A stretch of 64,000 nucleotides of DNA from Paenibacillus ferrarius (GTDB lineage: Bacteria; Bacillota; Bacilli; Paenibacillales; NBRC-103111), in the NCBI RefSeq assembly GCF_002027705.1, contig NZ_MBTG01000003.1:186001-250000 (forward strand). Reading direction: 5' to 3'. Of this stretch, positions 1 through 64,000 are shown piece after piece. Each line of letters starts with the position of its first letter. The stretch's first letter is position 1. The notes under the pieces were generated by a model. The model saw only the letters and a list, made by a program, of their open reading frames with translations, did not search any database and had not been told where the DNA came from. The position numbers were made by a program, and so were the translations under genes.

Positions 1-1
1 C

Positions 2-1153
2 GGAACGGCCTTCTTCATCGAAGGCGAGATCGCCGCGATTACGATTGATGTCAAAAATTATCCAGTGCGCTCTATCGCGGAGCCTGATCTGGAGCGGGTA
101 GTTCGCGGTTCACGCGATGGATTCGTCGAAACCTTGCTGCTGAATGTCACTTTGGTGAGACGAAGAATACGTGACGAGCGATTAAAGCTGGAAATTATGC
201 AAATCGGCAAAAGAACGAAAACGGACGTGTGTGTGTCTTACATCAATGACATTGCCAATGCAGATTTAGTGAAGGCAATCAAAGATAAAATTAAGGGCGT
301 AGCTATCGACGGACTCCCACTAGGTGAAAAACAGCTCGAAGAAGCGATCGTGAATAAAGGGTGGAATCCATATCCGATGGTGCGCTATTCAGAGCGTCCT
401 GACGTTGTCTCCGCACATCTGCTCGAAGGTCATGTCTGTGTGTTTGTGGACACTTCGCCGAGCGTGATGATTTTGCCAACAACGTTTTTCCATCATGTGC
501 AGCACGCCGAGGAATATCGGCAAACTCCTTTTATCGGCACGTATTTAAGGTGGGTGCGATTCGTTGGGATTATGGCCTCCCTCTTCTTGCTGCCGCTCTG
601 GTTCATGATGGTGATGGATCCGTCCTTAAAGCCAGCAGGGTTGGAATTCCTCGGTCCGCAGAAGGAAGGCACTCTGCCATTGTTAGTTCAGTTCCTGCTG
701 GCTGATATCGGAATAGATTTGATGCGCATGGCAGCCGTACATACACCTACACCGCTTGCAACAGCGATGGGTCTGGTTGCAGCCATTTTAGTGGGCGATA
801 TTGCTGTTAAAGCCGGCTTGTTCATCAATGAGGTTATCTTGTATCTGGCCCTTGCCTCCATTGGGATGTTTGCCACCCCGAGTTATGAATTAGGGCTGGC
901 TAATCGAATCGTCCGGCTTGCTCTACTCGTCATTGTGGCCGTCTTCCATGTTCCGGGTTTTGTGATCGGGTCCACGTTATGGCTCATTTTATTAGCAACC
1001 AGAAAATCGTACAATGCTCCGTACATGTGGCCTTTCATTCCATTTAATGCGAAGAGCTTTTTCTCCATTCTGGTTCGTCGTCCTGTGTTGGCCGGCAAAA
1101 CACGATTAAGCCTTACCAAGCCTATTGACGGTACACGTCAGCCTAAATCGTAA
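2..1153 (+). CDS. spoVAF: SpoVAF-like GerA-family spore membrane protein (5' end missing)
   Basis: The reading frame is open from base 2, so the N-terminus lies outside the window; an internal GTG at 65 is not the real start. The visible part carries the GerA-family core (DGFVETLLLN, then LVRRRIRD) and a C-terminal half with several hydrophobic membrane segments. GerA-family proteins are A-subunits of spore germinant receptors or, as SpoVAF, partners of the SpoVA dipicolinate channel in the spore inner membrane. Position directly before lysA matches spoVAF in Bacillus subtilis and favours SpoVAF over GerA, GerB or GerK receptors. Family call is firm; the exact paralog is inferred from context. 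Confidence 0.85.
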   Translation, partial: GTAFFIEGEIAAITIDVKNYPVRSIAEPDLERVVRGSRDGFVETLLLNVTLVRRRIRDERLKLEIMQIGKRTKTDVCVSYINDIANADLVKAIKDKIKGVAIDGLPLGEKQLEEAIVNKGWNPYPMVRYSERPDVVSAHLLEGHVCVFVDTSPSVMILPTTFFHHVQHAEEYRQTPFIGTYLRWVRFVGIMASLFLLPLWFMMVMDPSLKPAGLEFLGPQKEGTLPLLVQFLLADIGIDLMRMAAVHTPTPLATAMGLVAAILVGDIAVKAGLFINEVILYLALASIGMFATPSYELGLANRIVRLALLVIVAVFHVPGFVIGSTLWLILLATRKSYNAPYMWPFIPFNAKSFFSILVRRPVLAGKTRLSLTKPIDGTRQPKS

Positions 1154-1161
1154 TCACGAAG

Positions 1162-1193
1162 AAAAAGGGCGCAGATCACGGGTGCCCTTTTTC
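1162..1193 (+). terminator. Rho-independent terminator after spoVAF
   Basis: AAAAAGGGC pairs with GCCCTTTTT around a short loop and ends in a T-run, nine bases after the spoVAF stop codon. Confidence 0.85.
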
Positions 1194-1316
1194 TTATTGC
1201 GAGGATAAGTGTATTGTCAAATGAGCTTTCCCTATGGTACTTTTATTAGTAATGCGTATTGCCGCTTAAGCGGATAATGGGTAAGAAATGGTTCCGGAAG
1301 AAGGGGAAATCAAGCT

Positions 1317-2648
1317 ATGTATTTACACGGTACTAGTAAAGTAAACGATCAAGGCCACCTCGAAATCGGCGGTGTCGATGCCACACAGCTAGTTGCGGAA
1401 TACGGCACGCCTTTATATGTATTTGATGAAGCGTTAGTACGTCAACGTTGTCGTGAGTTTGTTGACGCCTTCCGCGCGTCCGGCTTGAAATTTCAAGTGG
1501 CTTATGCCAGCAAAGCATTTTGTGTGATGGCGATGTGCCGTATCGTGGAAGAAGAAGGAATGTCCTTGGACGTAGTTTCCGATGGAGAGCTGTACACGGC
1601 GCTGCAGGCGGGTTTTCCTGCTGAACGCATTCATTTCCATGGCAATAACAAAACTGTGGATGAGATCGAAATGGCCATAGATGCACAAATCGGCTGTTTT
1701 GTTGTAGATAATTTTATTGAGCTTCAATTATTGAACGCCATTGCCGGAGATAAACGCCAGAAAGTAAAAGTTTTGCTGCGTATTACACCAGGGGTAGAAG
1801 CGCATACGCATGAGTTCATCTCTACAGGCCAAACCGATTCCAAATTCGGCTTTGATTTGGGGAATGGGTCCGCTATGCGTGCGATCAAAGAAGCGGCTTC
1901 CTTAAGCAATTTGGACGTTCTCGGTGTGCATTCCCATATCGGATCACAAATTTTTGAAGTAGAAGGATTCCGTATTGCTGCTGAGAAAGTTGCTGGCTTT
2001 GCCGTTCAAGTGCGCAAAGAAACAGGAATCATCTTCCCAGTCATTAATCTTGGCGGCGGCTTTGGTATTCGCTATGTGGAAGGCCATACACCGCTTCCGG
2101 TTGCTGTCTATGTGGAAGCCATTACAGAAGCTATCAAAGAGAACTTCGGCAACAACGATTACCCGCTGCCTGAGATTTGGGTTGAGCCAGGTCGCAGCAT
2201 CGTCGGCGACGCAGGTACGACCTTGTACACAGTAGGGACTACGAAAGATATTCCCGGCGTACGCAAATATGTAGCTGTAGATGGCGGTATGACAGATAAT
2301 CCTCGTCCTGCGCTGTATGAGGCCGAATATGAAGCTATGTTGGCTAACCGCGCTACGGAGCAATCCGAAGAGGTAGTTTCGATCGCTGGCAAATGCTGTG
2401 AAAGCGGCGATATGCTGATCTGGGACCTGAACCTGCCTAAAGTGTCAGTTGGCGACATACTGGCTGTTTCCTGCACAGGTGCTTATAACTATGCAATGGC
2501 GAGCAACTATAATCGTATTCGTCGTCCTGGCGTTGTTTTTGTAAAAGACGGTCAAAGCGACCTTGTCGTGAAACGGGAATCGTTTGACAACATCATCGGC
2601 AACGACCTCATTCCGGCAAGAATGAAACAAGTCAGCACAACGAGATAA
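1317..2648 (+). CDS. lysA: Diaminopimelate decarboxylase
   Basis: Last step of lysine synthesis: PLP-dependent decarboxylation of meso-diaminopimelate to L-lysine in the cytoplasm. The 443-residue length is typical. The fold III PLP lysine is K66 in VAYASKAFC, followed by the phosphate-binding GGGFG region and the CESGD active-site motif near the C-terminus that is contributed across the dimer. AAGGGG precedes the ATG at good spacing. It stands alone after the spoVAF terminator, as in Bacillus. No lysine riboswitch is visible in the 160-base upstream gap, and no clear terminator follows. Confidence 0.97.
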   Translation: MYLHGTSKVNDQGHLEIGGVDATQLVAEYGTPLYVFDEALVRQRCREFVDAFRASGLKFQVAYASKAFCVMAMCRIVEEEGMSLDVVSDGELYTALQAGFPAERIHFHGNNKTVDEIEMAIDAQIGCFVVDNFIELQLLNAIAGDKRQKVKVLLRITPGVEAHTHEFISTGQTDSKFGFDLGNGSAMRAIKEAASLSNLDVLGVHSHIGSQIFEVEGFRIAAEKVAGFAVQVRKETGIIFPVINLGGGFGIRYVEGHTPLPVAVYVEAITEAIKENFGNNDYPLPEIWVEPGRSIVGDAGTTLYTVGTTKDIPGVRKYVAVDGGMTDNPRPALYEAEYEAMLANRATEQSEEVVSIAGKCCESGDMLIWDLNLPKVSVGDILAVSCTGAYNYAMASNYNRIRRPGVVFVKDGQSDLVVKRESFDNIIGNDLIPARMKQVSTTR

Positions 2649-2715
2649 TGGAGCGCTCGCAGGTGAGAGCTGTCAGGAATGCTGATTGAAACGGTATGTA
2701 GTTATGGAGTAAATA

Positions 2716-2898
2716 CCTGCGATTATGCATCTTTTTCGTTCCTTAAATAACCGATATCATGAAATTCCTGCATTTCTGCATGTTTATTCTGCCTTTTCCC
2801 ACTTCGTTGAGAGAAAAGATGAGAAAGCCTGCACAATTGCAGGTTTTTCACTTTTTCACGATTTATGATGAAAATTCCTGTACTTTCGCAGGCTTTCA
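2716..2898. repeat. Four-palindrome array, family M, copy 1
   Basis: Four imperfect 16-bp palindromes of the type CCTGCRnnnnTGCAGG begin at 2716, 2767, 2828 and 2877 (steps 51, 61 and 49 bp). The third, CCTGCACAATTGCAGG, has perfect 6-bp arms. Modules 2 and 4 are preceded by AAATTCCTG and most are followed by T-rich stretches. The same array recurs at 13101-13283. Reading-frame register is not kept between modules, so the short ORFs through it look non-coding. Bases 2899-3076 hold nothing I recognise. Confidence 0.8.
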
Positions 2899-3076
2899 GT
2901 GCCGTGGAGCTATTCACCTTGTTGAGCGAATCTCATGGAAACCCGGCTAAAATAGAAAGCATTTCCCCCTGCCGCATAACCTTAGAAGGATAAGTGTTAA
3001 TGCTTGCTAAAAGGACAACTCCTTCGCCGTCTGCAAGGAAAAAGGGGACAAGTTTAGCGGCAGTCTCGCGTGTCAT

Positions 3077-3105
3077 TTGTGAAAAGTAAAGTTTCATAGT
3101 AGAAT
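3077..3105 (+). promoter_or_regulatory. Probable sigma-A promoter of ppiB
   Basis: TTGTGA (3077-3082), a 17-base spacer and TAGAAT (3100-3105) lie about 30 bases before the ppiB start codon. Confidence 0.55.
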
Positions 3106-3137
3106 AAGATATTATTGTCAAAAGGAGTGGACCACAA

Positions 3138-3569
3138 ATGGCCAAACAAGCAAATATTAAACTAGCAGGTGGCGGCGAGGTTGTTATCGATCTTTTCGAA
3201 AACGACGCTCCCAATACCGTTGCCAACTTTGAAAAATTAGCAAACTCCGGTTTCTACAACGGTCTTGTTTTTCATCGCGTCATTCCAGGATTCGTAGCAC
3301 AAGGCGGTTGTCCAACCGGCACAGGAACTGGTGGCCCAGGCTACCAAATCAACTGTGAAATCAACCCGAACAAACATGAGCGCGGCTCCTTGGCTATGGC
3401 TCATGCAGGCAGAAACACAGGTGGAAGCCAATTCTACATCGCTTACCAACCGCAACCACATCTGGATGGGCAGCATACTGTTTTCGGTAAAGTGTCCAAA
3501 GGCATGGAGTTGGTCGATGCTTTCAAAGGCAAAGACGTGATGGAAAAAGTAGAAGTTGTAGAAGTATAA
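3138..3569 (+). CDS. ppiB: Peptidyl-prolyl cis-trans isomerase, cyclophilin type
   Basis: Cytoplasmic cyclophilin that speeds cis-trans isomerisation of Xaa-Pro bonds during protein folding. At 143 residues it is a single minimal cyclophilin domain without signal peptide. The signature [13 protein letters not shown] carries the catalytic arginine, followed by the glycine-rich [10 protein letters not shown] stretch and a GSQFYI segment. AAAGGAGTGG lies at normal distance before the ATG. It is monocistronic, with its own promoter candidate and a strong terminator. In Bacillus the same gene sits between lysA and the rib operon. Confidence 0.96.
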
Positions 3570-3590
3570 TTTTCGAATGAAGTAGAATCA

Positions 3591-3628
3591 AAGAATCTGT
3601 TGAGGTAAACTCGACAGATTCTTTTTTT
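3591..3628 (+). terminator. Rho-independent terminator after ppiB
   Basis: AAGAATCTGT and ACAGATTCTT form a stem with an inner GAG/CTC pairing, followed by seven T. Confidence 0.92.
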
Positions 3629-3751
3629 ATGCAAAATTTGACAGAAGTATGATGAAAACTAACACTCTCCTGAAACCTTATTGCGTATTTTACTAACAAT
3701 TCTCTAGGAAAATAGAAAAGAGAGCTAAATACCAAAGTGGAGGAAAGCGAT

Positions 3752-5308
3752 ATGGTGCATAGAGGAGATTTTAAACTTAGGAACCTAGTCAATGCTATTG
3801 TGCTTATATCTGTCCTTACAACTTTGGGTGCAAGTATCTTGATCAGTTATTATAATGAGAAAAAATCGTTGACACGGACGACCTTTGAATTAAACAAAGC
3901 ATATGCGGATAAAATCGCGGACACGGTGGACGGCTTGTTCTCGAATTTAAAACAAGGACTCGCCGTAACAGGCGAATATTTGCAAAAGGATCTGAAGCGG
4001 CCGGACATGTTCGAGCAATTGGAGCTGTTCCGCCTAAATCATACGAGCCTGAATACGATTTCGCTAGTCGATCGTTCTGGGATTATCACGAATACATCTC
4101 CTTATAATAGCGATGTGATTGGGAAAAAGATCATGCCGGATGTTGAGAAGCTTTTTATTCAGCAGCGTCCTATTATTTCAGAACCGTTTTATACCAATGC
4201 CAATTATTTGTCTGTTGCCATTATCCAGCCTTTATTTAATGAATATGGGGAGTTTATTGGTGCACTTGGCGGAACAATAAGATTGCATGAAACGAATATG
4301 TTTAATGTGGTATTAGGGGATAAGCTTAAGGGGGAAGACGGTTCCTATTTCTTTGTTGTGAGCTCCGAAGGAAATTTGATTTATCATCCTGATCCAGCCC
4401 GGATCGGAGATCAAGTTGGCGAGAATCCAGCGGTAAGCGAGCTGCTGCAAGGTAGAAGCGGTATGCGGAGGCTTATTAATACCAAAGGTGTGGATATGCT
4501 TGCCAGCTATACGTACATGAAGGAATCGAGATGGGGGATTGTGGCTCAAACGCCGATGAAAGTCGTATTAGCGGATGCCCATCACCTGGTTAGGCAAGTT
4601 CTGCTGTATGTCATTCCAATTGTGCTTGTGTTCATGTTCGCGATCTATATACTCATCAGGAAAATGTCAGAGCCTCTCTTGAGGTTGGCTAATTATGCTG
4701 CGAAGCTCTCGACGAATAATCTGGAGCAGGAGGAGCCGCCGCGTATTCACTCATGGATGTATGAAGCGAACAAGCTTCACAGGGCGTTCAGTCTGGCGGT
4801 TACTCATTTGCGCACGGAATTTGATGACCTTTCACATATTTCCCAAACGGATCCCTTAACGGGAGTCTATAATCGCCGTACGATGGAATTGTTTATGCAA
4901 AACTTGATCTCCCAGCAAAATCCTTTTGCCATTCTGGTTCTCGACATTGATCATTTCAAAAAGGTCAACGATACATACGGTCATGTTGTTGGAGATCAGG
5001 TCCTGCAATTACTGGCTAAGAGCTTGCAAAACTCGTTAGGCAAAAGCGGAGCCATTTTCCGCTATGGCGGAGAAGAATTTGTCATCTTGCTGCCCAATAC
5101 ATCGCTGAAAACGGCAATGAGAAGAGCGGAGACGGCGCGGAGAGCGATGGAAGAAATGAGGAGCCCCAGCGGGAAACCTATTACAGTGTCCATAGGGGTG
5201 GCTTCATTTCCTGATACAACGAAAGACGTGGACGAGCTTATTGCTTATGCCGATAAAGCGTTGTATCGGGCGAAAAGTATGGGGAGAAATCGCGTGGAAT
5301 CGGCGTAA
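3752..5308 (+). CDS. Membrane-bound diguanylate cyclase with extracytoplasmic Cache-type sensor
   Basis: Makes cyclic di-GMP from two GTP in response to an external signal. Start chosen at ATG 3752 because GTGGAGGAAAG (3737-3747) is the ribosome site; this gives 518 residues. Order: membrane segment about 11-33, a Cache-like extracytoplasmic domain about 35-270, second membrane segment about 280-302, HAMP-like linker, then a GGDEF domain from about 360. The active-site loop reads RYGGEEF, an active form. No RxxD inhibitory site stands just upstream of GGEEF, so product inhibition through that site is not expected. The ligand is unknown. A PilZ c-di-GMP receptor is encoded at 36.1 kb. Monocistronic. 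Confidence 0.92.
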   Translation: MVHRGDFKLRNLVNAIVLISVLTTLGASILISYYNEKKSLTRTTFELNKAYADKIADTVDGLFSNLKQGLAVTGEYLQKDLKRPDMFEQLELFRLNHTSLNTISLVDRSGIITNTSPYNSDVIGKKIMPDVEKLFIQQRPIISEPFYTNANYLSVAIIQPLFNEYGEFIGALGGTIRLHETNMFNVVLGDKLKGEDGSYFFVVSSEGNLIYHPDPARIGDQVGENPAVSELLQGRSGMRRLINTKGVDMLASYTYMKESRWGIVAQTPMKVVLADAHHLVRQVLLYVIPIVLVFMFAIYILIRKMSEPLLRLANYAAKLSTNNLEQEEPPRIHSWMYEANKLHRAFSLAVTHLRTEFDDLSHISQTDPLTGVYNRRTMELFMQNLISQQNPFAILVLDIDHFKKVNDTYGHVVGDQVLQLLAKSLQNSLGKSGAIFRYGGEEFVILLPNTSLKTAMRRAETARRAMEEMRSPSGKPITVSIGVASFPDTTKDVDELIAYADKALYRAKSMGRNRVESA

Positions 5309-5336
5309 GGCATATACATATTTGGGAATCATGCAA

Positions 5337-5357
5337 AAAAAGCCCTTGCTTTTTCGA
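5337..5357 (+). terminator. Weak terminator-like hairpin after the diguanylate cyclase gene
   Basis: AAAAAGC and GCTTTTT form a 7-bp, AU-rich stem around CCTT. Only the stem's own T-run follows, so efficiency is uncertain. Confidence 0.4.
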
Positions 5358-5436
5358 GGTGTGAGTGATAAATTTTTCATTACCAAAGTAATTTTTAGCT
5401 AGTTCCTAGTTGTAAGTTACTTTCATATGTATGCAA

Positions 5437-5613
5437 AACCTTCGGGGCGTGGTGAAATTCCACACCGGCGGTGATTCGAACTCATGTACCTAGTACTTGT
5501 TTTCGATAAGTCCGTGACCCGTTTTGAAGCTAGCGGTACCTGACATACAGCTTCGCTACGGCTGATCCGGTGCAATTCCGGAACCGACAGTATAGTCTGG
5601 ATGGGAGAAGGAA
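5437..5613 (+). promoter_or_regulatory. FMN riboswitch (RFN element)
   Basis: The conserved RFN blocks appear in order: CTTCGGGGCGTGGTGAAATT, CACCGGCGGTGA, AAGTCCGTGACCCG, GATCCGGTGCAATTCCGG, then CCGACAGTATAGTCTGGATG with a closing GAGAAGG. In this class FMN binding to the leader RNA favours termination or hides the ribosome site. Here an intrinsic terminator follows at 5780-5811, before ribD, so control by transcription termination of the whole rib operon is expected. Confidence 0.97.
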
Positions 5614-5779
5614 TACGCGAATTTTAACATTCGCTGTGCGTACTTGTTCATTTTTTCACGTAAACAAAAATTCGGCAAGTCTGTCTTTTGAAGCAGAATC
5701 GTCGATCTTGTTTGGTGTGATCAAAAATGCGGCAAGTACGTATAGGCAGAAGCTTATTCGTGTTATCTCGACAATCTCT

Positions 5780-5811
5780 GGCCCCTTTCCGATATACGGA
5801 GGGGTCTTTTT
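5780..5811 (+). terminator. FMN-riboswitch expression-platform terminator
   Basis: A CCCC...CCG stem pairs with CGG...GGGG and ends in TCTTTTT, between the RFN aptamer and ribD. It is the likely regulated terminator of the rib operon. Confidence 0.85.
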
Positions 5812-5853
5812 GCATTCATAATCAAGCTGGATGGGTGGAAGGCGGTAAACGAC

Positions 5854-6963
5854 GTGCATGTACTGAATGACGAAGCTTACATGAAACTTGCCTTGCAAAT
5901 GGCAGCAGGCGCACTAGGCCAAACGGGGATCAATCCGGTTGTAGGCTGCGTCCTGGTGAAGGATGGACGCATTGTAGGCATGGGTGCGCATTTGAAACGC
6001 GGCCATGGGCATGCGGAAGTTCTCGCCTTGCAGATGGCAGGCGAGGAAGCTAGAGGAAGTACGGCTTATGTTACTTTGGAGCCGTGCAGCCATTTCGGCA
6101 AGACGCCGCCATGCAGCGACCGCCTTATTGAGGCGGGTGTGACACGCGTCGTTGTTGCGGCCACAGACCCGAACCCGCTGGTGGCGGGAACGGGCATCGC
6201 CAAGCTGCAAGCCCAAGGCATCGAGGTCAGCGCAGGGTTGCTGGCCGATGAGTCCTCAGCGATGAATGAGGCCTTCAACAAATACATCGTCACGCGGATG
6301 CCATTTGTGACGATGAAAACGGCGAGCACGCTCGATGGCCGCATCGCCTCAAAGACCGGCGACAGTAAATGGATTACATCGCCGGCGTCGCGTGCTTATG
6401 TGCACACCCTGCGCCATCGGCATCAGGGGATCATGGTCGGCGTAGACACCGTCATCGCCGACGACCCGATGCTGAGCGCGCGCGGCGACGTCCCGGCTGT
6501 GCAGCCGGTACGGATCATCGCGGACTCGCAGCTGCGAGTCCCGCTCGGCGCCCGCGTGCTCACCGAGCAGGATCGTCAGCCGACGATCCTGCTCGCCAGC
6601 GCACAGGCGCCAGCAGAGCGGCGTGCCGCGCTGGAAGCGCGCGGCATCACGATCCTCACCTGCGGGGATGGCCCGCAGGTGGACCTGACGCTCGCCATGC
6701 GCCAGCTGGGCGAGCGGGAGATCGGCTCCATCCTCCTGGAGGGTGGAGGCAAATTGAACGGCGCTATGCTGGAGCAGTGCCTGCTAGACAAGCTGGTGCT
6801 GATGTTTGCGCCGAAACTGATCGGCGGAGGCCATGCAGCACCTGTGAACATCAACTTCGAAGGCTTCGCGAAGATGGATGAAGCAATTACGCTCGACCGG
6901 GTGAAGGTCGAGCAGCTCGGACCGGATATTTGCCTAACAGGCTATCCGATTTATCCGAACTAA
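5854..6963 (+). CDS. ribD: Bifunctional riboflavin deaminase/reductase
   Basis: Catalyses deamination and then reduction of the pyrimidine intermediate in riboflavin synthesis. The N-terminal deaminase domain has the zinc motif HAE and PCSHFGKTPPC; the C-terminal reductase domain begins near SLDGRIA-like and GDSKWIT segments. Length is 369 residues, normal for the family. GTG at 5854 is used because GGTGGAAGGCGG stands upstream; ATG 5881 is a possible alternative. First gene of ribD-ribE-ribBA-ribH under the FMN riboswitch. The part coding for the reductase domain (about 6380-6760) is far richer in GC than its surroundings. Confidence 0.96.
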   Translation: MHVLNDEAYMKLALQMAAGALGQTGINPVVGCVLVKDGRIVGMGAHLKRGHGHAEVLALQMAGEEARGSTAYVTLEPCSHFGKTPPCSDRLIEAGVTRVVVAATDPNPLVAGTGIAKLQAQGIEVSAGLLADESSAMNEAFNKYIVTRMPFVTMKTASTLDGRIASKTGDSKWITSPASRAYVHTLRHRHQGIMVGVDTVIADDPMLSARGDVPAVQPVRIIADSQLRVPLGARVLTEQDRQPTILLASAQAPAERRAALEARGITILTCGDGPQVDLTLAMRQLGEREIGSILLEGGGKLNGAMLEQCLLDKLVLMFAPKLIGGGHAAPVNINFEGFAKMDEAITLDRVKVEQLGPDICLTGYPIYPN

Positions 6964-6979
6964 CGAATGGAGGGCTGTC

Positions 6980-7651
6980 ATGTTTACCGGCATTATTGAA
7001 GAAATCGGCCACATGCGCCGCATTCATAGCCAAGGTCAAGCGATGGTGCTAACGATTGGCGCCAAGAAAGTACTGTCAGATGTCCATCTGGGAGATAGTA
7101 TTTCAGTGAACGGTGTTTGTCTGACTGTCATTGCTTTCGATAGCGAGTCTTTCTCTGTGGATGTTATGCCCGAAACCTATCGCAAGACGAACCTTCGCAA
7201 GCTGCAAACCGGCACACGCGTGAATTTGGAGCGTGCGATGGCGGCGAATGGACGTTTCGGCGGACACATCGTTCAAGGACATGTGGATGCTACGGCAACG
7301 ATCCTTTCCCGCATACCGGAAGAAAATGCCGTTGTTTACCGGTTCGAGCCGGAGAATACGCATATTTTTCGTTACATCATTGCCGGCGGCTCCATCACAA
7401 TTGATGGCATTAGCCTTACGGTGGTGGACGTCAATGAACGTGAAGTCGCCGTTTCGATTATTCCACATACGCTGGCTCAGACGGTTCTCAATGATAAAAA
7501 AGCTGGAGATACGATCAACATGGAATGTGACGTACTTGGCAAATATATGGAGCGACTGCTTAAGTTTGGTCCATCCGATGCCTCGGACAGCAGCAGTCCT
7601 AAACCAAGCAAGCTGACCGCAAGTTTTCTGGCTGATAACGGATTTATGTAA
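6980..7651 (+). CDS. ribE: Riboflavin synthase alpha subunit
   Basis: Dismutates two 6,7-dimethyl-8-ribityllumazine molecules to riboflavin, the last step of the pathway. The protein begins [10 protein letters not shown], as is diagnostic, and has two homologous lumazine-binding barrels seen in the parallel motifs NGVCLTV and DGISLTV. Length is 223 residues. A GGAGGG site precedes the ATG. It follows ribD by 16 bases and precedes ribBA closely, so co-transcription is expected. Confidence 0.97.
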
Positions 7652-7667
7652 CATAGGAGAGGTGAAT

Positions 7668-8894
7668 ATGACACACATCAAATTCAACAAAATTGAGGAA
7701 GCTCTGCAGGATCTCATTTCAGGCAAAGTCATTATCGTTGTTGACGATGAGGATCGTGAGAACGAAGGCGACTTTATCGCACTCGCGGATAAAACGACGC
7801 CGGAAGTTATCAACTTCATGATTAAAGAAGGACGCGGACTTGTCTGTGCGCCGATTACGGAAGAACGTGCGCTGGAACTGGACCTGCCGCCTATGGTCGC
7901 CAAGAATACGGACTATCATGGAACGGCATTTACCGTTTCGGTAGACCATAGTGAGACGAGTACTGGAATTTCGGCACATGAGCGTTCCCGAACGATTATG
8001 GGCTTGATTGATCCAACAACAAGACCACAGGATTTCCGCAGACCTGGTCATATTTTCCCGCTGATTGCCAAAAAAGGCGGCGTTCTTCGTCGAGCAGGCC
8101 ACACCGAAGCCGCTGTTGATCTAGCGATCTTGTGCGACTCTTATCCGGCAGCTGTCATCTGTGAAGTGATCAAAGAAGATGGTACAATGGCGCGTGTGCC
8201 TGATCTTATGGAGCTTGCAGCCAAGCACGATTTGCGCATTATTACGATTCAGGATTTGATTCAATATCGCAATCAGCAAGAGAAACTAGTTGAGCGCGAA
8301 GTTGAAATTAAGCTGCCGACGGATTTCGGAGTGTTCAAAGCAATTGCCTACACGAATCAGCTGGACAATAAAGAGCATGTTGCTCTTGTCAAAGGGACGA
8401 TTGATCCTTCCAAACCAACTTTAGTGCGTGTACATTCCGAGTGCTTGACTGGAGATGTGTTCCATTCTCATCGCTGTGATTGCGGCCCTCAACTTGATGC
8501 GGCATTAAAACAGATTGATGAAGAGGGCAGTGGTGTATTATTATATATGCGACAGGAAGGTCGCGGTATCGGCTTAATCAACAAATTGAAAGCTTATGCG
8601 CTGCAGGAGCAGGGATTGGATACCGTAGAGGCGAATATTAAACTTGGGTTTGCTGCTGATCTTCGGGATTATGGGATTGGTGCGCAAATTCTGAAAGACC
8701 TTGGCATTACTCAACTTCGTCTATTGACGAATAATCCGCGCAAAATTAAAGGTCTTGAAGGCTATGGCCTTGAGGTCGTTGAACGTGTTCCGATTCAGAT
8801 GGATAGCAAAGCGGACAATCTCAGTTATTTGCAAACGAAAAAGAACAAGCTTGGCCACATGCTGAGTTTTCATGATTCGGGCAGCGGCATTTAA
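7668..8894 (+). CDS. ribBA: 3,4-dihydroxy-2-butanone-4-phosphate synthase / GTP cyclohydrolase II
   Basis: Supplies both precursors of the riboflavin pathway. The N-terminal half holds the DHBP synthase acidic motif [11 protein letters not shown]; the C-terminal half holds the GTP cyclohydrolase II zinc cysteines in [16 protein letters not shown] and the RQEGRGIGL loop. AGGAGAGG at 7655-7662 fits ATG 7668; the GTG at 7662 lies inside that ribosome site. The resulting 408 residues are typical of the fused enzyme in Bacilli. Confidence 0.97.
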
Positions 8895-8953
8895 GCATAC
8901 AGGTCCAATTTACGCATACTACAACGTTTTCTAAAGAGAGGGAGACTATACGC

Positions 8954-9424
8954 ATGGCTAACATTTTTGAAGGACATTTAATTTCACAAAACTTAAAATA
9001 TGGTATCGTCGTAGGTCGTTTCAATGAATTCATTACTTCCAAATTGCTTGGAGGCGCTCAAGATGCTCTGAAGCGTCACGGTGTGAATGAAGAGGAAATT
9101 GATATCGCTTGGGTACCTGGTGCGTTCGAACTTCCGTTAATCGCTCAAAAAATGGCGGAGAGCGGCAAATACGACGCTGTTATTACCCTAGGTGCTGTCA
9201 TTCGGGGGTCAACGCCTCACTTCGATTATGTGTGCAGTGAAGTAGCTAAAGGTGTTGCGGCTATTAACCTGAAAACGGGCGTTCCAACGATTTTCGGTGT
9301 GTTGACGACAGATTCCATTGAGCAAGCCGTTGAGCGCGCAGGAACAAAAGCCGGAAATAAAGGCTGGGAAGCCGCAGTAACAGCTATTGAAATGGCGAAT
9401 TTAACGAAACAATTTACTTCCTAA
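8954..9424 (+). CDS. ribH: 6,7-dimethyl-8-ribityllumazine synthase
   Basis: Condenses the pyrimidine and the four-carbon precursor to lumazine; the family assembles as 60-mer capsids that house riboflavin synthase. The motifs GAFELP and [14 protein letters not shown], with the catalytic histidine region, are intact in 156 residues. GAGAGGGAG lies before the ATG. It is the last biosynthetic gene of the rib operon, and its stop codon overlaps the start of the next gene (TAATG). Confidence 0.97.
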
Positions 9425-10065
9425 TGCTGTCTTATTATCATTTGGAAACACTGCTTCCCCGACTGCTTGCCTTTCTAGTCGCTATGACGCTGCATGATGC
9501 TGCGCACGCGGGAGCAGCTTGGCTGCTCGGAGATCGAACAGCTCGGGAAAGCAAACGATTATCGCTTAACCCCTTGGTCCATTTGGATGCCTTGGGGTTG
9601 GCCATGATTGTTTTTGGGCCGTATGGCTGGTCGAAGAAAATGCCGATTGACGAAGCTAATTTCAAGAAAAGACCCAAACTGTCCAACACACTCGTTTTCC
9701 TGGCGGGTCCTGTTATCAATTTGCTGCTTGCTTTGCTCTTCTGGTGGCTCTATTTCTTCCTTCCTTCCATTTTAGGAGGAACAGCGGAGTCGATAACCGT
9801 GGAACAATGGCGAGTCTATTTGCAATATGGCGTCATCGTTAACATTATGCTTTGTTTCATACATATACTGCCTCTTTATCCGTTGGATGGCTGGTACATC
9901 CTCAAAGGATGGGTGCCAAGCCAAAGGAAAGTCTGGTTTGACAGAAACCAGCGTTACGCACTTATTTTAGTTGTTTTTCTAATGATTACACCTATGGGAC
10001 AATGGCTGCTGGGGCACGTGTATCCGCTCGCCGCGCAGCTGGTTATGCAATTATTTTCAATTTGA
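9424..10065 (+). CDS. Site-2-protease-like (M50 family) membrane protein with HDAAH motif
   Basis: A 213-residue polytopic membrane protein. The architecture fits the YwhC-like branch of M50 intramembrane metalloproteases: an N-terminal membrane helix with the zinc motif region, then NPLVHLD, and a later helix with LPLYPLDG, matching the second zinc ligand motif. The expected HExxH reads HDAAH (residues 24-28), so the general-base glutamate is aspartate. It may be a reduced-activity, altered or inactive protease. It starts inside the ribH stop codon, which suggests translational coupling, and may serve the following scp genes or stand alone functionally. Confidence 0.75.
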   Translation: MLSYYHLETLLPRLLAFLVAMTLHDAAHAGAAWLLGDRTARESKRLSLNPLVHLDALGLAMIVFGPYGWSKKMPIDEANFKKRPKLSNTLVFLAGPVINLLLALLFWWLYFFLPSILGGTAESITVEQWRVYLQYGVIVNIMLCFIHILPLYPLDGWYILKGWVPSQRKVWFDRNQRYALILVVFLMITPMGQWLLGHVYPLAAQLVMQLFSI

Positions 10066-10080
10066 CAAGGGGGAACAGAA

Positions 10081-10872
10081 ATGAAAGTCACCTATAAGTT
10101 AGAAGCTTTTGAAGGCCCCCTTGATCTATTGCTTCATCTTATCGATAAAAATGAACTTGACATTTATAATATTCCTATCAAAGAAATTACAGATCAGTAT
10201 TTAAGTTATGTGCAAGCCATGCAGGAATTAGAGCTCGAAATCACGAGTGAGTTTCTGGTCATGGCTGCAACACTGCTCTCCATTAAGAGTAAAATGCTGC
10301 TGCCTAAACCGCCTGTAATTGAATTTGATGAGTATTTTGATGATATGGAAGATGAGCTTGATCCACGTTCTGAGCTTGTTGCGAAGCTGATTGAGTATCG
10401 CAAATATAAGTCAATTGCGGATATGCTTAGGGATAAAGAGGTTGAGCGCAGTTTAGTTTATACGCGTGAGCCCGAGGATTTAACGCCTTTCCTGCCCCAT
10501 GTTCAGGAGAATCCCGTGGAAGGGCTGGATGTGGCGGATTTGCTCTTCGCTTTTCAGCGGACTTTGAGAAAGCTGGCTAATCGGAATGTTGTTGCAAGAA
10601 TACGCCGCGATGAGATCTCTGTGAAGGATCGTATTCGTGAGGTCGTTGATTTGCTGAAAATACGAGGCGGCAAATTGCTGTTCTCGAAGCTTTTTGATTA
10701 TGAAATGACGCGGGAAGAAATTGTTGTTACGTTTCTAGCCATTCTAGAATTAATGAAAATGAAAAAAGTCGTTTGTCATCAACACAAGCTGTTCGAAGAC
10801 ATCGTGATCCAAGCCAAAGAGGAGGGTTCTGACATTGACACTCAATTTTCCACAGATGAAATCGATTATTGA
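10081..10872 (+). CDS. scpA: Segregation and condensation protein A (kleisin)
   Basis: Kleisin subunit that bridges the SMC heads and binds ScpB in the condensin complex for chromosome segregation. The N-terminal FEGPLDLLLHLI motif and the acidic middle region are typical, and the 263 residues match the family. AAGGGGGAAC lies before the ATG. It overlaps scpB by 38 bases, as is common for this pair. Confidence 0.97.
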   Translation: MKVTYKLEAFEGPLDLLLHLIDKNELDIYNIPIKEITDQYLSYVQAMQELELEITSEFLVMAATLLSIKSKMLLPKPPVIEFDEYFDDMEDELDPRSELVAKLIEYRKYKSIADMLRDKEVERSLVYTREPEDLTPFLPHVQENPVEGLDVADLLFAFQRTLRKLANRNVVARIRRDEISVKDRIREVVDLLKIRGGKLLFSKLFDYEMTREEIVVTFLAILELMKMKKVVCHQHKLFEDIVIQAKEEGSDIDTQFSTDEIDY

Positions 10873-11458
10873 AGGACTGCTCTTTGCCTCAGGTGACGAG
10901 GGCTTAGATGCGAAGCAGCTGGCAGAGGTGATGGAGCTGGATTTGTATCTGGTTCGTGACCTGCTCAAAGATATGAGAACGGAGTTTAAACGCAAAGGAC
11001 GAGGGATCCAAATTGTTGAAGTAGCCGGAGCTTATCAACTGACAACGTTAGCTGAACACGCTCCCTATTTTGAACGACTCGCCTATACACCGTCGCGATC
11101 TTCGCTCTCCCAAGCTGCTTTAGAAACGTTATCCATTGTTGCCTACAAGCAGCCAATTACGCGAGTTGAGATCGAAGAGATCCGCGGCGTAAAATGTGAT
11201 CGCGCACTGGCGACGCTAACTGGGAAAGATTTAATTACCGAGGTGGGACGGGCTGACGCTGTAGGGAGACCGATTTTATATGGCACTTCTAAGGAATTTC
11301 TTGAATATTTCGGCCTTAGCTCCATTCAGGAGCTCCCTGATTCGACCGGCTTTCAAGGCAATTTTGATCTGGAAGAAGAAACTCGCCTGTTATTTGACCG
11401 GCTAGGCGGAGATCAGAAGCAGCTTACTCTTGAAGATGTGAACGAAGAAGCCGAGTAA
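10835..11458 (+). CDS. scpB: Segregation and condensation protein B
   Basis: Winged-helix partner of ScpA in the SMC condensin complex. The internal SQAALETLSIVAYKQPIT and RGVKCDRAL stretches are family signatures. Start taken at TTG 10835, which lies eight bases after AGGAGGG (10820-10826) inside the end of scpA and gives the N-terminal length seen in Bacillus ScpB. ATG 10856 is the alternative but lacks an equally placed ribosome site. Confidence 0.95.
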   Translation: MTLNFPQMKSIIEGLLFASGDEGLDAKQLAEVMELDLYLVRDLLKDMRTEFKRKGRGIQIVEVAGAYQLTTLAEHAPYFERLAYTPSRSSLSQAALETLSIVAYKQPITRVEIEEIRGVKCDRALATLTGKDLITEVGRADAVGRPILYGTSKEFLEYFGLSSIQELPDSTGFQGNFDLEEETRLLFDRLGGDQKQLTLEDVNEEAE

Positions 11459-11504
11459 GAAGATCATCATCAAATGCATTTCATTCCCATTCTAAGAACA
11501 TACT

Positions 11505-11548
11505 AACTCCACTGGCGAGAAGACTTTTTCTTGCATTGGAGTTTTTTT
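11505..11548 (+). terminator. Terminator after scpB
   Basis: AACTCCA pairs with TGGAGTT across an internal arm and ends in seven T, just before the ribosome site of the DUF2953 gene. Confidence 0.75.
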
Positions 11549-11567
11549 GCTGAGGAGGCATATCACT

Positions 11568-12269
11568 TTGTTGTGGATCGGACTTGCTGTACTCATTGTC
11601 ATTATTGCGATTATCGTTGTTCTGATTAGCTTTATTAGAGGAGAGTTCTACTTCTCTCGCGTTCGGGACAACGATACGCTTTCGGTGGAAGTGCGTGCAT
11701 TGTTTGGGATTGTACGTTATCGCTATGTGATTCCCATTATTCAATTCAAAGGATTTGCTCAGGGAATCATGATTAAATCAGAAGTAGTGAACAAAGCAAG
11801 TACTAAGTTGAAAGATGAAACCAAGGATCATATTACCAAAGATAAAGTAATCGCCTACTACAACGAAGTGAAAGTTCTTCTGGAAAATACGCTGCAATTG
11901 TATAGCTGGATGAAACAAACGCTTGCTCGAGTGGAATGTACGGAGCTGAAATGGATTACGCGAGTAGGAGTCGGCGATGCGCCAGAAACAGCCATAACAA
12001 CAGGGGCCATTTGGGGGATTAAATCAACCCTGCTTGGCTTTACCATTCGGTATGTGAAACTGATGACGAAGCCGCGGGTGGATGTCATTCCGCAATATAA
12101 TCAAAAACAGTTCTCGACTGAATTCCGCCTTGCCGGTCGGATTCGTGTATGGTTTGCCTTATTTGCCGGCGTACGACTGCTAGTTCGCGCGGCAAAAGTT
12201 AAAGGCGGTCTTCGTACTTGGATTCAACTAGCGCTGAAGACCAGATCTAGGGTTAAAACGGCATCTTGA
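11568..12269 (+). CDS. DUF2953-family membrane-anchored protein
   Basis: One N-terminal hydrophobic segment is followed by a basic soluble part with a helical middle. The pattern fits DUF2953 proteins, widespread in spore formers and often found next to gerW (ytfJ), as here. GAGGAGG at 11552-11558 points to TTG 11568 (233 residues) rather than upstream starts. No catalytic motif is visible. Its pairing with gerW suggests a sporulation role, which is inference. Confidence 0.75.
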   Translation: MLWIGLAVLIVIIAIIVVLISFIRGEFYFSRVRDNDTLSVEVRALFGIVRYRYVIPIIQFKGFAQGIMIKSEVVNKASTKLKDETKDHITKDKVIAYYNEVKVLLENTLQLYSWMKQTLARVECTELKWITRVGVGDAPETAITTGAIWGIKSTLLGFTIRYVKLMTKPRVDVIPQYNQKQFSTEFRLAGRIRVWFALFAGVRLLVRAAKVKGGLRTWIQLALKTRSRVKTAS

Positions 12270-12385
12270 TGTGTACATAACGATATTCCACTAAGGGCAT
12301 TCTAAAAAAGAACCAATATTGGTCTTTGATGCTTGCGTTTCCGATGTCAGTTTACTGGCTAAAATCGCTAAGGAGGAATACGATT

Positions 12386-12886
12386 ATGTCCGAACATCCA
12401 ATTCAAGGCCTCATGAAAGTCGCCATGGAAAACATTAAAGAGATGGTTGACGTGAACACGATTGTCGGTGACCCGGTCGAGACGCCGGACGGCAGTGTCA
12501 TCATGCCGATATCGAAAGTAGGATTCGGTTTTGCTGCCGGAGGCAGTGAGTTCATGACCGATTCTGAAATCGAAATCGAAGGCGGCTCGATGAACAAAAG
12601 CGATGCCCTGAATGCGAAAGTTTCGCTTCCTTTCGGAGGCGGCAGCGGCGGCGGGGTATCCATTACGCCAATTGCTTTCCTCGTTGTAGGGAAAAATGGG
12701 GTAAAGGTTGTGCCTCTTGACAACCAAACGCATATTCTCGAGCGTCTAATTGATTCTGCGCCGCAAGTTGTGGACAGAATTCAAAGCATGATTAAAGGCA
12801 TGAGTTCCAAAGCCCCGGGCGGCGCAGTGGGCGCCAACGGAAGCAACAATGTAACGAACATTGAGAATCAAAATTTCATTGTGTAA
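12386..12886 (+). CDS. gerW: GerW (YtfJ) sporulation protein
   Basis: A 166-residue protein with the family pattern PIQGLMKVAMENIKEM, a GDPVETPDG turn, a glycine-rich GFGFAAGG segment and a second GGGSGGG loop. In Bacillus GerW is needed for normal spore germination. Start set at ATG 12386 after AAGGAGG; the longer upstream frame has no ribosome site. The glycine and asparagine rich tail is variable in the family. A strong terminator follows. Confidence 0.92.
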   Translation: MSEHPIQGLMKVAMENIKEMVDVNTIVGDPVETPDGSVIMPISKVGFGFAAGGSEFMTDSEIEIEGGSMNKSDALNAKVSLPFGGGSGGGVSITPIAFLVVGKNGVKVVPLDNQTHILERLIDSAPQVVDRIQSMIKGMSSKAPGGAVGANGSNNVTNIENQNFIV

Positions 12887-12904
12887 CAGATCGGCCTTCG
12901 TTGC

Positions 12905-12931
12905 AGCTGTCCTTTGTGGACAGCTTTTTTT
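12905..12931 (+). terminator. Rho-independent terminator after gerW
   Basis: AGCTGTCC and GGACAGCT form a perfect 8-bp stem with loop TTTGT, followed by a T-run. Confidence 0.93.
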
Positions 12932-13100
12932 GTATTTTTTAAACTGGCCGTTCTGCGTATGATCTTCTTTTATGCGTATGACTATAGCTGTCTGGATCTA
13001 TTTAGCTGTTACGGGTTCTGATAATTTCTTGATGAGCTTCTGAACTTTCTACTTTCTACTTTCTCTGACTCTAGCTCTAGCTCGAGTTGCTTTCTCTAAA

Positions 13101-13283
13101 CCTGCAATTATGCATCTTTTTTGCTCTTGGAATAGCCGCAACGAGTAAATTCCTGCGTTTGTGCAGGTTTTTGAGGCTTATTGTGGATGAGCGGCTTAAA
13201 AAGATAAAAATGCCTGCACAATTGCAGGCATTTCCTCTTTTTAAGCGAATTCGCCCGGAAATTCCTGTATTTTCGCAGGCTTT
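13101..13283. repeat. Four-palindrome array, family M, copy 2
   Basis: Modules of the type CCTGCRnnnnTGCAGG begin at 13101, 13152, 13213 and 13264 (steps 51, 61 and 51 bp). Each matches its counterpart in copy 1 at 2716-2898: module 1 CCTGCAATTATGCATC, module 2 AAATTCCTGCGTTTGTGCAG, module 3 CCTGCACAATTGCAGG and module 4 AAATTCCTGTATTTTCGCAG. The spacer sequences have diverged more than the modules. Confidence 0.85.
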
Positions 13284-13299
13284 TACTTTGGGGTGAACT

Positions 13300-13362
13300 G
13301 ATCTGAACTGAACTATCTGATCTGAACTGAACTATCTGATCTGAACTGAACTATCTGATCTG
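13300..13362. repeat. 19-bp tandem repeat, 3.3 copies
   Basis: The unit GATCTGAACTGAACTATCT is repeated exactly three times (13300-13318, 13319-13337, 13338-13356) and a fourth copy breaks off after six bases. It looks like a recent slippage expansion. Confidence 0.97.
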
Positions 13363-13480
13363 GAAGCCCCTTTCATCCCACGTGGAATTATAAAGTGATC
13401 AACCCTATCATCCGATGCTTACATGCTAAATTTGGCTTATGGGACAGCCTCATAATTCTGGATAAAGATGAGGTTTGACA

Positions 13481-13510
13481 GCCGACGTGTGACCGAGCAC
13501 CGCACGCCGG
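13481..13510. repeat. GC-rich 30-mer repeat, copy A
   Basis: The 30-mer beginning GCCGACGTGTGACCGAGCAC and ending in CGCACGCCGG recurs at 13692-13721 with one visible difference (A to G). It is GC-rich in an AT-rich surrounding. Confidence 0.9.
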
Positions 13511-13691
13511 GAGGCGCACGCAGTGCAAAGATATATTCCTCCCATGGACAAAAGTATGGGTTTACACGCTAAAGGACCGTCAGGATGTTTTTCCTGACGG
13601 TTATTCTTACTTACGGTCAGGAGAAGACCGAGAGGTTACACCCCTTTCTAATGTGCGCAAATGAATGGAAAGCAGGGGAACCCCCTCTTTT

Positions 13692-13721
13692 GCCGACGTG
13701 TGACCGAGCACCGCGCGCCGG
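13692..13721. repeat. GC-rich 30-mer repeat, copy B
   Basis: Direct repeat of copy A, 211 bp downstream in the same orientation, ending CGCGCGCCGG. The flanks of the two copies are unrelated, so the unit itself is short. Confidence 0.9.
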
Positions 13722-13747
13722 TTGAGTAGGGATGAAGTGAAGGCTGA

Positions 13748-13940
13748 TTTCATTGGATTAATTCCATTGCAAGCTAGTTTGGAAAGCCTGAAGTATCGGT
13801 TTCATTGGAAAAACTCCAATGGATAATCCGACAAGCAGGCATCTTTGAGATTGAATGGAATTTTCATTGGATTATTTCCAGTGAAAGCTTGCATTCACCC
13901 CTTGGAAGGCTGGTTTCATTGTACAAATTCCAATGAGAAG
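13748..13940. repeat. Four-palindrome array, family N
   Basis: Four 19-bp palindromes of the type CATTGGAnnnnnTCCAATG, each preceded by TTT, begin at 13748, 13800, 13862 and 13914 (steps 52, 62 and 52 bp). Module 2 has perfect 7-bp arms; the others differ by one mismatch. Its sequence is unrelated to family M but the spacing is almost the same. Confidence 0.85.
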
Positions 13941-14022
13941 ATAACTACCTGCATCCGCAACGTATTAGAATGAAATTTCGCCCCATACAACCCGTTCTTT
14001 CAACAAAGGAAGACAAGTCTTG

Positions 14023-14051
14023 GACATATCCCCAATCTGCAAGCATATACT
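14023..14051 (+). promoter_or_regulatory. Candidate sigma-E promoter of dacB-spmA-spmB
   Basis: GACATATC, 13 bases, then CATATACT resembles the sigma-E consensus (GKCATATT, CATACAHT) and lies about 57 bases before dacB. In Bacillus dacB is transcribed by mother-cell sigma-E. The spacing equals that of the spoIVA candidate. Confidence 0.55.
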
Positions 14052-14107
14052 TGTACAAAGTTTTGTGTTGGTGGTGGGTACAAGTTCTTTGGTCTAGGGG
14101 GAAAACC

Positions 14108-15301
14108 ATGAAGAAAAAAGTCCGGTTCATCTTATTGTGCAGCACACTGGTTGGTTTGCTGCTCGCTCCACTGGCACAAGTGGAAGCAGCACCGCCTGGC
14201 ATCCATACGAATGCGGTTGGCGCTTCCTTGATTGATGTGGAGTCGGGGCGTATCCTCTATAGTCAAAAAGGGGACACGCCCATGCGAATTGCTAGTCTAA
14301 CGAAAATTATGACGGCCATTATTGCCATTGAACAGGGGAATTTGAACGATAAGGTAAAAGTGAGCAAAAATGCCTTTGGCAAGGAAGGCTCGTCGATTTA
14401 CTTGAAGCTGGGCGAAGAGATGAGGCTCCATGACATGCTTTATGGTTTGATGCTGCGCTCCGGCAATGATGCAGCAACTGCTATTGCTGAGCATATTGGG
14501 GGCAGCATAGACGGCTTCGTATACCTTATGAATGAGAAAGCAAAGATGCTGGGCATGGATCATTCGCATTTCACAAACCCTTCTGGCTTGGATGAGGGGG
14601 AAGGTCACCGCTCCAGCCCGAACGATATGGCGAAGCTGACGGCTTACGCTTTGAAAAACAGCGTGTTCCAGGATATTGTATCCACGAAGCTGAAGAAAGT
14701 GCCGAATCCGAATGAGGCATGGGATTACTCGTGGCTGAACAAAAACAAAATGCTGAGCCTGTTCGAAGGAGCAGACGGTGTCAAAACCGGTTACACGAAG
14801 CTGGCCAAGCGTTGTCTTGTCTCTTCGGCTACGAAAGATGGGCATCAACTGGCGGTAGTTACGCTGAACGATCCGGATGATTGGGGCGATCATGCACGTT
14901 TGCTGCAATATGGCTTTACGTATTATCCTCTGCAAACCATCGTTAGAAAAGGGGACGCGGTTGAAGGGACAACGGACGTTGTCTCCAGAAATTTTTCTTA
15001 TCCATTGGCTGAAGGTGAAGCGGCATTGGTGAAGCGCAAAGTGACGCTGGCTGATCCAGCAACGACTTCCTATCGGTTAGGCGAACGAGGTACGCTGCAA
15101 ATATCATTGAAAGACGCCATTATTGGGACGATACCGCTTTATGAGAAGACAAGTCCACTGCTGCAATCAGCCAGTCAATCTACCTTCTCCTTCCAACAAG
15201 GAGAAGCTTACAAGGAAACGCTGCTTTCCCACTATGGCTATGTGTTCAGAGTATTAGTCAGGGAATTGTTTATGATTTCTGAATCGGAGTGGGCAGATTA
15301 G
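14108..15301 (+). CDS. dacB: Sporulation D-alanyl-D-alanine carboxypeptidase (PBP5*-like)
   Basis: Removes the terminal D-alanine from peptidoglycan pentapeptides and, in sporulation, sets cortex cross-linking. From ATG 14108 (after TAGGGGG) the protein has 397 residues: a signal peptide ending near VEAA at residue 28, then the serine-acyl-transferase motifs S63-L-T-K66, S118-G-N120 and K226-T-G228, then a C-terminal beta-rich domain and a terminal hydrophobic, probably amphipathic anchor. The upstream extension of the frame lacks a ribosome site. Position before spmA-spmB identifies it as the DacB rather than DacA or DacF type. Confidence 0.93.
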   Translation: MKKKVRFILLCSTLVGLLLAPLAQVEAAPPGIHTNAVGASLIDVESGRILYSQKGDTPMRIASLTKIMTAIIAIEQGNLNDKVKVSKNAFGKEGSSIYLKLGEEMRLHDMLYGLMLRSGNDAATAIAEHIGGSIDGFVYLMNEKAKMLGMDHSHFTNPSGLDEGEGHRSSPNDMAKLTAYALKNSVFQDIVSTKLKKVPNPNEAWDYSWLNKNKMLSLFEGADGVKTGYTKLAKRCLVSSATKDGHQLAVVTLNDPDDWGDHARLLQYGFTYYPLQTIVRKGDAVEGTTDVVSRNFSYPLAEGEAALVKRKVTLADPATTSYRLGERGTLQISLKDAIIGTIPLYEKTSPLLQSASQSTFSFQQGEAYKETLLSHYGYVFRVLVRELFMISESEWAD

Positions 15302-15313
15302 GGGGACATAGCC

Positions 15314-15913
15314 ATGGTGAATTGGATCTGGTTATTTTTTATAGTGGTGGGATTTGCAGTAGCCGCATTAAACGGGAATATTGAGGCCGTTACGCAAGCC
15401 GCATTTGATGGGGCTAAAAGTGGGGTTACGGTTTGCTTTGGATTGATCAGTGTGCTTGTGTTTTGGATGGGGATGATGAGAATAGCGGAGGATGCCGGCA
15501 TTCTAAGCAAAATCGCCAGGCTTCTGCAGCCGGCTATCCGCTTCTTATTCCCGAGTGTTCCGAAAAACCATCCGGCAATCGGTTATATTATGTCGAATAT
15601 GAGCGCCAACATTCTGGGGCTTGGGAATGCTGCTACCCCGATGGGCATTAAAGCTATGCAAGAGCTGCAAAAGCTTAATCCCGACAAAGAAACAGCAAGT
15701 ACAGCGATGTGTACGCTGCTCGCGCTAAACACGTCTAGCGTAACCTTAATTCCGACGACATTAATTGCTATTCGGATGAATTACAATTCAGTCAATCCAG
15801 CGGAAATCGTAGGAACGACGCTGATTGCAACCATCATCTCTACCGCTGCAGCGATTGTTGTAGACCGTTGGTACCGCAGGTCTCGCTCGCCAATTCCTCC
15901 GCTGAAAGGATGA
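15314..15913 (+). CDS. spmA: Spore maturation protein A
   Basis: Polytopic membrane protein of the nucleoside-recognition (Gate) superfamily that, with SpmB, is needed for spore core dehydration and heat resistance. The 199 residues include a conserved GxxGLGNAATPMGIKAM-like segment and several membrane helices. It lies 12 bases after dacB and 6 bases before spmB, in the conserved three-gene operon. Confidence 0.95.
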   Translation: MVNWIWLFFIVVGFAVAALNGNIEAVTQAAFDGAKSGVTVCFGLISVLVFWMGMMRIAEDAGILSKIARLLQPAIRFLFPSVPKNHPAIGYIMSNMSANILGLGNAATPMGIKAMQELQKLNPDKETASTAMCTLLALNTSSVTLIPTTLIAIRMNYNSVNPAEIVGTTLIATIISTAAAIVVDRWYRRSRSPIPPLKG

Positions 15914-15919
15914 TGTCAA

Positions 15920-16453
15920 GTGTATGCCCTTGTTTCTCTCATCTCTGCTTGGGCCATCCCCATTATGATTGTGTTTATTCCTTTATATGCGGCCTACAAA
16001 AAAGTGCCTGTTTACGAATCGTTCGTCGACGGCGCCAAAGAAGGCTTTGATACAGCCATCAAAATCATTCCCCATCTCGTAGGCATGATGGTGGCGATCT
16101 CCGTGTTTCGAGCTTCGGGGGCGATGGATTTACTGCTCGGCTGGATGCATCCTTTGTTTGATCGCCTGGGCGTTCCAACTGAAGTGCTGCCCTTAGCTAT
16201 TCTGCGTCCAATAACGGGAGCGGGCTCTTTAGCCTTTACCACGGATCTCATCGAGCAGTTTGGCCCGGATTCAATGATTGGACGCATAGCTTCAACCGTG
16301 CAGGGGAGCACAGATACGACTCTCTATGTGATAACGGTTTATTTTGGGGCTATTGGAATTCGTAAAGCCAGCTATGCGTTGAAAGTAGGCTTAATCTCGG
16401 ATCTTGTTGGCTTTGTTGCCTCCATTGTTATCTGTTATATGGTATTTGTTTAA
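15920..16453 (+). CDS. spmB: Spore maturation protein B
   Basis: Partner of SpmA; 177 residues, also a Gate-domain membrane protein, with the KVPVYESFVDGAKEG and GAGSLAFTTD segments typical of SpmB. It starts at GTG 15920 after AAAGGA. Last gene of the dacB-spmA-spmB unit. Confidence 0.95.
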   Translation: MYALVSLISAWAIPIMIVFIPLYAAYKKVPVYESFVDGAKEGFDTAIKIIPHLVGMMVAISVFRASGAMDLLLGWMHPLFDRLGVPTEVLPLAILRPITGAGSLAFTTDLIEQFGPDSMIGRIASTVQGSTDTTLYVITVYFGAIGIRKASYALKVGLISDLVGFVASIVICYMVFV

Positions 16454-16533
16454 AAGATGTCGCATAGATTATCCCTCTGCTCTTGAGATTTAGAGGTAAG
16501 TCCGTTATCATTAGCTTGAGGTGAAAGCGGATC

Positions 16534-17280
16534 ATGGAAAGACTGCAAAAAGTATTGGCTGAAGCGGGAATAGCTTCCCGACGGAAATGTGAAGAAATTA
16601 TTACAGCCGGACGAGTTCAAGTGAACGGCGAAGTCGTCACTACGCTTGGCGTGAAAGTGAACACGGACGAAGATGAAATTAAGGTGGATGGGCGTACCAT
16701 CGGCCAACAGAAGAAAATCTACGTGATCTTGAATAAGCCCAAGGGCGTTATTACAAGTGCAACGGACCCAGAAGGACGCAAGGTTGTAACCGACTATCTG
16801 CCTGGGATCAGAGAACGCGTTTATCCGGTCGGACGACTGGATTATGATACGGAAGGCTTACTGATTTTAACAAATGACGGCGAATTTGCGCATTTGCTTA
16901 CGCATCCGAAGCATCATGTACCTAAAACTTATCAAGCTACAGTCAAAGGCGTTCCGCACGGCACGTTATTAGACAAGCTAAAAATGGGCATACAGTTAGA
17001 GGATGGACTTACGGCACCGGCCGAAGTCGAGTACGCGGACGTGAATATGGAGAAGAATGAGTCCATTATTACGATCACGATCTACGAAGGCAGGAATCGA
17101 CAAGTCAGACGGATGTTCGAGGCGATTTCCTTTCCCGTTATCAAATTAAAACGCATCAAATTTGGTCCAATCTTTTTGACTGGCTTGCCAAGAGCGAAGT
17201 ATCGCCACTTGACGCCCAAAGAGGTTGAAGAGCTTAGGAACGAGGCTCTCACGACACATAACGTTCAAAAAGGCCAATAA
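16534..17280 (+). CDS. rluB: Ribosomal large subunit pseudouridine synthase B
   Basis: Makes a pseudouridine in 23S rRNA. An N-terminal S4 RNA-binding domain (MERLQKVLAEAGIASRR) is followed by the RsuA/RluB catalytic domain with aspartate in GRLDYDTEGLL. Length 248 residues. TTGAGGTGAAAG precedes the ATG. Its stop codon lies inside the stem of its terminator. In Bacillus the same gene (ypuL) links spmB and resA. Confidence 0.96.
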   Translation: MERLQKVLAEAGIASRRKCEEIITAGRVQVNGEVVTTLGVKVNTDEDEIKVDGRTIGQQKKIYVILNKPKGVITSATDPEGRKVVTDYLPGIRERVYPVGRLDYDTEGLLILTNDGEFAHLLTHPKHHVPKTYQATVKGVPHGTLLDKLKMGIQLEDGLTAPAEVEYADVNMEKNESIITITIYEGRNRQVRRMFEAISFPVIKLKRIKFGPIFLTGLPRAKYRHLTPKEVEELRNEALTTHNVQKGQ

Positions 17281-17296
17281 GAATTGGCCTTCTTTT
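17270..17296 (+). terminator. Rho-independent terminator overlapping the rluB stop
   Basis: AAGGCCAAT and ATTGGCCTT form a perfect 9-bp stem with loop AAGA, followed by CTTTT. The 5' arm contains the last rluB codons and the stop codon. Confidence 0.88.
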
Positions 17297-17363
17297 CGTT
17301 ATAATAAAGGTATTACCCAGTTAGGAACTACTAACATTGTCGAAAAAGCGAAGGTGATAAATT

Positions 17364-17900
17364 GTGGGTGCAAGGAAGAAATGGGTACAGATTGCGATAT
17401 TTGCAATTGTGCTTATTATTGGCGTATTTACCATTATTACGAATTTGTCGGCTTCAAGCAGCAAAAAGTACCCGCAAGAAGGGGACAAAGCGACGAATTT
17501 CACTTTGGTCGGTTTAGACGGACAAAACCATCAATTATCGGATTATAAGGGCAAGCCGGTTTTGATCAATTTCTGGGGCACTTTCTGTCCGCCCTGCAAG
17601 GAAGAAATGCCTGCGCTGCAAAAGCAGTATGATAAGTGGAGCAAGCAAGGCGTTGTTTTTCTAGAAGTTAATGTCGACAAGAATAAAGTTACCGTCCAAG
17701 GCTTCATGGAGCAATACAAATTGAATCTGCCTGTTCTTTTGGATGCCAAAGAAGTCGTACGCAAACAGTACGGTGTCATGGATTACCCGACGACTTTCTT
17801 TATTGGAGCTGACGGCAAAATTGTTGTCAAAAAAATAGGCCAAATGACCGAATCGTTCATAGATGAAACGTTAGGTAAGCTTGTTGCCGATAAGTCTTAA
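17364..17900 (+). CDS. resA: Thiol-disulfide oxidoreductase for cytochrome c maturation
   Basis: Membrane-anchored thioredoxin-like protein outside the membrane that keeps apocytochrome c CXXCH cysteines reduced for haem attachment. An N-terminal anchor (about residues 7-28) is followed by a thioredoxin fold with active site C75-P-P-C78. GTG 17364 is the start, after GAAGGTGAT. First gene of resABCDE. Confidence 0.95.
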   Translation: MGARKKWVQIAIFAIVLIIGVFTIITNLSASSSKKYPQEGDKATNFTLVGLDGQNHQLSDYKGKPVLINFWGTFCPPCKEEMPALQKQYDKWSKQGVVFLEVNVDKNKVTVQGFMEQYKLNLPVLLDAKEVVRKQYGVMDYPTTFFIGADGKIVVKKIGQMTESFIDETLGKLVADKS

Positions 17901-17935
17901 ACCGATTAAACGCTTGAAGTTTTCAGGAGGTCAAC

Positions 17936-19606
17936 ATGCTGTTCTACAACACCAAATGCGATTGTGGGCATCAAAATCCCACAGGTACTACACTCTGTGA
18001 ATCATGTGGAAATCCGCTGATTGATATAGATGGCAGAGATATACTGGAAATGCGCTATGACGGAATGGCTCGACGTTCGCAGAAATCCAATCCTTCGATT
18101 TTGGATAAAGTCTGGAATTTCTTTTCCTCGGTTAAAATAGCGGTATGGATTATTTTCTTTACTGTCATAGCTTCTGCTGTCGGAACCATTTTTCCCCAAG
18201 AGAATACGTTCCTTGATATGGATCCTGCGCAGTATTACTCAGAAAACTATGGGACTTTGGGAACTATTTATCATGTGCTTGGTTTTTCCCATACGTTCAA
18301 TTCCTGGTGGTTCATCACTTTGTTGTTCATGATTGGGACATCGCTGGTGATCTGCAGCTTGGACCGAGTACTGCCGTTGTACCGCGCCTTATCCAAACAG
18401 CAAATCCGCAAACATTTGAATTTCCTTACTCGCCAAAAAGTTACGCTTACAGCTGATCTTCCTGCGGGCACGGATGAAGCAGCTTGGACAAGCAAGCTGG
18501 GCACCATTTTGCGCAAAAAAAGCTATCGCATACATAAAGACAAAGACGGCAAGGCGCTTCTCGCCGAGAAGTATCGTTTTAGCCGCTGGGGTCCCTATAT
18601 TAACCATATAGGTCTCATTATTTTCCTGATTGGTGTCCTGATGAGAAGTATTCCAGGTTGGCATATGGATCAGTATATGGGCATTCTGGAAGGCGAAACA
18701 AAGCAAATCCCGCATACGTCTTATTTTATCAAAAATGAGAAATTCACTTTAGAGCTTTACGATGAGAAGGACCTGCCGGAAAGTATCAAGGAAAAGGGGC
18801 AAGTGGTTCCCAAAACCTATGAAACGCAAGCTGTCTTGTATCACTGCTCGGCTAATTGCGAAGATTCGGATAAAGAGCCGGTTCTGGAAGAAGTACATAA
18901 AAGCAGCATTCTGGTGAACCATCCTCTTGATTACAAAGGATTGCAAGCGTATCAATTTGACTACAAATCGACACCTCTGCTCATTTCTGTCAGACCTACG
19001 CTAAGCAACCCGGCGACTGGTGAATCATACGGAAGTTTTGACTTGCCAATGAACAATCCGAAGGATTCATATCAAGCAGGACCTTATAAGCTGACGTTAA
19101 AAGGGTATTTCCCTGAATTTGGACTGGAGAAAGGTCAGCCGATCAGTTTGTCCAACGAACCGAAAGCGCCTGCATTTATATTCAGCATCACAGGCCCAGG
19201 GCTTGCTGCCAACGGTGAACCTTATATGTATTTCCCACGGCAAATAGATAAAGAATCATTCTCTCAAGACACCATTAACGGCGCTATCAGTCAAAAGTTA
19301 AAGCTTGCTGTAGGCAGCATGGAAGGCGTGCAGTTCGCAAACTATACGACTTACTTGAACATTCGCGTGGACAAAGCGATGCCGTATATTTGGGTAGGAT
19401 CTGCGATATTCATGATCGGGGTCATTATGGGCTTTTATTGGCAGCATCGCCGGATCTGGATTCGGATTGACAATGGCAAGCTGACCTTGGGCGGGCATAC
19501 GAACAAGAATTGGTTTGGCCTTCGCAATGAAGTCGCAGCCGCGTTGAAGAAGAACGATTTGGAAGTTTCACCAAAATCATTAGACACCGGAGGGAATCAA
19601 GGGTGA
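17936..19606 (+). CDS. resB: Cytochrome c biogenesis protein ResB
   Basis: With ResC forms the System II cytochrome c synthase that moves haem across the membrane and attaches it. The 556 residues begin with a zinc-ribbon-like CDCGHxN and CESCG pair, as in Bacillus ResB, then membrane helices (about 65-90, 120-140, 220-240), a large extracytoplasmic domain and a final helix near 485-505. It overlaps resC by four bases. A TCAGGAGG site precedes the ATG. Confidence 0.96.
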   Translation: MLFYNTKCDCGHQNPTGTTLCESCGNPLIDIDGRDILEMRYDGMARRSQKSNPSILDKVWNFFSSVKIAVWIIFFTVIASAVGTIFPQENTFLDMDPAQYYSENYGTLGTIYHVLGFSHTFNSWWFITLLFMIGTSLVICSLDRVLPLYRALSKQQIRKHLNFLTRQKVTLTADLPAGTDEAAWTSKLGTILRKKSYRIHKDKDGKALLAEKYRFSRWGPYINHIGLIIFLIGVLMRSIPGWHMDQYMGILEGETKQIPHTSYFIKNEKFTLELYDEKDLPESIKEKGQVVPKTYETQAVLYHCSANCEDSDKEPVLEEVHKSSILVNHPLDYKGLQAYQFDYKSTPLLISVRPTLSNPATGESYGSFDLPMNNPKDSYQAGPYKLTLKGYFPEFGLEKGQPISLSNEPKAPAFIFSITGPGLAANGEPYMYFPRQIDKESFSQDTINGAISQKLKLAVGSMEGVQFANYTTYLNIRVDKAMPYIWVGSAIFMIGVIMGFYWQHRRIWIRIDNGKLTLGGHTNKNWFGLRNEVAAALKKNDLEVSPKSLDTGGNQG

Positions 19607-20862
19607 ATGTAAATTCAGTCAGCAGCACCTTTTTACTTATTGCTTTTTTCGTATACCTGGCCGCATTTTTACTCTTTGTCCTTTCTATTACCGGAAGGAA
19701 ATGGAGTAATCGCGATCCAGAACAACATACCAAAAAGTGGGGATTTGTCGCTTTTCTAGCCTCAGTTGCCGGATTTGCTTGTCATGTCACTTTCTTTTTC
19801 ACACGATGGGTTGAAGGAAGTCATATCCCTACTTCCAATATGTACGAATTCATGACCTTTTTGGGCATGATGATCATGTTTGCCTTCTTGATTGTCTACC
19901 TGATTTACCGGACTCCGGTACTTGGTGTTTTCGCATTGCCGATTGGTTTTATCATTATCGCTTATGCTTCCGTATTTCCAAGTGAAGTACAACCGTTAAT
20001 TCCGGCCTTGCAAAGCTACTGGCTTAAAATTCACGTAACAACGGCAGCGACAGGAGAGGCATTCTTTGGCGTAGGCTTTGCCGGCGGATTAATGTATCTG
20101 CTGCGTGCTGTTGACTATTCAGGGAAAACCAAAGTCGATAAACGCGAACAAAGAGGCGTGGAGCTTACGCTCTTTTTCATTCTGATGCTGGTTGCTTTCA
20201 TTGCCTCCATCTTCACATTCAACGGCTCTGGCTATAAGGCTGTTTTCTCGAAGCAAGTGGTTGTTACGGACACGCAAGGGAAACAACAAACGAATACTCA
20301 GAACGAAACTTATGTATTACCGCCAATCGTGAAACCTTATGGCATGGATGTTGTTGAGATGAAGCCATTCTTAGGAATGAAAGAGCCATTATTCGCAGCT
20401 CCGTCCTGGATGGAAGGGGCAAGCGCTGGACGGAAGCTCAACACGGTGATTTGGTCTGTGCTTGGAGGCCTGATCTTGTATGGCTTAGCGCGACTAGTTA
20501 CGCGCAAACCGTTAGGCGCAGCCATTGGTCCTGTTGTCAAGGGAATGGATGCCGAGGACTTGGATGAAATCAGTTATCGCGCCATTGCCATCGGATATCC
20601 GATTTTCACATTAGGCGCCTTAATTTTCGCGATGATTTGGGCGCAAGAGGCTTGGGGCCGCTTCTGGGGCTGGGATCCCAAAGAAGTCTGGGCTTTGATT
20701 ACTTGGCTCTTCTATGCGGTATTTCTTCATCTGCGTCTTTCCAAAGGTTGGCAAGGTAAGAAATCAGCATGGTTAACGGTCATTGGCTTTATTGTGGTTA
20801 TGTTTACGTTAGTAGGGGTAAACCTTGTCATTGCAGGTCTGCACTCCTATGCAGGTGTATAA
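19603..20862 (+). CDS. resC: Cytochrome c biogenesis protein ResC (CcsA family)
   Basis: Haem-handling membrane subunit of the System II synthase; 419 residues, many membrane segments, with the tryptophan-rich haem motif WGRFWGWDPKEVWAL. The GTG start overlaps the resB stop, implying translational coupling. Confidence 0.96.
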   Translation: MNVNSVSSTFLLIAFFVYLAAFLLFVLSITGRKWSNRDPEQHTKKWGFVAFLASVAGFACHVTFFFTRWVEGSHIPTSNMYEFMTFLGMMIMFAFLIVYLIYRTPVLGVFALPIGFIIIAYASVFPSEVQPLIPALQSYWLKIHVTTAATGEAFFGVGFAGGLMYLLRAVDYSGKTKVDKREQRGVELTLFFILMLVAFIASIFTFNGSGYKAVFSKQVVVTDTQGKQQTNTQNETYVLPPIVKPYGMDVVEMKPFLGMKEPLFAAPSWMEGASAGRKLNTVIWSVLGGLILYGLARLVTRKPLGAAIGPVVKGMDAEDLDEISYRAIAIGYPIFTLGALIFAMIWAQEAWGRFWGWDPKEVWALITWLFYAVFLHLRLSKGWQGKKSAWLTVIGFIVVMFTLVGVNLVIAGLHSYAGV

Positions 20863-20899
20863 ATCAGTTGAACTAAATTAGATAAGGATGTGAAGCTCC

Positions 20900-21613
20900 A
20901 TGGAAATGAAAGCCAGCATACTCGTTGTGGATGATGAGGAGAGAATTCGCAGGCTGCTGCGAATGTATTTGGAGAAAGAAGGCTATATCATCGAAGAAGC
21001 CGAAGATGGTGAAACGGCGCTGCGCATGGCGACAGAATCCGATTTTGACTTGATTTTGTTGGATGTCATGCTGCCGGGAATTGACGGGATTGAAGTATGT
21101 GCCCGCCTCCGTCAAGTGAAGTCAACACCAGTCATTATGTTGACGGCCAAAGGGGAAGAAACGAACCGAGTTAGCGGCTTTGAAGTAGGGGCGGATGACT
21201 ATGTAGTCAAGCCGTTCTCGCCTCGTGAAGTGATTTATCGGGTGAAAGCGATTCTTCGCCGCTCCTCCGCGACAGCGTATTTGTCCAAGGATGCAAGCTC
21301 GAGCAATAATATTGTATTTCCTAACCTGATTATTGAACATGATGCCCACCGCGTAACAGCTGGAGGCCAAGAAGTTGCGTTAACGCCGAAGGAATATGAG
21401 CTGCTGCATTATTTGGCGGTTTCGCCGGATAAAGTGTTCTCGCGCGAGGAGCTTTTGAAGGATGTATGGAACTATGAGTTTTTTGGAGATTTGCGAACAG
21501 TGGATACGCATGTGAAACGACTTCGTGAGAAATTAAACAAAGTTTCCCCGGATGCTGCAGCAATGATTACGACGGTATGGGGAGTAGGCTATAAGTTAGA
21601 GGTGCCTAAATAA
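20900..21613 (+). CDS. resD: Response regulator ResD (OmpR family)
   Basis: DNA-binding response regulator for aerobic and anaerobic respiration genes. The receiver domain has the acidic pair DDE near residue 11, phospho-acceptor D55 in LLDVMLPG and lysine in VVKPFSP; a winged-helix output domain follows. The 237 residues are typical. Its last gene partner resE starts one base after its stop. In Bacillus ResD drives the resA operon, so autoregulation is plausible. Confidence 0.95.
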   Translation: MEMKASILVVDDEERIRRLLRMYLEKEGYIIEEAEDGETALRMATESDFDLILLDVMLPGIDGIEVCARLRQVKSTPVIMLTAKGEETNRVSGFEVGADDYVVKPFSPREVIYRVKAILRRSSATAYLSKDASSSNNIVFPNLIIEHDAHRVTAGGQEVALTPKEYELLHYLAVSPDKVFSREELLKDVWNYEFFGDLRTVDTHVKRLREKLNKVSPDAAAMITTVWGVGYKLEVPK

Positions 21614-21614
21614 C

Positions 21615-23507
21615 GTGTTTATTTTCAGAAGTGTTGTTGGGAAGCTTTGGTTAACGATTATCGGCTTAGTTGGGGTTGTTCTGCTCATACTAGGCTTTTT
21701 TCTTATCAGTTATATGCAAAATTACTTCTCTCAGGCCAATGATCAGAAGCATAACATGGAGAAGCTGGCTCTCAAATTTTCGGAGGAAGCCTCTAGTCAT
21801 ATGTTCAACGAACAGTTCTATCAGCTCAGCAATGAGCTGCTAGGCTTTCAAGATGCGAGAATGCTGATCATCTCGACGGATATGAAAGAAATGGATCTGC
21901 CGATCTCCAAAAACAGCGAATTAGCTACCTTTCATGTCTCGGACTTTTATACAGCAGCTGAGCTTCGTCCCGTCTTCGCGGGTCAAACGATAGCCAAGCC
22001 TGTGAATATGTCAGGCAAAGAGAAATTCAAGTTGGGCAGCGATTATCTTGTCGTGGCGGTTCCGCTGCGGAATCTGCAAGGCGGCATTGTTGGTGCTACG
22101 ATGATTTATCAATCCCTGCAATCCTTAGAAGCTACACAAACGTATATGCTTAAACTGTTTATCTATGTTTCAATCGTGGGCTTTCTGATGACGACCTTCT
22201 TCGCTTTCTTCTTATTCTCCCGAATCACTCGACCGCTGCAGCAGCTGAAAAAAGCCGCGGATTTCATCACAATGGGCGAGTATGGCACTCGCGTACCGAT
22301 CCAATCGAAGGATGAGATCGGGGAGCTCGCCAAAACCTTTAATCACATGGGCGAGAAGATGCAGGAGAGCATTCGCGCACTCAGTCAGGAGAAAGAGCAT
22401 TTATCCAGCATTCTGCGCAGTATGACAGATGCTGTGATAACTTTGGATGCGAATGGGTCCGTGATGCTCACGAATCCGCAAGGTGAGAAGATTGTGCAGG
22501 AGTGGAGTCAAATTGAATGGTCGGAAGATGACGAGGAAACGCAGCGCTTCCGCAAGCAGGATACCGCGCTTGGCGATTGGGGACTAACGAGCTTCAGCAA
22601 TCCCTACTCAAGCCCCATCCCTGTCCCGCTGATTCCTTTGTTCGAAGCGGTTGTGGATGAGTCCTCGGAAGCGGCAACGAAGCTTCATGTACAGAATGGC
22701 GTCTGGTCTGTCGCGATGACGCCGCTGTACACAAGAGATCAGGTGCGCGGCGCCGTTGCCGTCCTCCGTAATGTTACGGAGGAAGAACGGCTCGATAAGC
22801 TGCGCAAAGATTTCGTGGCGAACGTGTCGCATGAGCTGCGTACGCCGATTTCGATGCTGCAGGGTTACAGCGAAGCCCTGCTGGACGACATTCCCTCCAC
22901 GCCGGAAGAGCGCGTGGAGCTGGTGCAGGTCATTCACGACGAGTCGCTCCGCATGGGGCGGCTCGTCCGTGACCTGCTCGATCTGGCGCGGATGGAAGCC
23001 GGCCATCTCGAGCTGGTGTTCAGGGAGGTCGAGGTAGACTCCCTGATCAAGCGCATGCACCGCAAATTCGCGGTGCTTGCCAAAGAGCGCGGCATCGCGT
23101 TAAGCACCGAGCTGCCGGACGAACGACTCATCCTCCTGCGGGGAGATGAGGATCGGCTCGAGCAGGTGCTGACGAACCTGCTCGATAATGCTTTCCGACA
23201 TACGGCCGCAGAGGCGCGTATAGCGATGAAGGCAGAGCTGGCCGTCTACAAAAATAAGCCGGCAATTCGGATTGAGGTTTCCGATGAGGGGCAGGGGATA
23301 CCTGCGGGAGACTTGCCGTTCATTTTTGAACGCTTCTACAAGGCGGATAAAGCCCGTACGCGTGGTTCGTCGGGAGGAACAGGACTTGGACTTGCCATCG
23401 TCAAAAACATCATAGAAGCCCATTATGGCAGTGTCACCGTGCAAAGTACGCTAGGACAGGGAACGACATTTACGTTATTCCTGCCTTGTGAACCCAAATT
23501 AACGTAA
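21615..23507 (+). CDS. resE: Sensor histidine kinase ResE
   Basis: Membrane kinase partner of ResD. Order: membrane helix about 7-30, extracytoplasmic sensor region, second helix about 178-205, HAMP, PAS-like domain about 265-380, HisKA with H406 in VSHELRTP, and HATPase with N-box LLDNAFRHT and G-box GTGLGLAI. Starts at GTG 21615 with GAGGTG in the end of resD. The kinase-coding part (about 22800-23200) is much richer in GC than the sensor part. A bidirectional terminator follows. Confidence 0.95.
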   Translation: MFIFRSVVGKLWLTIIGLVGVVLLILGFFLISYMQNYFSQANDQKHNMEKLALKFSEEASSHMFNEQFYQLSNELLGFQDARMLIISTDMKEMDLPISKNSELATFHVSDFYTAAELRPVFAGQTIAKPVNMSGKEKFKLGSDYLVVAVPLRNLQGGIVGATMIYQSLQSLEATQTYMLKLFIYVSIVGFLMTTFFAFFLFSRITRPLQQLKKAADFITMGEYGTRVPIQSKDEIGELAKTFNHMGEKMQESIRALSQEKEHLSSILRSMTDAVITLDANGSVMLTNPQGEKIVQEWSQIEWSEDDEETQRFRKQDTALGDWGLTSFSNPYSSPIPVPLIPLFEAVVDESSEAATKLHVQNGVWSVAMTPLYTRDQVRGAVAVLRNVTEEERLDKLRKDFVANVSHELRTPISMLQGYSEALLDDIPSTPEERVELVQVIHDESLRMGRLVRDLLDLARMEAGHLELVFREVEVDSLIKRMHRKFAVLAKERGIALSTELPDERLILLRGDEDRLEQVLTNLLDNAFRHTAAEARIAMKAELAVYKNKPAIRIEVSDEGQGIPAGDLPFIFERFYKADKARTRGSSGGTGLGLAIVKNIIEAHYGSVTVQSTLGQGTTFTLFLPCEPKLT

Positions 23508-23528
23508 TCTCACGGATTTCGACATAAA

Positions 23529-23567
23529 AAAGGCGTTTGCCGAGATGATCTCTCAGCAAACGCCTTT
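23529..23567. terminator. Bidirectional terminator between resE and serA
   Basis: AAAGGCGTTTGC and GCAAACGCCTTT form a 12-bp stem with an inner GAGA/TCTC pairing; a T-run follows on the plus strand and an A-run precedes it, so it can serve both converging genes. Confidence 0.92.
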
Positions 23568-23633
23568 ATTTTTGTAGAATATTCAGACAAAATCTTGTTG
23601 TTCGTGAAACACTTTGTGATTTCGTCGATATAA

Positions 23634-25214
23634 TTAGACCGTAAGAGCTCTTACATTCACGATTTCTGCTTGTTTCGTCAGTTCTTCCAGTACTTCGGCA
23701 GGAGCGGATTTATCAATCGTCAAGACCATGATAGCCGAACCGCCGATCACTTTACGACCTACCTGCATGGTTGCAATGTTCACGTTGTTCGTTCCTAGGA
23801 GCGTACCTACGCGACCGATAATACCAGGTTTATCGTTATGGGAAATTAATAACAAGTTGCCTTCAGCAGCGAAATCCACCGGATATTGATCGATACGAAC
23901 AATACGCTCGCCGTAACCAGCTAATAAAGTGCCCGCAAGTGTTTTTTCTTCTTGTTTTGTTTTCACGGTAACAGTTACCAAGTTGGTGAAGCTGTTGGAA
24001 GTGTTTGATTTCTGAACCACGATATTCACATCGCGGGATTTGGCCAAATGCATCGCATTAACGATATTGATGCCTTCAAGCTGGTTCTCGAACACACCTT
24101 TTACAATGTAGCGAGTTAATGGACTTGTGTCGACATCAATTAAATCACCGGCATAGTTAACGACGATTTCATAAACAGCACCTTGTGCGATTTGACCAAG
24201 AATCGAACCGATTTTTTCGCCAAGTCCGAAATAAGGCTGCAGCTTATTCAACACATTCGCCGGAACCGGCGGCAGGTTAACGGCATTTTTGAAAGGCTCG
24301 TTGCGCAGAATGTGAAGAACTTCCTCGGATACGTCAATCGCAACATTCTCTTGCGCTTCAATCGTGGAAGCACCCAGATGTGGAGTTACGATAATTTTCG
24401 GATTGTTCAAGAAAGGGTGATCGTGCTGCGGAGGCTCAACTTCGAACACGTCGAATGCAGCTCCAGCTACAATGCCTTGATCAATAGCTTCGACCATTGC
24501 CATTTCATCGATAATCCCGCCGCGCGCACAGTTGATAAGGCGCATGCCTTTTTTCATAATATCGAATTGTGGTTTGGAGATAAGATGGCGCGTCTCTGGT
24601 GTAAGTGGTGTATGCACCGTAATGAAATCAGCTTTGGCAACAATTTCATTCACAGTACCAAGCTTAACACCGATTTTCTCAGCGCGTTCTTCCGTTAGGA
24701 AAGGGTCGTAACCGATAACTTCCATCCCGAATACTTTTGCGCGTTTGGCAACTTCACTGCCGATACGTCCCATGCCGAGAATACCCAGCGTTTTGTTGCG
24801 AAGCTCAACCCCGATAAATTTGCGATCCCATTCGCCGCCAACGGTTTTTTTGTAAGCTTGTGGAATCATACGCGCTGTGGACATCATCATAGCGAACGTC
24901 AACTCGCAAGTAGCAATTGTGTTCCCGTCTGGAGCATTGATGACAATAATCCCGCGTTTGGTAGCTGCTTCCAAATCAATATTGTCGACACCGACACCAG
25001 CGCGGCCAATGACCTTCAGCTTCGTGCCGGCATTCATAATTTTCTCTGTTACTTTTGTTTGACTGCGAACGAGAAGGGCGTCATAATCACCAATGATTGC
25101 AATAAGTTCATCTTCAGAAAGACCTGGTTGTTTAACAACTTCTACATCGGTTGCATCATAAAGCATTTGAATTCCCATGTCACTAATTGGATCGGATACT
25201 AGAACTTTGTACAT
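23634..25214 (-). CDS. serA: D-3-phosphoglycerate dehydrogenase
   Basis: First step of serine synthesis, NAD-dependent oxidation of 3-phosphoglycerate. Start set at the ATG at 25214 with AAGGAGG upstream; this gives 526 residues, and the longer frame runs through the T-box leader. The NAD site GMGRIG, catalytic arginine in NCARGGIID and histidine in TPHLGAST are intact, followed by the intervening ASB domain and a C-terminal ACT domain (typical of long SerA). Controlled by the T-box leader upstream. Confidence 0.97.
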
Positions 25215-25243
25215 AATTCGGTTCCTCCTTAGAATATGAACAT

Positions 25244-25500
25244 AAAAAAACTCCCAGCCCTCAGGTACAGACATGTCATGTCTGTAGCCAAGGGACGAGA
25301 GATTGCTTTCGTGGTACCACCCTAGTTCGCTGCCCATTCGCACGGGTAGCCTCAATTGGTCTTGCGACCTGGAACTGTAACGTGTTCCGCACCGATTGCA
25401 TCTACTTGAATTCAATGCAATAACTCTGGAGTGCTCCGCAAATATTCGCTGCCGATTCTCACCTGCCATCGGCTCTCTGAAAGCTACTTTACTTGCTTGG
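25244..25500 (-). promoter_or_regulatory. T-box leader of serA, probably responding to tRNA-Ser
   Basis: On the minus strand the leader ends with the canonical T-box AGGGTGGTACCACGA (complement of 25309-25323), followed by a long terminator hairpin (complement 25251-25301) and a T-run (25250-25244). Stem I is visible with the distal GATGGCAGGTGAGAATCGGC loop. Pairing GCAA...TTGC at its base puts TCC (complement 25428-25430) in the specifier loop, a serine codon that suits serA. Uncharged tRNA-Ser should favour the antiterminator. The specifier assignment is from hand folding. Confidence 0.9.
25251..25301 (-). terminator. T-box expression-platform terminator of serA
   Basis: A long stem containing TACAGACATG and CATGTCTGTA with outer CTC and GGG pairings is followed on the minus strand by seven T, directly downstream of the T-box motif. 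Confidence 0.88.
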
Positions 25501-25535
25501 CTCCGTCAACGCTTTACTGTGATAGAATTTTCATT

Positions 25536-25564
25536 AGATTACCATGCGTTTGAAATCGTGTCAA
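25536..25564 (-). promoter_or_regulatory. Sigma-A promoter of serA
   Basis: On the minus strand TTGACA, a 17-base spacer and TAATCT precede the T-box leader by about 35 bases. The -35 box is a perfect consensus. Confidence 0.8.
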
Positions 25565-25753
25565 TACATGTCGAATCATTTTTACAGGAAAGTTACAAAT
25601 GATTTTAGTGCAAACGGATTCAAAGCTTTTTGTTTATTTTAATGCAATCGTGAGGAGAAAGCAATGTCATTTTGCTTGTATTTTGGCCCGATTTTAGCTA
25701 TTCTACAGGATATTATCTATTGTTGTGATTAGAGGATGAGAGGAAGTAAGAAG

Positions 25754-26077
25754 ATGGAAATATCCAGCATTCACCCGCAAAAATTTCTTGACCTGCTGAA
25801 CGAGCAAGAACTTAAAGATAGTGTCATTATTGATGTCAGAGAACTGCATGAGTGGGAATATTATCATTTGGATGAAGCGAAGCTGATTCCAATGCAGCAG
25901 ATTCCTCCACGAATCGGAGAGCTTCCGGAGGATCAAGATATATATCTGGTTTGCGCTCATGGCGTGCGGAGCTACCGCGTAGCGGAGTATTTACAGGAGA
26001 ATGGCATTGAACGTGTCATTAATGTGGATGGGGGCATGGCGGCAATTGCGATGCTTCGCGGCTTCCAATACGATTAA
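25754..26077 (+). CDS. Rhodanese-domain sulfurtransferase
   Basis: A single rhodanese domain of 107 residues, with the start motif IIDVRELHEWEYYHL and the active-site loop VCAHGVRSYRVA carrying the cysteine that forms a persulfide. No signal peptide, so it should be cytoplasmic. ATG 25754 follows AGAGGAAG at a better spacing than ATG 25736. The sulfur acceptor is not evident from context. Confidence 0.88.
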   Translation: MEISSIHPQKFLDLLNEQELKDSVIIDVRELHEWEYYHLDEAKLIPMQQIPPRIGELPEDQDIYLVCAHGVRSYRVAEYLQENGIERVINVDGGMAAIAMLRGFQYD

Positions 26078-26081
26078 AGCA

Positions 26082-26111
26082 AAAAGCCGAGCGCAGCAGC
26101 GCACGGCTTTT
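26082..26111. terminator. Bidirectional terminator between the rhodanese and converging gene
   Basis: AAAAGCCG-A-GCGC pairs with GCGC-A-CGGCTTTT around AGCA, with A- and T-runs on either side. Confidence 0.88.
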
Positions 26112-26114
26112 CAT

Positions 26115-27035
26115 TTAATTCACATCCGAGAAGAAAGGCAGCTGAGGCAGATCCGCTTTCGGATACCATTTGGCTTTACCTTTGACGAAGTCACCCGATC
26201 GAACTGCATTCGTACTGAGCAGTAGATCTATCGTTTGATTTACGTCGTTGACGTTTAATTTCTTGGCTTGTCCGGAGGCAATGAATTCATCAATACGAAT
26301 TGTGAGGTCTTGTGGATAAAAAGGGATAAACGTTTTGTTTTTGAGCAATTTGGATGTGATATAAAGATTCTTAACATTAATGTTCATGGCACGCCATTGA
26401 TCCAAATTGGCATTATTGTTCGGATCGAAGTTCTCGATATCCGGATCGATGGTGCCGTTCCAAGCGACAATCGAATCAAAGTAATTTTTCTGAGCGGTCA
26501 AGGCCTGATCTTTCGCTTCAATGAAGTAAGGATCTTTCTGTATAGCATCCAGCAGCTGACCGCCGCTTAATCCATTGGCCTTCCCTTGGTACCCTTTGAG
26601 GGTATCTGCAAAAAGCTTTAAGCTTTTGAGATAGCCTTGATGGGACTGAACCAGCAAGGGAGAGGAGGCTGGCATATTCTTGCCTTGCAAGACGGTGTAT
26701 TTCTCATCTGCAAGCTTGTACAGCTCCTTCAGAACTGCCGAAGCATCAACGGTAGAGTTGCCAAGTTCGATTTGACTCATCCGTTCAAACCATTTATTCT
26801 GAAATTCCCTAAAGGGCAAAAAGATGGTATGGTAATATGATACGAGTACTTGTTGATCGTAGGCTCCGAATTCTTGAACGACAGCTTTATCGGCGTTCAA
26901 AATCTTGTCATATTTTTGATCTGATTTTTCCTGGCCGACTCTTAAACCGTAGAAAAAGGCGCCAAGGGTACAAACAAGCATAAAGATAAACATGAGGGCG
27001 AATAAATAATCTGTGCGGGTAAGACGCTTATCCAT
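26115..27035 (-). CDS. Membrane-anchored protein of unknown function
   Basis: I do not recognise a family. From ATG at 27035, preceded by AAGGAGC, it has 306 residues: one N-terminal membrane helix (about 9-33) after a short basic cytoplasmic tail, then a long, mainly helical, lysine-rich extracytoplasmic part with no cysteine and no obvious catalytic motif. The topology suggests a surface-exposed structural or sensing protein. It converges on the rhodanese gene and diverges from the CPBP protease gene. Confidence 0.75.
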   Translation of the reverse strand: MDKRLTRTDYLFALMFIFMLVCTLGAFFYGLRVGQEKSDQKYDKILNADKAVVQEFGAYDQQVLVSYYHTIFLPFREFQNKWFERMSQIELGNSTVDASAVLKELYKLADEKYTVLQGKNMPASSPLLVQSHQGYLKSLKLFADTLKGYQGKANGLSGGQLLDAIQKDPYFIEAKDQALTAQKNYFDSIVAWNGTIDPDIENFDPNNNANLDQWRAMNINVKNLYITSKLLKNKTFIPFYPQDLTIRIDEFIASGQAKKLNVNDVNQTIDLLLSTNAVRSGDFVKGKAKWYPKADLPQLPFFSDVN

Positions 27036-27125
27036 AATCAAGCTCCTTATTCTCTCTTTTTCTTTTAACTTAGTATAGGGGAAATAGCTATAAAAGGGAA
27101 TATGTCACGAAAAGAGGCAGCATCC

Positions 27126-27737
27126 ATGAAAAAATTCGATTTCAAGAACATTCGTTTTGGCAAAGTTGATATGAATGAATTAAATGACCGAACTTTATTG
27201 CTTAATCTCTACATAACCCAAGTGCTTACGCTTATTATCGGAATTATCATCCTATTTTTTCAGAGCAATTCAAATATTCTTTCCATGTTCACGTTTCAGG
27301 GCGGTTGGAAGATCCCTCTGTGGGGAAGTATATTTGCATTGGTCGTTCTTGGTGTCGACATCTTGATCTCAAGATGGGTACCCAAAGAAGTGTCTGATGA
27401 TGGCGGCATTAATGAAATGTTGTTTGGCAAAAGGGCGCTATGGCATATTGCGCTTATTTCACTCATTGTGGCTATCTGCGAAGAACTGCTGTTTCGTGGA
27501 GCCATTCAACACGCTTGGGGACCCTACTGGACGAGTATTTTATTCGCGGCTATTCACATTCGGTACTTACAGCACTGGTTAATGACAGGAATGGTCTTTA
27601 GTATTAGTTATGGACTTGGTTGGATTTATCTTCAAACAGGAAGTCTATGGACGCCTATTATTGCCCATTTTATAATTGATTTTGTGATGGGCTGCATACT
27701 TCGCTACAGCAAGGAGGAGGAAGAGCAGAGCGTATGA
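27126..27737 (+). CDS. CPBP-family intramembrane protease-like protein
   Basis: Polytopic membrane protein of 203 residues of the Rce1/CPBP type. The three conserved motifs are present: EELLFRG (EExxxR), FAAIH (FxxxH) and HFIID near the C-terminus. Bacillus carries a CPBP gene (ypbD) in the corresponding region. ATG 27126 is preferred with AGAGG upstream; ATG 27102 is possible. Its stop overlaps the next start (ATGA). The substrate is unknown. Confidence 0.85.
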   Translation: MKKFDFKNIRFGKVDMNELNDRTLLLNLYITQVLTLIIGIIILFFQSNSNILSMFTFQGGWKIPLWGSIFALVVLGVDILISRWVPKEVSDDGGINEMLFGKRALWHIALISLIVAICEELLFRGAIQHAWGPYWTSILFAAIHIRYLQHWLMTGMVFSISYGLGWIYLQTGSLWTPIIAHFIIDFVMGCILRYSKEEEEQSV

Positions 27738-27937
27738 ATGTAGAAGGAAACACGCCTCTACGGTCTAATCGTAGGTCGGAGGAGATGCCAGTTGATGAAA
27801 CTTATTTACCGCCGCGCAAAGTGGTGCATCCTTCTGAGCAAGGAAAGTGGACTAGCATTTTCTACCTCTCCCTACTCTGGATTTTCATTATTCTTGTCAT
27901 CGGTCTTACCGTTTGGGGGATTAAGTATTACACCTAG
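27734..27937 (+). CDS. Small single-pass membrane protein, unknown
   Basis: A 67-residue protein with a polar, proline-containing N-terminal half and one C-terminal hydrophobic segment (about 43-64) ending in KYYT. It starts in the stop codon of the CPBP gene (ATGA overlap), with AAGGAGGAGG just upstream, so it is probably translated together with that gene. No family recognised. Confidence 0.7.
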   Translation: MNVEGNTPLRSNRRSEEMPVDETYLPPRKVVHPSEQGKWTSIFYLSLLWIFIILVIGLTVWGIKYYT

Positions 27938-27995
27938 ACCTATAAAAATAGGACTGTCGAACTATGTCGAACTATATTGAATAATGGCACATGAG

Positions 27996-28023
27996 AAGCT
28001 ATGATAGATTCATAGCTTTTTTT
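27996..28023 (+). terminator. Terminator after the CPBP pair
   Basis: AAGCTATGA and TCATAGCTT form a perfect 9-bp stem followed by a T-run. Confidence 0.88.
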
Positions 28024-28060
28024 GCTGTGCATACTTTCTTATAGGAGGAGATTCAGGGAG

Positions 28061-29716
28061 ATGAGGAACTTGAAAACACCGAGATGGATTTCCTATGTTA
28101 AGCTTGTAGCAATCTTGTTTCTTCTTGTACCCAGCTTCATTTGGACGGCCAAGCCCGCCTATGCGCTGACATACGAGTACTTGAATTACCCGCAAGGAAA
28201 AGTGGGCATTGTACGTCCCGTTATTGGTCTTAACGTGACATTCAGTGATGGAATGACACCTGAAAGCTATCACTTTTATGTCAATGGTGAAGAAGTAGCC
28301 GTCAATTATGATCCGGCCTCGGCGAAATACGATTATGTGCCCAAATCCGATTTGCCACCCGGGAATTATCAAGCAAGAATGGAGTTTCAATTCAAAGGCT
28401 ATTCACCGATCAAAGTCGAATGGTCATTCTCTGTAAGCAATACCGCGGTTTCTTTGGCTTCAACCTTAAGCAAAGAGCAGGAAGACGGACTTCAAGCCAT
28501 TAATGATTATCGAATGAAGCTTGGACTTTCCAAAGTAAAATTCAGCGATGGGCTGAATACCGTGGCTCAGAAGCATGCCCAATATTTATCGCAAAATAAA
28601 ATAGATCCGATAAAAACGTCGGTCTCTCTGCACGATGAGAATTCGGCATTGCCAGGATTTATTGGCAAATCGTTAAAGGAACGAGCGCAATATATCGGAT
28701 ACACAGGAGCCAGCAGTGAAGATGTCGCCTATAATCCGGTGTCTCTTATCGAAGCAATTGACAGCCTGTTTGATGCTCCTTATCATCGTTCTCCTTTTTT
28801 GGCGCCAAATCTTAATGAAATAGGCGTATTCCGAGCTGGTGATTATCATGTCATTGAATTCGGCTTCGCAGACGGTGGTACACCAGAGATTGTAGTTTCT
28901 CCTAGCAGTAATGATGGTTATGTGCCAACTACTTTTGACGGACATGAAACGCCTGATCCGCTGCGCATTCATTCAAGCTTGAACTATCCAGTGGGATACC
29001 CGGTTATGGCTGCTGTGAATGGTCAAGGCGTCAAGAAGGTTACCTTGGTAGATGCCGAAATACGCGATGAAAGCGGGACCGCGTTGACCTTGCTCAAGAA
29101 TGATTCAAGCAACGACAATCATTTGACCAATGAAGTTATTGTCATGCCGGATAAGCCGCTCGCATTTGATCGTACGTATAAAGCGAAAATTAAGCTATCC
29201 GCCGTAATGGAAGACGGCACGTCAAAGCTTTTCTCAAAAGAATGGACGTTCCATACGGAACCAAGCTCAGGTTTAGGCGTGGCTAAGCTTCATGCGGACG
29301 CGGCTGCTTATACGGCGCAGATGGCCCAGCCTCTTCAGCTCGGAGCACATGTCGTGACTTTTGGGTTGAATGGAGATACCTATACCCTTGATCAAGTTCC
29401 TTTTCCGATGAAGCAGAAGCCTTACATTCAAGATGGCAGCTCTTATTTATATATTCGTGATCTAGCCGCGGCGCTTGGTGCAACGGTGGAATGGAATGAT
29501 CAATTGAAGGCCGCCGTTTACAAAAAAGGGGATAAAAATCTTCTCTTTTACACCAATCGCAGTGCTTTCAGCGTAAATGGGGTGGAGACGATAACCCAAA
29601 CCCCGGCACTCCTTATTAATGAAACAACGATGATTCCGGTCCGATTGCTTTCAGAGGCACTTGGCGCGAATGTGGCATATGACGAAAGTACAAGAACAGT
29701 AACAATCAAGTATTAA
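28061..29716 (+). CDS. Secreted CAP-domain protein with C-terminal copper-amine-oxidase-like domain
   Basis: A 551-residue exported protein. Signal peptide about 1-36 (ending AYA), an N-terminal beta-rich Ig-like part, then a CAP/SCP domain (about 140-285; HAQYLSQNK, SLHDEN, FLAPNLNEIGV), another beta-rich region, and a C-terminal Cu-amine-oxidase N1-like module (SSYLYIRDLAAALGATVEW and TTMIPVRLLSEALGA), common on Paenibacillus surface proteins. The terminal module does not imply amine oxidase activity. ATG 28061 gives a normal signal peptide; GGAGGAG lies ten bases upstream. Exact role unknown. Confidence 0.82.
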   Translation: MRNLKTPRWISYVKLVAILFLLVPSFIWTAKPAYALTYEYLNYPQGKVGIVRPVIGLNVTFSDGMTPESYHFYVNGEEVAVNYDPASAKYDYVPKSDLPPGNYQARMEFQFKGYSPIKVEWSFSVSNTAVSLASTLSKEQEDGLQAINDYRMKLGLSKVKFSDGLNTVAQKHAQYLSQNKIDPIKTSVSLHDENSALPGFIGKSLKERAQYIGYTGASSEDVAYNPVSLIEAIDSLFDAPYHRSPFLAPNLNEIGVFRAGDYHVIEFGFADGGTPEIVVSPSSNDGYVPTTFDGHETPDPLRIHSSLNYPVGYPVMAAVNGQGVKKVTLVDAEIRDESGTALTLLKNDSSNDNHLTNEVIVMPDKPLAFDRTYKAKIKLSAVMEDGTSKLFSKEWTFHTEPSSGLGVAKLHADAAAYTAQMAQPLQLGAHVVTFGLNGDTYTLDQVPFPMKQKPYIQDGSSYLYIRDLAAALGATVEWNDQLKAAVYKKGDKNLLFYTNRSAFSVNGVETITQTPALLINETTMIPVRLLSEALGANVAYDESTRTVTIKY

Positions 29717-29720
29717 AAGT

Positions 29721-29762
29721 AAAAGCCTTGCATTCCCACGTTGGTGGATTTGCAAGGCTTTT
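29721..29762. terminator. Bidirectional terminator between the CAP protein and deacetylase genes
   Basis: AAAAGCCTTGCA and TGCAAGGCTTTT form a perfect 12-bp stem; the loop contains a small CCAC/GTGG pairing. Confidence 0.93.
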
Positions 29763-29763
29763 C

Positions 29764-30618
29764 TCATCTCATTTCAAGTTCTATGGCATTGGGATCTACG
29801 AAAGAGTATCCCTTTTCTTCAAGCTGCGTCAGCAAGGTATCCAATGCTTTCACTGTCCAAGGCAGCTCATGCATCAAAATATTGCTTCCGTTATGCAGCT
29901 GCTTCATGACATTCTCAATGACTTTGCCAGAGTCATTTTTTTTATTGGTCATTTCCCAGTCCAGAGAACCGTTTGACCATGTCATATAGAGCATCCCATT
30001 GCTCTTGATTTTGTTTTTCAGGTAATCACTGCCGGATCCGAACGGAGGTCGGAAAAATTGCGGGGCTTCTCCGATCAGTTCTTTAACAATTTTCTGTACA
30101 TCGTCCACTTGCTGATCTGTTTTTTCCTTGTTCATATCTTTTAAATTATCGTGATCCCACGCATGATTCCCAACGATGTTTCCGCTATCGTGAACCAGCT
30201 TGACAAGCTCAGGCTTCTGCTTGATTCGGTATCCGTTCATGAAGAAGATGGCTTTCGCCTTATGTTTGTTTAGCGTGTCAATGAGAGCTTGGTTCATCTC
30301 TTGTTCTTTGGGACCGTCATCAAAGGTCAAGAGGACCACTTTTTTGTTCCCGTTCGGATCGTTAGGGACAATATCATAATTTTTGTTCATATGATATTCC
30401 TTCTTGACCTCTTGTTGAGCAGGTTTCGTAGGCTCAGGCGTTGGTGTCGGAGTCGCAGTGGGCGTAGCTGCTGGACTGGGGGTTGACGCGGTTGTTGCTG
30501 CTGGCGCGGAAGATGAACTTGCAGCCGCTGCCGGGCCTTTGCTGGGTTGATTATTGCTGCATGCTGCAAGCAGTATCATGACACTAATTAACAATACACT
30601 GGCTTTATTTGTTTTCAT
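29764..30618 (-). CDS. Lipoprotein polysaccharide deacetylase (NodB domain)
   Basis: Exported carbohydrate de-N-acetylase, likely acting on peptidoglycan or another cell-wall glycan. From ATG at 30618 (GAGGAGAAC upstream) it has 284 residues: a lipoprotein signal with lipobox LLAAC, a low-complexity Ala/Pro/Thr/Ser linker about residues 25-70, then a NodB domain with TFDDGPK (catalytic and metal aspartates), the metal histidines in GNHAWDHDN and RPPFGSG. The C-terminal LMHELPWT carries the expected catalytic histidine. Confidence 0.9.
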   Translation of the reverse strand: MKTNKASVLLISVMILLAACSNNQPSKGPAAAASSSSAPAATTASTPSPAATPTATPTPTPEPTKPAQQEVKKEYHMNKNYDIVPNDPNGNKKVVLLTFDDGPKEQEMNQALIDTLNKHKAKAIFFMNGYRIKQKPELVKLVHDSGNIVGNHAWDHDNLKDMNKEKTDQQVDDVQKIVKELIGEAPQFFRPPFGSGSDYLKNKIKSNGMLYMTWSNGSLDWEMTNKKNDSGKVIENVMKQLHNGSNILMHELPWTVKALDTLLTQLEEKGYSFVDPNAIELEMR

Positions 30619-30781
30619 ATTTAGGTTCTCCTCAGGTTGATAACTTGTTGATCTTATCTTATAGTACCACATTTCGATGATCTCATATCTCCTTTGTTTT
30701 CCTCCTGATTTGGCGTATGTCGACGTACGAACTCGCGCAACCTATAGAGGATTCATACTAATTTGCATGGAGGGAGACCCA

Positions 30782-31099
30782 ATGAAAATAGGGACATTTT
30801 TGTTAGGTGGTATTGCCGGTGCTGCAGCGGTCGTCTATCTGAATCGTAAAAGCAAGTCCATGTTGTTCTCAGCATTCAGCTCGTCCAGTGAATCCATGGG
30901 CAAAGTAGTAGATAAAGCGAAGGATACCTTCACAAGTAAAACCTTCAACAGCACCTCCACAGCACCTAAAAGCTTCACGAATTCGGGAGCCAGCAACTTG
31001 ACGCAAGTGGAGAAAATCGTCAAAGAAGATCCTAGCTTGAAGGCTACGGTAAACGAGATCTTAAGCGAAAATAAGGAAAATACATCAAGCATCCAATAA
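30782..31099 (+). CDS. YtxH-like small membrane-anchored protein
   Basis: A 105-residue protein with an N-terminal glycine/alanine-rich membrane segment (GTFLLGGIAGAAAVVYL), a basic stop, then a serine, lysine and threonine rich hydrophilic tail. The layout resembles YtxH-type proteins but the match is loose. GGAGGGAGACCC precedes the ATG. It is divergent from the deacetylase gene. No function can be read from the sequence. Confidence 0.7.
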   Translation: MKIGTFLLGGIAGAAAVVYLNRKSKSMLFSAFSSSSESMGKVVDKAKDTFTSKTFNSTSTAPKSFTNSGASNLTQVEKIVKEDPSLKATVNEILSENKENTSSIQ

Positions 31100-31108
31100 A
31101 GCAAGCTT

Positions 31109-31151
31109 AAGGCGCAGTCAGGCATACCCACGGGGCCGGCTGTGCTTTTTC
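31109..31151 (+). terminator. Terminator after the YtxH-like gene
   Basis: AAGGCGCAG pairs with CTGTGCTTT, allowing G-U pairs and one mismatch, followed by TTT. Confidence 0.55.
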
Positions 31152-31346
31152 TTTTATACATAACTTAACGCGTGCATTTGGAATCATTTAATGTTAACAT
31201 GGTAGGTGAAAACGATTAAAGGATACATGTCCAATTCGTGCTCATGGACTCACCTTTTTTTCTTTGTTATCATATTCTGTTGTAATAAGATGACCATGCT
31301 TTCGATGCAAGCTTTCCTGTCGGAAAGCTCAAAGGAGGATCCTATC

Positions 31347-31952
31347 ATGAAAATAGAACGCTTAAGTCAGGATAAGATACGGATTTTCCTAACATTCGAT
31401 GACTTAACTGAACGCGGAATTCAAAAGGACGATATGTGGAGAGAAATCCCCAAAGTACACGAATTATTCAGTGAAATGATGGATCAAGCCTATTCCGAGC
31501 TCGGATTTGACCCGTCCGGCCCACTTGCTGTCGAAGTATTTGCACTTCCGGCGCAAGGCATGGTTGTAATTGTAACCAGAGGAAAACTTGATTTATATGC
31601 GAATTCAGACGCGTATGATGATCAAGAAGCTGAAGAAGTGTATGAAATGGAAGTAACGCTTGAACAAAGCGATCTGATCTCCTACTCATTCCGAGATTTT
31701 GAAGATCTGTTGCGTGTATCCAAAGTAATTAATCCCCTTCTGATGGAAGGCGGTACCCTGTATTCTTACAAAGGGAAATATATTTTGCAGCTTGAGCCTG
31801 TAGATCTCGAAGATACGAAGTACCAAGCGTTAATCGCATTCTTGTCTGAATTCGGAGAAGCAGCTTCGGTTACGCAAGCAGTACTGGAGGAGTATGGGAA
31901 GACCATTATCGCAGATGATGCTGTGAAGGTCCTTTGCCGACACTTCAAATAA
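31347..31952 (+). CDS. MecA-family adaptor protein (YpbH-like)
   Basis: Adaptor that delivers substrates to the ClpC-ClpP protease. At 201 residues it has the two expected parts: an N-terminal substrate-binding domain (MKIERLSQDKIRIFLTFDDL) and a C-terminal ClpC-binding domain, joined by an acidic linker. AAAGGAGG lies before ATG 31347; the longer upstream frame is not supported. Location near the serA and prsW genes matches ypbH, the MecA paralog of Bacillus. Confidence 0.9.
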   Translation: MKIERLSQDKIRIFLTFDDLTERGIQKDDMWREIPKVHELFSEMMDQAYSELGFDPSGPLAVEVFALPAQGMVVIVTRGKLDLYANSDAYDDQEAEEVYEMEVTLEQSDLISYSFRDFEDLLRVSKVINPLLMEGGTLYSYKGKYILQLEPVDLEDTKYQALIAFLSEFGEAASVTQAVLEEYGKTIIADDAVKVLCRHFK

Positions 31953-31986
31953 TCCTTCATTCTTGCTTTTTATTGTAGAATGAAAC

Positions 31987-32027
31987 AAGCATCTTCAAAA
32001 ACAACTGTTTTTGTTGGTGCTTTTTTT
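31987..32027 (+). terminator. Terminator after the mecA paralog
   Basis: CAAAAACA/TGTTTTTG forms the inner stem and AGCA/TGCT the outer, followed by seven T. Confidence 0.82.
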
Positions 32028-32068
32028 AGTTGGAGCAGCTACTTAGAGAGAGCAATGGGGGAACTTAC

Positions 32069-33571
32069 ATGACAAACATAGAACGCAAACAATTGGTGCC
32101 CACTTTGGCTGCTGTGGATTTGGATGGTTTATTAGGCTATTACCAGAAGCAGATGAGAGAAGAGGCTTTTTTTTATTTGCATAAAAGGGGCATCACCGAG
32201 GAAACCGCACAGCAATATCGCATGGGCTTTGAAATCGGTAAGATTGGCTTCTATGTAGATCAGAATCAACTCGGAGATTACTTTGAGCATCGGGTGATAG
32301 TTCCGATTCGTAATTATGAAGGAGAAATTGTTGATCTCATTGGCCGTTCTATTGACAATAGGGAGCCTAAATATAAAGCTTTATACGGTGTGGATCAATA
32401 TCTGTTTAATTACTCGGCCTTGGAAGAATCGGATGAAGTCGTATTATGCAATGGCATATTTGATGTCTTAACATTGAATCAGGTCAAAGTGCCGGCTATT
32501 TGTGTGCCAGACTTCGGGGTATTCAAAGAACAGCACCTTGCCCTTTTTGCTGACAAACGTGTTTATATCTGCATGGGGAATGATGAATCCGGCCGCAGGG
32601 AATCCACGCGAATAGAAGCCCTTTTGAGAGAACATGGGAATGAAACCTACATTATTAGTCTGCCCGAAACGATTCGAGATATTAACGATTTATTTGTAAG
32701 AGCCCAGAACCCGGCGGAGACTTTTCTATCGCTGGTCAGCCAGTCTGTTGAGGAAGCTACCTTAGCCCCCGTTGCGCCGGATATTAAGAATAGTACCGTA
32801 TATTTGGAAGAATATATGAAGCGATTCCGCGGCCAAGTAGCTAATTTGCGTACAGGCTTTGCCAAGTTGGACACGCAGCTCTTCGGTGGCTTTGGGAATG
32901 GACTTTATTTGCTTGCCGGTGTTGGCGCTGTTGGCAAGAGCATGCTGTTGAAACAAATCGCGGATCAGTTGGCTGCAGACGGGACGCCGGTTGTTTTTGT
33001 ATCCTGGGATATGACGAATTTTGAGTTGTGGTCCCGCAGTATTGCACGTATTATAGGAATAGAGCCGCAGAAAGTGCTTGGAGGGAAAGTTGAACCTGAG
33101 CAGGTGGCTGAAGCGAATAAACAGTACGCGAAAATAAGCAAGATGCTTTGGATGGTGGAATGTACGATGGATACTACGCTTGATCAAGTGGCAGCATCTA
33201 TTGAACGAATTGCCGTTAACGTTGGCAAAGAGCCGGTTATTTTCATTGATCACTTGCAGCGTATTCCGGTAACGAATGGGAAGTCGCCGTTAACCTGGCA
33301 GCAGCAGCAGGCTGCTATTGCCTACACACTTAAACAATGGTCAAGGGAATGGAATTGCCCCATCATCGCTGCGACAGCTATTGAACTCGGGCAAGATAAT
33401 GTTCCCGATAGCGTGCAGGCATCTGCTGACGTGGTGATGATTATGCAGCCTGTGAAGTCAGATGACGAGCAGCAGCAGGCCATTTCGCTTGTTCTGACGA
33501 AGAATCGCAACGGAACGATAGGGAATATCCCACTTATTTTTCATAATGATCGTGCTCTATTTACAGAATAA
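32069..33571 (+). CDS. Primase-helicase-like protein: DnaG-type core fused to DnaB-type RecA domain
   Basis: A 500-residue protein with the plan of phage T7 gp4 or Twinkle. Residues about 30-60 resemble the DnaG catalytic core N-part (FYLHKRGITEETAQQYRMGF). Residues 124-176 resemble Toprim, but its acidic residues are altered: N128 stands where EG is expected and G170-N-D172 where DxD is expected. Residues 255-500 form a DnaB-like helicase domain with Walker A GVGAVGKS (284-291), Walker B IFIDH (391-395) and KNRNGTIG at the end. There is no zinc-binding domain. Helicase or ATPase activity is plausible; primer synthesis is doubtful. It sits among housekeeping genes without phage neighbours. 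ATG 32069 has AATGGGGGA upstream; TTG 32030 is possible. Confidence 0.8.
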   Translation: MTNIERKQLVPTLAAVDLDGLLGYYQKQMREEAFFYLHKRGITEETAQQYRMGFEIGKIGFYVDQNQLGDYFEHRVIVPIRNYEGEIVDLIGRSIDNREPKYKALYGVDQYLFNYSALEESDEVVLCNGIFDVLTLNQVKVPAICVPDFGVFKEQHLALFADKRVYICMGNDESGRRESTRIEALLREHGNETYIISLPETIRDINDLFVRAQNPAETFLSLVSQSVEEATLAPVAPDIKNSTVYLEEYMKRFRGQVANLRTGFAKLDTQLFGGFGNGLYLLAGVGAVGKSMLLKQIADQLAADGTPVVFVSWDMTNFELWSRSIARIIGIEPQKVLGGKVEPEQVAEANKQYAKISKMLWMVECTMDTTLDQVAASIERIAVNVGKEPVIFIDHLQRIPVTNGKSPLTWQQQQAAIAYTLKQWSREWNCPIIAATAIELGQDNVPDSVQASADVVMIMQPVKSDDEQQQAISLVLTKNRNGTIGNIPLIFHNDRALFTE

Positions 33572-33595
33572 TTCATTGAAAAGGGGGACTGTAAG

Positions 33596-34291
33596 TTGCA
33601 AATTCTGCCGATTATTCTGGCAGCCGTAGCGCCAGGTCTCTCGCTGCTTGCTTACTTTTATCTGAAGGACCGTTATGAGACGGAACCGATTCATTTGGTC
33701 ATTCGAATGTTCGTGTTCGGCTTTTTGCTTGTATATCCTACGATGGCGCTTCAAAACGCTTTTATCAAGGAAATCGGCGAAGGTACATTTATCACTGCCT
33801 TTTTTCTTTCCGGCGGGATTGAAGAATTTCTAAAATGGTTTGTCATCTATCACATTATTTTCAAGCACAAAGATTTCGACGAGCCTTACGACGGGATCGT
33901 CTATGCGGTTGCGGTAAGTTTGGGCTTTGCCACTTTGGAGAACATTATTTATGCTTTCCTGAACGCTACATCGTTCTCTGCGCTTATGATTCGCGCCTTG
34001 CTTCCAGTATCCGGGCATGCTCTGTTTGGGGTAATGATGGGCTACTATTTAGGCAAAGCCAAATTCATTCCCCATAAGGCGTCGCGCTATTTGTGGATCT
34101 CTCTGCTATTGCCGATATTCTGGCATGGATTGTTTGATTATATTTTGCTTGTTTTCAAATCGAACTGGATTTGGATTATGATTCCGGTCATGGGTTATCT
34201 CTGGATGCGGACCATCTGGCGGGTGGACCGGGCGAATGCCCATTCTCCGCTTCGCGTCGTGACGACAGAGGAGAAGATTAAAGTCAGTTAA
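33596..34291 (+). CDS. prsW: PrsW-family intramembrane protease
   Basis: In Bacillus PrsW makes the first cut in anti-sigma-W factor RsiW during envelope stress. The 231 residues are polytopic, with the family motifs GGIEEFLKW (EExxK), a later SGHALFGVMMG histidine and FWHGLFD. TTG 33596 is the start, eight bases after AAGGGGG. It occupies the ypdC/prsW position upstream of ypeB. No sigma or anti-sigma gene lies in the window. Confidence 0.92.
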   Translation: MQILPIILAAVAPGLSLLAYFYLKDRYETEPIHLVIRMFVFGFLLVYPTMALQNAFIKEIGEGTFITAFFLSGGIEEFLKWFVIYHIIFKHKDFDEPYDGIVYAVAVSLGFATLENIIYAFLNATSFSALMIRALLPVSGHALFGVMMGYYLGKAKFIPHKASRYLWISLLLPIFWHGLFDYILLVFKSNWIWIMIPVMGYLWMRTIWRVDRANAHSPLRVVTTEEKIKVS

Positions 34292-34358
34292 ATTGGGTCA
34301 TAATGGACGGTATAGATGGCATTCCTGGACGAAGCCAGGGACGACCGGGAGGGTATAC

Positions 34359-34514
34359 ATGTCCACAACACGAGTGAAAGTGAAGATCCGCTGTCGACAA
34401 TGCGGCGAGAAGTTTGTGCTGAAAGGCAAAAGGGATAAAGGGAAGATCGAAACGGGATTCCGGCAATGTATTTGCAGCAATGAGCATGATTTTGAAATAG
34501 AAACAGAAGATTAG
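34359..34514 (+). CDS. Small zinc-ribbon-like protein
   Basis: A 51-residue basic protein with a CRQCG knuckle near the N-terminus and a CIC pair near residue 40, a possible metal-binding ribbon. A KGKRDKGK stretch lies between them. ATG 34359 follows CCGGGAGGG. It lies between prsW and ypeB, where Bacillus carries sleB. Function unknown; RNA or DNA binding would be a guess. Confidence 0.7.
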   Translation: MSTTRVKVKIRCRQCGEKFVLKGKRDKGKIETGFRQCICSNEHDFEIETED

Positions 34515-34515
34515 C

Positions 34516-34548
34516 GAGGGGCCATTCTTTCCGAATAGGCCTCTTTTT
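34516..34548 (+). terminator. Terminator before ypeB
   Basis: A GAGGGGCC...TTC stem pairs with GAA..GGCCTC and is followed by TTTTT. Confidence 0.82.
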
Positions 34549-34622
34549 GTTGTCATTTCTGCATAAACCTGACTTTCCACGTAAAAACTAAGCGCAAGTT
34601 TGGGAATGAAAGGAGCAGTCGC

Positions 34623-35999
34623 GTGTATAAAAGATTAAGTATTGTTATGTTTCCATTCCTTTTGCTAGCCGTAATTGGCGCATCTGTATGGGGGTACTTA
34701 GAGCACCAGGAGAAGAATACGATTTTGATTAAAGCAGAAAATCAATATCAGAGAGCATTTCATGATCTGTCCTTCCACGTAGACAAGCTCCACACGGAGC
34801 TCGGCAATACGCTAGCCGTTAATGCGACGTCGGAGCCATCTTATCGTAAAGGATTGGTCAATGTTTGGCGGTTGACAAGCCAAGCTCAAAGCGATATTAC
34901 ACAGCTTCCATTAACCTTGCTGCCGTTTAACAAGACCGAGGATTTCTTGGCGAATATGGCCAATTTCTCCTATCGCATGTCGGTTCGGGATATGACGAAG
35001 CAGCCGCTTAATGAACAGGAAATCAAAACGCTGTCAGCACTGTACGATCATTCTTCGGAAATTACGAAGGAAATACGCGGCGTCCAGGATAAAGTCATCG
35101 CAAACAATCTGCGTTGGATGGATGTGGAAATGGCTTTGGCCTCCGAGAAGGAAACGCGTGATAATGCGATCATTGACGGCTTCTCTAGCGTTGATAAAAA
35201 AGTTGGAGCTTATGAAGAATTAAATTGGGGTCCAGGGAATTTAACGATTCTGTCCAAAAATAATGTCAAAATGCTATCGGGCAATGACATGACAGCAGAT
35301 GAAATTAAACAGAAGGCAGCAACATTCCTTGGAGTAAGCGATACAGCGGCTATGAAAGTCGTGGAGAATGGCGGCAGCGCGCCAGAACTTCAAAGCTTTA
35401 GTGTCATCCTGCCGGCTTCTCAAGGCAGTGAAAATGATACCCAACTGGATTTTACCAAAAAAGGCGGGCATCTCATTTATTTTATGAAGCCGCGCAATGT
35501 GCAAGCCTCGAAGTTTGATCTTAGACAAGCGCGCGATATTGCCAACGAATTTCTAGATCAACATGAATATAAAGATATGAGTGCGGTAAGTTATGATCAA
35601 TATCAGAACACTGCAAATATTATATTTGCCAAGCGCGAAAAGGATGTGACCATCTATCCGCAGCAAATAAGCGTTAAGGTTGCTTTGGATACGCTGGAAG
35701 TAACGGGTGTGCAGGCTACGGATTATATTTATGGACAAAAGCAGCGAAGCTTGGGCCAGCCTAAGATTACTGCGACTGAAGCCCGCAAACAGCTGAGTCC
35801 CAATATGAAGGTGACCAGCGAGACTTTGGCGATTATCAATAATGACTTAGATGAAGAAGTGCTGTGCCACGAGTTCATCGGTACTATGAACAATAACATT
35901 TATCGTGTTTATATGAATGCTGATCTGGGTGTACAGGAGAAAATTGAAACGATCCGCCCTGAACAAGCAGAGGCTGCCTCTGGTGCGGCTAAGAAATAG
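34623..35999 (+). CDS. ypeB: Germination protein YpeB
   Basis: Spore inner-membrane protein that stabilises the cortex-lytic enzyme SleB. A single N-terminal membrane segment (about 7-24) is followed by a helical domain and repeated PepSY-like domains (e.g. QARDIANEFLDQHEY). The 458 residues fit the family. GTG 34623 lies after AAGGAGCAG. In Bacillus it is the second gene of sleB-ypeB, but no sleB precedes it here. Confidence 0.93.
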   Translation: MYKRLSIVMFPFLLLAVIGASVWGYLEHQEKNTILIKAENQYQRAFHDLSFHVDKLHTELGNTLAVNATSEPSYRKGLVNVWRLTSQAQSDITQLPLTLLPFNKTEDFLANMANFSYRMSVRDMTKQPLNEQEIKTLSALYDHSSEITKEIRGVQDKVIANNLRWMDVEMALASEKETRDNAIIDGFSSVDKKVGAYEELNWGPGNLTILSKNNVKMLSGNDMTADEIKQKAATFLGVSDTAAMKVVENGGSAPELQSFSVILPASQGSENDTQLDFTKKGGHLIYFMKPRNVQASKFDLRQARDIANEFLDQHEYKDMSAVSYDQYQNTANIIFAKREKDVTIYPQQISVKVALDTLEVTGVQATDYIYGQKQRSLGQPKITATEARKQLSPNMKVTSETLAIINNDLDEEVLCHEFIGTMNNNIYRVYMNADLGVQEKIETIRPEQAEAASGAAKK

Positions 36000-36006
36000 C
36001 GAGAAA

Positions 36007-36040
36007 GAAGCTGGTTTATTCCCCAGCTTCTTTTTTTTTT
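36007..36040 (+). terminator. Rho-independent terminator after ypeB
   Basis: GAAGCTGG and CCAGCTTC form a perfect 8-bp stem, followed by ten T. Confidence 0.94.
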
Positions 36041-36101
36041 GCTATCATAATTAAAGTGGCGTGGTATAATTATGTCATATTATCTCACGGAGGTGCAGAA
36101 A

Positions 36102-36755
36102 TTGCTTCCCAAGGTCAACCAGATTTTGCATATGAATATTAATAGTATTGATGATGAAGAGTCCAGAATTGAATACAAATCCAGAATTGCTGATGTTACG
36201 GAAGATGAATTAGTTATAGAAATTCCGTTGAATGAGAAGACAGGCAAACTTAAGAAGCTCTATCAAGGTGATGAGCTAAGCACGTTTTTCTTAGGGGATG
36301 GAGGCGTGAAGTATTACTTCACAACTTCTGTCGTCGGGTACAGAGAAGACGTGATTCGTCTAGTCGAATTGCGTAAACCAACGCTTGAATCCATTACGCA
36401 AATTCAGCGCAGAAATTTTCTGCGGGTGCTTGCTGAACTTGAAATTGCGGTGAAATTGTCGGACCAAATTCAGTTTATCGGTGTTACCGATGATGTAAGC
36501 GGAGGAGGCATCTCATTTATCTGTGATGGACAAGTTCCCATCGGGATGAATGCGGCGATTTCCTGCTGGATTCTTGCACCATTCAAAAATGGCAATATTG
36601 AACATATCCCATTCAGTGGTGAAATCGTTCGTGTCAAGCAGCTCGAATCAGGCAAACAGCTGGCGATGGTTAAGTTCGTTGATATAGCCGATCGCGAGCG
36701 TCAAAAATTAATTCGTTTTTGCTTCGAGAGACAGATGGATTTCCGCAAAAGATAA
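36102..36755 (+). CDS. PilZ-domain c-di-GMP receptor, flagellar brake type (YpfA/MotI-like)
   Basis: C-di-GMP binding protein that in Bacillus (MotI, YpfA) disengages the flagellar stator. The N-terminal YcgR-like domain is followed by a PilZ domain with QRRNFLRV (RxxxR) and DDVSGGGISF (D/NxSxxG), both intact. TTG 36102 is preferred because GGAGGTG (36089-36095) lies six bases before it and because a TATAAT at 36065-36070 would place the RNA start after the ATG at 36072. This gives 217 residues. It shares its ligand with the diguanylate cyclase at 3.8 kb. Confidence 0.88.
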   Translation: MLPKVNQILHMNINSIDDEESRIEYKSRIADVTEDELVIEIPLNEKTGKLKKLYQGDELSTFFLGDGGVKYYFTTSVVGYREDVIRLVELRKPTLESITQIQRRNFLRVLAELEIAVKLSDQIQFIGVTDDVSGGGISFICDGQVPIGMNAAISCWILAPFKNGNIEHIPFSGEIVRVKQLESGKQLAMVKFVDIADRERQKLIRFCFERQMDFRKR

Positions 36756-36825
36756 TCGGCATGAGAAGCTCAAGGCATGGACATACTAGCAGAAAATATG
36801 TCTATGCGAGCAGGTGAGACGTCCC

Positions 36826-37050
36826 ATGTCTTCGGAACAAGAACAGAAATCCTACGAGCAGCTGTTTATCCTTTTCTCTGCCAAAGTAGAGAAAGTGATT
36901 ATTCGGACAACGCTCGTATTTTTCATTTTATTGATTTGTGCGCAGGCTTTGCTGCAAATTCCGTATATTCGCAAACATTTTACACGTGTCGAGCCATTGG
37001 AGGGAAAGCCTTATATAATGCCTCATTCAGGCGACGAAGAGCGCTCTTAA
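36826..37050 (+). CDS. DUF5359-type small membrane protein (YpfB-like)
   Basis: A 74-residue protein with one membrane segment (about 24-45), a charged N-terminal tail and a short external tail. Its place between ypfA-like and cmk genes matches ypfB of Bacillus. ATG 36826 follows CAGGTGAG; GTG 36814 is possible. Function unknown. Confidence 0.75.
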   Translation: MSSEQEQKSYEQLFILFSAKVEKVIIRTTLVFFILLICAQALLQIPYIRKHFTRVEPLEGKPYIMPHSGDEERS

Positions 37051-37085
37051 AGACACTCTAGCGCTCTCTTGCAGAGGTCCAAGTT

Positions 37086-37114
37086 TTGCATATGCCGTAG
37101 TAGTGTGATATAAT
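37086..37114 (+). promoter_or_regulatory. Sigma-A promoter of cmk
   Basis: TTGCAT (37086-37091), a 17-base spacer and perfect TATAAT (37109-37114). The RNA start near 37121 lies directly before a hairpin. Confidence 0.75.
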
Positions 37115-37125
37115 TTGAATTAATT

Positions 37126-37147
37126 AGCAGGCAGTGCCTGCTTTTTT
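37126..37147 (+). terminator. Terminator-like hairpin at the very 5' end of the cmk transcript
   Basis: AGCAGG and CCTGCT form a 6-bp stem with a five-base loop, then six T. It lies downstream of the cmk promoter, so it can stop upstream transcripts but also sits in the cmk leader. Confidence 0.65.
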
Positions 37148-37189
37148 GTTCGTAAGGTACTGTAAAGTATTGTTGGGAGGAACAGCAGC

Positions 37190-37873
37190 TTGGAAAAGTT
37201 CAATATTGCCATAGATGGTCCTGCTGGAGCCGGTAAAAGTACCATTGCACGGTTAGTCGCCGGAGCACTTGGTTTCGTTTATGTGGATACAGGAGCCATG
37301 TATCGAGCAGTAACATGGAAAGTACAGCATGAAGGGCTGCAACCTGAACAAGAAAATGAAGTAGCTGCTATGGCGAATCGCATGCAGATTGAGCTTATTC
37401 CTCGCGAGGAAGGACAGCAAGTGATCGTGGATGGTGTCGATGTGACCAAGGCAATTCGCACAACGGCCATTACGGACTATGTTTCCTTAATTGCAAGCTA
37501 TGGAGCTGTACGTCAGCTTCTTGTAACACTGCAGAAGCAAATGGCTATATCCAAGGGTGTTGTTATGGATGGCCGGGATATTGGCACACACGTGATGCCG
37601 GATGCAGAGATCAAGGTCTTTCTGACAGCTAGCGTGGAGGAACGAGCCGAGCGTCGTTTCAAAGAAATGCAGAACAGCGGCATAGGCAGCATGACTCTTT
37701 CCGAACTGGAGCAAGACATCGCTAGACGCGATCAATTGGATCAAGATCGAGAGATATCACCGCTTAGGCGTGCTCATGATGCTGTGCTAATGGACAGCAC
37801 CTCGATGACCATTGAGGAAGTTGTAGACGAAATACTTGGGCTTTGTAAAGACAAAGTCGGAGGTGGCAAATAA
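37190..37873 (+). CDS. cmk: Cytidylate kinase
   Basis: Phosphorylates CMP and dCMP. The P-loop IDGPAGAGKSTIAR lies at the N-terminus, followed by the YVDTGAMYRA nucleotide-binding segment and MDGRDIGTHV. The 227 residues are normal. TTG 37190 starts the gene after GGGAGG. The order cmk, plsC, rpsA, then der nearby is common in Firmicutes. Confidence 0.96.
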   Translation: MEKFNIAIDGPAGAGKSTIARLVAGALGFVYVDTGAMYRAVTWKVQHEGLQPEQENEVAAMANRMQIELIPREEGQQVIVDGVDVTKAIRTTAITDYVSLIASYGAVRQLLVTLQKQMAISKGVVMDGRDIGTHVMPDAEIKVFLTASVEERAERRFKEMQNSGIGSMTLSELEQDIARRDQLDQDREISPLRRAHDAVLMDSTSMTIEEVVDEILGLCKDKVGGGK

Positions 37874-37874
37874 G

Positions 37875-38456
37875 ATGCTGTATCGCATCGGCAGGGCCTT
37901 GTTTCGTTTCATGTTCACTGTATTTTTCCGTATGCGTGCCATAGGCACGGAGAATGTGCCTGCAGATGGGGCCGTTGTGCTTTGCGGGAATCACACGAGC
38001 TTGCTGGATCCGCCATTACTAGGTACTCCGCTCAAGCGTATGGTACATTTTATGGCCAAAGCCGAGCTTTTTGATATCCCAGTCCTTGGTTCCGTTATTG
38101 CAAAAGTTGGCGCTTTTCCTGTGAAACGCGGTGGCGTTAGCAGAGAATCCATCCGACTTGCCGTGCAATTGCTTCGAGACGGCAACATGCTGGGCGTATT
38201 CCCGGAGGGATCGCGCAACAACGCCGGCGGCATGGGCAAGAAGGGCGCAGCCAGTCTTGCACTTAAATCCGGAGCAGCTGTTGTTCCTGTAGCGATTATT
38301 GGCACTTATACGTTATTCCGACGCATGACGATCGTGTATGGAAAGCCGCTCGATCTCAGCGCATATGCGGGAGCAAGCTCGGAAGACTTGGAGCTGGCAA
38401 CCGAAGCCATTATGAAGGAAATTCGCCGGTTACATACCGCTTATAGCAAAGGTTAG
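37875..38456 (+). CDS. plsC: 1-acyl-sn-glycerol-3-phosphate acyltransferase
   Basis: Adds the second acyl chain to form phosphatidic acid at the membrane. Motif I is NHTSLLDPP (NHxxxxD), motif III is FPEGSRNN, and motif II lies around GAFPVKRGG. ATG 37875 begins one base after the cmk stop codon, with GGAGGTGGC inside the end of cmk; 193 residues. It complements plsY at 44.3 kb, which makes the preceding intermediate. Confidence 0.93.
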   Translation: MLYRIGRALFRFMFTVFFRMRAIGTENVPADGAVVLCGNHTSLLDPPLLGTPLKRMVHFMAKAELFDIPVLGSVIAKVGAFPVKRGGVSRESIRLAVQLLRDGNMLGVFPEGSRNNAGGMGKKGAASLALKSGAAVVPVAIIGTYTLFRRMTIVYGKPLDLSAYAGASSEDLELATEAIMKEIRRLHTAYSKG

Positions 38457-38606
38457 CAACAATGTATGGAATCGAAAGCTTGGAATTATACTATCATTAA
38501 AGCGAATGGAAGTTATTGTTTTGTTTGAAACAGAGTAGAAGCTAATATCCTGCTTTGTGACTTATAAATTATTTATTGTTGGTTGTAATTAGAGGAGGGT
38601 AATCCC

Positions 38607-39926
38607 ATGTCAGATGAAGTAAAAGTTGAAGATCAAACCCAAGAAGTTCAAGAAGCACAAGAAACAGCCGTATCGCAAGCAGAAGCAGAACACGCACTTA
38701 ACAATGTGCCGGTTCTTAAGAAAGGCGCTACTGTAAAAGGCAAAATCGTTAAAGTAGACGCAGATCAAGCCTTCGTGGATATCGGTTACAAATACGATGG
38801 TGTTATCCCGGTTAAAGAGCTTTCTTCCGTAAGCTTGGATGATGCGGGTCAAGCTGTCCAATTGGGTCAAGAGGTTGAACTTAAAGTCGTTTCAATCAAC
38901 GACGCGAAAGAAACTCTTGTATTGTCCAAACGTGTAGTCGATAACGAAAAAGCATGGGAAACATTGCAAGGTCAATTAGACAGCAAAGAAGTTATTGAAG
39001 CAACGGTGTCTGAAGTTGTTAAAGGCGGACTTGTTGTGGATATCGGCGTACGCGGTTTCGTACCAGCTTCCATGGTTGAGCGTCAATTCGTTGAAGATTT
39101 CTCTTCTTACAAAGGCCGCACTTTGCGTCTGCGTGTGAAAGAAATCGATCGCGAGAAAAACAAAGTCATCCTTTCCCAAAAAGATGTATTGGATGAAGAG
39201 TTCGAAGCGAACAAAAAGAAAATCATCGAAGGTCTTCAAGTTGGTCAAGTACTGGACGGTACAGTTCAACGTTTGACGCAATTTGGCGCGTTCATTGATA
39301 TCGGTGGTATTGATGGTTTGGTTCATATTTCTGAACTGGCTTGGCACCACGTAGAACAAGCTTCTGACGTAGTCAAAGAAGGCGACAAAGTAAAGGTGCA
39401 AATCCTTAAGCTTGATCCTTCCAATGATAAAATCAGCTTGAGCATCAAAGCGACTCAAGAAGGCCCATGGTCCAATGTAGAGCGTGATTTCAAAGCTGGC
39501 GACATCGTTACAGGTACAGTTAAACGTCTTGCAGCTTTCGGCGCATTCGTTGAAGTGGCTCCTGGTGTTGAAGGTTTAGTGCACATTTCCCAAATTGCAC
39601 ACCGTCACATCGGCACTCCGCATGAAGTGTTGAAAGAAGGCCAAGAAGTTCAAGTGAAAGTCTTGGAAATCAACACAGCTGAGAAACGTGTTAGCCTAAG
39701 CATCAAAGAAACAGAAGATGCTCCGGAAGCTCCAGCTGGCGCAGCAGCTCCGGCTGCTGGCAAACCAGACAGAGAAAGACAACCAAGAGGCGATCGTGAC
39801 CGCGGTAACAGCGCAAGTCACCAAAAAGAAATCGCTGGCAATGAGAATGTATCCCTGAGCAATCAAGGACTTTCCATGACACTTGGCGAGCGCTTTGGCG
39901 ATAAATTAGCTAAATTCAAAAAATAA
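38607..39926 (+). CDS. rpsA: S1 RNA-binding domain protein (YpfD/RpsA-like)
   Basis: RNA-binding protein with four S1 OB-fold repeats starting near residues 39, 127, 212 and 297 (e.g. VVDIGVRGFVP, FGAFIDIGGIDGLVHIS, FGAFVEVAPGVEGLVHIS). The tail after about 372 is alanine and charge rich. At 439 residues it is the Firmicute form with four repeats rather than the six of Escherichia coli S1, so its place on the ribosome is not certain. AGAGGAGGG precedes the ATG. Confidence 0.92.
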   Translation: MSDEVKVEDQTQEVQEAQETAVSQAEAEHALNNVPVLKKGATVKGKIVKVDADQAFVDIGYKYDGVIPVKELSSVSLDDAGQAVQLGQEVELKVVSINDAKETLVLSKRVVDNEKAWETLQGQLDSKEVIEATVSEVVKGGLVVDIGVRGFVPASMVERQFVEDFSSYKGRTLRLRVKEIDREKNKVILSQKDVLDEEFEANKKKIIEGLQVGQVLDGTVQRLTQFGAFIDIGGIDGLVHISELAWHHVEQASDVVKEGDKVKVQILKLDPSNDKISLSIKATQEGPWSNVERDFKAGDIVTGTVKRLAAFGAFVEVAPGVEGLVHISQIAHRHIGTPHEVLKEGQEVQVKVLEINTAEKRVSLSIKETEDAPEAPAGAAAPAAGKPDRERQPRGDRDRGNSASHQKEIAGNENVSLSNQGLSMTLGERFGDKLAKFKK

Positions 39927-39962
39927 TAGAGTGATTCCATACTTCTTAGGGGGACCATAAGG

Positions 39963-41003
39963 ATGCGCATCTCACGCAAAATGGAACATGTCCATTACGC
40001 GCTGGAGCTTGGTCAATCTGGGCAGCAGGGGCTGTCAGATATCAAGCTTGTGCATAACTGTCTACCTGAGACTTCGACGGATCATATTGCATTAACTACC
40101 CAAATCGGCGATCTCATTATGAGTTCGCCGATTTTGATTAATGCCATGACAGGCGGCGCTCAGGAAACAGAGAACATTAATCGCGAGCTAGCGATTATGG
40201 CAAGAGAGAAAGGGATGGCGATGGCTGTCGGCTCCCAAATGTCAGCGATAAAGAACAGCGAGGTAGCATCCAGCTACCAAGTCGTACGTCGCGAGAATCC
40301 GAGTGGCATCGTGTTTGCGAATTTGGGCAGCGAGGCTTCCGTGGAACAAGCTGTTCGAGCCGTCGATATGATTGAAGCGAATGCGCTTCAAATTCATTTG
40401 AATGTGATGCAGGAGCTCATCATGCCGGAGGGAGATCGCAGCTTTGTCGGGATGCTGGGGCGTATTGAAGCCATTGTCCGGCAGGTGCCTGTGCCGGTCA
40501 TTGTGAAGGAAGTAGGCTTCGGCATCTCGAAGGACAATGCCAGACAATTGCACAATATCGGCGTCCGTGTGCTCGATGTCGGAGGCTCAGGCGGTACGAA
40601 TTTCGCCGCGATTGAGAATGCCAGACGTCCGGCCGCGATGGACTGGCTGAACGACTGGGGGACACCGACCAGCATCTCGCTTCTGGAGGCGTTGTCTGTG
40701 TATGCGCGAGGCTCAGTTATCGCCTCAGGCGGCATTACGAACGCTTTGGAGGCAGCCAAAGCGTTAGCTTTAGGGGCATCAGCCGTTGGAATGGCAGGCG
40801 CGTTCCTGAAGGTGCTGCGCAGCGAAGGCGTGGATGCGCTGCACCAATTTGCGGACGAGCTTCATCATGGACTTATACTTATCATGACAGCCCTTGGCAC
40901 AAGTACAATTCAAGCATTAGGTAACAGCCCGGTAGTCATTACGGGCCAAACGGCAGAGTGGTGCCGGGCCAGAGGGATCGACTTAACTTCATATGCAAGA
41001 TAA
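39963..41003 (+). CDS. fni: Type 2 isopentenyl-diphosphate delta-isomerase
   Basis: FMN- and NADPH-dependent interconversion of isopentenyl and dimethylallyl diphosphate for isoprenoids. The 346 residues include INAMTGGA, the flavin-contacting VKEVGFGIS and the phosphate-binding GGSGGTNFA. It is unrelated to type 1 IDI. It supplies precursors for hepS-hepT and UbiA-type prenylation encoded at 53-58 kb. AGGGGGACC lies before the ATG. Confidence 0.95.
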   Translation: MRISRKMEHVHYALELGQSGQQGLSDIKLVHNCLPETSTDHIALTTQIGDLIMSSPILINAMTGGAQETENINRELAIMAREKGMAMAVGSQMSAIKNSEVASSYQVVRRENPSGIVFANLGSEASVEQAVRAVDMIEANALQIHLNVMQELIMPEGDRSFVGMLGRIEAIVRQVPVPVIVKEVGFGISKDNARQLHNIGVRVLDVGGSGGTNFAAIENARRPAAMDWLNDWGTPTSISLLEALSVYARGSVIASGGITNALEAAKALALGASAVGMAGAFLKVLRSEGVDALHQFADELHHGLILIMTALGTSTIQALGNSPVVITGQTAEWCRARGIDLTSYAR

Positions 41004-41042
41004 AGCCAATCGGAGTAAATAATCGGAATATTGCCATACTAA

Positions 41043-41093
41043 GGATCAGACCAAGCTTCTCTCCGCCAGACGGAGCAGGAGCTTGGACGATCC
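41043..41093 (+). other. Long stable hairpin between fni and yphA, without a T-run
   Basis: Three stacked pairings enclose one another: GGATC/GATCC (41043-41047 with 41089-41093), CCAAGCT/AGCTTGG (41051-41057 with 41080-41086) and CTCCG/CGGAG (41061-41065 with 41071-41075) around loop CCAGA. No T-run follows on either strand, so it is not a standard terminator. Confidence 0.75.
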
Positions 41094-41157
41094 GCAGGCA
41101 GTTCAGTGACAGCAAGATGTCATCAGAGCAGCCTATGCCTTGTAGGGTGGTTAGATT

Positions 41158-41784
41158 ATGAACTCCGGTTATTTGTCGCTTATTCTCCTAAGTATCACGA
41201 TGATCTTGTTTGCCAGCGGTTGGAAAGACCTGTATGTCAGAAGTATATCGCACAAAGGCATGCTTCTTTTTTTTGTCTCATGGCTTGTTTTATCCAGATT
41301 GGCAATAACCGTCCGCCATGTCCATGTGCAGTTGGTTTATGTAGAAGTTTTTCTGATCAGTCTGGGAATTCTTTATGCAACGCGAGGTTTCATACATAAG
41401 CTTCATTTGCTGTCCATCGGTTTGCTTCTTGGTTCTTTACATTTCTTATTGCAGCAGCTGCTCGAAATGGATCCTATCCTCATTGTGCGTAATTCGCAAT
41501 GGGATATTGCTTTGCTGCTATCTATGGTTGTTGTTATTTTGCAGCGCAAAGCCAGTGATCAGATTGCTGCCTTATCCATTGGTTATTTGCTTGGTGATAT
41601 GTACCAAGCGGGAATTCACCCAGTGAATGGCTATCATCAATTGGGGAACGCAATGTTTCAAGATCAATGGTGGCTGTCGGTCTTTGCAGCGCGCACAGTG
41701 ACGATCGTCGTACAAGCCGCTTATCAAGGATGCCGCAGTGCGATAAGAAATTGGATGGAGCGTAAAGGAGGATGGCGTAAGTAA
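41158..41784 (+). CDS. yphA: YphA-like polytopic membrane protein
   Basis: A 208-residue hydrophobic protein with about six membrane segments. I assign it by position (fni, yphA, YIEGIA/SeaA-like, der) as in Bacillus rather than by motif. It lies one base before the YIEGIA gene, so the two are probably one transcript. Function unknown; sporulation expression would fit its neighbour. Confidence 0.7.
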   Translation: MNSGYLSLILLSITMILFASGWKDLYVRSISHKGMLLFFVSWLVLSRLAITVRHVHVQLVYVEVFLISLGILYATRGFIHKLHLLSIGLLLGSLHFLLQQLLEMDPILIVRNSQWDIALLLSMVVVILQRKASDQIAALSIGYLLGDMYQAGIHPVNGYHQLGNAMFQDQWWLSVFAARTVTIVVQAAYQGCRSAIRNWMERKGGWRK

Positions 41785-42690
41785 ATGGACTGGTTCTACT
41801 CGCATCGCTACACGATTGGTATTATGATAGGGGTTATATTTGGTATTCTCGCACGGCTGAATATGCTCAGAACGGATTACCGGCAATACCCTACCTATCC
41901 TCATGGCAAAATTATTCATATTTCCTTGGGGGTCATCGCGGCAGGATTAGGAGCAGTGGCCGTCCCAGCTTTGCTTGACAAAAATTATACGGCAGTTACC
42001 TTCCTTTCTTTAGCCGCCCAGCAGTTCAGGGATGTCCGCAATATGGAGAGGCAAAGCTTGACCAAAATTGATGAACTTGAACTAGTCCCTAGAGGTGCGG
42101 CATATATTGAAGGCATAGCGATGGTGTTCGAGGGGCGGAATTACCTCGTCATTTTCACCTCGTTTTTGGCATCGTTGTTCAGTATCTTGTTTCCATGGTA
42201 TTGGGGAATAGCAGCAGGTCTTATTTCAATTTGGATCGCTAATTATTTCAAGTCAGGCAATAAGTTGGGCAATATTGCTGATATTGAATCGGTCGCGGTC
42301 AGGATGGATGGACCTGATTTATTTGTCGGCAATATTTACATCATGAATGTCGGGTTAAAGGATAGCCGAAACAAAATTGTTGAGCATGGCCTCGGTTTTC
42401 ATGTTAAACCCAAAAATCGGAATGCACGTGTAACCTTAGCGAATTTAGGTCAAAGACAGGCGATACTCCACGATATGTCCACTTTATTTGGCGTTTACCG
42501 CGATGAAGGCGAGCCTTCCTTACGACCGATGGCGAAGCTGGATATAAATACGGGAACTATTGGCGTTTTCCTGCTCTCGCAAGAGAAGGATATAGAGAAG
42601 ACGACCACCGCTCTGCATCGGGTCCCTGTTCTGGAAAGCGCCGTACGCATGCCTTCTGAAGCCGGAGTAAACAAAGGGAAGGGGAATTGA
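41785..42690 (+). CDS. YIEGIA-family membrane sporulation protein (SeaA/YphB-like)
   Basis: The family-defining YIEGIA motif lies at residues 107-112, in a 301-residue protein with membrane segments near both ends of the first half and a soluble C-terminal half. Proteins of this type are found in spore formers and occupy the yphB (seaA) position. AAGGAGG precedes the ATG, and the gene abuts yphA. Its small partner gene follows at once. Confidence 0.88.
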   Translation: MDWFYSHRYTIGIMIGVIFGILARLNMLRTDYRQYPTYPHGKIIHISLGVIAAGLGAVAVPALLDKNYTAVTFLSLAAQQFRDVRNMERQSLTKIDELELVPRGAAYIEGIAMVFEGRNYLVIFTSFLASLFSILFPWYWGIAAGLISIWIANYFKSGNKLGNIADIESVAVRMDGPDLFVGNIYIMNVGLKDSRNKIVEHGLGFHVKPKNRNARVTLANLGQRQAILHDMSTLFGVYRDEGEPSLRPMAKLDINTGTIGVFLLSQEKDIEKTTTALHRVPVLESAVRMPSEAGVNKGKGN

Positions 42691-42696
42691 TGCAAG

Positions 42697-42876
42697 GTGG
42701 CGCAAATTGTGGCAATCGTGACGTTAATGAAGGACAAGGTGGCTGGCGGTGCCCCCATTTTCGTGGTAGATCAAGAAGAGGATCTGCAAAAAGTGTCATT
42801 TTCACTTGAGAAAATATTGGATGCGAACGCCCACGATTTGAAAAATGGCACGATGATCTTGGTCAAGCATACATGA
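42697..42876 (+). CDS. Small capping-complex subunit for YIEGIA
   Basis: A 59-residue protein, starting AQIVAIVTLMKD after a GTG start and ending in ILVKHT. The gene neighbourhood and size match the family annotated as the capping complex subunit for YIEGIA. GGAAGGGG lies twelve bases upstream, a slightly long spacing; no other in-frame start fits. It follows the YIEGIA stop by six bases. Biochemical role not established as far as I know. Confidence 0.75.
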   Translation: MAQIVAIVTLMKDKVAGGAPIFVVDQEEDLQKVSFSLEKILDANAHDLKNGTMILVKHT

Positions 42877-43007
42877 AAGTCGATGTAGGCTTGCGCTCTT
42901 AGGAGCGGAATCTCAAATGAGATTAGCCAAGCCGTGTCTTTTTTGTTATGATGTAAGTTGCGTATTTTTCCGTGGCTGATCATGGAATTCGAAGGAGTGA
43001 ATGAGAA

Positions 43008-44333
43008 GTGGCTAGACCTGTTCTTGCAATTGTTGGCCGACCGAATGTCGGCAAATCCACTATTTTCAATCGAATCGTAGGCGATCGTCTTGCGATTGTG
43101 GAAGATAAACCTGGTGTTACTCGTGATCGTTTATATGGGGTTGGGGAATGGCTGAATACGTCATTCAGCGTCATTGATACAGGCGGTATTGAAATCGATG
43201 GCGAAGATGCGATTCTTAAGTCTGTGCGTATCCAAGCGGAGCTTGCGATTGAAGAAGCGGATGTTATTGTTTTCATGGTAGATGCCAAAGCAGGCGTTAC
43301 CCCTTCAGATGAAGAGGTAGCTCAATTGTTATTCCGTTCCAAAAAACCAATCGTACTGGCTGTTAATAAAGTAGATAATCTTGCACGCCAAGATGATATC
43401 TATGAGTTCTATTCTCTTGGCTTTGGAGATCCTGTTGGGATTTCGGGTTCCCATGGGATTGGAATCGGCGATTTGCTCGAAGTGGTTTGTAATTTGTTCC
43501 CGGATAAGAAAGACGATGAATATGGCGAGGAAGTTATTAAATTTGCGCTGATCGGACGTCCGAATGTCGGCAAATCGTCCATGACGAATGCGATACTTGG
43601 CGAAGAGCGTGTCATCGTAAGTGATGTGGCAGGCACAACGCGTGATGCCATTGATACGCCTTTTGAGCGAGATGATCAGAAGTTTGTTATCATTGATACA
43701 GCTGGTATGCGCAAAAGAGGCAAGGTTTATGAAAATACAGAGAAATACAGTGTAATGCGTGCTATGAAGGCCATCGAACGTGCGGATGTTGTGCTTGTTG
43801 TCATTGACGGCCAAGAAGGCATTATCGATCAGGACAAGCATATCGCCGGTTATGCACATGAAGCAGGAAAAGCGATTGTCATTGTCGTAAATAAATGGGA
43901 TGTCGTAGACAAAGACGACAAAACGATGCAGCATTTTACACAAACAATCCGTGATCATTTCCTATTCCTGAGCTATGCTCCGATTGTGTTCGTTTCGGCC
44001 AAAACAACACAGCGATTGCATAAATTGCTGCCTGTGGTTATCCAAGTGGCAGAAAACCACTCCCTGCGCGTTGCGACTCATTTGCTGAATGATGTTGTTT
44101 CAGATGCGGTTGCATACAACCCGCCGCCAACGGATAAAGGGAAACGTCTGCGCATCAACTATGTCACGCAAGTGGCCGTTAAACCTCCTGTCTTTGTACT
44201 ATTCGTGAATGAGCCTGAGCTCATGCACTTTTCATACGAGCGGTACTTGGATAACAAAATTCGTGCTGCCTTTGGTTTCGAAGGAACGCCGATTCGTATC
44301 TTAAGCCGCAGAAAGTCTTCGGACAAAGAATAA
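43008..44333 (+). CDS. der: Ribosome assembly GTPase Der (EngA)
   Basis: Essential GTPase for 50S subunit assembly. Two tandem G domains, each with its own P-loop (GRPNVGKST near residue 10, GRPNVGKSS near 183), NKVD and NKWD guanine motifs, and a C-terminal KH-like domain. The 441 residues are typical. GTG 43008 follows GAAGGAG. It leads a der-plsY-gpsA cluster. Confidence 0.97.
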
Positions 44334-44347
44334 GGAGATGTTGTAGC

Positions 44348-44956
44348 TTGCTTTTACTTTCCATAATAACAATTGTAGTGGGTTATTTATTAGGCTCCAT
44401 AAGCTTTAGTTATTTATTCGGGAAATGGTTTAAAGGCATTGATATCCGCAAGCATGGCAGCGGTAATGCAGGAGCCACGAATACGCTTCGTGTGCTGGGC
44501 AAAGGTCCTGCGATTCTGGTGCTGCTTCTTGACGGCTTCAAAGGAGTTGCCGCTGTTTGTTTGGGGATGTGGGCAGCTCCTGGGCCGGATGACATTTGGG
44601 TTCGCGTGTTGTGTGGGTTAGCGGCTATTGTAGGTCACAATTGGCCTGTTTTTTTTGGATTCCGAGGTGGAAAAGGCATAGCAACCACGATTGGTGTTAT
44701 GGCGACACTTTGTTTCATCCCAACGCTCATTGCCGGTCTAACAGCTATTGTGATTATTGCCATTACACGTTTCGTCTCACTCGGTTCCCTGATTTTAACG
44801 GCACTTTTACCTTTCCTTATTTGGGGGATGGACCGACCTATGCCTGTTTTTTGGATTAGTATTTTGTTGTGTGCCTTTGCATTTATGCGGCATCGAACGA
44901 ATATTGTGAAATTAATTCAAGGTAAAGAGAACAAGCTGGGTCAAAAAAGAGCATAG
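44348..44956 (+). CDS. plsY: Acyl-phosphate:glycerol-3-phosphate acyltransferase
   Basis: Membrane enzyme that acylates glycerol-3-phosphate using acyl-phosphate. The signature GSGNAGATN and later GFRGGKGIAT are present among about five membrane segments; 202 residues. TTG 44348 is preceded by AAGGAGATG. It sits between der and gpsA, whose product makes its substrate. Confidence 0.95.
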   Translation: MLLLSIITIVVGYLLGSISFSYLFGKWFKGIDIRKHGSGNAGATNTLRVLGKGPAILVLLLDGFKGVAAVCLGMWAAPGPDDIWVRVLCGLAAIVGHNWPVFFGFRGGKGIATTIGVMATLCFIPTLIAGLTAIVIIAITRFVSLGSLILTALLPFLIWGMDRPMPVFWISILLCAFAFMRHRTNIVKLIQGKENKLGQKRA

Positions 44957-44982
44957 CCTGAAAACTCTTAGGAGGGATTGCC

Positions 44983-46026
44983 TTGTCAAACAAAGTATCG
45001 GTACTTGTGGCTGGAAGTTGGGGAACGGCGCTTGCCTCGGTACTGGCGGATAATGGGAAGCAAGTCCTGTTATGGTCTCGCAACGAGGAGCAAGTGAAAG
45101 AAATTAATGCTAAACATACGAATCATCGGTTTCTCCAAGACGTCGAGTTATCACCTCTAATTGTAGCTACGCACTCGCTGCAGGAAGCTGTTGTGGATGC
45201 GGATGCCATTGTCATGGTCGTTCCCTCAGCCGGCATGCGAGATGTTGCTGCGCAAATACGTCCTTTCTTGAAGAAAGACGCGCTGATTATTCATGCGACC
45301 AAAGGCTTCGAGACAGGCACGCTCAAACGGATGACAGAAGTGCTGTCCGACGAGCTTCCGGAGCATGATCCCAAACGGTTCGTTGTCTTATCGGGGCCAA
45401 GTCACGCCGAAGAAGTTATTCAGAAGCGTCCGACTACGGTTGTCGTTGCGGCTGAAGACTTGGAAGCTGCTGAAGCTGCACAAGATTTAATGATCAATGC
45501 GTATTTCCGCGTCTATACGAATCCGGATGTAGCGGGTGTAGAAATTGGAGGGGCGCTCAAAAATATTATTGCGCTTGGAGCAGGTCTCACCGACGGACTT
45601 GGCTTTGGTGACAATGCCAAAGCTGCGCTAATGACAAGAGGCTTAGCCGAAATCGCTCGGTTAGGAGCGACAATGGGAGCCAATCCATTGACGTTTGCTG
45701 GTTTGGCAGGTATCGGGGACTTAATTGCTACGTGCACGAGCCAGCATAGTCGGAATTGGCGAGCAGGCAACAAATTGGCGAAGGGCATTGCACTCGATGA
45801 AGTGCTCAAAGAGATGGGCATGGTAGTTGAAGGCGTGAAGACAACGAAGGCAGCCTATGAGCTTGCACAGCGATATGATGTTGTTATGCCTATTACGCAT
45901 GAGCTGCACAATGTTCTTTTTGAAGGGAAGTCGCCGCAATTGGCTGCACAGGATCTGATGGGCCGCGTACGGACGCATGAGATCGAAGAGGTTGCCGTGG
46001 AGACGACAACAAAAGTATTCAAGTAG
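44983..46026 (+). CDS. gpsA: Glycerol-3-phosphate dehydrogenase [NAD(P)+]
   Basis: Reduces dihydroxyacetone phosphate to glycerol-3-phosphate, the acceptor for plsY and plsC. The dinucleotide site reads VAGSWGTALA, and the catalytic lysine region GALKNIIALGAG is intact. 347 residues. TTG 44983 follows TTAGGAGGG. The neighbouring plsY makes a phospholipid-precursor pair. Confidence 0.96.
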   Translation: MSNKVSVLVAGSWGTALASVLADNGKQVLLWSRNEEQVKEINAKHTNHRFLQDVELSPLIVATHSLQEAVVDADAIVMVVPSAGMRDVAAQIRPFLKKDALIIHATKGFETGTLKRMTEVLSDELPEHDPKRFVVLSGPSHAEEVIQKRPTTVVVAAEDLEAAEAAQDLMINAYFRVYTNPDVAGVEIGGALKNIIALGAGLTDGLGFGDNAKAALMTRGLAEIARLGATMGANPLTFAGLAGIGDLIATCTSQHSRNWRAGNKLAKGIALDEVLKEMGMVVEGVKTTKAAYELAQRYDVVMPITHELHNVLFEGKSPQLAAQDLMGRVRTHEIEEVAVETTTKVFK

Positions 46027-46030
46027 CCTA

Positions 46031-46059
46031 CACCAGATTCTTGCCGCATTCATACTATA
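46031..46059 (+). promoter_or_regulatory. Candidate sigma-K promoter of the spoVIF-like gene
   Basis: CACC, 16 bases, then CATACTATA fits the late mother-cell sigma-K pattern (AC, about 16, CATAnnnTA), 44 bases before the coding start. Confidence 0.4.
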
Positions 46060-46102
46060 CCTTATAAGCTTTGCGATTAAGAGGTATAGGGAGGCGGCAC
46101 AT

Positions 46103-46384
46103 TTGTCGAATAAAGATATGTCGAAGGACATCCTGAATGTGGTCAAGAAGAAAACAGGGAAGTCCGTTACACCCAAAGATATTGAGAAATTGGCAAGCGG
46201 TGTGAAACCTTCTACATTGCAAAGTGAGACGCAGCTTCGTCAACTGATCAAGCAAGTCTCCGGTTTAGTCAATGTCAAGGTTTCCGAAGAAACGATCAAT
46301 GACATCGTTCAGGCTGTCAAAAGCAGTAAGCTGGATACGAATAATATGCAGCAGCTCATGAATATGATGATGGGTAAAAAATAA
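46103..46384 (+). CDS. spoVIF: Stage VI sporulation protein F family
   Basis: A 93-residue helical protein with the family features: KKKTGKSVTPKDIEKLASG near the start, a leucine-rich middle and a methionine-rich tail (LMNMMMGKK). SpoVIF-type proteins are made in the mother cell and affect spore coat assembly. TTG 46103 follows AGGGAGG by eight bases. It has its own terminator and a possible sigma-K promoter. Confidence 0.8.
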   Translation: MSNKDMSKDILNVVKKKTGKSVTPKDIEKLASGVKPSTLQSETQLRQLIKQVSGLVNVKVSEETINDIVQAVKSSKLDTNNMQQLMNMMMGKK

Positions 46385-46385
46385 G

Positions 46386-46423
46386 AGCATAAAGGGGAGC
46401 TTGCTGCCCTTTATGCTTTTTTT
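46386..46423 (+). terminator. Rho-independent terminator after spoVIF
   Basis: AGCATAAAGGG and CCCTTTATGCT form a perfect 11-bp stem followed by a T-run. Confidence 0.95.
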
Positions 46424-46487
46424 CTCATCCTATGCTATACTTACTGGTGATCAATTTTAATGTTTTCTACATAAGGAGTTATGAACA

Positions 46488-46667
46488 ATGTCAAGTTTAG
46501 ACAAAATGTGGGCGTCTTTTGTGGCCATCGGTCTCATGGTTGTTGCGTCATTATTAATCTCTTATGCAAGAACACGAACCCAAGGGGCACTTCGTGTCGT
46601 ATTATCCTTCATTGCTTTCATTTTATTTATTCCGATTTTACTTTATATGCTGCTATCATTGTTTTAA
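46488..46667 (+). CDS. yphE: DUF2768-type small membrane protein (YphE-like)
   Basis: A 59-residue protein with two membrane helices (about 8-26 and 38-58) joined by a short basic loop (RTRTQGALR). Size, plan and position after gpsA and before yphF and spoIVA match DUF2768/YphE of Bacillus. ATAAGGAG lies before the ATG at 46488. Function unknown, probably linked to sporulation. Confidence 0.75.
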   Translation: MSSLDKMWASFVAIGLMVVASLLISYARTRTQGALRVVLSFIAFILFIPILLYMLLSLF

Positions 46668-46688
46668 CTTTCTGGAGGCGAATAACCG

Positions 46689-46982
46689 ATGTTGGAACTG
46701 AAAACGCGCAAAACACAGAAAACGGTTGAGGCGGTAACCGGATTAACCATTCTGGACCATGCGCTCAAAGATGATGTGGATTGGGGGTTTTCGTGCACAC
46801 GGGGCACATGCGCCAGATGCCGTTGTTATGTAGCTTCGGGTCGAGACCTGCTTTCTGTACCTTCGGAGGAGGAAGAAGATCGACTGGAGCCTGAGGAATT
46901 AGAGCAAGGGTATCGTTTAGCTTGCCAGTGCGTCGTGAAACAAGACGGCACGATTTCTGTGACGCATAAGCCTTATTTCTAA
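46689..46982 (+). CDS. [2Fe-2S] ferredoxin, plant type
   Basis: A 97-residue electron carrier with the cluster motif CTRGTCARC (Cx4Cx2C) and a fourth cysteine in LACQC. The insert between them is acidic. TCTGGAGGCG precedes the ATG. It begins 21 bases after the DUF2768 gene. Its redox partner is not evident; the second ferredoxin at 47.6 kb has a different cysteine spacing. Confidence 0.88.
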   Translation: MLELKTRKTQKTVEAVTGLTILDHALKDDVDWGFSCTRGTCARCRCYVASGRDLLSVPSEEEEDRLEPEELEQGYRLACQCVVKQDGTISVTHKPYF

Positions 46983-47009
46983 AATTTCTGCCTGAAAGGT
47001 GTGGGCATC

Positions 47010-47600
47010 TTGGTCCTGCTAGAGCCGTTACTCCCAACGATTACGACCATTCAGACTCACTTATTGCAAGCTCCTAACGTACGATGGCTCATCGGTGGAA
47101 GCTGCGGATTGCTATTACAGCATGTAGATATTGGAAGAAGTCCAAGAGATCTGGATCTGTATGTGGATTATCAAGACGTCACAGCTGTACATACTTGCTT
47201 ACAGCCTTATTCGGTAGATGTACCGATGTATAATGAAACGCCAATCTATGCGTCGATTCTAAGTCATTACCAAATCGATGGCAATGCCGTCGAGCTCGTA
47301 GGAGATTTCAAAGTGAAGGCGATGCAATCCGCCTATCAGGTTGAAGCCTCTTATTTGTGGGAAGCTCACAGCCAAAAGGAACAAATAACGGGTCACATTG
47401 TGAGGTTGATGCCGCTGGCTCATGAGCTTCTTTTTAATATGCTGCGAAACCGCCCTGACCGCTATGAAGCTATTAGGGATACGATGCTTGCGAATCCAGA
47501 GCTGCATATGCCGGTATTAAACGACCTCCTGCAAAGAAATAGCTGGGGAACGGAGTTCCAACACAGATTGGAACAATTAATGAAAGACTCACTTCGCTAA
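47010..47600 (+). CDS. Nucleotidyltransferase-fold protein
   Basis: A 196-residue protein with the minimal nucleotidyltransferase pattern: IGGSCGLLLQ followed by SPRDLDLYVD, in which the acidic pair of the metal site is intact, and a helical C-terminal half. This resembles the MNT or AbiEii-like superfamily. TTG 47010 is preferred because AAAGGTG stands ten bases upstream; GTG 47001 is too close to it. It lies between two ferredoxin genes. Substrate unknown; no obvious antitoxin partner is present. Confidence 0.72.
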   Translation: MVLLEPLLPTITTIQTHLLQAPNVRWLIGGSCGLLLQHVDIGRSPRDLDLYVDYQDVTAVHTCLQPYSVDVPMYNETPIYASILSHYQIDGNAVELVGDFKVKAMQSAYQVEASYLWEAHSQKEQITGHIVRLMPLAHELLFNMLRNRPDRYEAIRDTMLANPELHMPVLNDLLQRNSWGTEFQHRLEQLMKDSLR

Positions 47601-47629
47601 CAGGTTAATGCGATAAGAAGGTGAATAGG

Positions 47630-47977
47630 ATGAATGTTTCAGAAGTGCATTTTTGGCCGGACAACAAGAAGGTTACGGTCAGATCAGGTACAACTTTGCT
47701 GGATGCAGGGCGTAAAGCGAAAGTGAATATTCGTACGCGCTGCGGCGCGAAAGCGGCATGTCTCATGTGCAAAGTCAAAGTGACTGATTCCAGCGGCTTA
47801 GCACCGATGAACATCAATGAACGGTTGAAGCTTGGCTCACAGGCTGACGAGGGATACCGGCTGGCTTGTCAGGCGAAGGTGATAGGACCTGTACAGGTAA
47901 CTGTGCCTGAAGACCCTCTAAAAGCAGCCATACGGGCTCAGCTTGCAAGACAACATGAGGATGACGATTTATTTTAG
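47630..47977 (+). CDS. [2Fe-2S] ferredoxin, adrenodoxin-like cysteine spacing
   Basis: A 115-residue 2Fe-2S protein with CGAKAACLMC (Cx5Cx2C) and a fourth cysteine in LACQAK. The one-residue longer first gap is the adrenodoxin/putidaredoxin pattern, unlike the first ferredoxin. ATG 47630 with GAAGGTG six bases upstream is preferred to GTG 47621. It has a hydrophilic, charged C-terminal tail. Confidence 0.86.
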   Translation: MNVSEVHFWPDNKKVTVRSGTTLLDAGRKAKVNIRTRCGAKAACLMCKVKVTDSSGLAPMNINERLKLGSQADEGYRLACQAKVIGPVQVTVPEDPLKAAIRAQLARQHEDDDLF

Positions 47978-48000
47978 AAAAATAGATAGGATGATCATAA

Positions 48001-48750
48001 GTGAAAATATGGCGCGGCCTCTTCCAAGTCAGATTATTGGGGCTCACGATATGTCTGGTACTGCTCCTCAGCGGATGTGCATACCCCAAAGAATTGCGCA
48101 AAGAAAATCAGATTAACCCAGCGGAATTCATAACAGTCGTGCAGCAAGCGATTGATCTTTATCATGAGAAAACCGGTGTTTTGCCCATTAAAAATAGTGA
48201 GATGACGACACCGCTTTACGAGAAATACGTCATTGATTTTGCCAAGCTGAAAAAAACAAATCTACTTAGCACCGTACCAGCCAATGCTTTCGAGAGCGGG
48301 GGTATCTTCATCTATGTGCTTGTTGATGCGGAAACTAAACCGACCGTGAAGCTGATGGATTTATCTGCCTATCAGAGTGTAGAGGACGTTCAAAAAAAGA
48401 TAAATGACTATAAAGCCAAACACGATGGCAATTTGCCAGCGGGCGTGGCTATCAATGAAGCTTTTGAATATGTTGATTTTGATCATCTTGGTATGAAAGC
48501 TCCTGATATCAAATCCGTGTATAACCGCAAAAACATCATTTCTTATATCGTAAATAAACAAACGGGCGATGTATCAATTGATTATGCCATGGATATTATG
48601 CAGCTCATTCAGAGCGGATCGCTGGCTGGCAGCCTTAAGCCTGAGCAGGATTTACGCGAGATTCTTGTGACCAAAACGCTATTCGTTCCTATCCGAAGTA
48701 CGGCATATCTATGGCAAAAGGAACAGCCGATGCCGCAGATTGCCCCGTAA
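48001..48750 (+). CDS. yphF: YphF-like lipoprotein
   Basis: A 249-residue exported lipoprotein: N-terminal basic-hydrophobic signal with lipobox LLSGC (cysteine about 26), then a soluble alpha/beta domain with no catalytic motif recognised. GTG 48001 follows AGGATGAT. Position before spoIVA matches yphF of Bacillus. Function unknown. Confidence 0.78.
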   Translation: MKIWRGLFQVRLLGLTICLVLLLSGCAYPKELRKENQINPAEFITVVQQAIDLYHEKTGVLPIKNSEMTTPLYEKYVIDFAKLKKTNLLSTVPANAFESGGIFIYVLVDAETKPTVKLMDLSAYQSVEDVQKKINDYKAKHDGNLPAGVAINEAFEYVDFDHLGMKAPDIKSVYNRKNIISYIVNKQTGDVSIDYAMDIMQLIQSGSLAGSLKPEQDLREILVTKTLFVPIRSTAYLWQKEQPMPQIAP

Positions 48751-48754
48751 TCCC

Positions 48755-48788
48755 AACCTCTTACAGAAATCTTGTAAGAGGTTTTTTT
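48755..48788 (+). terminator. Rho-independent terminator after yphF
   Basis: AACCTCTTACA and TGTAAGAGGTT form a perfect 11-bp stem, followed by a T-run. Confidence 0.94.
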
Positions 48789-48941
48789 GCTTTTTCAGAA
48801 TAACTGCTAGCTGTCTATCATATATTTTTTCAATGTGGTGAGACTTTGGTCTAAGATTAAAGCTCCCTTGTAATGGTTCTATAAGGAAAGCCGTATGTGC
48901 TTCATAAAATATGAGCGGCAAAAAAAAGATCTACGCATCTA

Positions 48942-48969
48942 TCATATTTCTATCGAAAGTACATATATT
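48942..48969 (+). promoter_or_regulatory. Sigma-E-type promoter of spoIVA
   Basis: TCATATT (48942-48948), 13 bases, then CATATATT (48962-48969) agrees closely with the sigma-E consensus. The expected RNA start lies about 80 bases before spoIVA, which is sigma-E dependent in Bacillus. The rest of the gap between 48789 and 49054 shows nothing else. Confidence 0.72.
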
Positions 48970-49054
48970 TCTTACTAGTCCAAATGAATGTACGAGTAGT
49001 CAATTGTTACCGTCACATGAGTCAGTTGACGACCAAACTGTAGGAGGGATTCTC

Positions 49055-50533
49055 TTGGAGAAAGTGGATATCTTTAAGGACATTGCAGAACGAACGGGAG
49101 GGGACATTTACCTGGGGGTAGTCGGAGCAGTCCGGACAGGAAAATCAACCTTTATCAAACGTTTTGTGGAATCTGTAGTGCTGCCTAACATTCAAAGTGA
49201 AGCGGATAGGATCCGGGCTACCGATGAACTCCCGCAGAGCGCTGCTGGCCGCACGATAATGACAACGGAGCCGAAATTCGTACCGAATACGGCGGTTCAA
49301 ATTTCTGTGGCCGAAGGGTTGAACGTCAATGTTCGACTTGTTGATTGTGTAGGTTATGCAGTCGATGGCGCCAAAGGCTATGAAGACGAGAACGGCCCTA
49401 GAATGATCAACACCCCTTGGTTCGATGAACCGATTCCGTTTCAGGAAGCGGCTGAGATCGGGACACGGAAGGTCATTCAAGAGCATTCTACTCTCGGCGT
49501 TGTAGTGACAACCGACGGAACGATATCGGATATTCCGAGATCTTCGTATGTGTTGGCAGAAGAACGAGTGATTAACGAGCTGAAAGAAGTAGGTAAACCT
49601 TTCATTGTCATTATCAACTCGCAGAAACCGAATAGCGAACCGGCTCTTGAGCTGCGCAGCGAACTGCAAAGCCGTTATGACGTTCCAGTTGTAACGATGA
49701 GCGTCGCCAGCGCTGGGGAAGAAGAAATGGTCTCCGTCCTGCGTGAAGTGCTCTACGAGTTCCCTGTTCATGAAGTTAATGTGAATTTGCCAAGCTGGGT
49801 TATGGTATTGGATGAGAATCACTGGTTGCGTACGCAATTTGAGAATTCAGTCCGGGATACCGTTCAAGATATCAGACGCTTGCGTGACGTAGATCGTGTC
49901 GTCAGCCAGTTTGGCGATTATGAGTTCATTGATAAGGCAGCTTTGGCCGGACTTAACATGGGGCAAGGTGTAGCTGAGATTGACTTGTTCGCGCCGGATG
50001 AGCTTTATGATCGCATCCTGGTTGAGGTGGTTGGTGTCGAGATTCGCGGGAAAGATCATCTGCTCCAATTAATGCAGGACTTCACGCATGCGAAACGAGA
50101 ATATGATCAGTTCGCAGAAGCTCTTGAAATGGTCAAAACGACCGGATACGGGATAGCGCCTCCGACGCTGGCTGAGATGGCGCTGGATGAGCCGGAGCTG
50201 ATCCGTCAAGGCTCTAGGTTTGGTGTGCGTCTAAGGGCTACAGCGCCGTCCATTCACATGATTCGGGTAGATGTCGAGTCCGAGTTCTCACCGATCATCG
50301 GAACGGAGAAGCAAAGCGAAGAGCTCGTCCGCTATCTGATGCAAGATTTCGAGGATAACCCGCTCAAAATCTGGGAGTCCGACATCTTCGGAAGGTCGCT
50401 CCATTCGATCGTTCGCGAAGGGATCCAAGGAAAGCTGGCCCAAATGCCGGACAATGCGCGCTATAAACTGCAAGAAACTCTGGGACGAATTATTAATGAG
50501 GGCTCAGGCGGATTAATTGCCATTATTTTGTAA
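49055..50533 (+). CDS. spoIVA: Stage IV sporulation protein A, coat basement ATPase
   Basis: Forms the ATP-driven platform on the forespore surface on which the coat is built. The Walker-type GAVRTGKST near residue 27, the sensor-like DCVGY and highly conserved CHAPTER-type C-terminal end (GGLIAIIL) are intact. TTG 49055 after TAGGAGGG gives 492 residues, the usual length. The longer upstream frame to 48911 overlaps the promoter and is not real. Confidence 0.97.
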   Translation: MEKVDIFKDIAERTGGDIYLGVVGAVRTGKSTFIKRFVESVVLPNIQSEADRIRATDELPQSAAGRTIMTTEPKFVPNTAVQISVAEGLNVNVRLVDCVGYAVDGAKGYEDENGPRMINTPWFDEPIPFQEAAEIGTRKVIQEHSTLGVVVTTDGTISDIPRSSYVLAEERVINELKEVGKPFIVIINSQKPNSEPALELRSELQSRYDVPVVTMSVASAGEEEMVSVLREVLYEFPVHEVNVNLPSWVMVLDENHWLRTQFENSVRDTVQDIRRLRDVDRVVSQFGDYEFIDKAALAGLNMGQGVAEIDLFAPDELYDRILVEVVGVEIRGKDHLLQLMQDFTHAKREYDQFAEALEMVKTTGYGIAPPTLAEMALDEPELIRQGSRFGVRLRATAPSIHMIRVDVESEFSPIIGTEKQSEELVRYLMQDFEDNPLKIWESDIFGRSLHSIVREGIQGKLAQMPDNARYKLQETLGRIINEGSGGLIAIIL

Positions 50534-50541
50534 AATGATGA

Positions 50542-50571
50542 ACAAAAAACACTCGATTGAGTGTTTTTTGT
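50542..50571. terminator. Terminator after spoIVA
   Basis: ACAAAAAACACTC and GAGTGTTTTTTGT form a perfect 13-bp stem around GATT. Confidence 0.93.
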
Positions 50572-50613
50572 CGTTTAGTAGCGGAAATCCCCACATAAAT
50601 TGGAAATCGATAC

Positions 50614-50642
50614 TTGAAATTGCTGTCGGAGTATATTACTAT
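50614..50642 (+). promoter_or_regulatory. Candidate sigma-A promoter of hbs
   Basis: TTGAAA, a 17-base spacer and TACTAT. It would give a leader of about 130 bases before hbs. Confidence 0.45.
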
Positions 50643-50779
50643 GAGTTTATTCGTCTGCTTTCGAAGTTCATTTTTACTAAGAAAATCAACGATTTTTCAT
50701 TGGATAATGTATATTTTCTGAGGAAACGGTGAAAACAGGAAGTAACGGAAGTGAGAAATCTTGGGGGGAGGTGAATGGC

Positions 50780-51052
50780 ATGAATAAATCTGAATTGATT
50801 AACAAGGTTGCTGAAACCTCTGAGCTTTCCAAGAAAGATGCAACGAAAGCAGTTGACGCTGTGTTTGATGCAATTTCCGAAGCGCTGCAAGGCGGAGATA
50901 AAGTACAACTGGTTGGATTCGGTAACTTTGAAGTTCGTGAACGTTCTGCTCGTAAAGGACGCAATCCACAAACTGGTGACGAAATCGAAATTCCAGCAAG
51001 CAAAATTCCAGCTTTCAAACCTGGTAAAGCACTTAAAGATGGCATTCAATAA
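50780..51052 (+). CDS. hbs: DNA-binding protein HU
   Basis: Major nucleoid protein that bends DNA as a dimer. The 90 residues are the whole family length, with [21 protein letters not shown] making the DNA-gripping beta arm. ATG 50780 follows GGGGGGAGGTG; the upstream part of the frame is leader. Position after spoIVA matches Bacillus. Confidence 0.97.
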
Positions 51053-51089
51053 TTTGCGTTTTACATACTATTGAACGTTATATAACAAC

Positions 51090-51126
51090 AAAGCCGTGAC
51101 CGCTAATCGCTGTCGCGGCTTTCTTT
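51090..51126 (+). terminator. Terminator after hbs
   Basis: AAAGCCG..GAC pairs with GTC.CGGCTTT and ends CTTT. Confidence 0.82.
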
Positions 51127-51145
51127 ATTGACGATAGAAAATGCC

Positions 51146-51174
51146 TTTACAATTCCAAATTCTCCTACTATAAT
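51146..51174 (+). promoter_or_regulatory. Sigma-A promoter of tRNA-Pro
   Basis: TTTACA (51146-51151), 17-base spacer, perfect TATAAT (51169-51174), about 32 bases before the tRNA. Confidence 0.7.
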
Positions 51175-51205
51175 TACAAAAGTGAATAAGTTTTACAGCT
51201 ACAAA

Positions 51206-51279
51206 CGGGGTATGGCGCAGCCTGGTAGCGCGCACCCTTGGGGTGGGTGAGGTCGCACGTTCGAATCGTGTTACTCCGA
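51206..51279 (+). tRNA. tRNA-Pro (anticodon GGG)
   Basis: Cloverleaf folds by hand: acceptor CGGGGTA/TACTCCG, anticodon stem CACCC/GGGTG with loop TTGGGGT giving anticodon GGG, T-arm GCACG/CGTGT with loop TTCGAAT, discriminator A. No CCA is encoded. It is a single tRNA gene with its own promoter and terminator, between hbs and the PAP2 gene. Confidence 0.95.
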
Positions 51280-51284
51280 TTAAG

Positions 51285-51314
51285 AAAAAGACATCGAAGA
51301 AGCGATGTCTTTTT
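51285..51314 (+). terminator. Terminator after tRNA-Pro
   Basis: AAAAAGACATCG and CGATGTCTTTTT form a perfect 12-bp stem around AAGAAG. Confidence 0.94.
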
Positions 51315-51378
51315 CTCGTGAAGAGGCTTGTTCCGAGAAAGAGATAACACTGCTTAGATCATTGTAGGGGGAACGGTC

Positions 51379-52305
51379 TTGAATAAGTTGAAATTAAACG
51401 AGCTCGTGAAATCGCAAGATTGGACGATGTTCGGCATTATTGCATCTATTTATTTAGTTTGGCGAATAGGTGTGGTAGGGAATTGGACGAAAGAATGCTG
51501 GATTCTATTGTTAATTTGCTTATTGGGTGTTCGCAAGGATCAGATTGATGTGGATTGGAGACGCTTCTTTCTCTTTGGTATTCCACTCCTTGGTGTTTTT
51601 TATTACTTTTACGGTTCGGGAAACGGCTTCTGGTGGAAAATCGCCAATTGGATGTTTGAGAACAATCGACACCCGTGGCACTGGGATGATTACATGAACG
51701 CAATACCGCTGAATACGGGAGGTTGGGCGAGATGGATTGCCACGCCTTTTCTGGATAAAGCGATGGTGTGGATTTATAATTACGGCTTCGTCCTTTCGTT
51801 ATGGATCTGTCTTGTAAGAAGCTTCTGGACACGCAGCATCAAGAAAATGCTCTCCTACGCATTATCCGGTCATATGCTTCAATTCCCGCTCATTTTGCCT
51901 TTTTACAACTTAATTCTGCTGCACGAAGTTTGGTACGTGAACAAGCAGCCGGATTTATTGCATCGGGTGTTTACAGACCAGAATTCACTTTTGGTAGCGG
52001 TCATGAACTGTTTTCCAAGTATGCATACCTCGATTTCATTTGCGATGCTGCTTCTGGCATTGCGAGAGAAGGATCGTATTTTCAAAACGATGATGGTGAC
52101 GTACTGCGCTTCCATCATTTTCTCAACTTTGTATTTGCAGATTCATTGGCTGATTGATGTTTTCGCTGGGATGTTGTTTGCATACGGAACAGTGAAGCTG
52201 TCAGATTTCTTGATACGAATCGGCTCCAATCGGATGCTGCCGGCCAAATTCAAAAGCTTTTACCGAAAAGGTACGCAAACAGCGGATAATCATCTGCCTG
52301 TCTAA
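51379..52305 (+). CDS. PAP2-superfamily membrane phosphatase-like protein
   Basis: Polytopic membrane protein of 308 residues with PAP2/Aur1-like motifs: CFPSMHTSISF and IHWLIDVFAG, which hold the catalytic histidines and aspartate. The family includes lipid phosphate phosphatases and inositol-phosphotransferase-like enzymes. TTG 51379 follows AGGGGGAAC. It occupies the space where Bacillus has folE (mtrA), upstream of mtrB. Substrate unknown; a polyprenyl or phospholipid phosphate is plausible. Confidence 0.82.
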   Translation: MNKLKLNELVKSQDWTMFGIIASIYLVWRIGVVGNWTKECWILLLICLLGVRKDQIDVDWRRFFLFGIPLLGVFYYFYGSGNGFWWKIANWMFENNRHPWHWDDYMNAIPLNTGGWARWIATPFLDKAMVWIYNYGFVLSLWICLVRSFWTRSIKKMLSYALSGHMLQFPLILPFYNLILLHEVWYVNKQPDLLHRVFTDQNSLLVAVMNCFPSMHTSISFAMLLLALREKDRIFKTMMVTYCASIIFSTLYLQIHWLIDVFAGMLFAYGTVKLSDFLIRIGSNRMLPAKFKSFYRKGTQTADNHLPV

Positions 52306-52388
52306 ATCAAGTTGACTTTGGGCTGCTTTTTTTGGCATCATAACAGAAGGATCAGTAGTTTAGGCAAGAACGGAACGGAGGATGACAA

Positions 52389-52640
52389 GTGGAACAACCG
52401 AACAATAAAACAAATCCAACAAACTCGAATGGCAATGAGTATTTTGTGATTAAAGCCAAAGATAACGGTGTGCATGTGATTGGATTAACGCGTGGTCAAG
52501 ATACTCGCTTTCATCATACGGAGAAATTGGACAAGGGTGAAGTGATGATTGCCCAGTTCACCGAACACACGTCAGCAGTCAAAGTACGAGGCAAAGCCAT
52601 CATTATGACGAAGTATGGCACGATTGATACAGAAGAATAA
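52389..52640 (+). CDS. mtrB: Tryptophan RNA-binding attenuation protein (TRAP)
   Basis: Tryptophan-activated, ring-forming (11-mer in Bacillus) protein that wraps GAG/UAG repeats in trp RNA. Its 83 residues match Bacillus TRAP closely apart from a longer N-terminus; the RNA-contacting residues correspond to K46, K65 and R67, in LDKGE and KVRG contexts, and the tryptophan pocket TRGxDTxFHH and AQFTEHTS is intact. GTG 52389 follows GGAGG. It is monocistronic, without folE. The likely target is the trp leader at 63.0 kb in this same window. Confidence 0.97.
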
Positions 52641-52646
52641 TTTGTA

Positions 52647-52672
52647 AAAGCAGGCATAGCCTGCTTTTTTTC
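52647..52672 (+). terminator. Rho-independent terminator after mtrB
   Basis: AAAGCAGGC and GCCTGCTTT around ATA, then a T-run. Confidence 0.9.
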
Positions 52673-52760
52673 TTTGTACAATGATGTATAGAGCTTGTAA
52701 CATGCGAATGGTTATGCAATTTCAGCATGCTCTTGGAATCGTGTTGGGGGTGATTTGGTC

Positions 52761-53294
52761 ATGAAATGGTCGATGCGTATCGTCTTGACAATAGGAATAT
52801 CAGTTGCTATGGTCGTCTGTTTATCGCTGCTTCCCAAAATGGATCGATCTGCCGGTCTCAGCTCATCTGTTAATTGGTCAAGCAATCGGCCCGGCGAGTT
52901 GACGGACAGCAATTTGGTTGACTTGCTGGTTCAAGTCCCGCTTCAACTGCGAATTCGCAAAGTGGAGCTGAGCAATTCTCGGATGTCGCTTGATTTAAGC
53001 TTGCCGAAAAATGCAGATTCCGCAGCTGTTTACAGAGACTTGTACACCATTGCGCAAACGATGATCAATCGAACGAAAAATGTGGAACAAGTCTGGGTGC
53101 GCGTTATCGACTATTCGGGGACAAAGGATTCCGCTTCTACCCAGCTTGTGCTCGCCATGGTTGCGGAGCGTGAAAACGGGAAGGATATGGAGAAGAACGC
53201 GAATGAATTAAGCCTGATTCAGCTGGAACAGCAATTGCAGAACCGCTTTCGTCTGACCTACACCTCGAAGTGGCAGCAAAAATATCCGCTATAA
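52761..53294 (+). CDS. Membrane-anchored protein of unknown function
   Basis: A 177-residue protein with an N-terminal anchor (about 6-25) and a soluble alpha/beta part. No motif recognised. ATG 52761 lies eight bases after GGGGGTG. It stands between mtrB and the hepS operon. A weak possibility of a sporulation or envelope role cannot be tested from sequence. Confidence 0.72.
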   Translation: MKWSMRIVLTIGISVAMVVCLSLLPKMDRSAGLSSSVNWSSNRPGELTDSNLVDLLVQVPLQLRIRKVELSNSRMSLDLSLPKNADSAAVYRDLYTIAQTMINRTKNVEQVWVRVIDYSGTKDSASTQLVLAMVAERENGKDMEKNANELSLIQLEQQLQNRFRLTYTSKWQQKYPL

Positions 53295-53320
53295 TTAAAT
53301 GTGCGTCGATTTACGTGTTA

Positions 53321-53329
53321 TGATATAAT
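53321..53329 (+). promoter_or_regulatory. Extended -10 promoter of the hepS-menG-mqn-hepT operon
   Basis: TGATATAAT is an extended -10 with perfect TATAAT; no good -35 is seen. It precedes hepS by about 65 bases. Confidence 0.5.
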
Positions 53330-53392
53330 GACTTGAATTGAAGCATTGAAGAAGACAAAAGAGATTTGGCACACGGTTACGGAGGCTTTTGC

Positions 53393-54259
53393 ATGAATTC
53401 TTATCGGATCCCTGAGATCGCTAAGCAATACACAGATTATGATATGATTCAAATTCACACAGACTTGCCCGATTTTCCGGAGCTTCGAACACGTCTGTTG
53501 TTTGCTTTTTTGAATGGCAGCAGCAAGCTAAGCGCTTCAAGCGAATTGTTTGCCTTAGCTACATCGCTGGTCCAGCTTGCACTCGACACCCATGATATGG
53601 TCATAGCTTCTAATGACATCAAAGAAAAGAAAGCAGCTAGATCGAGACAGTTGAAGGTTCTTGCAGGAGACTACTTCAGCTCCCGTTTCTACCATCTGTT
53701 GGCTCAGGCGGGTCAAATTGAAATCATTAAGCAGCTATCCGAAGCTATTTGTGAAGTCAATCGTCTGAAGATGAACTTGTATATCAAAATGAAACAATTG
53801 AAATTAACAGCAGAAGATTACCTCCACCAGACTGTGGAAATTAAATCTCAGCTTTTTTTGTCTTTCTCGGACCTCATGTCTGACACGTATGAACAAGATT
53901 GGCCGGACATTCTGAGAAGCTTTGCCCAATGCGAAATCATTTTTGAAGAAATTTTTCACATTGAAGCGATTGCCAGTTTCAGAGGAAGTTGGGCTTTCTG
54001 GCACATTCTACAGCATGGAACCAAAGAAGAACGGAAGCAGCTTCACGCAGAGGAATCAGACCAAACCAAAGTTCGCACGCTTTTACATAAGTATAATATC
54101 AAGTCTCAGCTTTATCAGATGCTTGATACGCATACGAAGCAACTGCAGGCGATCGTGCAGCAGCTGGACTCGGACAAACTAATAAGTGAACTGTTTCACA
54201 TAGGTGAGCCATTTCTTCGATTTTTAGCGAAGCCATCCAAAGTGATGGAAGAAATATGA
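53393..54259 (+). CDS. hepS: Heptaprenyl diphosphate synthase component I
   Basis: Small subunit that works with HepT to make the heptaprenyl side chain of menaquinone. At 288 residues it is helical and lacks DDxxD motifs, as expected for component I. ATG 53393 follows ACGGAGG. Identification rests on length, weak family resemblance and position before menG and hepT. Confidence 0.85.
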   Translation: MNSYRIPEIAKQYTDYDMIQIHTDLPDFPELRTRLLFAFLNGSSKLSASSELFALATSLVQLALDTHDMVIASNDIKEKKAARSRQLKVLAGDYFSSRFYHLLAQAGQIEIIKQLSEAICEVNRLKMNLYIKMKQLKLTAEDYLHQTVEIKSQLFLSFSDLMSDTYEQDWPDILRSFAQCEIIFEEIFHIEAIASFRGSWAFWHILQHGTKEERKQLHAEESDQTKVRTLLHKYNIKSQLYQMLDTHTKQLQAIVQQLDSDKLISELFHIGEPFLRFLAKPSKVMEEI

Positions 54260-54272
54260 GGTGACAGAACAG

Positions 54273-55022
54273 ATGAGTATGACAAAAGCAACGGGCAAGC
54301 CGAAGAAAAGCAAAGAAGAATTTGTGCATTCCGTCTTTGAGAGCATTGCCCCCAAGTATGATTTGATGAACAGCATATTGAGCTTTCGCAGGCATAAAGC
54401 ATGGCGGAAATTCACGATGAAGAAGATGAATGTTCAACCGGGAGATACGGCCATCGATATATGCTGCGGGACTTGTGATTGGACCATCAGCTTAGCTCAA
54501 GCAAGCGGCAATGGCAAAATGGTTGGATTGGATTTTAGTCAGAACATGCTCGATTATGGCGCAGAGAAAATTAAGAAGCTTCACTTGGACCAGCAGATAC
54601 AACTAATTCGCGGCAATGCGATGAGTCTTCCGTTTGACGACAACACATTTGATTTCGCTACCATCGGGTTCGCGCTGCGAAATGTCCCTGATCTGGAGCA
54701 GGTCATTCGTGAAATGCAGCGTGTCGTGAAGCCAGGAGGGCTAGTTGTGTCTTTAGAGCTGTCTAAGCCAACTTGGCAGCCTTTCAAGTCTATCTATTAT
54801 TTTTATTTTCAGCGTGTGTTGCCCTTTTTGGGAAAACTTATCGTTAAGAAATACGAGCAATACAAGTGGCTGCCGGAATCACTAGTTCATTTTCCGGACC
54901 ATAAGCAATTGGCTGTCATTTTTCAAAAGCAAGGTTTGGAACAAGTACAAGCTTACCCATTAACAGGTGGAGTTGCCGCATTACATTTAGGCACCAAGGG
55001 GAAAACGAAATCAGGAGTGTAA
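54273..55022 (+). CDS. menG: Demethylmenaquinone methyltransferase
   Basis: SAM-dependent last step of menaquinone synthesis (UbiE/MenG family). Motifs DICCGTCDW (SAM loop), GLDFSQNML and ATIGFALRNV are present. ATG 54273 (249 residues) follows GAGGTG; the GTG at 54261 is an alternative. The last step is common to the classical and futalosine pathways. Confidence 0.95.
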   Translation: MSMTKATGKPKKSKEEFVHSVFESIAPKYDLMNSILSFRRHKAWRKFTMKKMNVQPGDTAIDICCGTCDWTISLAQASGNGKMVGLDFSQNMLDYGAEKIKKLHLDQQIQLIRGNAMSLPFDDNTFDFATIGFALRNVPDLEQVIREMQRVVKPGGLVVSLELSKPTWQPFKSIYYFYFQRVLPFLGKLIVKKYEQYKWLPESLVHFPDHKQLAVIFQKQGLEQVQAYPLTGGVAALHLGTKGKTKSGV

Positions 55023-55029
55023 TCAGCAT

Positions 55030-55905
55030 ATGTTTACTAAACTTAAAATTTTTCTGGAAATGATTAAATTCGAACACAGTGTTTTTGCTTTGCCGTTTGC
55101 TTTCATGGGAGCTATTCTGGGATCTGTTGTGTTAAATGGTCATCTGCCCAGCTGGGCGCAGATTGGCTGGATCACTCTGGCGATGGTAGGAGCGAGAACC
55201 GCCGCGATGGCGTTGAATCGTGTTATTGATAAGGCAATTGATAAACGCAATCCACGCACAGAGAATCGTGCCATTCCAGCAGGACTCATTTCGATCCCGC
55301 AGGTCATTATTTACATTATTATTTCCTTCGCCTTACTGTTTTGGGCAACATCCAATTTAAGCGCTTTGTCCATGAAACTGCTACCGATTGCAGTGTTTTT
55401 TCTTGTCTTTTACTCATATACCAAAAGGTTTACATGGACATGCCACTTTGTATTAGGCTTAACGCTAGGCTTAGCCCCGCTTGGGGGCTGGATCGCTGTA
55501 ACAGGCCATTTCACGTGGTCTTCGCTCATTTTCTACTTGACGGTCGTATGCTGGAGCTCAGGGTTTGATTTGATCTATGCCTGCCAGGATGCAGAATTTG
55601 ATCGAAAAGAAGGCTTGCATTCCTTGCCGAGTCGGTTTGGCATCAAAGCTGCTCTAAATACAGCTCGTATCTTGCATGTGCTCACTGCTGTAGGACTTGT
55701 CGCTTTATTTTTCATCACACATTTGAGCTGGTTTTATTTAATCGGTCTCGTCATTGCTTATGTGATTTTGTACAAAGAACACCGTCTTGTTTCTCCACAG
55801 GATTTGTCCAAATTGAATACTGCATTCTTCACGATGAATGGAATTTTGAGCTTGGTCATGTTTGCTTTCACTTTGATTGATGTGCTTGTGAGGCAGCATT
55901 CATGA
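55030..55905 (+). CDS. UbiA-family prenyltransferase of menaquinone synthesis (MqnP-like)
   Basis: Polytopic prenyltransferase, 291 residues, that attaches the polyprenyl tail to an aromatic acid. Both acidic motifs are intact: NRVIDKAID followed by KRNPRTENR, and QDAEFDRKEG. Neighbouring UbiX and MqnA genes point to the futalosine pathway rather than MenA. It overlaps ubiX by four bases (ATGA). Confidence 0.9.
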   Translation: MFTKLKIFLEMIKFEHSVFALPFAFMGAILGSVVLNGHLPSWAQIGWITLAMVGARTAAMALNRVIDKAIDKRNPRTENRAIPAGLISIPQVIIYIIISFALLFWATSNLSALSMKLLPIAVFFLVFYSYTKRFTWTCHFVLGLTLGLAPLGGWIAVTGHFTWSSLIFYLTVVCWSSGFDLIYACQDAEFDRKEGLHSLPSRFGIKAALNTARILHVLTAVGLVALFFITHLSWFYLIGLVIAYVILYKEHRLVSPQDLSKLNTAFFTMNGILSLVMFAFTLIDVLVRQHS

Positions 55906-56513
55906 ACGGGAATTGGGTAGTCGGGCTAACAGGGGCGAGTGGTGCAATCTATGGTGTGCGACTCGTTCAAGTGCTGCTGGATCAAGGCTTAGATGTACAC
56001 TTGATAATTACAGAGGCTGGCTGGAGAGTTCTGCATGATGAACTGGATTGGCAAGCAAGCAAACGCCAAGAGATGCTGCAAGCGCATTTTGGCGGCCGAG
56101 CAGGCTCCTATGTGTTTCATCCGATTGCCGATATTGGAGCTACGGTTGCAAGTGGCTCCTTTCGCACCAAAGGGATGGTAGTCATCCCCTGTTCTATGGG
56201 TACTTTGTCCGGCATCGCACATGGTTCGTCCGATAATTTAATGGAGCGAACGGCAGATGTTATGCTCAAAGAAGGAAGAAAATTAATTCTGGTTCCAAGG
56301 GAAACCCCATTGCATGCCATACATTTGGAGAACATGCTGACTTTATCCAGAATGGGGGTACGCATGCTTCCGGCGATGCCGGCCTTCTATAATCGTCCGA
56401 ACTCCATTGAGGAGATGGTCGATTTTTTGGTGGGTAAAGTGCTGGATAGCATGGAGATTGAGCATTCCTTGTACCGAAGATGGGGAGATAATCATGAGCA
56501 GCCAAGACCCTAA
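55902..56513 (+). CDS. ubiX: UbiX-type flavin prenyltransferase
   Basis: Makes prenylated FMN, the cofactor of UbiD-type decarboxylases. N-terminal GLTGASGAIYGVRL flavin loop and SMGTLSGIAHGSSDNL are typical; 203 residues. It lies in a UbiA-UbiX-MqnA set; the UbiD-type decarboxylase is not in the window. The gene overlaps mqnA by 20 bases. Confidence 0.93.
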   Translation: MNGNWVVGLTGASGAIYGVRLVQVLLDQGLDVHLIITEAGWRVLHDELDWQASKRQEMLQAHFGGRAGSYVFHPIADIGATVASGSFRTKGMVVIPCSMGTLSGIAHGSSDNLMERTADVMLKEGRKLILVPRETPLHAIHLENMLTLSRMGVRMLPAMPAFYNRPNSIEEMVDFLVGKVLDSMEIEHSLYRRWGDNHEQPRP

Positions 56514-57357
56514 AATACGCATAGGCCGAATTAATTATACGAACGTTTGGCCCATTTATTACTACTTTCCTGAACTGATGAACAGCAGCGAGGTAGAAAT
56601 TATTGAACAAGTCCCAACTTCACTGAATCAAGCGATGAAAGCTGGCAGCATCGATATGGGGCCGATATCCTCCTTTGCTTACGGAGAATCGTTTGAGCAG
56701 TATTTGTTATATCCCGATCTCTCCGTTAGCGCTTATGGAGAAGTAAACTCCATTCTGCTCTTTCATGAAAAGCCGCTGCGCGAAATAGCAAATGGGCACA
56801 TCGTCTTGCCAACCACCTCGGCAACATCCGTCAACTTACTTAAAATTATTCTCGAAAAGTTTTATAATGGAAAACCAACCTACGAATACGCACAGCCGAA
56901 TATTGCTCAAATGATGGAACGGGCAGATGCGGCTTTATTAATCGGTGACGATGCCATCAAAGAGAACTGGCGCAATAAAACGTATATGATTACGGATCTT
57001 GGGCAAGAATGGGCCAAATGGACTGGACAATGGATGTCCTTCGCCGTCTGGGCCATTCGCAAAGAAACAGCAGAGCAGTACCCCGAGCTGGTGGCGGAGG
57101 CGTTCAATGCGTTTATGGCAAGCAAAGCGAAAGCACACAACGATCCGCTGGAAATGATGCAAGAGGCGCAAGATGCTGTAGGGGGCACATCGGATTATTG
57201 GCATCATTATTTTCATACATTATGCTATGATTTTGGACCGGAACAATGGGATGGACTTGCTCTGTATTACAAGTACTGCTATGAGCTTGGTTTCCTGCCG
57301 AAGCCAGTTAGCATCGCTTTATGGTCAGAGAATAAAGTGGCACGGGTGACTGAATGA
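56494..57357 (+). CDS. mqnA: Chorismate dehydratase of the futalosine menaquinone pathway
   Basis: Converts chorismate to 3-[(1-carboxyvinyl)oxy]benzoate, the committed futalosine step. The 287 residues have the periplasmic-binding-protein-like fold of the MqnA family with RIGRINYTNVWPI and the SSFAYGES substrate loop. ATG 56494 follows GGGGAGA inside ubiX. Its presence implies futalosine rather than MenFDHCEB synthesis. Its substrate is supplied by aroC in the same window. Confidence 0.95.
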   Translation: MSSQDPKIRIGRINYTNVWPIYYYFPELMNSSEVEIIEQVPTSLNQAMKAGSIDMGPISSFAYGESFEQYLLYPDLSVSAYGEVNSILLFHEKPLREIANGHIVLPTTSATSVNLLKIILEKFYNGKPTYEYAQPNIAQMMERADAALLIGDDAIKENWRNKTYMITDLGQEWAKWTGQWMSFAVWAIRKETAEQYPELVAEAFNAFMASKAKAHNDPLEMMQEAQDAVGGTSDYWHHYFHTLCYDFGPEQWDGLALYYKYCYELGFLPKPVSIALWSENKVARVTE

Positions 57358-58331
57358 AAAATTTAATGGATATCTATACAAGAAAGAAAAAAGATATAGC
57401 AGCGATTGAAAAAGAGCTCGAAGAAAGCGTGTATACCGATCATTCGATGCTGAGAGAAACGTCTATGCATTTGCTGAAAGCAGGGGGCAAGCGAATACGC
57501 CCTGTTTTCGTACTTCTCTCTGGTGAATTCGGCAATTATCAGCTGCAGACGATGAAAAGGGTGGCTGTTCCCTTGGAGTTAATTCATATGGCCTCGCTCG
57601 TTCATGACGATGTCATTGATGATGCCAATACTAGGCGTGGCCAATTGACGGTCCGTTCCAAATGGGACAATCGCATTGCGATGTTCACAGGGGATTACAT
57701 TTTCGCCAAAGCACTTGGGGTCATCACGCAAATCCCCAAGCCGGCTGTCCATCAGATCATGTCCAAAGCGATCGTCGAGATGTCAATTGGAGAAATGGAG
57801 CAAATTCGCTTCTTTTTTCATTCCGAACAATCCATCCGAGATTACTTGCTGAGAATCAGACGTAAAACGGCTTTGCTTATCGCGATTTCTTGTCAACTGG
57901 GGGCTATAGCGTCAGATGCGCCTGACTGGATTTGCAACAAGCTGTATTCCTTTGGCTACAATGCTGGAATGGCTTTTCAAATTCGAGATGACATCCTTGA
58001 TTTGATTGGAACCGAGAAACAAATCGGCAAGCCGCCCGGCAGTGATGTGAAACAGGGCAATATTACGATTCCTGTGCTGCTCGCCATGCAGGATCCTGCA
58101 TTAAAGCCATTTATTTTATCCGAATTAGAGCGTATACATCAATTAGACGGACAAACGGACGTCAGCCGTTTTCTAGATGCAATTCGGTCCAGCAAAGGGA
58201 TCGACCAAGCGGAGGCGCTTTCCCAGAAATACATTGACAAGGCCATTGCTGCCCTTGATTCGCTGCCTCAAACACAAGCCAAGAAAGACCTGACTGAAAT
58301 CGCACATTTTTTCGGAAATCGTTCGTACTAA
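57354..58331 (+). CDS. hepT: Heptaprenyl diphosphate synthase component II
   Basis: Catalytic trans-prenyl synthase subunit, 325 residues. First aspartate motif HDDVIDDANTRRG and second DDILD are intact, with GGKRIRP in front. It overlaps mqnA by four bases (ATGA), making a tight operon hepS-menG-ubiA-ubiX-mqnA-hepT. Confidence 0.95.
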   Translation: MKNLMDIYTRKKKDIAAIEKELEESVYTDHSMLRETSMHLLKAGGKRIRPVFVLLSGEFGNYQLQTMKRVAVPLELIHMASLVHDDVIDDANTRRGQLTVRSKWDNRIAMFTGDYIFAKALGVITQIPKPAVHQIMSKAIVEMSIGEMEQIRFFFHSEQSIRDYLLRIRRKTALLIAISCQLGAIASDAPDWICNKLYSFGYNAGMAFQIRDDILDLIGTEKQIGKPPGSDVKQGNITIPVLLAMQDPALKPFILSELERIHQLDGQTDVSRFLDAIRSSKGIDQAEALSQKYIDKAIAALDSLPQTQAKKDLTEIAHFFGNRSY

Positions 58332-58339
58332 GGACCATT

Positions 58340-58368
58340 TGAGAAATGCTGCCAAAAAGTGTAAACTA
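58340..58368 (+). promoter_or_regulatory. Candidate promoter of ndk
   Basis: TTGAGA, a 17-base spacer and TAAACT; a moderate sigma-A match before ndk. Confidence 0.4.
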
Positions 58369-58452
58369 ATGCTTACTACATAGCTTAAACCTTACTGAGT
58401 AAATGCTTACGATATCAATTCCTGACGAAAACTCAAAGGAGGAAGTCCTGAC

Positions 58453-58896
58453 ATGGAAAAAACATTTTTGATGGTTAAGCCTGATGGCGTGCAGCGCGGT
58501 CTCATCGGTGAAATCGTAAAACGATTCGAACAGAAGGGCTTTCAATTAATCGGCGGCAAGCTGACGATGGTAACGAGAGCGCAAGCAGAGTTTCATTATG
58601 CCGAGCATGAAGGTAAAGACTTCTATGAAAGACTAGTGAACTTCATTACATCGGGACCTGTATTCGCCATGGTATGGCAAGGGGATCAAGTGATTCCTTT
58701 ATCGCGTACATTGATCGGCAAGACCAATTCACTAGAAGCTGCTCCAGGGACGATTCGTGGGGACTACGCGGTTCATACGAATTTTAATTTGATTCATGGA
58801 TCGGACTCACCGGAAAGCGCTGAACGCGAAATCGGCAATTTCTTTCAAGCGGACGAGCTGATCACATACAGCAAAGTGGTTCAACAATGGATCTAA
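58453..58896 (+). CDS. ndk: Nucleoside diphosphate kinase
   Basis: Transfers phosphate between nucleoside tri- and diphosphates through a phosphohistidine. The active-site stretch [16 protein letters not shown] carries the catalytic histidine; 147 residues is normal. AAAGGAGGAAG lies before the ATG. It is monocistronic with a terminator, in the Bacillus position between hepT and cheR. Confidence 0.97.
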
Positions 58897-58911
58897 TTGG
58901 AGCAATGGACT

Positions 58912-58950
58912 AAGAATCTGCCATCTTTTTGGATGCAGGTTCTTTTTTTT
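58912..58950 (+). terminator. Terminator after ndk
   Basis: AGAA.CTG.CATC pairs with G.ATG.AG.TTCT across loop TTTTT, and a run of eight T follows. Confidence 0.85.
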
Positions 58951-59023
58951 GTCGTTTTATGAAGGATTCTAACGGTAACCTACAGAATGTATCAATGAGA
59001 ATATGTCAGGGTAGGTGGACAAC

Positions 59024-59806
59024 ATGGAAGATCAAGATTTTTTATTGTTTATAAAAAAAGTGAAAGAGCACACGTCCATTGATCTTGCTTTGTATAAAGA
59101 AGCTCAAATGAAAAGACGGTTAACCACTTTGCGGATGAAACGCGGATACGATACATTCGTTGCTTTCTTTGATGCAATGATGAAAAATAAAGAACTGTTT
59201 TATGAATTCTTAGACCGCATGACGATCAATGTCTCCGAGTTTTGGCGGAATCCGAATCGCTGGGAGTTGGTTGAGCAAAAGTTTGTTCCCGATATGCTGA
59301 AGAAAAACCGTCGCTTGAAAGTATGGAGCGCTGCGTGCTCAACAGGCGAAGAACCATATACACTAGCCATGATCTTGGCCGAGCAGGGCGCATTGAACGA
59401 AGTTCATTTGCTTGCGACGGATATCGACGATGGGGCGTTGGACAAGGCGCGCAAAGGTGTCTATCTGGAGCGTTCTTTAAGAGATGTGCCGGAGAAATAT
59501 GTGAAGAAATATTTCCGTCAAGATCAGTTGATGCACTATATTACAGATGATCTGAAGAAGACGATTAAATTTCAGAAGCAGAATCTGCTGGTCGATACCT
59601 TTGACACCGGATTCGATCTCATCGTTTGCCGGAATGTCATCATTTACTTCACAGAAGAAGCCAAGCATGTTTTGTATCAAAAGTTTTCGAAAGCCTTGAA
59701 ACCGGGCGGTTTGCTGTTCGTTGGCTCGACAGAGCAAATTTTTTCTCCGTCGCAATATGACTTGGAACCGGCAGATACGTTCTTTTATCGCAAGAAGGGT
59801 GTATAA
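59024..59806 (+). CDS. cheR: Chemotaxis protein methyltransferase
   Basis: SAM-dependent methyltransferase that methylates glutamates of chemoreceptors. N-terminal helical domain with MTINVSEFWRNPNRWE, then SAM site SAACSTGEEPYTLAM and FDLIVCRNVIIYF. ATG 59024 is preferred with AGGTGG upstream, giving 260 residues. Other che genes are not in this window; Bacillus has it at the same place. Confidence 0.95.
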   Translation: MEDQDFLLFIKKVKEHTSIDLALYKEAQMKRRLTTLRMKRGYDTFVAFFDAMMKNKELFYEFLDRMTINVSEFWRNPNRWELVEQKFVPDMLKKNRRLKVWSAACSTGEEPYTLAMILAEQGALNEVHLLATDIDDGALDKARKGVYLERSLRDVPEKYVKKYFRQDQLMHYITDDLKKTIKFQKQNLLVDTFDTGFDLIVCRNVIIYFTEEAKHVLYQKFSKALKPGGLLFVGSTEQIFSPSQYDLEPADTFFYRKKGV

Positions 59807-59940
59807 GATCTTCCATATCTTCCAATACTAAGAGTAACTAAGTCTAAGCTTATACGGATGCAGTCATGATTGATTACGGCAACGTCAGTAAAGTTTACGG
59901 TATCTGTCTTGGTTTAAGCAGAAACTCCTAGGGGGCTCTT

Positions 59941-60105
59941 ATGGACAAACGCAAGGTAATCACCGCTTATCGCAGGGGAATGATTTCTATTCAGGAATGT
60001 GCGCAAATTTTGGGTGTCGACTCGTCACAGATTATGGGATTGATGAATGATCCACAGATGGCCGAATTACCGAGAGTTATCCAGAAGCAGCCAATGCTCG
60101 GATAA
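59941..60105 (+). CDS. Small helical, possibly DNA-binding protein
   Basis: A 54-residue protein starting MDKRKVITAYRRGMISIQEC. Residues about 8-35 could form a helix-turn-helix (IQECAQILGVDSSQIMGLMN), as in excisionase-like or sigma-70 region 4-like small regulators. TAGGGGG precedes the ATG. It lies between cheR and aroC. No family recognised; the HTH reading is a pattern guess. Confidence 0.65.
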   Translation: MDKRKVITAYRRGMISIQECAQILGVDSSQIMGLMNDPQMAELPRVIQKQPMLG

Positions 60106-60128
60106 TATTTGCTCCTGATCAGATGTTG

Positions 60129-60177
60129 ACACGCTTACGCTAAAGGGTTTTTTCCTTGTCGCGAGGCGTGTTTTTTG
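60129..60177 (+). terminator. Weak terminator-like structure before the aro promoter
   Basis: ACACGC pairs with GCGTGT over a long interrupted loop and ends in six T. Stability is doubtful. Confidence 0.35.
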
Positions 60178-60188
60178 CGTTAACGCTG

Positions 60189-60217
60189 TTGCCAAACCAC
60201 AGTACCTATACTATAAT
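60189..60217 (+). promoter_or_regulatory. Sigma-A promoter of aroC-aroB-aroH
   Basis: TTGCCA (60189-60194), 17-base spacer, perfect TATAAT (60212-60217). The leader to aroC is about 120 bases. Confidence 0.78.
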
Positions 60218-60344
60218 GACAAAAGGTAATCGCGCGTCAAAGCGCTAAAGTGTTCGACAGGACATACATACGAAAATCATAAATGAATCAGCGAATGTTA
60301 TCGAAGCCAGTATTGATTCGCCATACTTTAGGGGGTAACGGATT

Positions 60345-61508
60345 GTGAGATATTTAACAGCAGGAGAAACGCACGGACCGCAGCTCACTGCGATAATTGA
60401 AGGGTTTCCAAGCAATGTAACCTTGAACTTTGAAGATCTTAACTTTCAACTACATAGACGTCAGAAGGGTTACGGTCGTGGTCGTCGGATGCAGATTGAG
60501 AAGGATACTGCGACAATTGCGGGCGGTGTGCGCCATGGCAAAACAACGGGAGCTCCGATTGCGCTTGTTGTCGTTAATAATGATTGGAAACATTGGACAA
60601 CGGTTATGGGGATTGAACCCGTAGAAGAGGACAACGAAGGCAAACGTCGTGTGAATCGCCCCCGTCCAGGACATGCGGATTTAAACGGCGGTCTGAAATA
60701 TAATCAAAAGGATCTGCGCAATATTCTCGAGCGTTCCAGTGCGCGTGAAACGACGATGCGCGTTGCGACAGGAGCAGTTGCACGTCAATTGCTTGCTGAG
60801 TTCGGCATTAAAGTAGCTGGACAAGTGATCCGAATTGGCGATGTAGAAGTGAAACGTCAAGAGCTGCCAGTTGATGAGCTTATCCGTATTACGGAAGAAT
60901 CACCTGTACGCGTCGTAGATAAAGAAGCGGAAGCTCAAATGATCGCGGCTATCGATGCTGCCAAAGAAGATGGCGACACGCTGGGCGGTATTGTTGAAGT
61001 CATCATTGAAGGCGTGCCGGTAGGGCTGGGCAGTCATGTTCAGTGGGATCGCAAGCTCGATGGCAAAATCGCACAAGCAGTCCTTTCTATTCAAGCGTTC
61101 AAGGGCGTTGAATTTGGGATTGGTTTTGAAGCAGCGGAGCGCAGAGGCTCCAATGTGCATGATGAGATCCTGTACACACAGGAAAATGGCTTCAGCCGCA
61201 GAACGAACCGCGCTGGCGGCTTCGAAGGCGGTATGACTACAGGCGAGCAAATTATCGTGCGCGGTGTCATGAAACCTATTTCTACTTTATACAAACCGCT
61301 GCAAAGCGTGGATATTGACACGAAAGAAGTATTCACAGCTCAAGTAGAACGCTCCGATACTTGCGCAGTGCCAGCGGCAGGCGTCATTATGGAAAATGTG
61401 ATTGCTTGGGAAGTGGCGAATGCGTTCTTGGATAAATTCGGCGGCGATTCCATCGAAGAAATCCGCGCGAATTTGAACAACTTCCTAGCGCAAGTGGAGA
61501 GCTACTAA
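60345..61508 (+). CDS. aroC: Chorismate synthase
   Basis: Last shikimate-pathway step, FMN-dependent elimination giving chorismate (called aroF in Bacillus). The 387 residues include [10 protein letters not shown] and RSSARET with the arginine and histidine of the active site. GTG 60345 follows TTTAGGGGG. It heads aroC-aroB-aroH, whose product feeds trpE and mqnA. Confidence 0.97.
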
Positions 61509-61509
61509 T

Positions 61510-62604
61510 ATGAGAGAGCTCACAGTAGAGCTTGGCGATCGGTCTTATCCTATTTATATCGGTCAAGGGATTCTGAACCAAATTACGGAATATTTCGACC
61601 GTGCGAAGCTCAGCCGCAAGTCGCCGCTGCTCATCGTCACGGACGAAGAGGTAGCGCCACTGCATCTGGAGCGCGTCTTGACGCTGCTCCGTGAAGGCGG
61701 CTACGCCGTTACAGCCTGCGTCGTCCCCGCAGGCGAAACATCCAAGTCCCTCGCGCAGCTCGAGGGAATCGTCTCAGCCGCCCTCCAGGCGGGCCTTGAT
61801 CGCAGCTCTGCGATCGTGGCCCTCGGAGGAGGCGTGGTCGGCGATCTCGCCGGCTTCGCGGCGGCGAGCTTCATGCGCGGGGTCCGCTTCGTGCAGATCC
61901 CGACGACCATCCTTGCCCACGACAGCTCTGTCGGCGGCAAGGTAGCGGTCAACCATCCGATGGCGAAGAACATCATCGGAGCGTTTCACCAGCCTGAGTT
62001 CGTTCTCTTCGATATCGAGCTGCTGTTGACATTGCCGCCCCGCCAGGTGAAGGCGGGCCTCTCTGAAGTGATCAAGCACGGCTTGATCTGGGACGCCGCA
62101 TTCACGCAGTGGTGCGACGACAACGCAGCTAAGCTGCTGGCTCTTGATCCAGAAGCGCTTAGCTATGCGCTTTATATAGGTTGCCAAGTCAAGGCGATCG
62201 TTGTTTCTCAAGATGAGCGAGAGAATGATCTTCGAGCGATTCTGAATCTCGGACATACGATCGGACATGCGTTGGAAGCAGTTGCCGGTTACGGCGAGCT
62301 GCTGCATGGAGAAGCCATTGCGATTGGAATGGTAGGAGCAGCTAAACTTGCTCAGCAGTTTGGCTATGCCGAAGAGATCCATGAAGTCACCAAAGGCTTG
62401 TTCGTGAAATTTGGTTTGCCTGTCCAGATCCCGGCTCATTTGGATACGGATAGTATTATGAGTGCAATGATGCATGATAAGAAATTCAAAGAAGGCACGA
62501 TGGTTTACATCATTCCGACGGAGATCGGCAAAGTGGAAATCCGCAAGGATGTTACTGAGGATCAAGTCAGACAAATTGTTGAGCTTCTAAAAGAGGAGAG
62601 TTAG
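61510..62604 (+). CDS. aroB: 3-dehydroquinate synthase
   Basis: Converts DAHP to 3-dehydroquinate, NAD and zinc dependent. GGGVVGDLAGF carries the NAD-binding loop, and the metal-binding glutamate and histidines occur in GLSEVIKHG, NLGHTIGHALE and LLHGEAIAIG. 364 residues. It begins one base after aroC. A GC-rich patch covers about 61700-62090, in contrast to the rest of the gene. Confidence 0.97.
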   Translation: MRELTVELGDRSYPIYIGQGILNQITEYFDRAKLSRKSPLLIVTDEEVAPLHLERVLTLLREGGYAVTACVVPAGETSKSLAQLEGIVSAALQAGLDRSSAIVALGGGVVGDLAGFAAASFMRGVRFVQIPTTILAHDSSVGGKVAVNHPMAKNIIGAFHQPEFVLFDIELLLTLPPRQVKAGLSEVIKHGLIWDAAFTQWCDDNAAKLLALDPEALSYALYIGCQVKAIVVSQDERENDLRAILNLGHTIGHALEAVAGYGELLHGEAIAIGMVGAAKLAQQFGYAEEIHEVTKGLFVKFGLPVQIPAHLDTDSIMSAMMHDKKFKEGTMVYIIPTEIGKVEIRKDVTEDQVRQIVELLKEES

Positions 62605-62607
62605 CCA

Positions 62608-62994
62608 ATGTTCTTAAGGGGAATTCGTGGTGCAACGACCGTTGCGCACAATGAGGCAGAAGAAATTTTAACCGCAACCGAGGATTTGCTTCGGGCGATC
62701 GTAGAAGCAAATGATTTTCATCCGGAAGATATATGTTCCGTATTCATTACAGTGACTGAGGATATTACTGCTACCTTCCCAGCGCGTGCGATTCGCGCCT
62801 TGGCTGGCTGGGAGCTTGTGCCGCTTATGTGTTCTTTGGAAGTGCCGGTAGAAAATTCACTTCCCAAATGCATTCGATTAATGGTTCAGGTCAACACAAC
62901 CAAAACCCAAGCCGAAATCAATCATGTTTATTTGAAGGAAGCGAAAGCGTTAAGACCTGATATTGTTAAATTGACAAATGAAGCAACCCGGTAG
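62608..62994 (+). CDS. aroH: Monofunctional chorismate mutase, AroH type
   Basis: Rearranges chorismate to prephenate, the branch toward phenylalanine and tyrosine. At 128 residues it is the trimeric pseudo-alpha/beta-barrel type seen in Bacillus, with RGIRGATTVAHN near the start, conserved ENS and PKCIRLMVQ. AAAGAGGAGAG precedes the ATG. Its last bases contain the trp promoter. Confidence 0.96.
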   Translation: MFLRGIRGATTVAHNEAEEILTATEDLLRAIVEANDFHPEDICSVFITVTEDITATFPARAIRALAGWELVPLMCSLEVPVENSLPKCIRLMVQVNTTKTQAEINHVYLKEAKALRPDIVKLTNEATR

Positions 62995-63000
62995 TATAGT
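62971..63000 (+). promoter_or_regulatory. Sigma-A promoter of the trp operon, inside the end of aroH
   Basis: Perfect TTGACA (62971-62976), 18-base spacer, TATAGT (62995-63000). The -35 lies in aroH coding sequence and the -10 follows its stop codon. The RNA would start near 63007, at the first TRAP triplets. Confidence 0.85.
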
Positions 63001-63005
63001 GGAAT

Positions 63006-63073
63006 TAGATGAGTTTAGGCAAGTAGAGCAGAGTTTAGTCGAGTAGAGCTGAGTGCAGATGAGCTGAGAAAAG
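63006..63073 (+). promoter_or_regulatory. TRAP binding site of the trp leader (eleven GAG/TAG triplets)
   Basis: Triplets stand every five bases in unbroken register from 63006. GAG or TAG occurs at 63006, 63011, 63016, 63026, 63031, 63036, 63041, 63046, 63051, 63061 and 63066, eleven in all; AAG or CAG fills 63021, 63056 and 63071. The two-base spacers are exactly those TRAP prefers. The leader sits directly after the trp promoter and before a terminator. Confidence 0.95.
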
Positions 63074-63187
63074 GCAACATAGGTTGGTGTATGGAAGGTA
63101 CGACTCTTAGGGAGCCGTCTATTTCTTCATACATAACTATGGCTTCTTTTTTCGTATTCGTCTTGATCTTCTACTGTAACTAAAGTC

Positions 63188-63214
63188 AACCTCTACTCCT
63201 GTAGAGGTTTTTTT
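63188..63214 (+). terminator. Attenuator terminator of the trp operon
   Basis: AACCTCTAC and GTAGAGGTT form a perfect 9-bp stem around TCCT, followed by a T-run. Its 5' arm CTCTAC can also pair with GTAGAG at 63023-63028 or 63043-63048 within the TRAP site, giving an antiterminator when TRAP is absent. Confidence 0.93.
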
Positions 63215-63280
63215 GTATTCATAATAGAGTTTTGAGCACCGCACTGACGAGATGCTCGCAAGCTGAGAGGGGATGTTTCC

Positions 63281-64000
63281 ATGTATACACCTGAAATTCA
63301 AGAAGTGATTCGTTTGGCCAAAGATTATAATCTCATTCCTGTTGTGCGTCATTTATTAGCAGATACTGAAACACCTATACGTGTATTTCAACATCTCTAT
63401 CAAGAGCCGCGCGCCTTTCTGCTGGAAAGTGTAGAGGGTGGCGTGAAATGGGCGCGCTATTCCTTCATCGGCAGCGATCCTTTCTTAATGATTAAGGCCA
63501 AACATGGAAAAACGATGGTGGAAACGCAAACGGAGAATAAGGTGTTGGATGAGAAGCCAATTGAAGTACTGAAAGCTTATCTTCGTACGTACTCCAGTCC
63601 TCAACTAGCCGATTTGCCTCGATTTACTGGCGGTGCTGTTGGATTTTTCGGCTATGATTTATTGCAATACTACGAAAAGCTGTCTGCCCATCAAATTGAT
63701 GATTTGCAAATGAACGATATCCAGTTTATGTTCTGTGATCAAGTCATTGCTTTCGACCATTTCAAACAGCAAATTAAAGTGATTGCCAATGTGCATGTCC
63801 CCCCATTTGCAACAGATGCTGATATCGTCAAAGCTTACCAAGCGACGTGCGCCAAAATTGATGCGACCATTGAGAAAATCAAGCGTCCGCTTGGTTCAGA
63901 AACGATGACGCACAATCCGATCGTATCCGAGCCTGAACTTGGTGAGATTCGCTCCAACATTACGAAGGAAAAGTACATTGCCAATGTGAATAAAGCCAAA
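63281..64000 (+). CDS. trpE: Anthranilate synthase component I (3' end missing)
   Basis: Converts chorismate to anthranilate, first step of tryptophan synthesis. The frame is open from ATG 63281 to the window end (240 codons). The feedback-site motif reads LLESVEGG, followed by WARYSFIGSDP and GGAVGFFGYD, all typical TrpE features of the N-terminal domain; the catalytic chorismate-binding domain lies beyond. GAGAGGGG is the ribosome site. It is the first gene of the trp operon, behind the TRAP-controlled leader. Confidence 0.95.
   Translation, partial: MYTPEIQEVIRLAKDYNLIPVVRHLLADTETPIRVFQHLYQEPRAFLLESVEGGVKWARYSFIGSDPFLMIKAKHGKTMVETQTENKVLDEKPIEVLKAYLRTYSSPQLADLPRFTGGAVGFFGYDLLQYYEKLSAHQIDDLQMNDIQFMFCDQVIAFDHFKQQIKVIANVHVPPFATDADIVKAYQATCAKIDATIEKIKRPLGSETMTHNPIVSEPELGEIRSNITKEKYIANVNKAK

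Follow-up and report, generated by a model that had tools for sequence, protein, structure and literature searches.

The palindrome arrays in the 64,000-nucleotide stretch of Paenibacillus ferrarius DNA analysed here (the window) belong to a larger set of elements in which dyad-symmetric sites of approximately 16–19 bp, usually four of them, lie alternately ~51 and ~61 bp apart, corresponding to 5 and 6 helical turns at about 10.2–10.3 bp per turn; some elements extend as long tandem arrays that repeat every ~112 bp. The elements are dispersed, they keep their spacing, seemingly unrelated palindrome families share it, and in the dispersed copies the spacers contain few gaps relative to substitutions. 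Judging from the sequences, we give roughly even odds (about 0.5) to the reading that the arrays are helically phased dyads on one face of the DNA, on which a predicted dimeric protein, or several, would wrap or bridge the DNA.

Palindrome arrays in the window

Two of the three arrays are made of palindromes of the CCTGCN6GCAGG type (family M). M1 (2716–2892, minus strand, as assigned by profile match) has palindromes at 2716–2731, 2767–2782, 2828–2843 and 2877–2892, and M2 (13101–13279, minus strand) at 13101–13116, 13152–13167, 13213–13228 and 13264–13279. The third array, N (13751–13935, plus strand), is made of CATTGGAN5TCCAATG palindromes at 13751–13769, 13803–13821, 13865–13883 and 13917–13935. 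These positions bear out the steps given for the arrays in an earlier note on this DNA (51/61/49 for M1, 51/61/51 for M2 and 52/62/52 for N), as well as the starts of M1 and M2, but N begins at 13751, 3 bp to the right of the start noted there. The M consensus of that note, CCTGCRnnnnTGCAGG, is a recurrent word, but several M palindromes are imperfect and deviate from it (e.g. CCTGC..GCATC, CCTGC..GCATG and CCTGT..GCAGG). The 49 bp step of M1 is not general, as the steps of its orthologue in the relative G009 are 51/61/50.

Among copies of M2, the spacer between palindromes 1 and 2 (13117–13151) is kept in length and free in sequence; the second and third spacers lie at 13168–13212 and 13229–13263. 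A larger unit around M2 (12940–13453, right end near GGGACAGCCTC) recurs in a recent subfamily, several copies of which reach further left than the copy in the window, and M copies other than this subfamily have the array alone in common. The N copies of G009 have in common a stretch that includes flank (13722–13990, plus strand), with matches that start at 13722–13730 and end at 13961–14000. The slot that holds M2 and N in the window (12931–14003) is occupied in G009, which is 95 % identical, by another family with the same spacing, an R-type array (GGGAACTACGTTCCC..., steps of about 52/61/50).

Copy number and placement

M and N are high-copy, extragenic repeat families, dispersed in both orientations. 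The 9.2 Mb genome contains 418 exact M words and at least 20 copies of N, and CCTGCRN4TGCAGG has 284 forward matches in it compared to 0 for the reversed control. M was found in 18 convergent, 23 tandem and 1 divergent location, against 42/129/41 for all gaps of at least 250 bp. The scarcity of M between divergent genes can be due to selection against insertion.

Constancy of the spacing

A scan of 1.26 Mb of the genome without a preset spacing found 114 pairs of similar palindromes, and in 83 of them the distance was 50–52, 61–63 or 112–115 bp. The search for four palindromes at the noted spacing in this genome and in relatives, which the earlier note had suggested, covered 2.06 Mb (the 1.26 Mb plus 0.8 Mb from four relatives) and found 32 arrays with a score of at least 66 at 51/61/51, against 0 to 4 at most control spacings (none at 45/55/45 or 57/67/57, one each at 40/50/40 and 46/66/46, four at 56/56/56); the 12 arrays at 61/51/61 we put down to alternating tandem arrays. 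At a score of at least 62 there were 43 arrays, 8 of which (4 among the 32) did not fit the tight step window and do not enter the family means; most of the eight look like chance and two are M or N copies.

The spacing does not vary freely among genomic copies. Across 70 distinct M elements, each counted on one strand, step 1 was 49–51 bp in 61 of 62 cases, step 2 was 60–62 bp in 62 of 63, and step 3 was 50–51 bp in 62 of 63. The steps are also quantised: where consecutive M-like words are no more than 130 bp apart, 65 of the 67 distances are 39–40, 49–51 or 60–61 bp, a count in which many elements enter on both strands. The helical phase argument rests on two step lengths and few 4-turn deviants.

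Nor is the geometry confined to recent duplicates of one copy, as at least seven seemingly unrelated palindromes (relatedness was judged by eye) use the 5-6-5-turn spacing in the genome and its relatives, which include several genera and several families of one bacterial order. Within the genome, the same steps are found in families M, N/N′, Q and R, Q having CCTGC in common with M. Family S (TGTTGTAn5TACAACA), pairs of which are present in 12 of 30 genomes of the genus, has 66 of its 69 pairs at 51–52 or 61–63 bp when distances of 39–69 bp are allowed. A run of 12 TGTAGCG/CGCTACA palindromes in G037 has steps of 51/62/51/60/51/61/51/60/52/59/51, and the same steps occur with ACGGACA/TGTCCGT in G039 and with AAGGCTG/CAGCCTT in P. 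alba. By hand count, 62 of the 64 M pairs listed (of 85) from outside G000 and G009 lie at 49–52 or 60–62 bp, as do all 32 from other genera among the pairs listed. Some families form tandem arrays that alternate 51 and 61 bp, and three S pairs of G025 form a 51 bp tandem that does not alternate.

A number of candidates were set aside, namely a 51 bp tandem of G045 (it has no 61 bp step, its 51 bp unit is divisible by three and it overlaps an ORF in part), 63 bp repeats of G035 and 54 bp repeats of L166 (judged to be coding, their lengths being multiples of three), and seven pairs with 42 bp steps in loci from genome contigs, where the P. oenotherae L131 pairs belong to a satellite of the M palindrome. 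The strict pair scan gave nothing convincing in 200 kb of G024 or in 140 kb of G015, which carries five S pairs outside the scanned part, and no strict pair in 10 kb of G039 (L300), yet CCTGC-type words are visible there. Outer dyad arms, one turn out, are found on some palindromes of M, N and N′; they are not present in all families and were rejected as a general feature.

Gaps and substitutions

In the M2-type copies, the substitution rate in the spacers is as high as in the flanks. The ratio of gaps to substitutions in these dispersed copies is 3/383 in the spacers compared to 80/214 and 25/97 in the flanks, counts that come from related and not independent copies, few of which cover the flanks, and from flanks that hold slippage-prone repeats. 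For 12 disjoint pairs, the spacers have 2/103 compared to 19/137 (p=0.002) and 35/373 (p=0.018) in the flanks, the right flank, with 0.31 substitutions per bp, being probably partly misaligned. Five orthologous arrays in G009 (the comparison with M1 is a global alignment) point weakly in the same direction, with 3 gaps and 47 substitutions against 25 and 138 (p=0.10). In one of the five, 55 bp including a palindrome were lost in G009; hence, single copies are dispensable.

From two unrelated palindromes with one geometry, the earlier note had concluded that the spacing is under selection. The constancy of the steps, their sharing among families and the suppression of gaps in dispersed copies all support this conclusion, with a weak effect in the same direction in the orthologues.

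A proposed explanation

We propose that a protein dimer would sit on each dyad and that bound dimers, since the dyads all lie on the same helix face, could assemble into a single complex wrapping or bridging ~180 bp of DNA. What selection would keep is the symmetry of the dyads and their phase, with the sequence free to drift or be exchanged. The DNA-contacting variant may be specific to each family, or shape may matter more than sequence to the binder; the elements would spread as short repeats. The presence of several different palindromes in one genome is awkward for a reading with a single protein. The spread of the arrays, their scarcity between divergent genes and their replacement within a slot are easier to reconcile with a general architectural role, perhaps folding the nucleoid locally or insulating genes from one another, than with the control of particular genes.

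More tentatively, the arrays might constitute a class defined by geometry, in which the alternating 5-/6-turn spacing of arbitrary palindromes is itself recognised and families replace one another slot by slot, a possibility that we consider open to doubt. If true, unrelated families would all build the same wrapped or bridged nucleoprotein body, and the chromosome of the Paenibacillaceae would have in it a unit comparable to a nucleosome or to velcro. Form in DNA is usually read through sequence, while here the spacing is constant and the palindromes differ, and a protein that reads geometry would represent a new mode of chromosome organisation or a new mode of recognition for mobile repeats. 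With many natural variants available, the spacing rule is directly testable.

Alternative explanations

The arrays could instead be non-autonomous copies of selfish mobile repeats, their palindromes being bound by related transposases or recombinases that have different sequence preferences and one common synaptic geometry. This we think rather unlikely. Copies are dispersed in both orientations, presence, absence and replacement of arrays are seen between close relatives, and the unit of ~515 bp around M2 has been amplified recently, all of which would be consistent with mobility, but M in general has no constant ends beyond the array and the suppression of gaps in dispersed copies is unexpected for dead insertions. 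The M2-type copies do have recurrent outer borders, with no clear inverted ends or duplication seen by eye. Many families with one architecture resemble families of cognate mobile elements, and the ends of IS200/IS605 elements combine one architecture with varying sequence; however, the Y1 transposase (PF01797), found in 5 of 14 control genomes, has no match in this genome. Ten proteins drawn from groups among 193 array-neighbour proteins, with 44 blastp matches listed, included no transposase or recombinase on scanning against Pfam (they are ABC transporter parts, AraC-type regulators, a dehydrogenase and secreted proteins, and one is without a family). M2, the only query used, had no plasmid or phage match, and a viral origin of M was rejected, as the four matches from a pattern scan had steps of 36, 57, 40 and 36 and were read as chance.

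A folded RNA with fixed arms, another option raised in the earlier note, would require that the arrays are transcribed and that the palindromes form hairpins, with the distance between them being important to the folded molecule. Each palindrome does fold (z-scores of −5.9 for M2 plus, −4.3 for N plus and −3.0 for N minus) and some have outer complementary arms, but low folding energy on both strands follows from the palindromes themselves. Stem mismatches do not clearly favour either strand, and for this reason DNA is preferred over RNA: with one strand taken per element, M has 71 G.T and 94 A.C mismatches and no uniform strand preference (mainly G.T in palindromes 1–2 and A.C in 3–4), and N has 20 of each. 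The orientation relative to flanking co-directional genes, 9 the same and 14 opposite, also disfavours RNA, as does the difference of one helical turn between steps, which has no obvious reason there. Covariance models, proposed in the note as a test of structure, lent no support, as no Rfam family matched the arrays at its gathering score (the best model below threshold, STnc430, reached 28.2 bits of the 47 needed, E=0.43). For 76 M rows, in which both strands may be represented and the arms hardly vary, a background-corrected G-test detected a subfamily signal and no covarying helix, and RNAalifold, run on 23 rows of M and 17 of N, found no common structure in which all four hairpins take part. 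We regard a structured RNA as improbable.

It is very improbable that the arrays are ordinary repeats, i.e. bidirectional terminators or 3′ hairpins of REP-like type that multiplied by chance and owe their spacing to descent within each family, since descent cannot give unrelated families identical steps, REP tags are not enriched and, although many M hairpins are preceded by A-runs and followed by T-runs and M is common between convergent genes (18/42), in N the T lies before the hairpin and the A after it, and no T-run follows the hairpins of Q and S.

Comparison with known systems

No description of these elements was found in the searchable parts of the open-access literature, including those of PMC3733652 and PMC2267715, subscription papers lying outside the search. 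Judged against that literature and the families tested, the arrays would be a kind of element not described before; an earlier description is possible.

REP, BIME and REPIN elements with RAYT transposases are, like the arrays, dispersed intergenic palindromes of high copy number that occur in pairs and clusters and in many sequence families. Published REP dimers have spacers of mostly 20–100 bp that differ between families, according to the available text of PMC3733652. The arrays, in contrast, keep one spacing across families, in a genome without a Y1 transposase, and the GTAG/CGTC tags expected at the foot of a REP palindrome are not enriched in them (of 73 M palindromes, 2 have either tag within 8 bp, and of 32 N words none does, compared to a random 4.6 %).

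The bcr1-type repeats of the Bacillus cereus group and MITEs are short dispersed elements of mobile character in related Gram-positives; however, no terminal inverted repeat or target duplication could be defined in the arrays, the core of which is four phased palindromes. The ends of IS200/IS605 elements and integron attC sites also keep structure while sequence varies, but their cognate enzymes work on them as folded single strands, whereas the steps of the arrays correspond to full turns of the DNA double helix. The multi-operator wrapping regulators Lrp/AsnC and NrdR and the gyrase-binding BIME-2 are known for several sites on the same face of the helix and for wrapping of DNA; their spacing is about 3 turns or they lack a fixed palindrome, and each regulator has a single binding sequence, in contrast to the 5-/6-turn spacing and the different palindromes per genome of the arrays. 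CRISPR arrays have identical direct repeats with unique spacers, whereas here the palindromes are of 16–19 bp and imperfect, the spacers are related between copies and the spacing alternates. Chromosome-organising sites of the parS and matS type have one binding sequence conserved across genomes; the palindromes of the arrays differ both inside a single genome and from relative to relative.

Distribution and geometry of the arrays

The three four-palindrome arrays reported in the earlier note, M1 (window 2716–2892), M2 (13101–13279) and N (13751–13935), were present as stated. M1 and M2 are members of one dispersed family with an element of approximately 183 bp, and N belongs to a second, distinct family. 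In the P. ferrarius assembly (9.18 Mb, 73 contigs, estimated contamination 7.5 %), the exact forward word CCTGCRN4YGCAGG occurs 418 times, and its count in G009, a close relative, is 381; the reversed control occurs once in each. With N as the blastn query, 21 places were found in P. ferrarius, and at 20 the match spans most of N (best 40 of 45 candidates scored). Because the M element is near-symmetric and its aligned copies lie in both orientations, blastn aligned some in the wrong sense, at ~73 % identity. M homology is generally confined to the array, ending no more than ~10 bp from the outer palindromes, and a recent subfamily including M2 has a larger common unit (window 12940 to 13453, long matches of 78–93 % identity). 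Simple tandem repeats (GATCTGAACTGAACTATCT) that differ from copy to copy adjoin M2 at 13290–13360. A 30 bp direct repeat (13481–13510 and 13692–13721, 97 % identical) flanks the M2–N interval, and its core word has no further occurrence in 1.19 Mb of this genome.

When 1.26 Mb of the P. ferrarius genome was scanned for similar palindromes 22–160 bp apart, with the spacing left free, 83 of 114 pairs lay at 50–52, 61–63 or 112–115 bp. A four-palindrome scan of 1.26 Mb of this genome and 0.8 Mb from four relatives found 32 arrays scoring ≥66 at steps of 51/61/51 bp, whereas five control spacings yielded 0, 0, 1, 1 and 4; the 12 arrays at 61/51/61 were put down to alternating tandem arrays. Mean steps, which leave out 8 of the 43 arrays scoring ≥62 (4 of the 32) with steps outside a narrow range, were 50.9/61.2/50.6 for M (CCTGCR/YGCAGG, 12 arrays), 51.3/62.1/52.0 for N (CATTGGA/TCCAATG, eight arrays), 51.3/61.3/51.0 for N' (CACTGGA/TCCAGTG, three arrays, grouped with N), 50.8/61.0/50.9 for Q (GAGCCTGCC/GGCAGGCTC, six arrays) and 51.5/61.3/51.0 for R (GGGAAC/GTTCCC, two arrays). 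Palindromes of different families were judged by eye to be unrelated, though Q has CCTGC in common with M and may be related to it. Among 70 distinct M elements, each taken on one strand, step 1 was 49–51 bp in 61 of 62, step 2 was 60–62 bp in 62 of 63, and step 3 was 50–51 bp in 62 of 63 and 39 bp in the remaining one. Successive M-like words no more than 130 bp apart lay at 39–40, 49–51 or 60–61 bp in 65 of 67 instances, which fits four, five and six helical turns; the steps would imply 10.2–10.3 bp per turn.

Constraint on length

Copies of M2 were examined using 30 blastn alignments from 29 P. ferrarius loci against window 12900–13500 (depth ~29 in the array, 12–22 in the left flank and ~8 in the right). 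The spacers held 383 substitutions (0.115 per bp) and only 3 gap openings, compared with 214 (0.092 per bp) and 80 in the left flank and 97 (0.121 per bp) and 25 in the right, counts to be read with the common ancestry of the copies and the slippage-prone repeats of the flanks in mind; the palindromes had 0.026 substitutions per bp. In 12 disjoint pairs drawn from a multiple alignment, the spacers had 103 substitutions and 2 gaps, against 137 and 19 in the left flank (Fisher P=0.002) and 373 and 35 in the right (P=0.018), which is probably partly misaligned. Evolution in place was assessed with five arrays orthologous in G009 (three M arrays of locus L102, one N array of L089, and M1), where 47 substitutions and 3 gaps compare with 138 and 25 in the flanks, a weak difference (P=0.10) in the same direction as that in the dispersed copies. 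The fourth M array of L102 was uncovered by one alignment and lies outside this count. Individual arrays can be broken: in one of the five, the M array at L102:626–817, palindrome 2 is lengthened in P. ferrarius, and the G009 counterpart has lost 55 bp including a palindrome.

Window 1–20000 is 95–97 % identical to G009 save at 2928–3029 and 12931–14003. Between the two genes that flank M2 and N, G009 has instead an R array (steps ~52/61/50); hence, one intergenic site can hold different families of one geometry. The other interval, 102 bp lying between M1 and the next gene, is missing in G009.

Nature of the arrays

The dyads, their spacing, the length constraint among copies and the use of one geometry by different families are best explained by phased dyad sites for a putative dimeric protein. 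A dimer would occupy each dyad of the set and, with all dyads toward one side of the helix, the DNA could be wrapped or bridged, in what would be an architectural role. In the open-access papers searched, we found no report of such elements.

A rival reading is that the arrays are recognition sites for a mobile-element family. REP/BIME elements are the closest in appearance, but the GTAG/CGTC tag is not enriched at M or N palindromes and the Y1 transposase (PF01797) is absent from the genome. For a MITE, ends were not demonstrable. The 193 array-adjacent proteins gave 44 blastp matches, and ten Pfam-scanned members of the resulting groups included no transposase or recombinase. M2, the one array compared, matched no plasmid or phage DNA. 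To judge from their sequences, the listed neighbours of three tandem arrays are genes of ordinary appearance. No array was called in C1:1–341405 of this genome, where ~160 kb (40001–200000) has a G+C content of 0.32–0.37 against mostly 0.43–0.47 around it and is possibly a large AT-rich insert or contaminant.

Were the arrays structured RNA, G.U would be preferred on the RNA's own strand throughout. Counted in one orientation per element, stem mismatches in 60 M elements were 71 G.T and 94 A.C, mainly G.T in palindromes 1–2 and mainly A.C in palindromes 3–4, and in N were 20 of each. M lay in the same orientation as flanking co-directional genes 9 times and in the opposite one 14 times. Folding energies were better than those of shuffles for N on both strands and for M2 on the one strand tried, as palindromes necessarily fold, and no Rfam family matched the arrays. 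Taken together, these observations favour action as double-stranded DNA rather than RNA. The window also holds an FMN riboswitch (5434–5616) and a T-box leader (25288–25518, minus strand).

Ordinary 3' hairpins are the remaining rival. On ORF calls from a simple script, 42 M cases were convergent (18), tandem (23) or divergent (1), the corresponding numbers for gaps ≥250 bp being 42, 129 and 41; in 19 of the M cases the element overlaps an ORF call, taken to be spurious.

The geometry in other genomes

A further family, S (TGTTGTA/TACAACA), was seen in the relatives G028 and G003. Of 30 genomes of the genus, 12 contained S pairs in a pattern search allowing steps of 39–69 bp, 69 pairs in total (control none), with none in P. 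ferrarius, one of the 30; 46 were at 51–52 bp, 20 at 61–63 bp and the others at 47, 53 and 54 bp, three of the 69 stemming from a single 51 bp tandem. In another family of the order, G037 carries twelve TGTAGCG/CGCTACA palindromes at 51/62/51/60/51/61/51/60/52/59/51, and ACGGACA/TGTCCGT-type arrays with 50/61/51 steps occur in G039, which belongs to a third family. In P. alba, AAGGCTG/CAGCCTT alternates with GGGCTGT/ACAGCCC.

Within the order, the M pair pattern was found in 25 of 296 genomes, representing 12 of 48 genera. Outside P. ferrarius and G009 there were 85 matches; among the 64 listed, 62 were at 49–52 or 60–62 bp (two exceptions, 53 and 64 bp), as were all 32 listed from other genera (hand counts). 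A wider contig scan for M words gave at least 83 stretches, with named matches mostly in Paenibacillus and Fontibacillus, and 80 of these stretches were made into loci. Among the matches listed, 74 of 155 word pairs within 16–200 bp were at 50–52 bp and 20 at 61–62 bp, with smaller groups, some of them from unrelated bacteria, including those at 42 (7), 112 (8), 111 (5) and 54 bp (4).

No convincing pairs emerged from strict scans of 200 kb of G024 or 140 kb of G015, and 63 bp repeats in G035 were rejected as coding in appearance. TACGGTA/ATCCCGTA and AACGGGA/ATCCCGTA palindromes in G045 (L299:15555–16115) form a 51 bp tandem with no 61 bp steps; its period is a multiple of three and it overlaps an ORF, so it is possibly coding. 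In Paenibacillus oenotherae (L131:2819–2980), M palindromes have grown into a satellite with a 42 bp period, approximately four helical turns.
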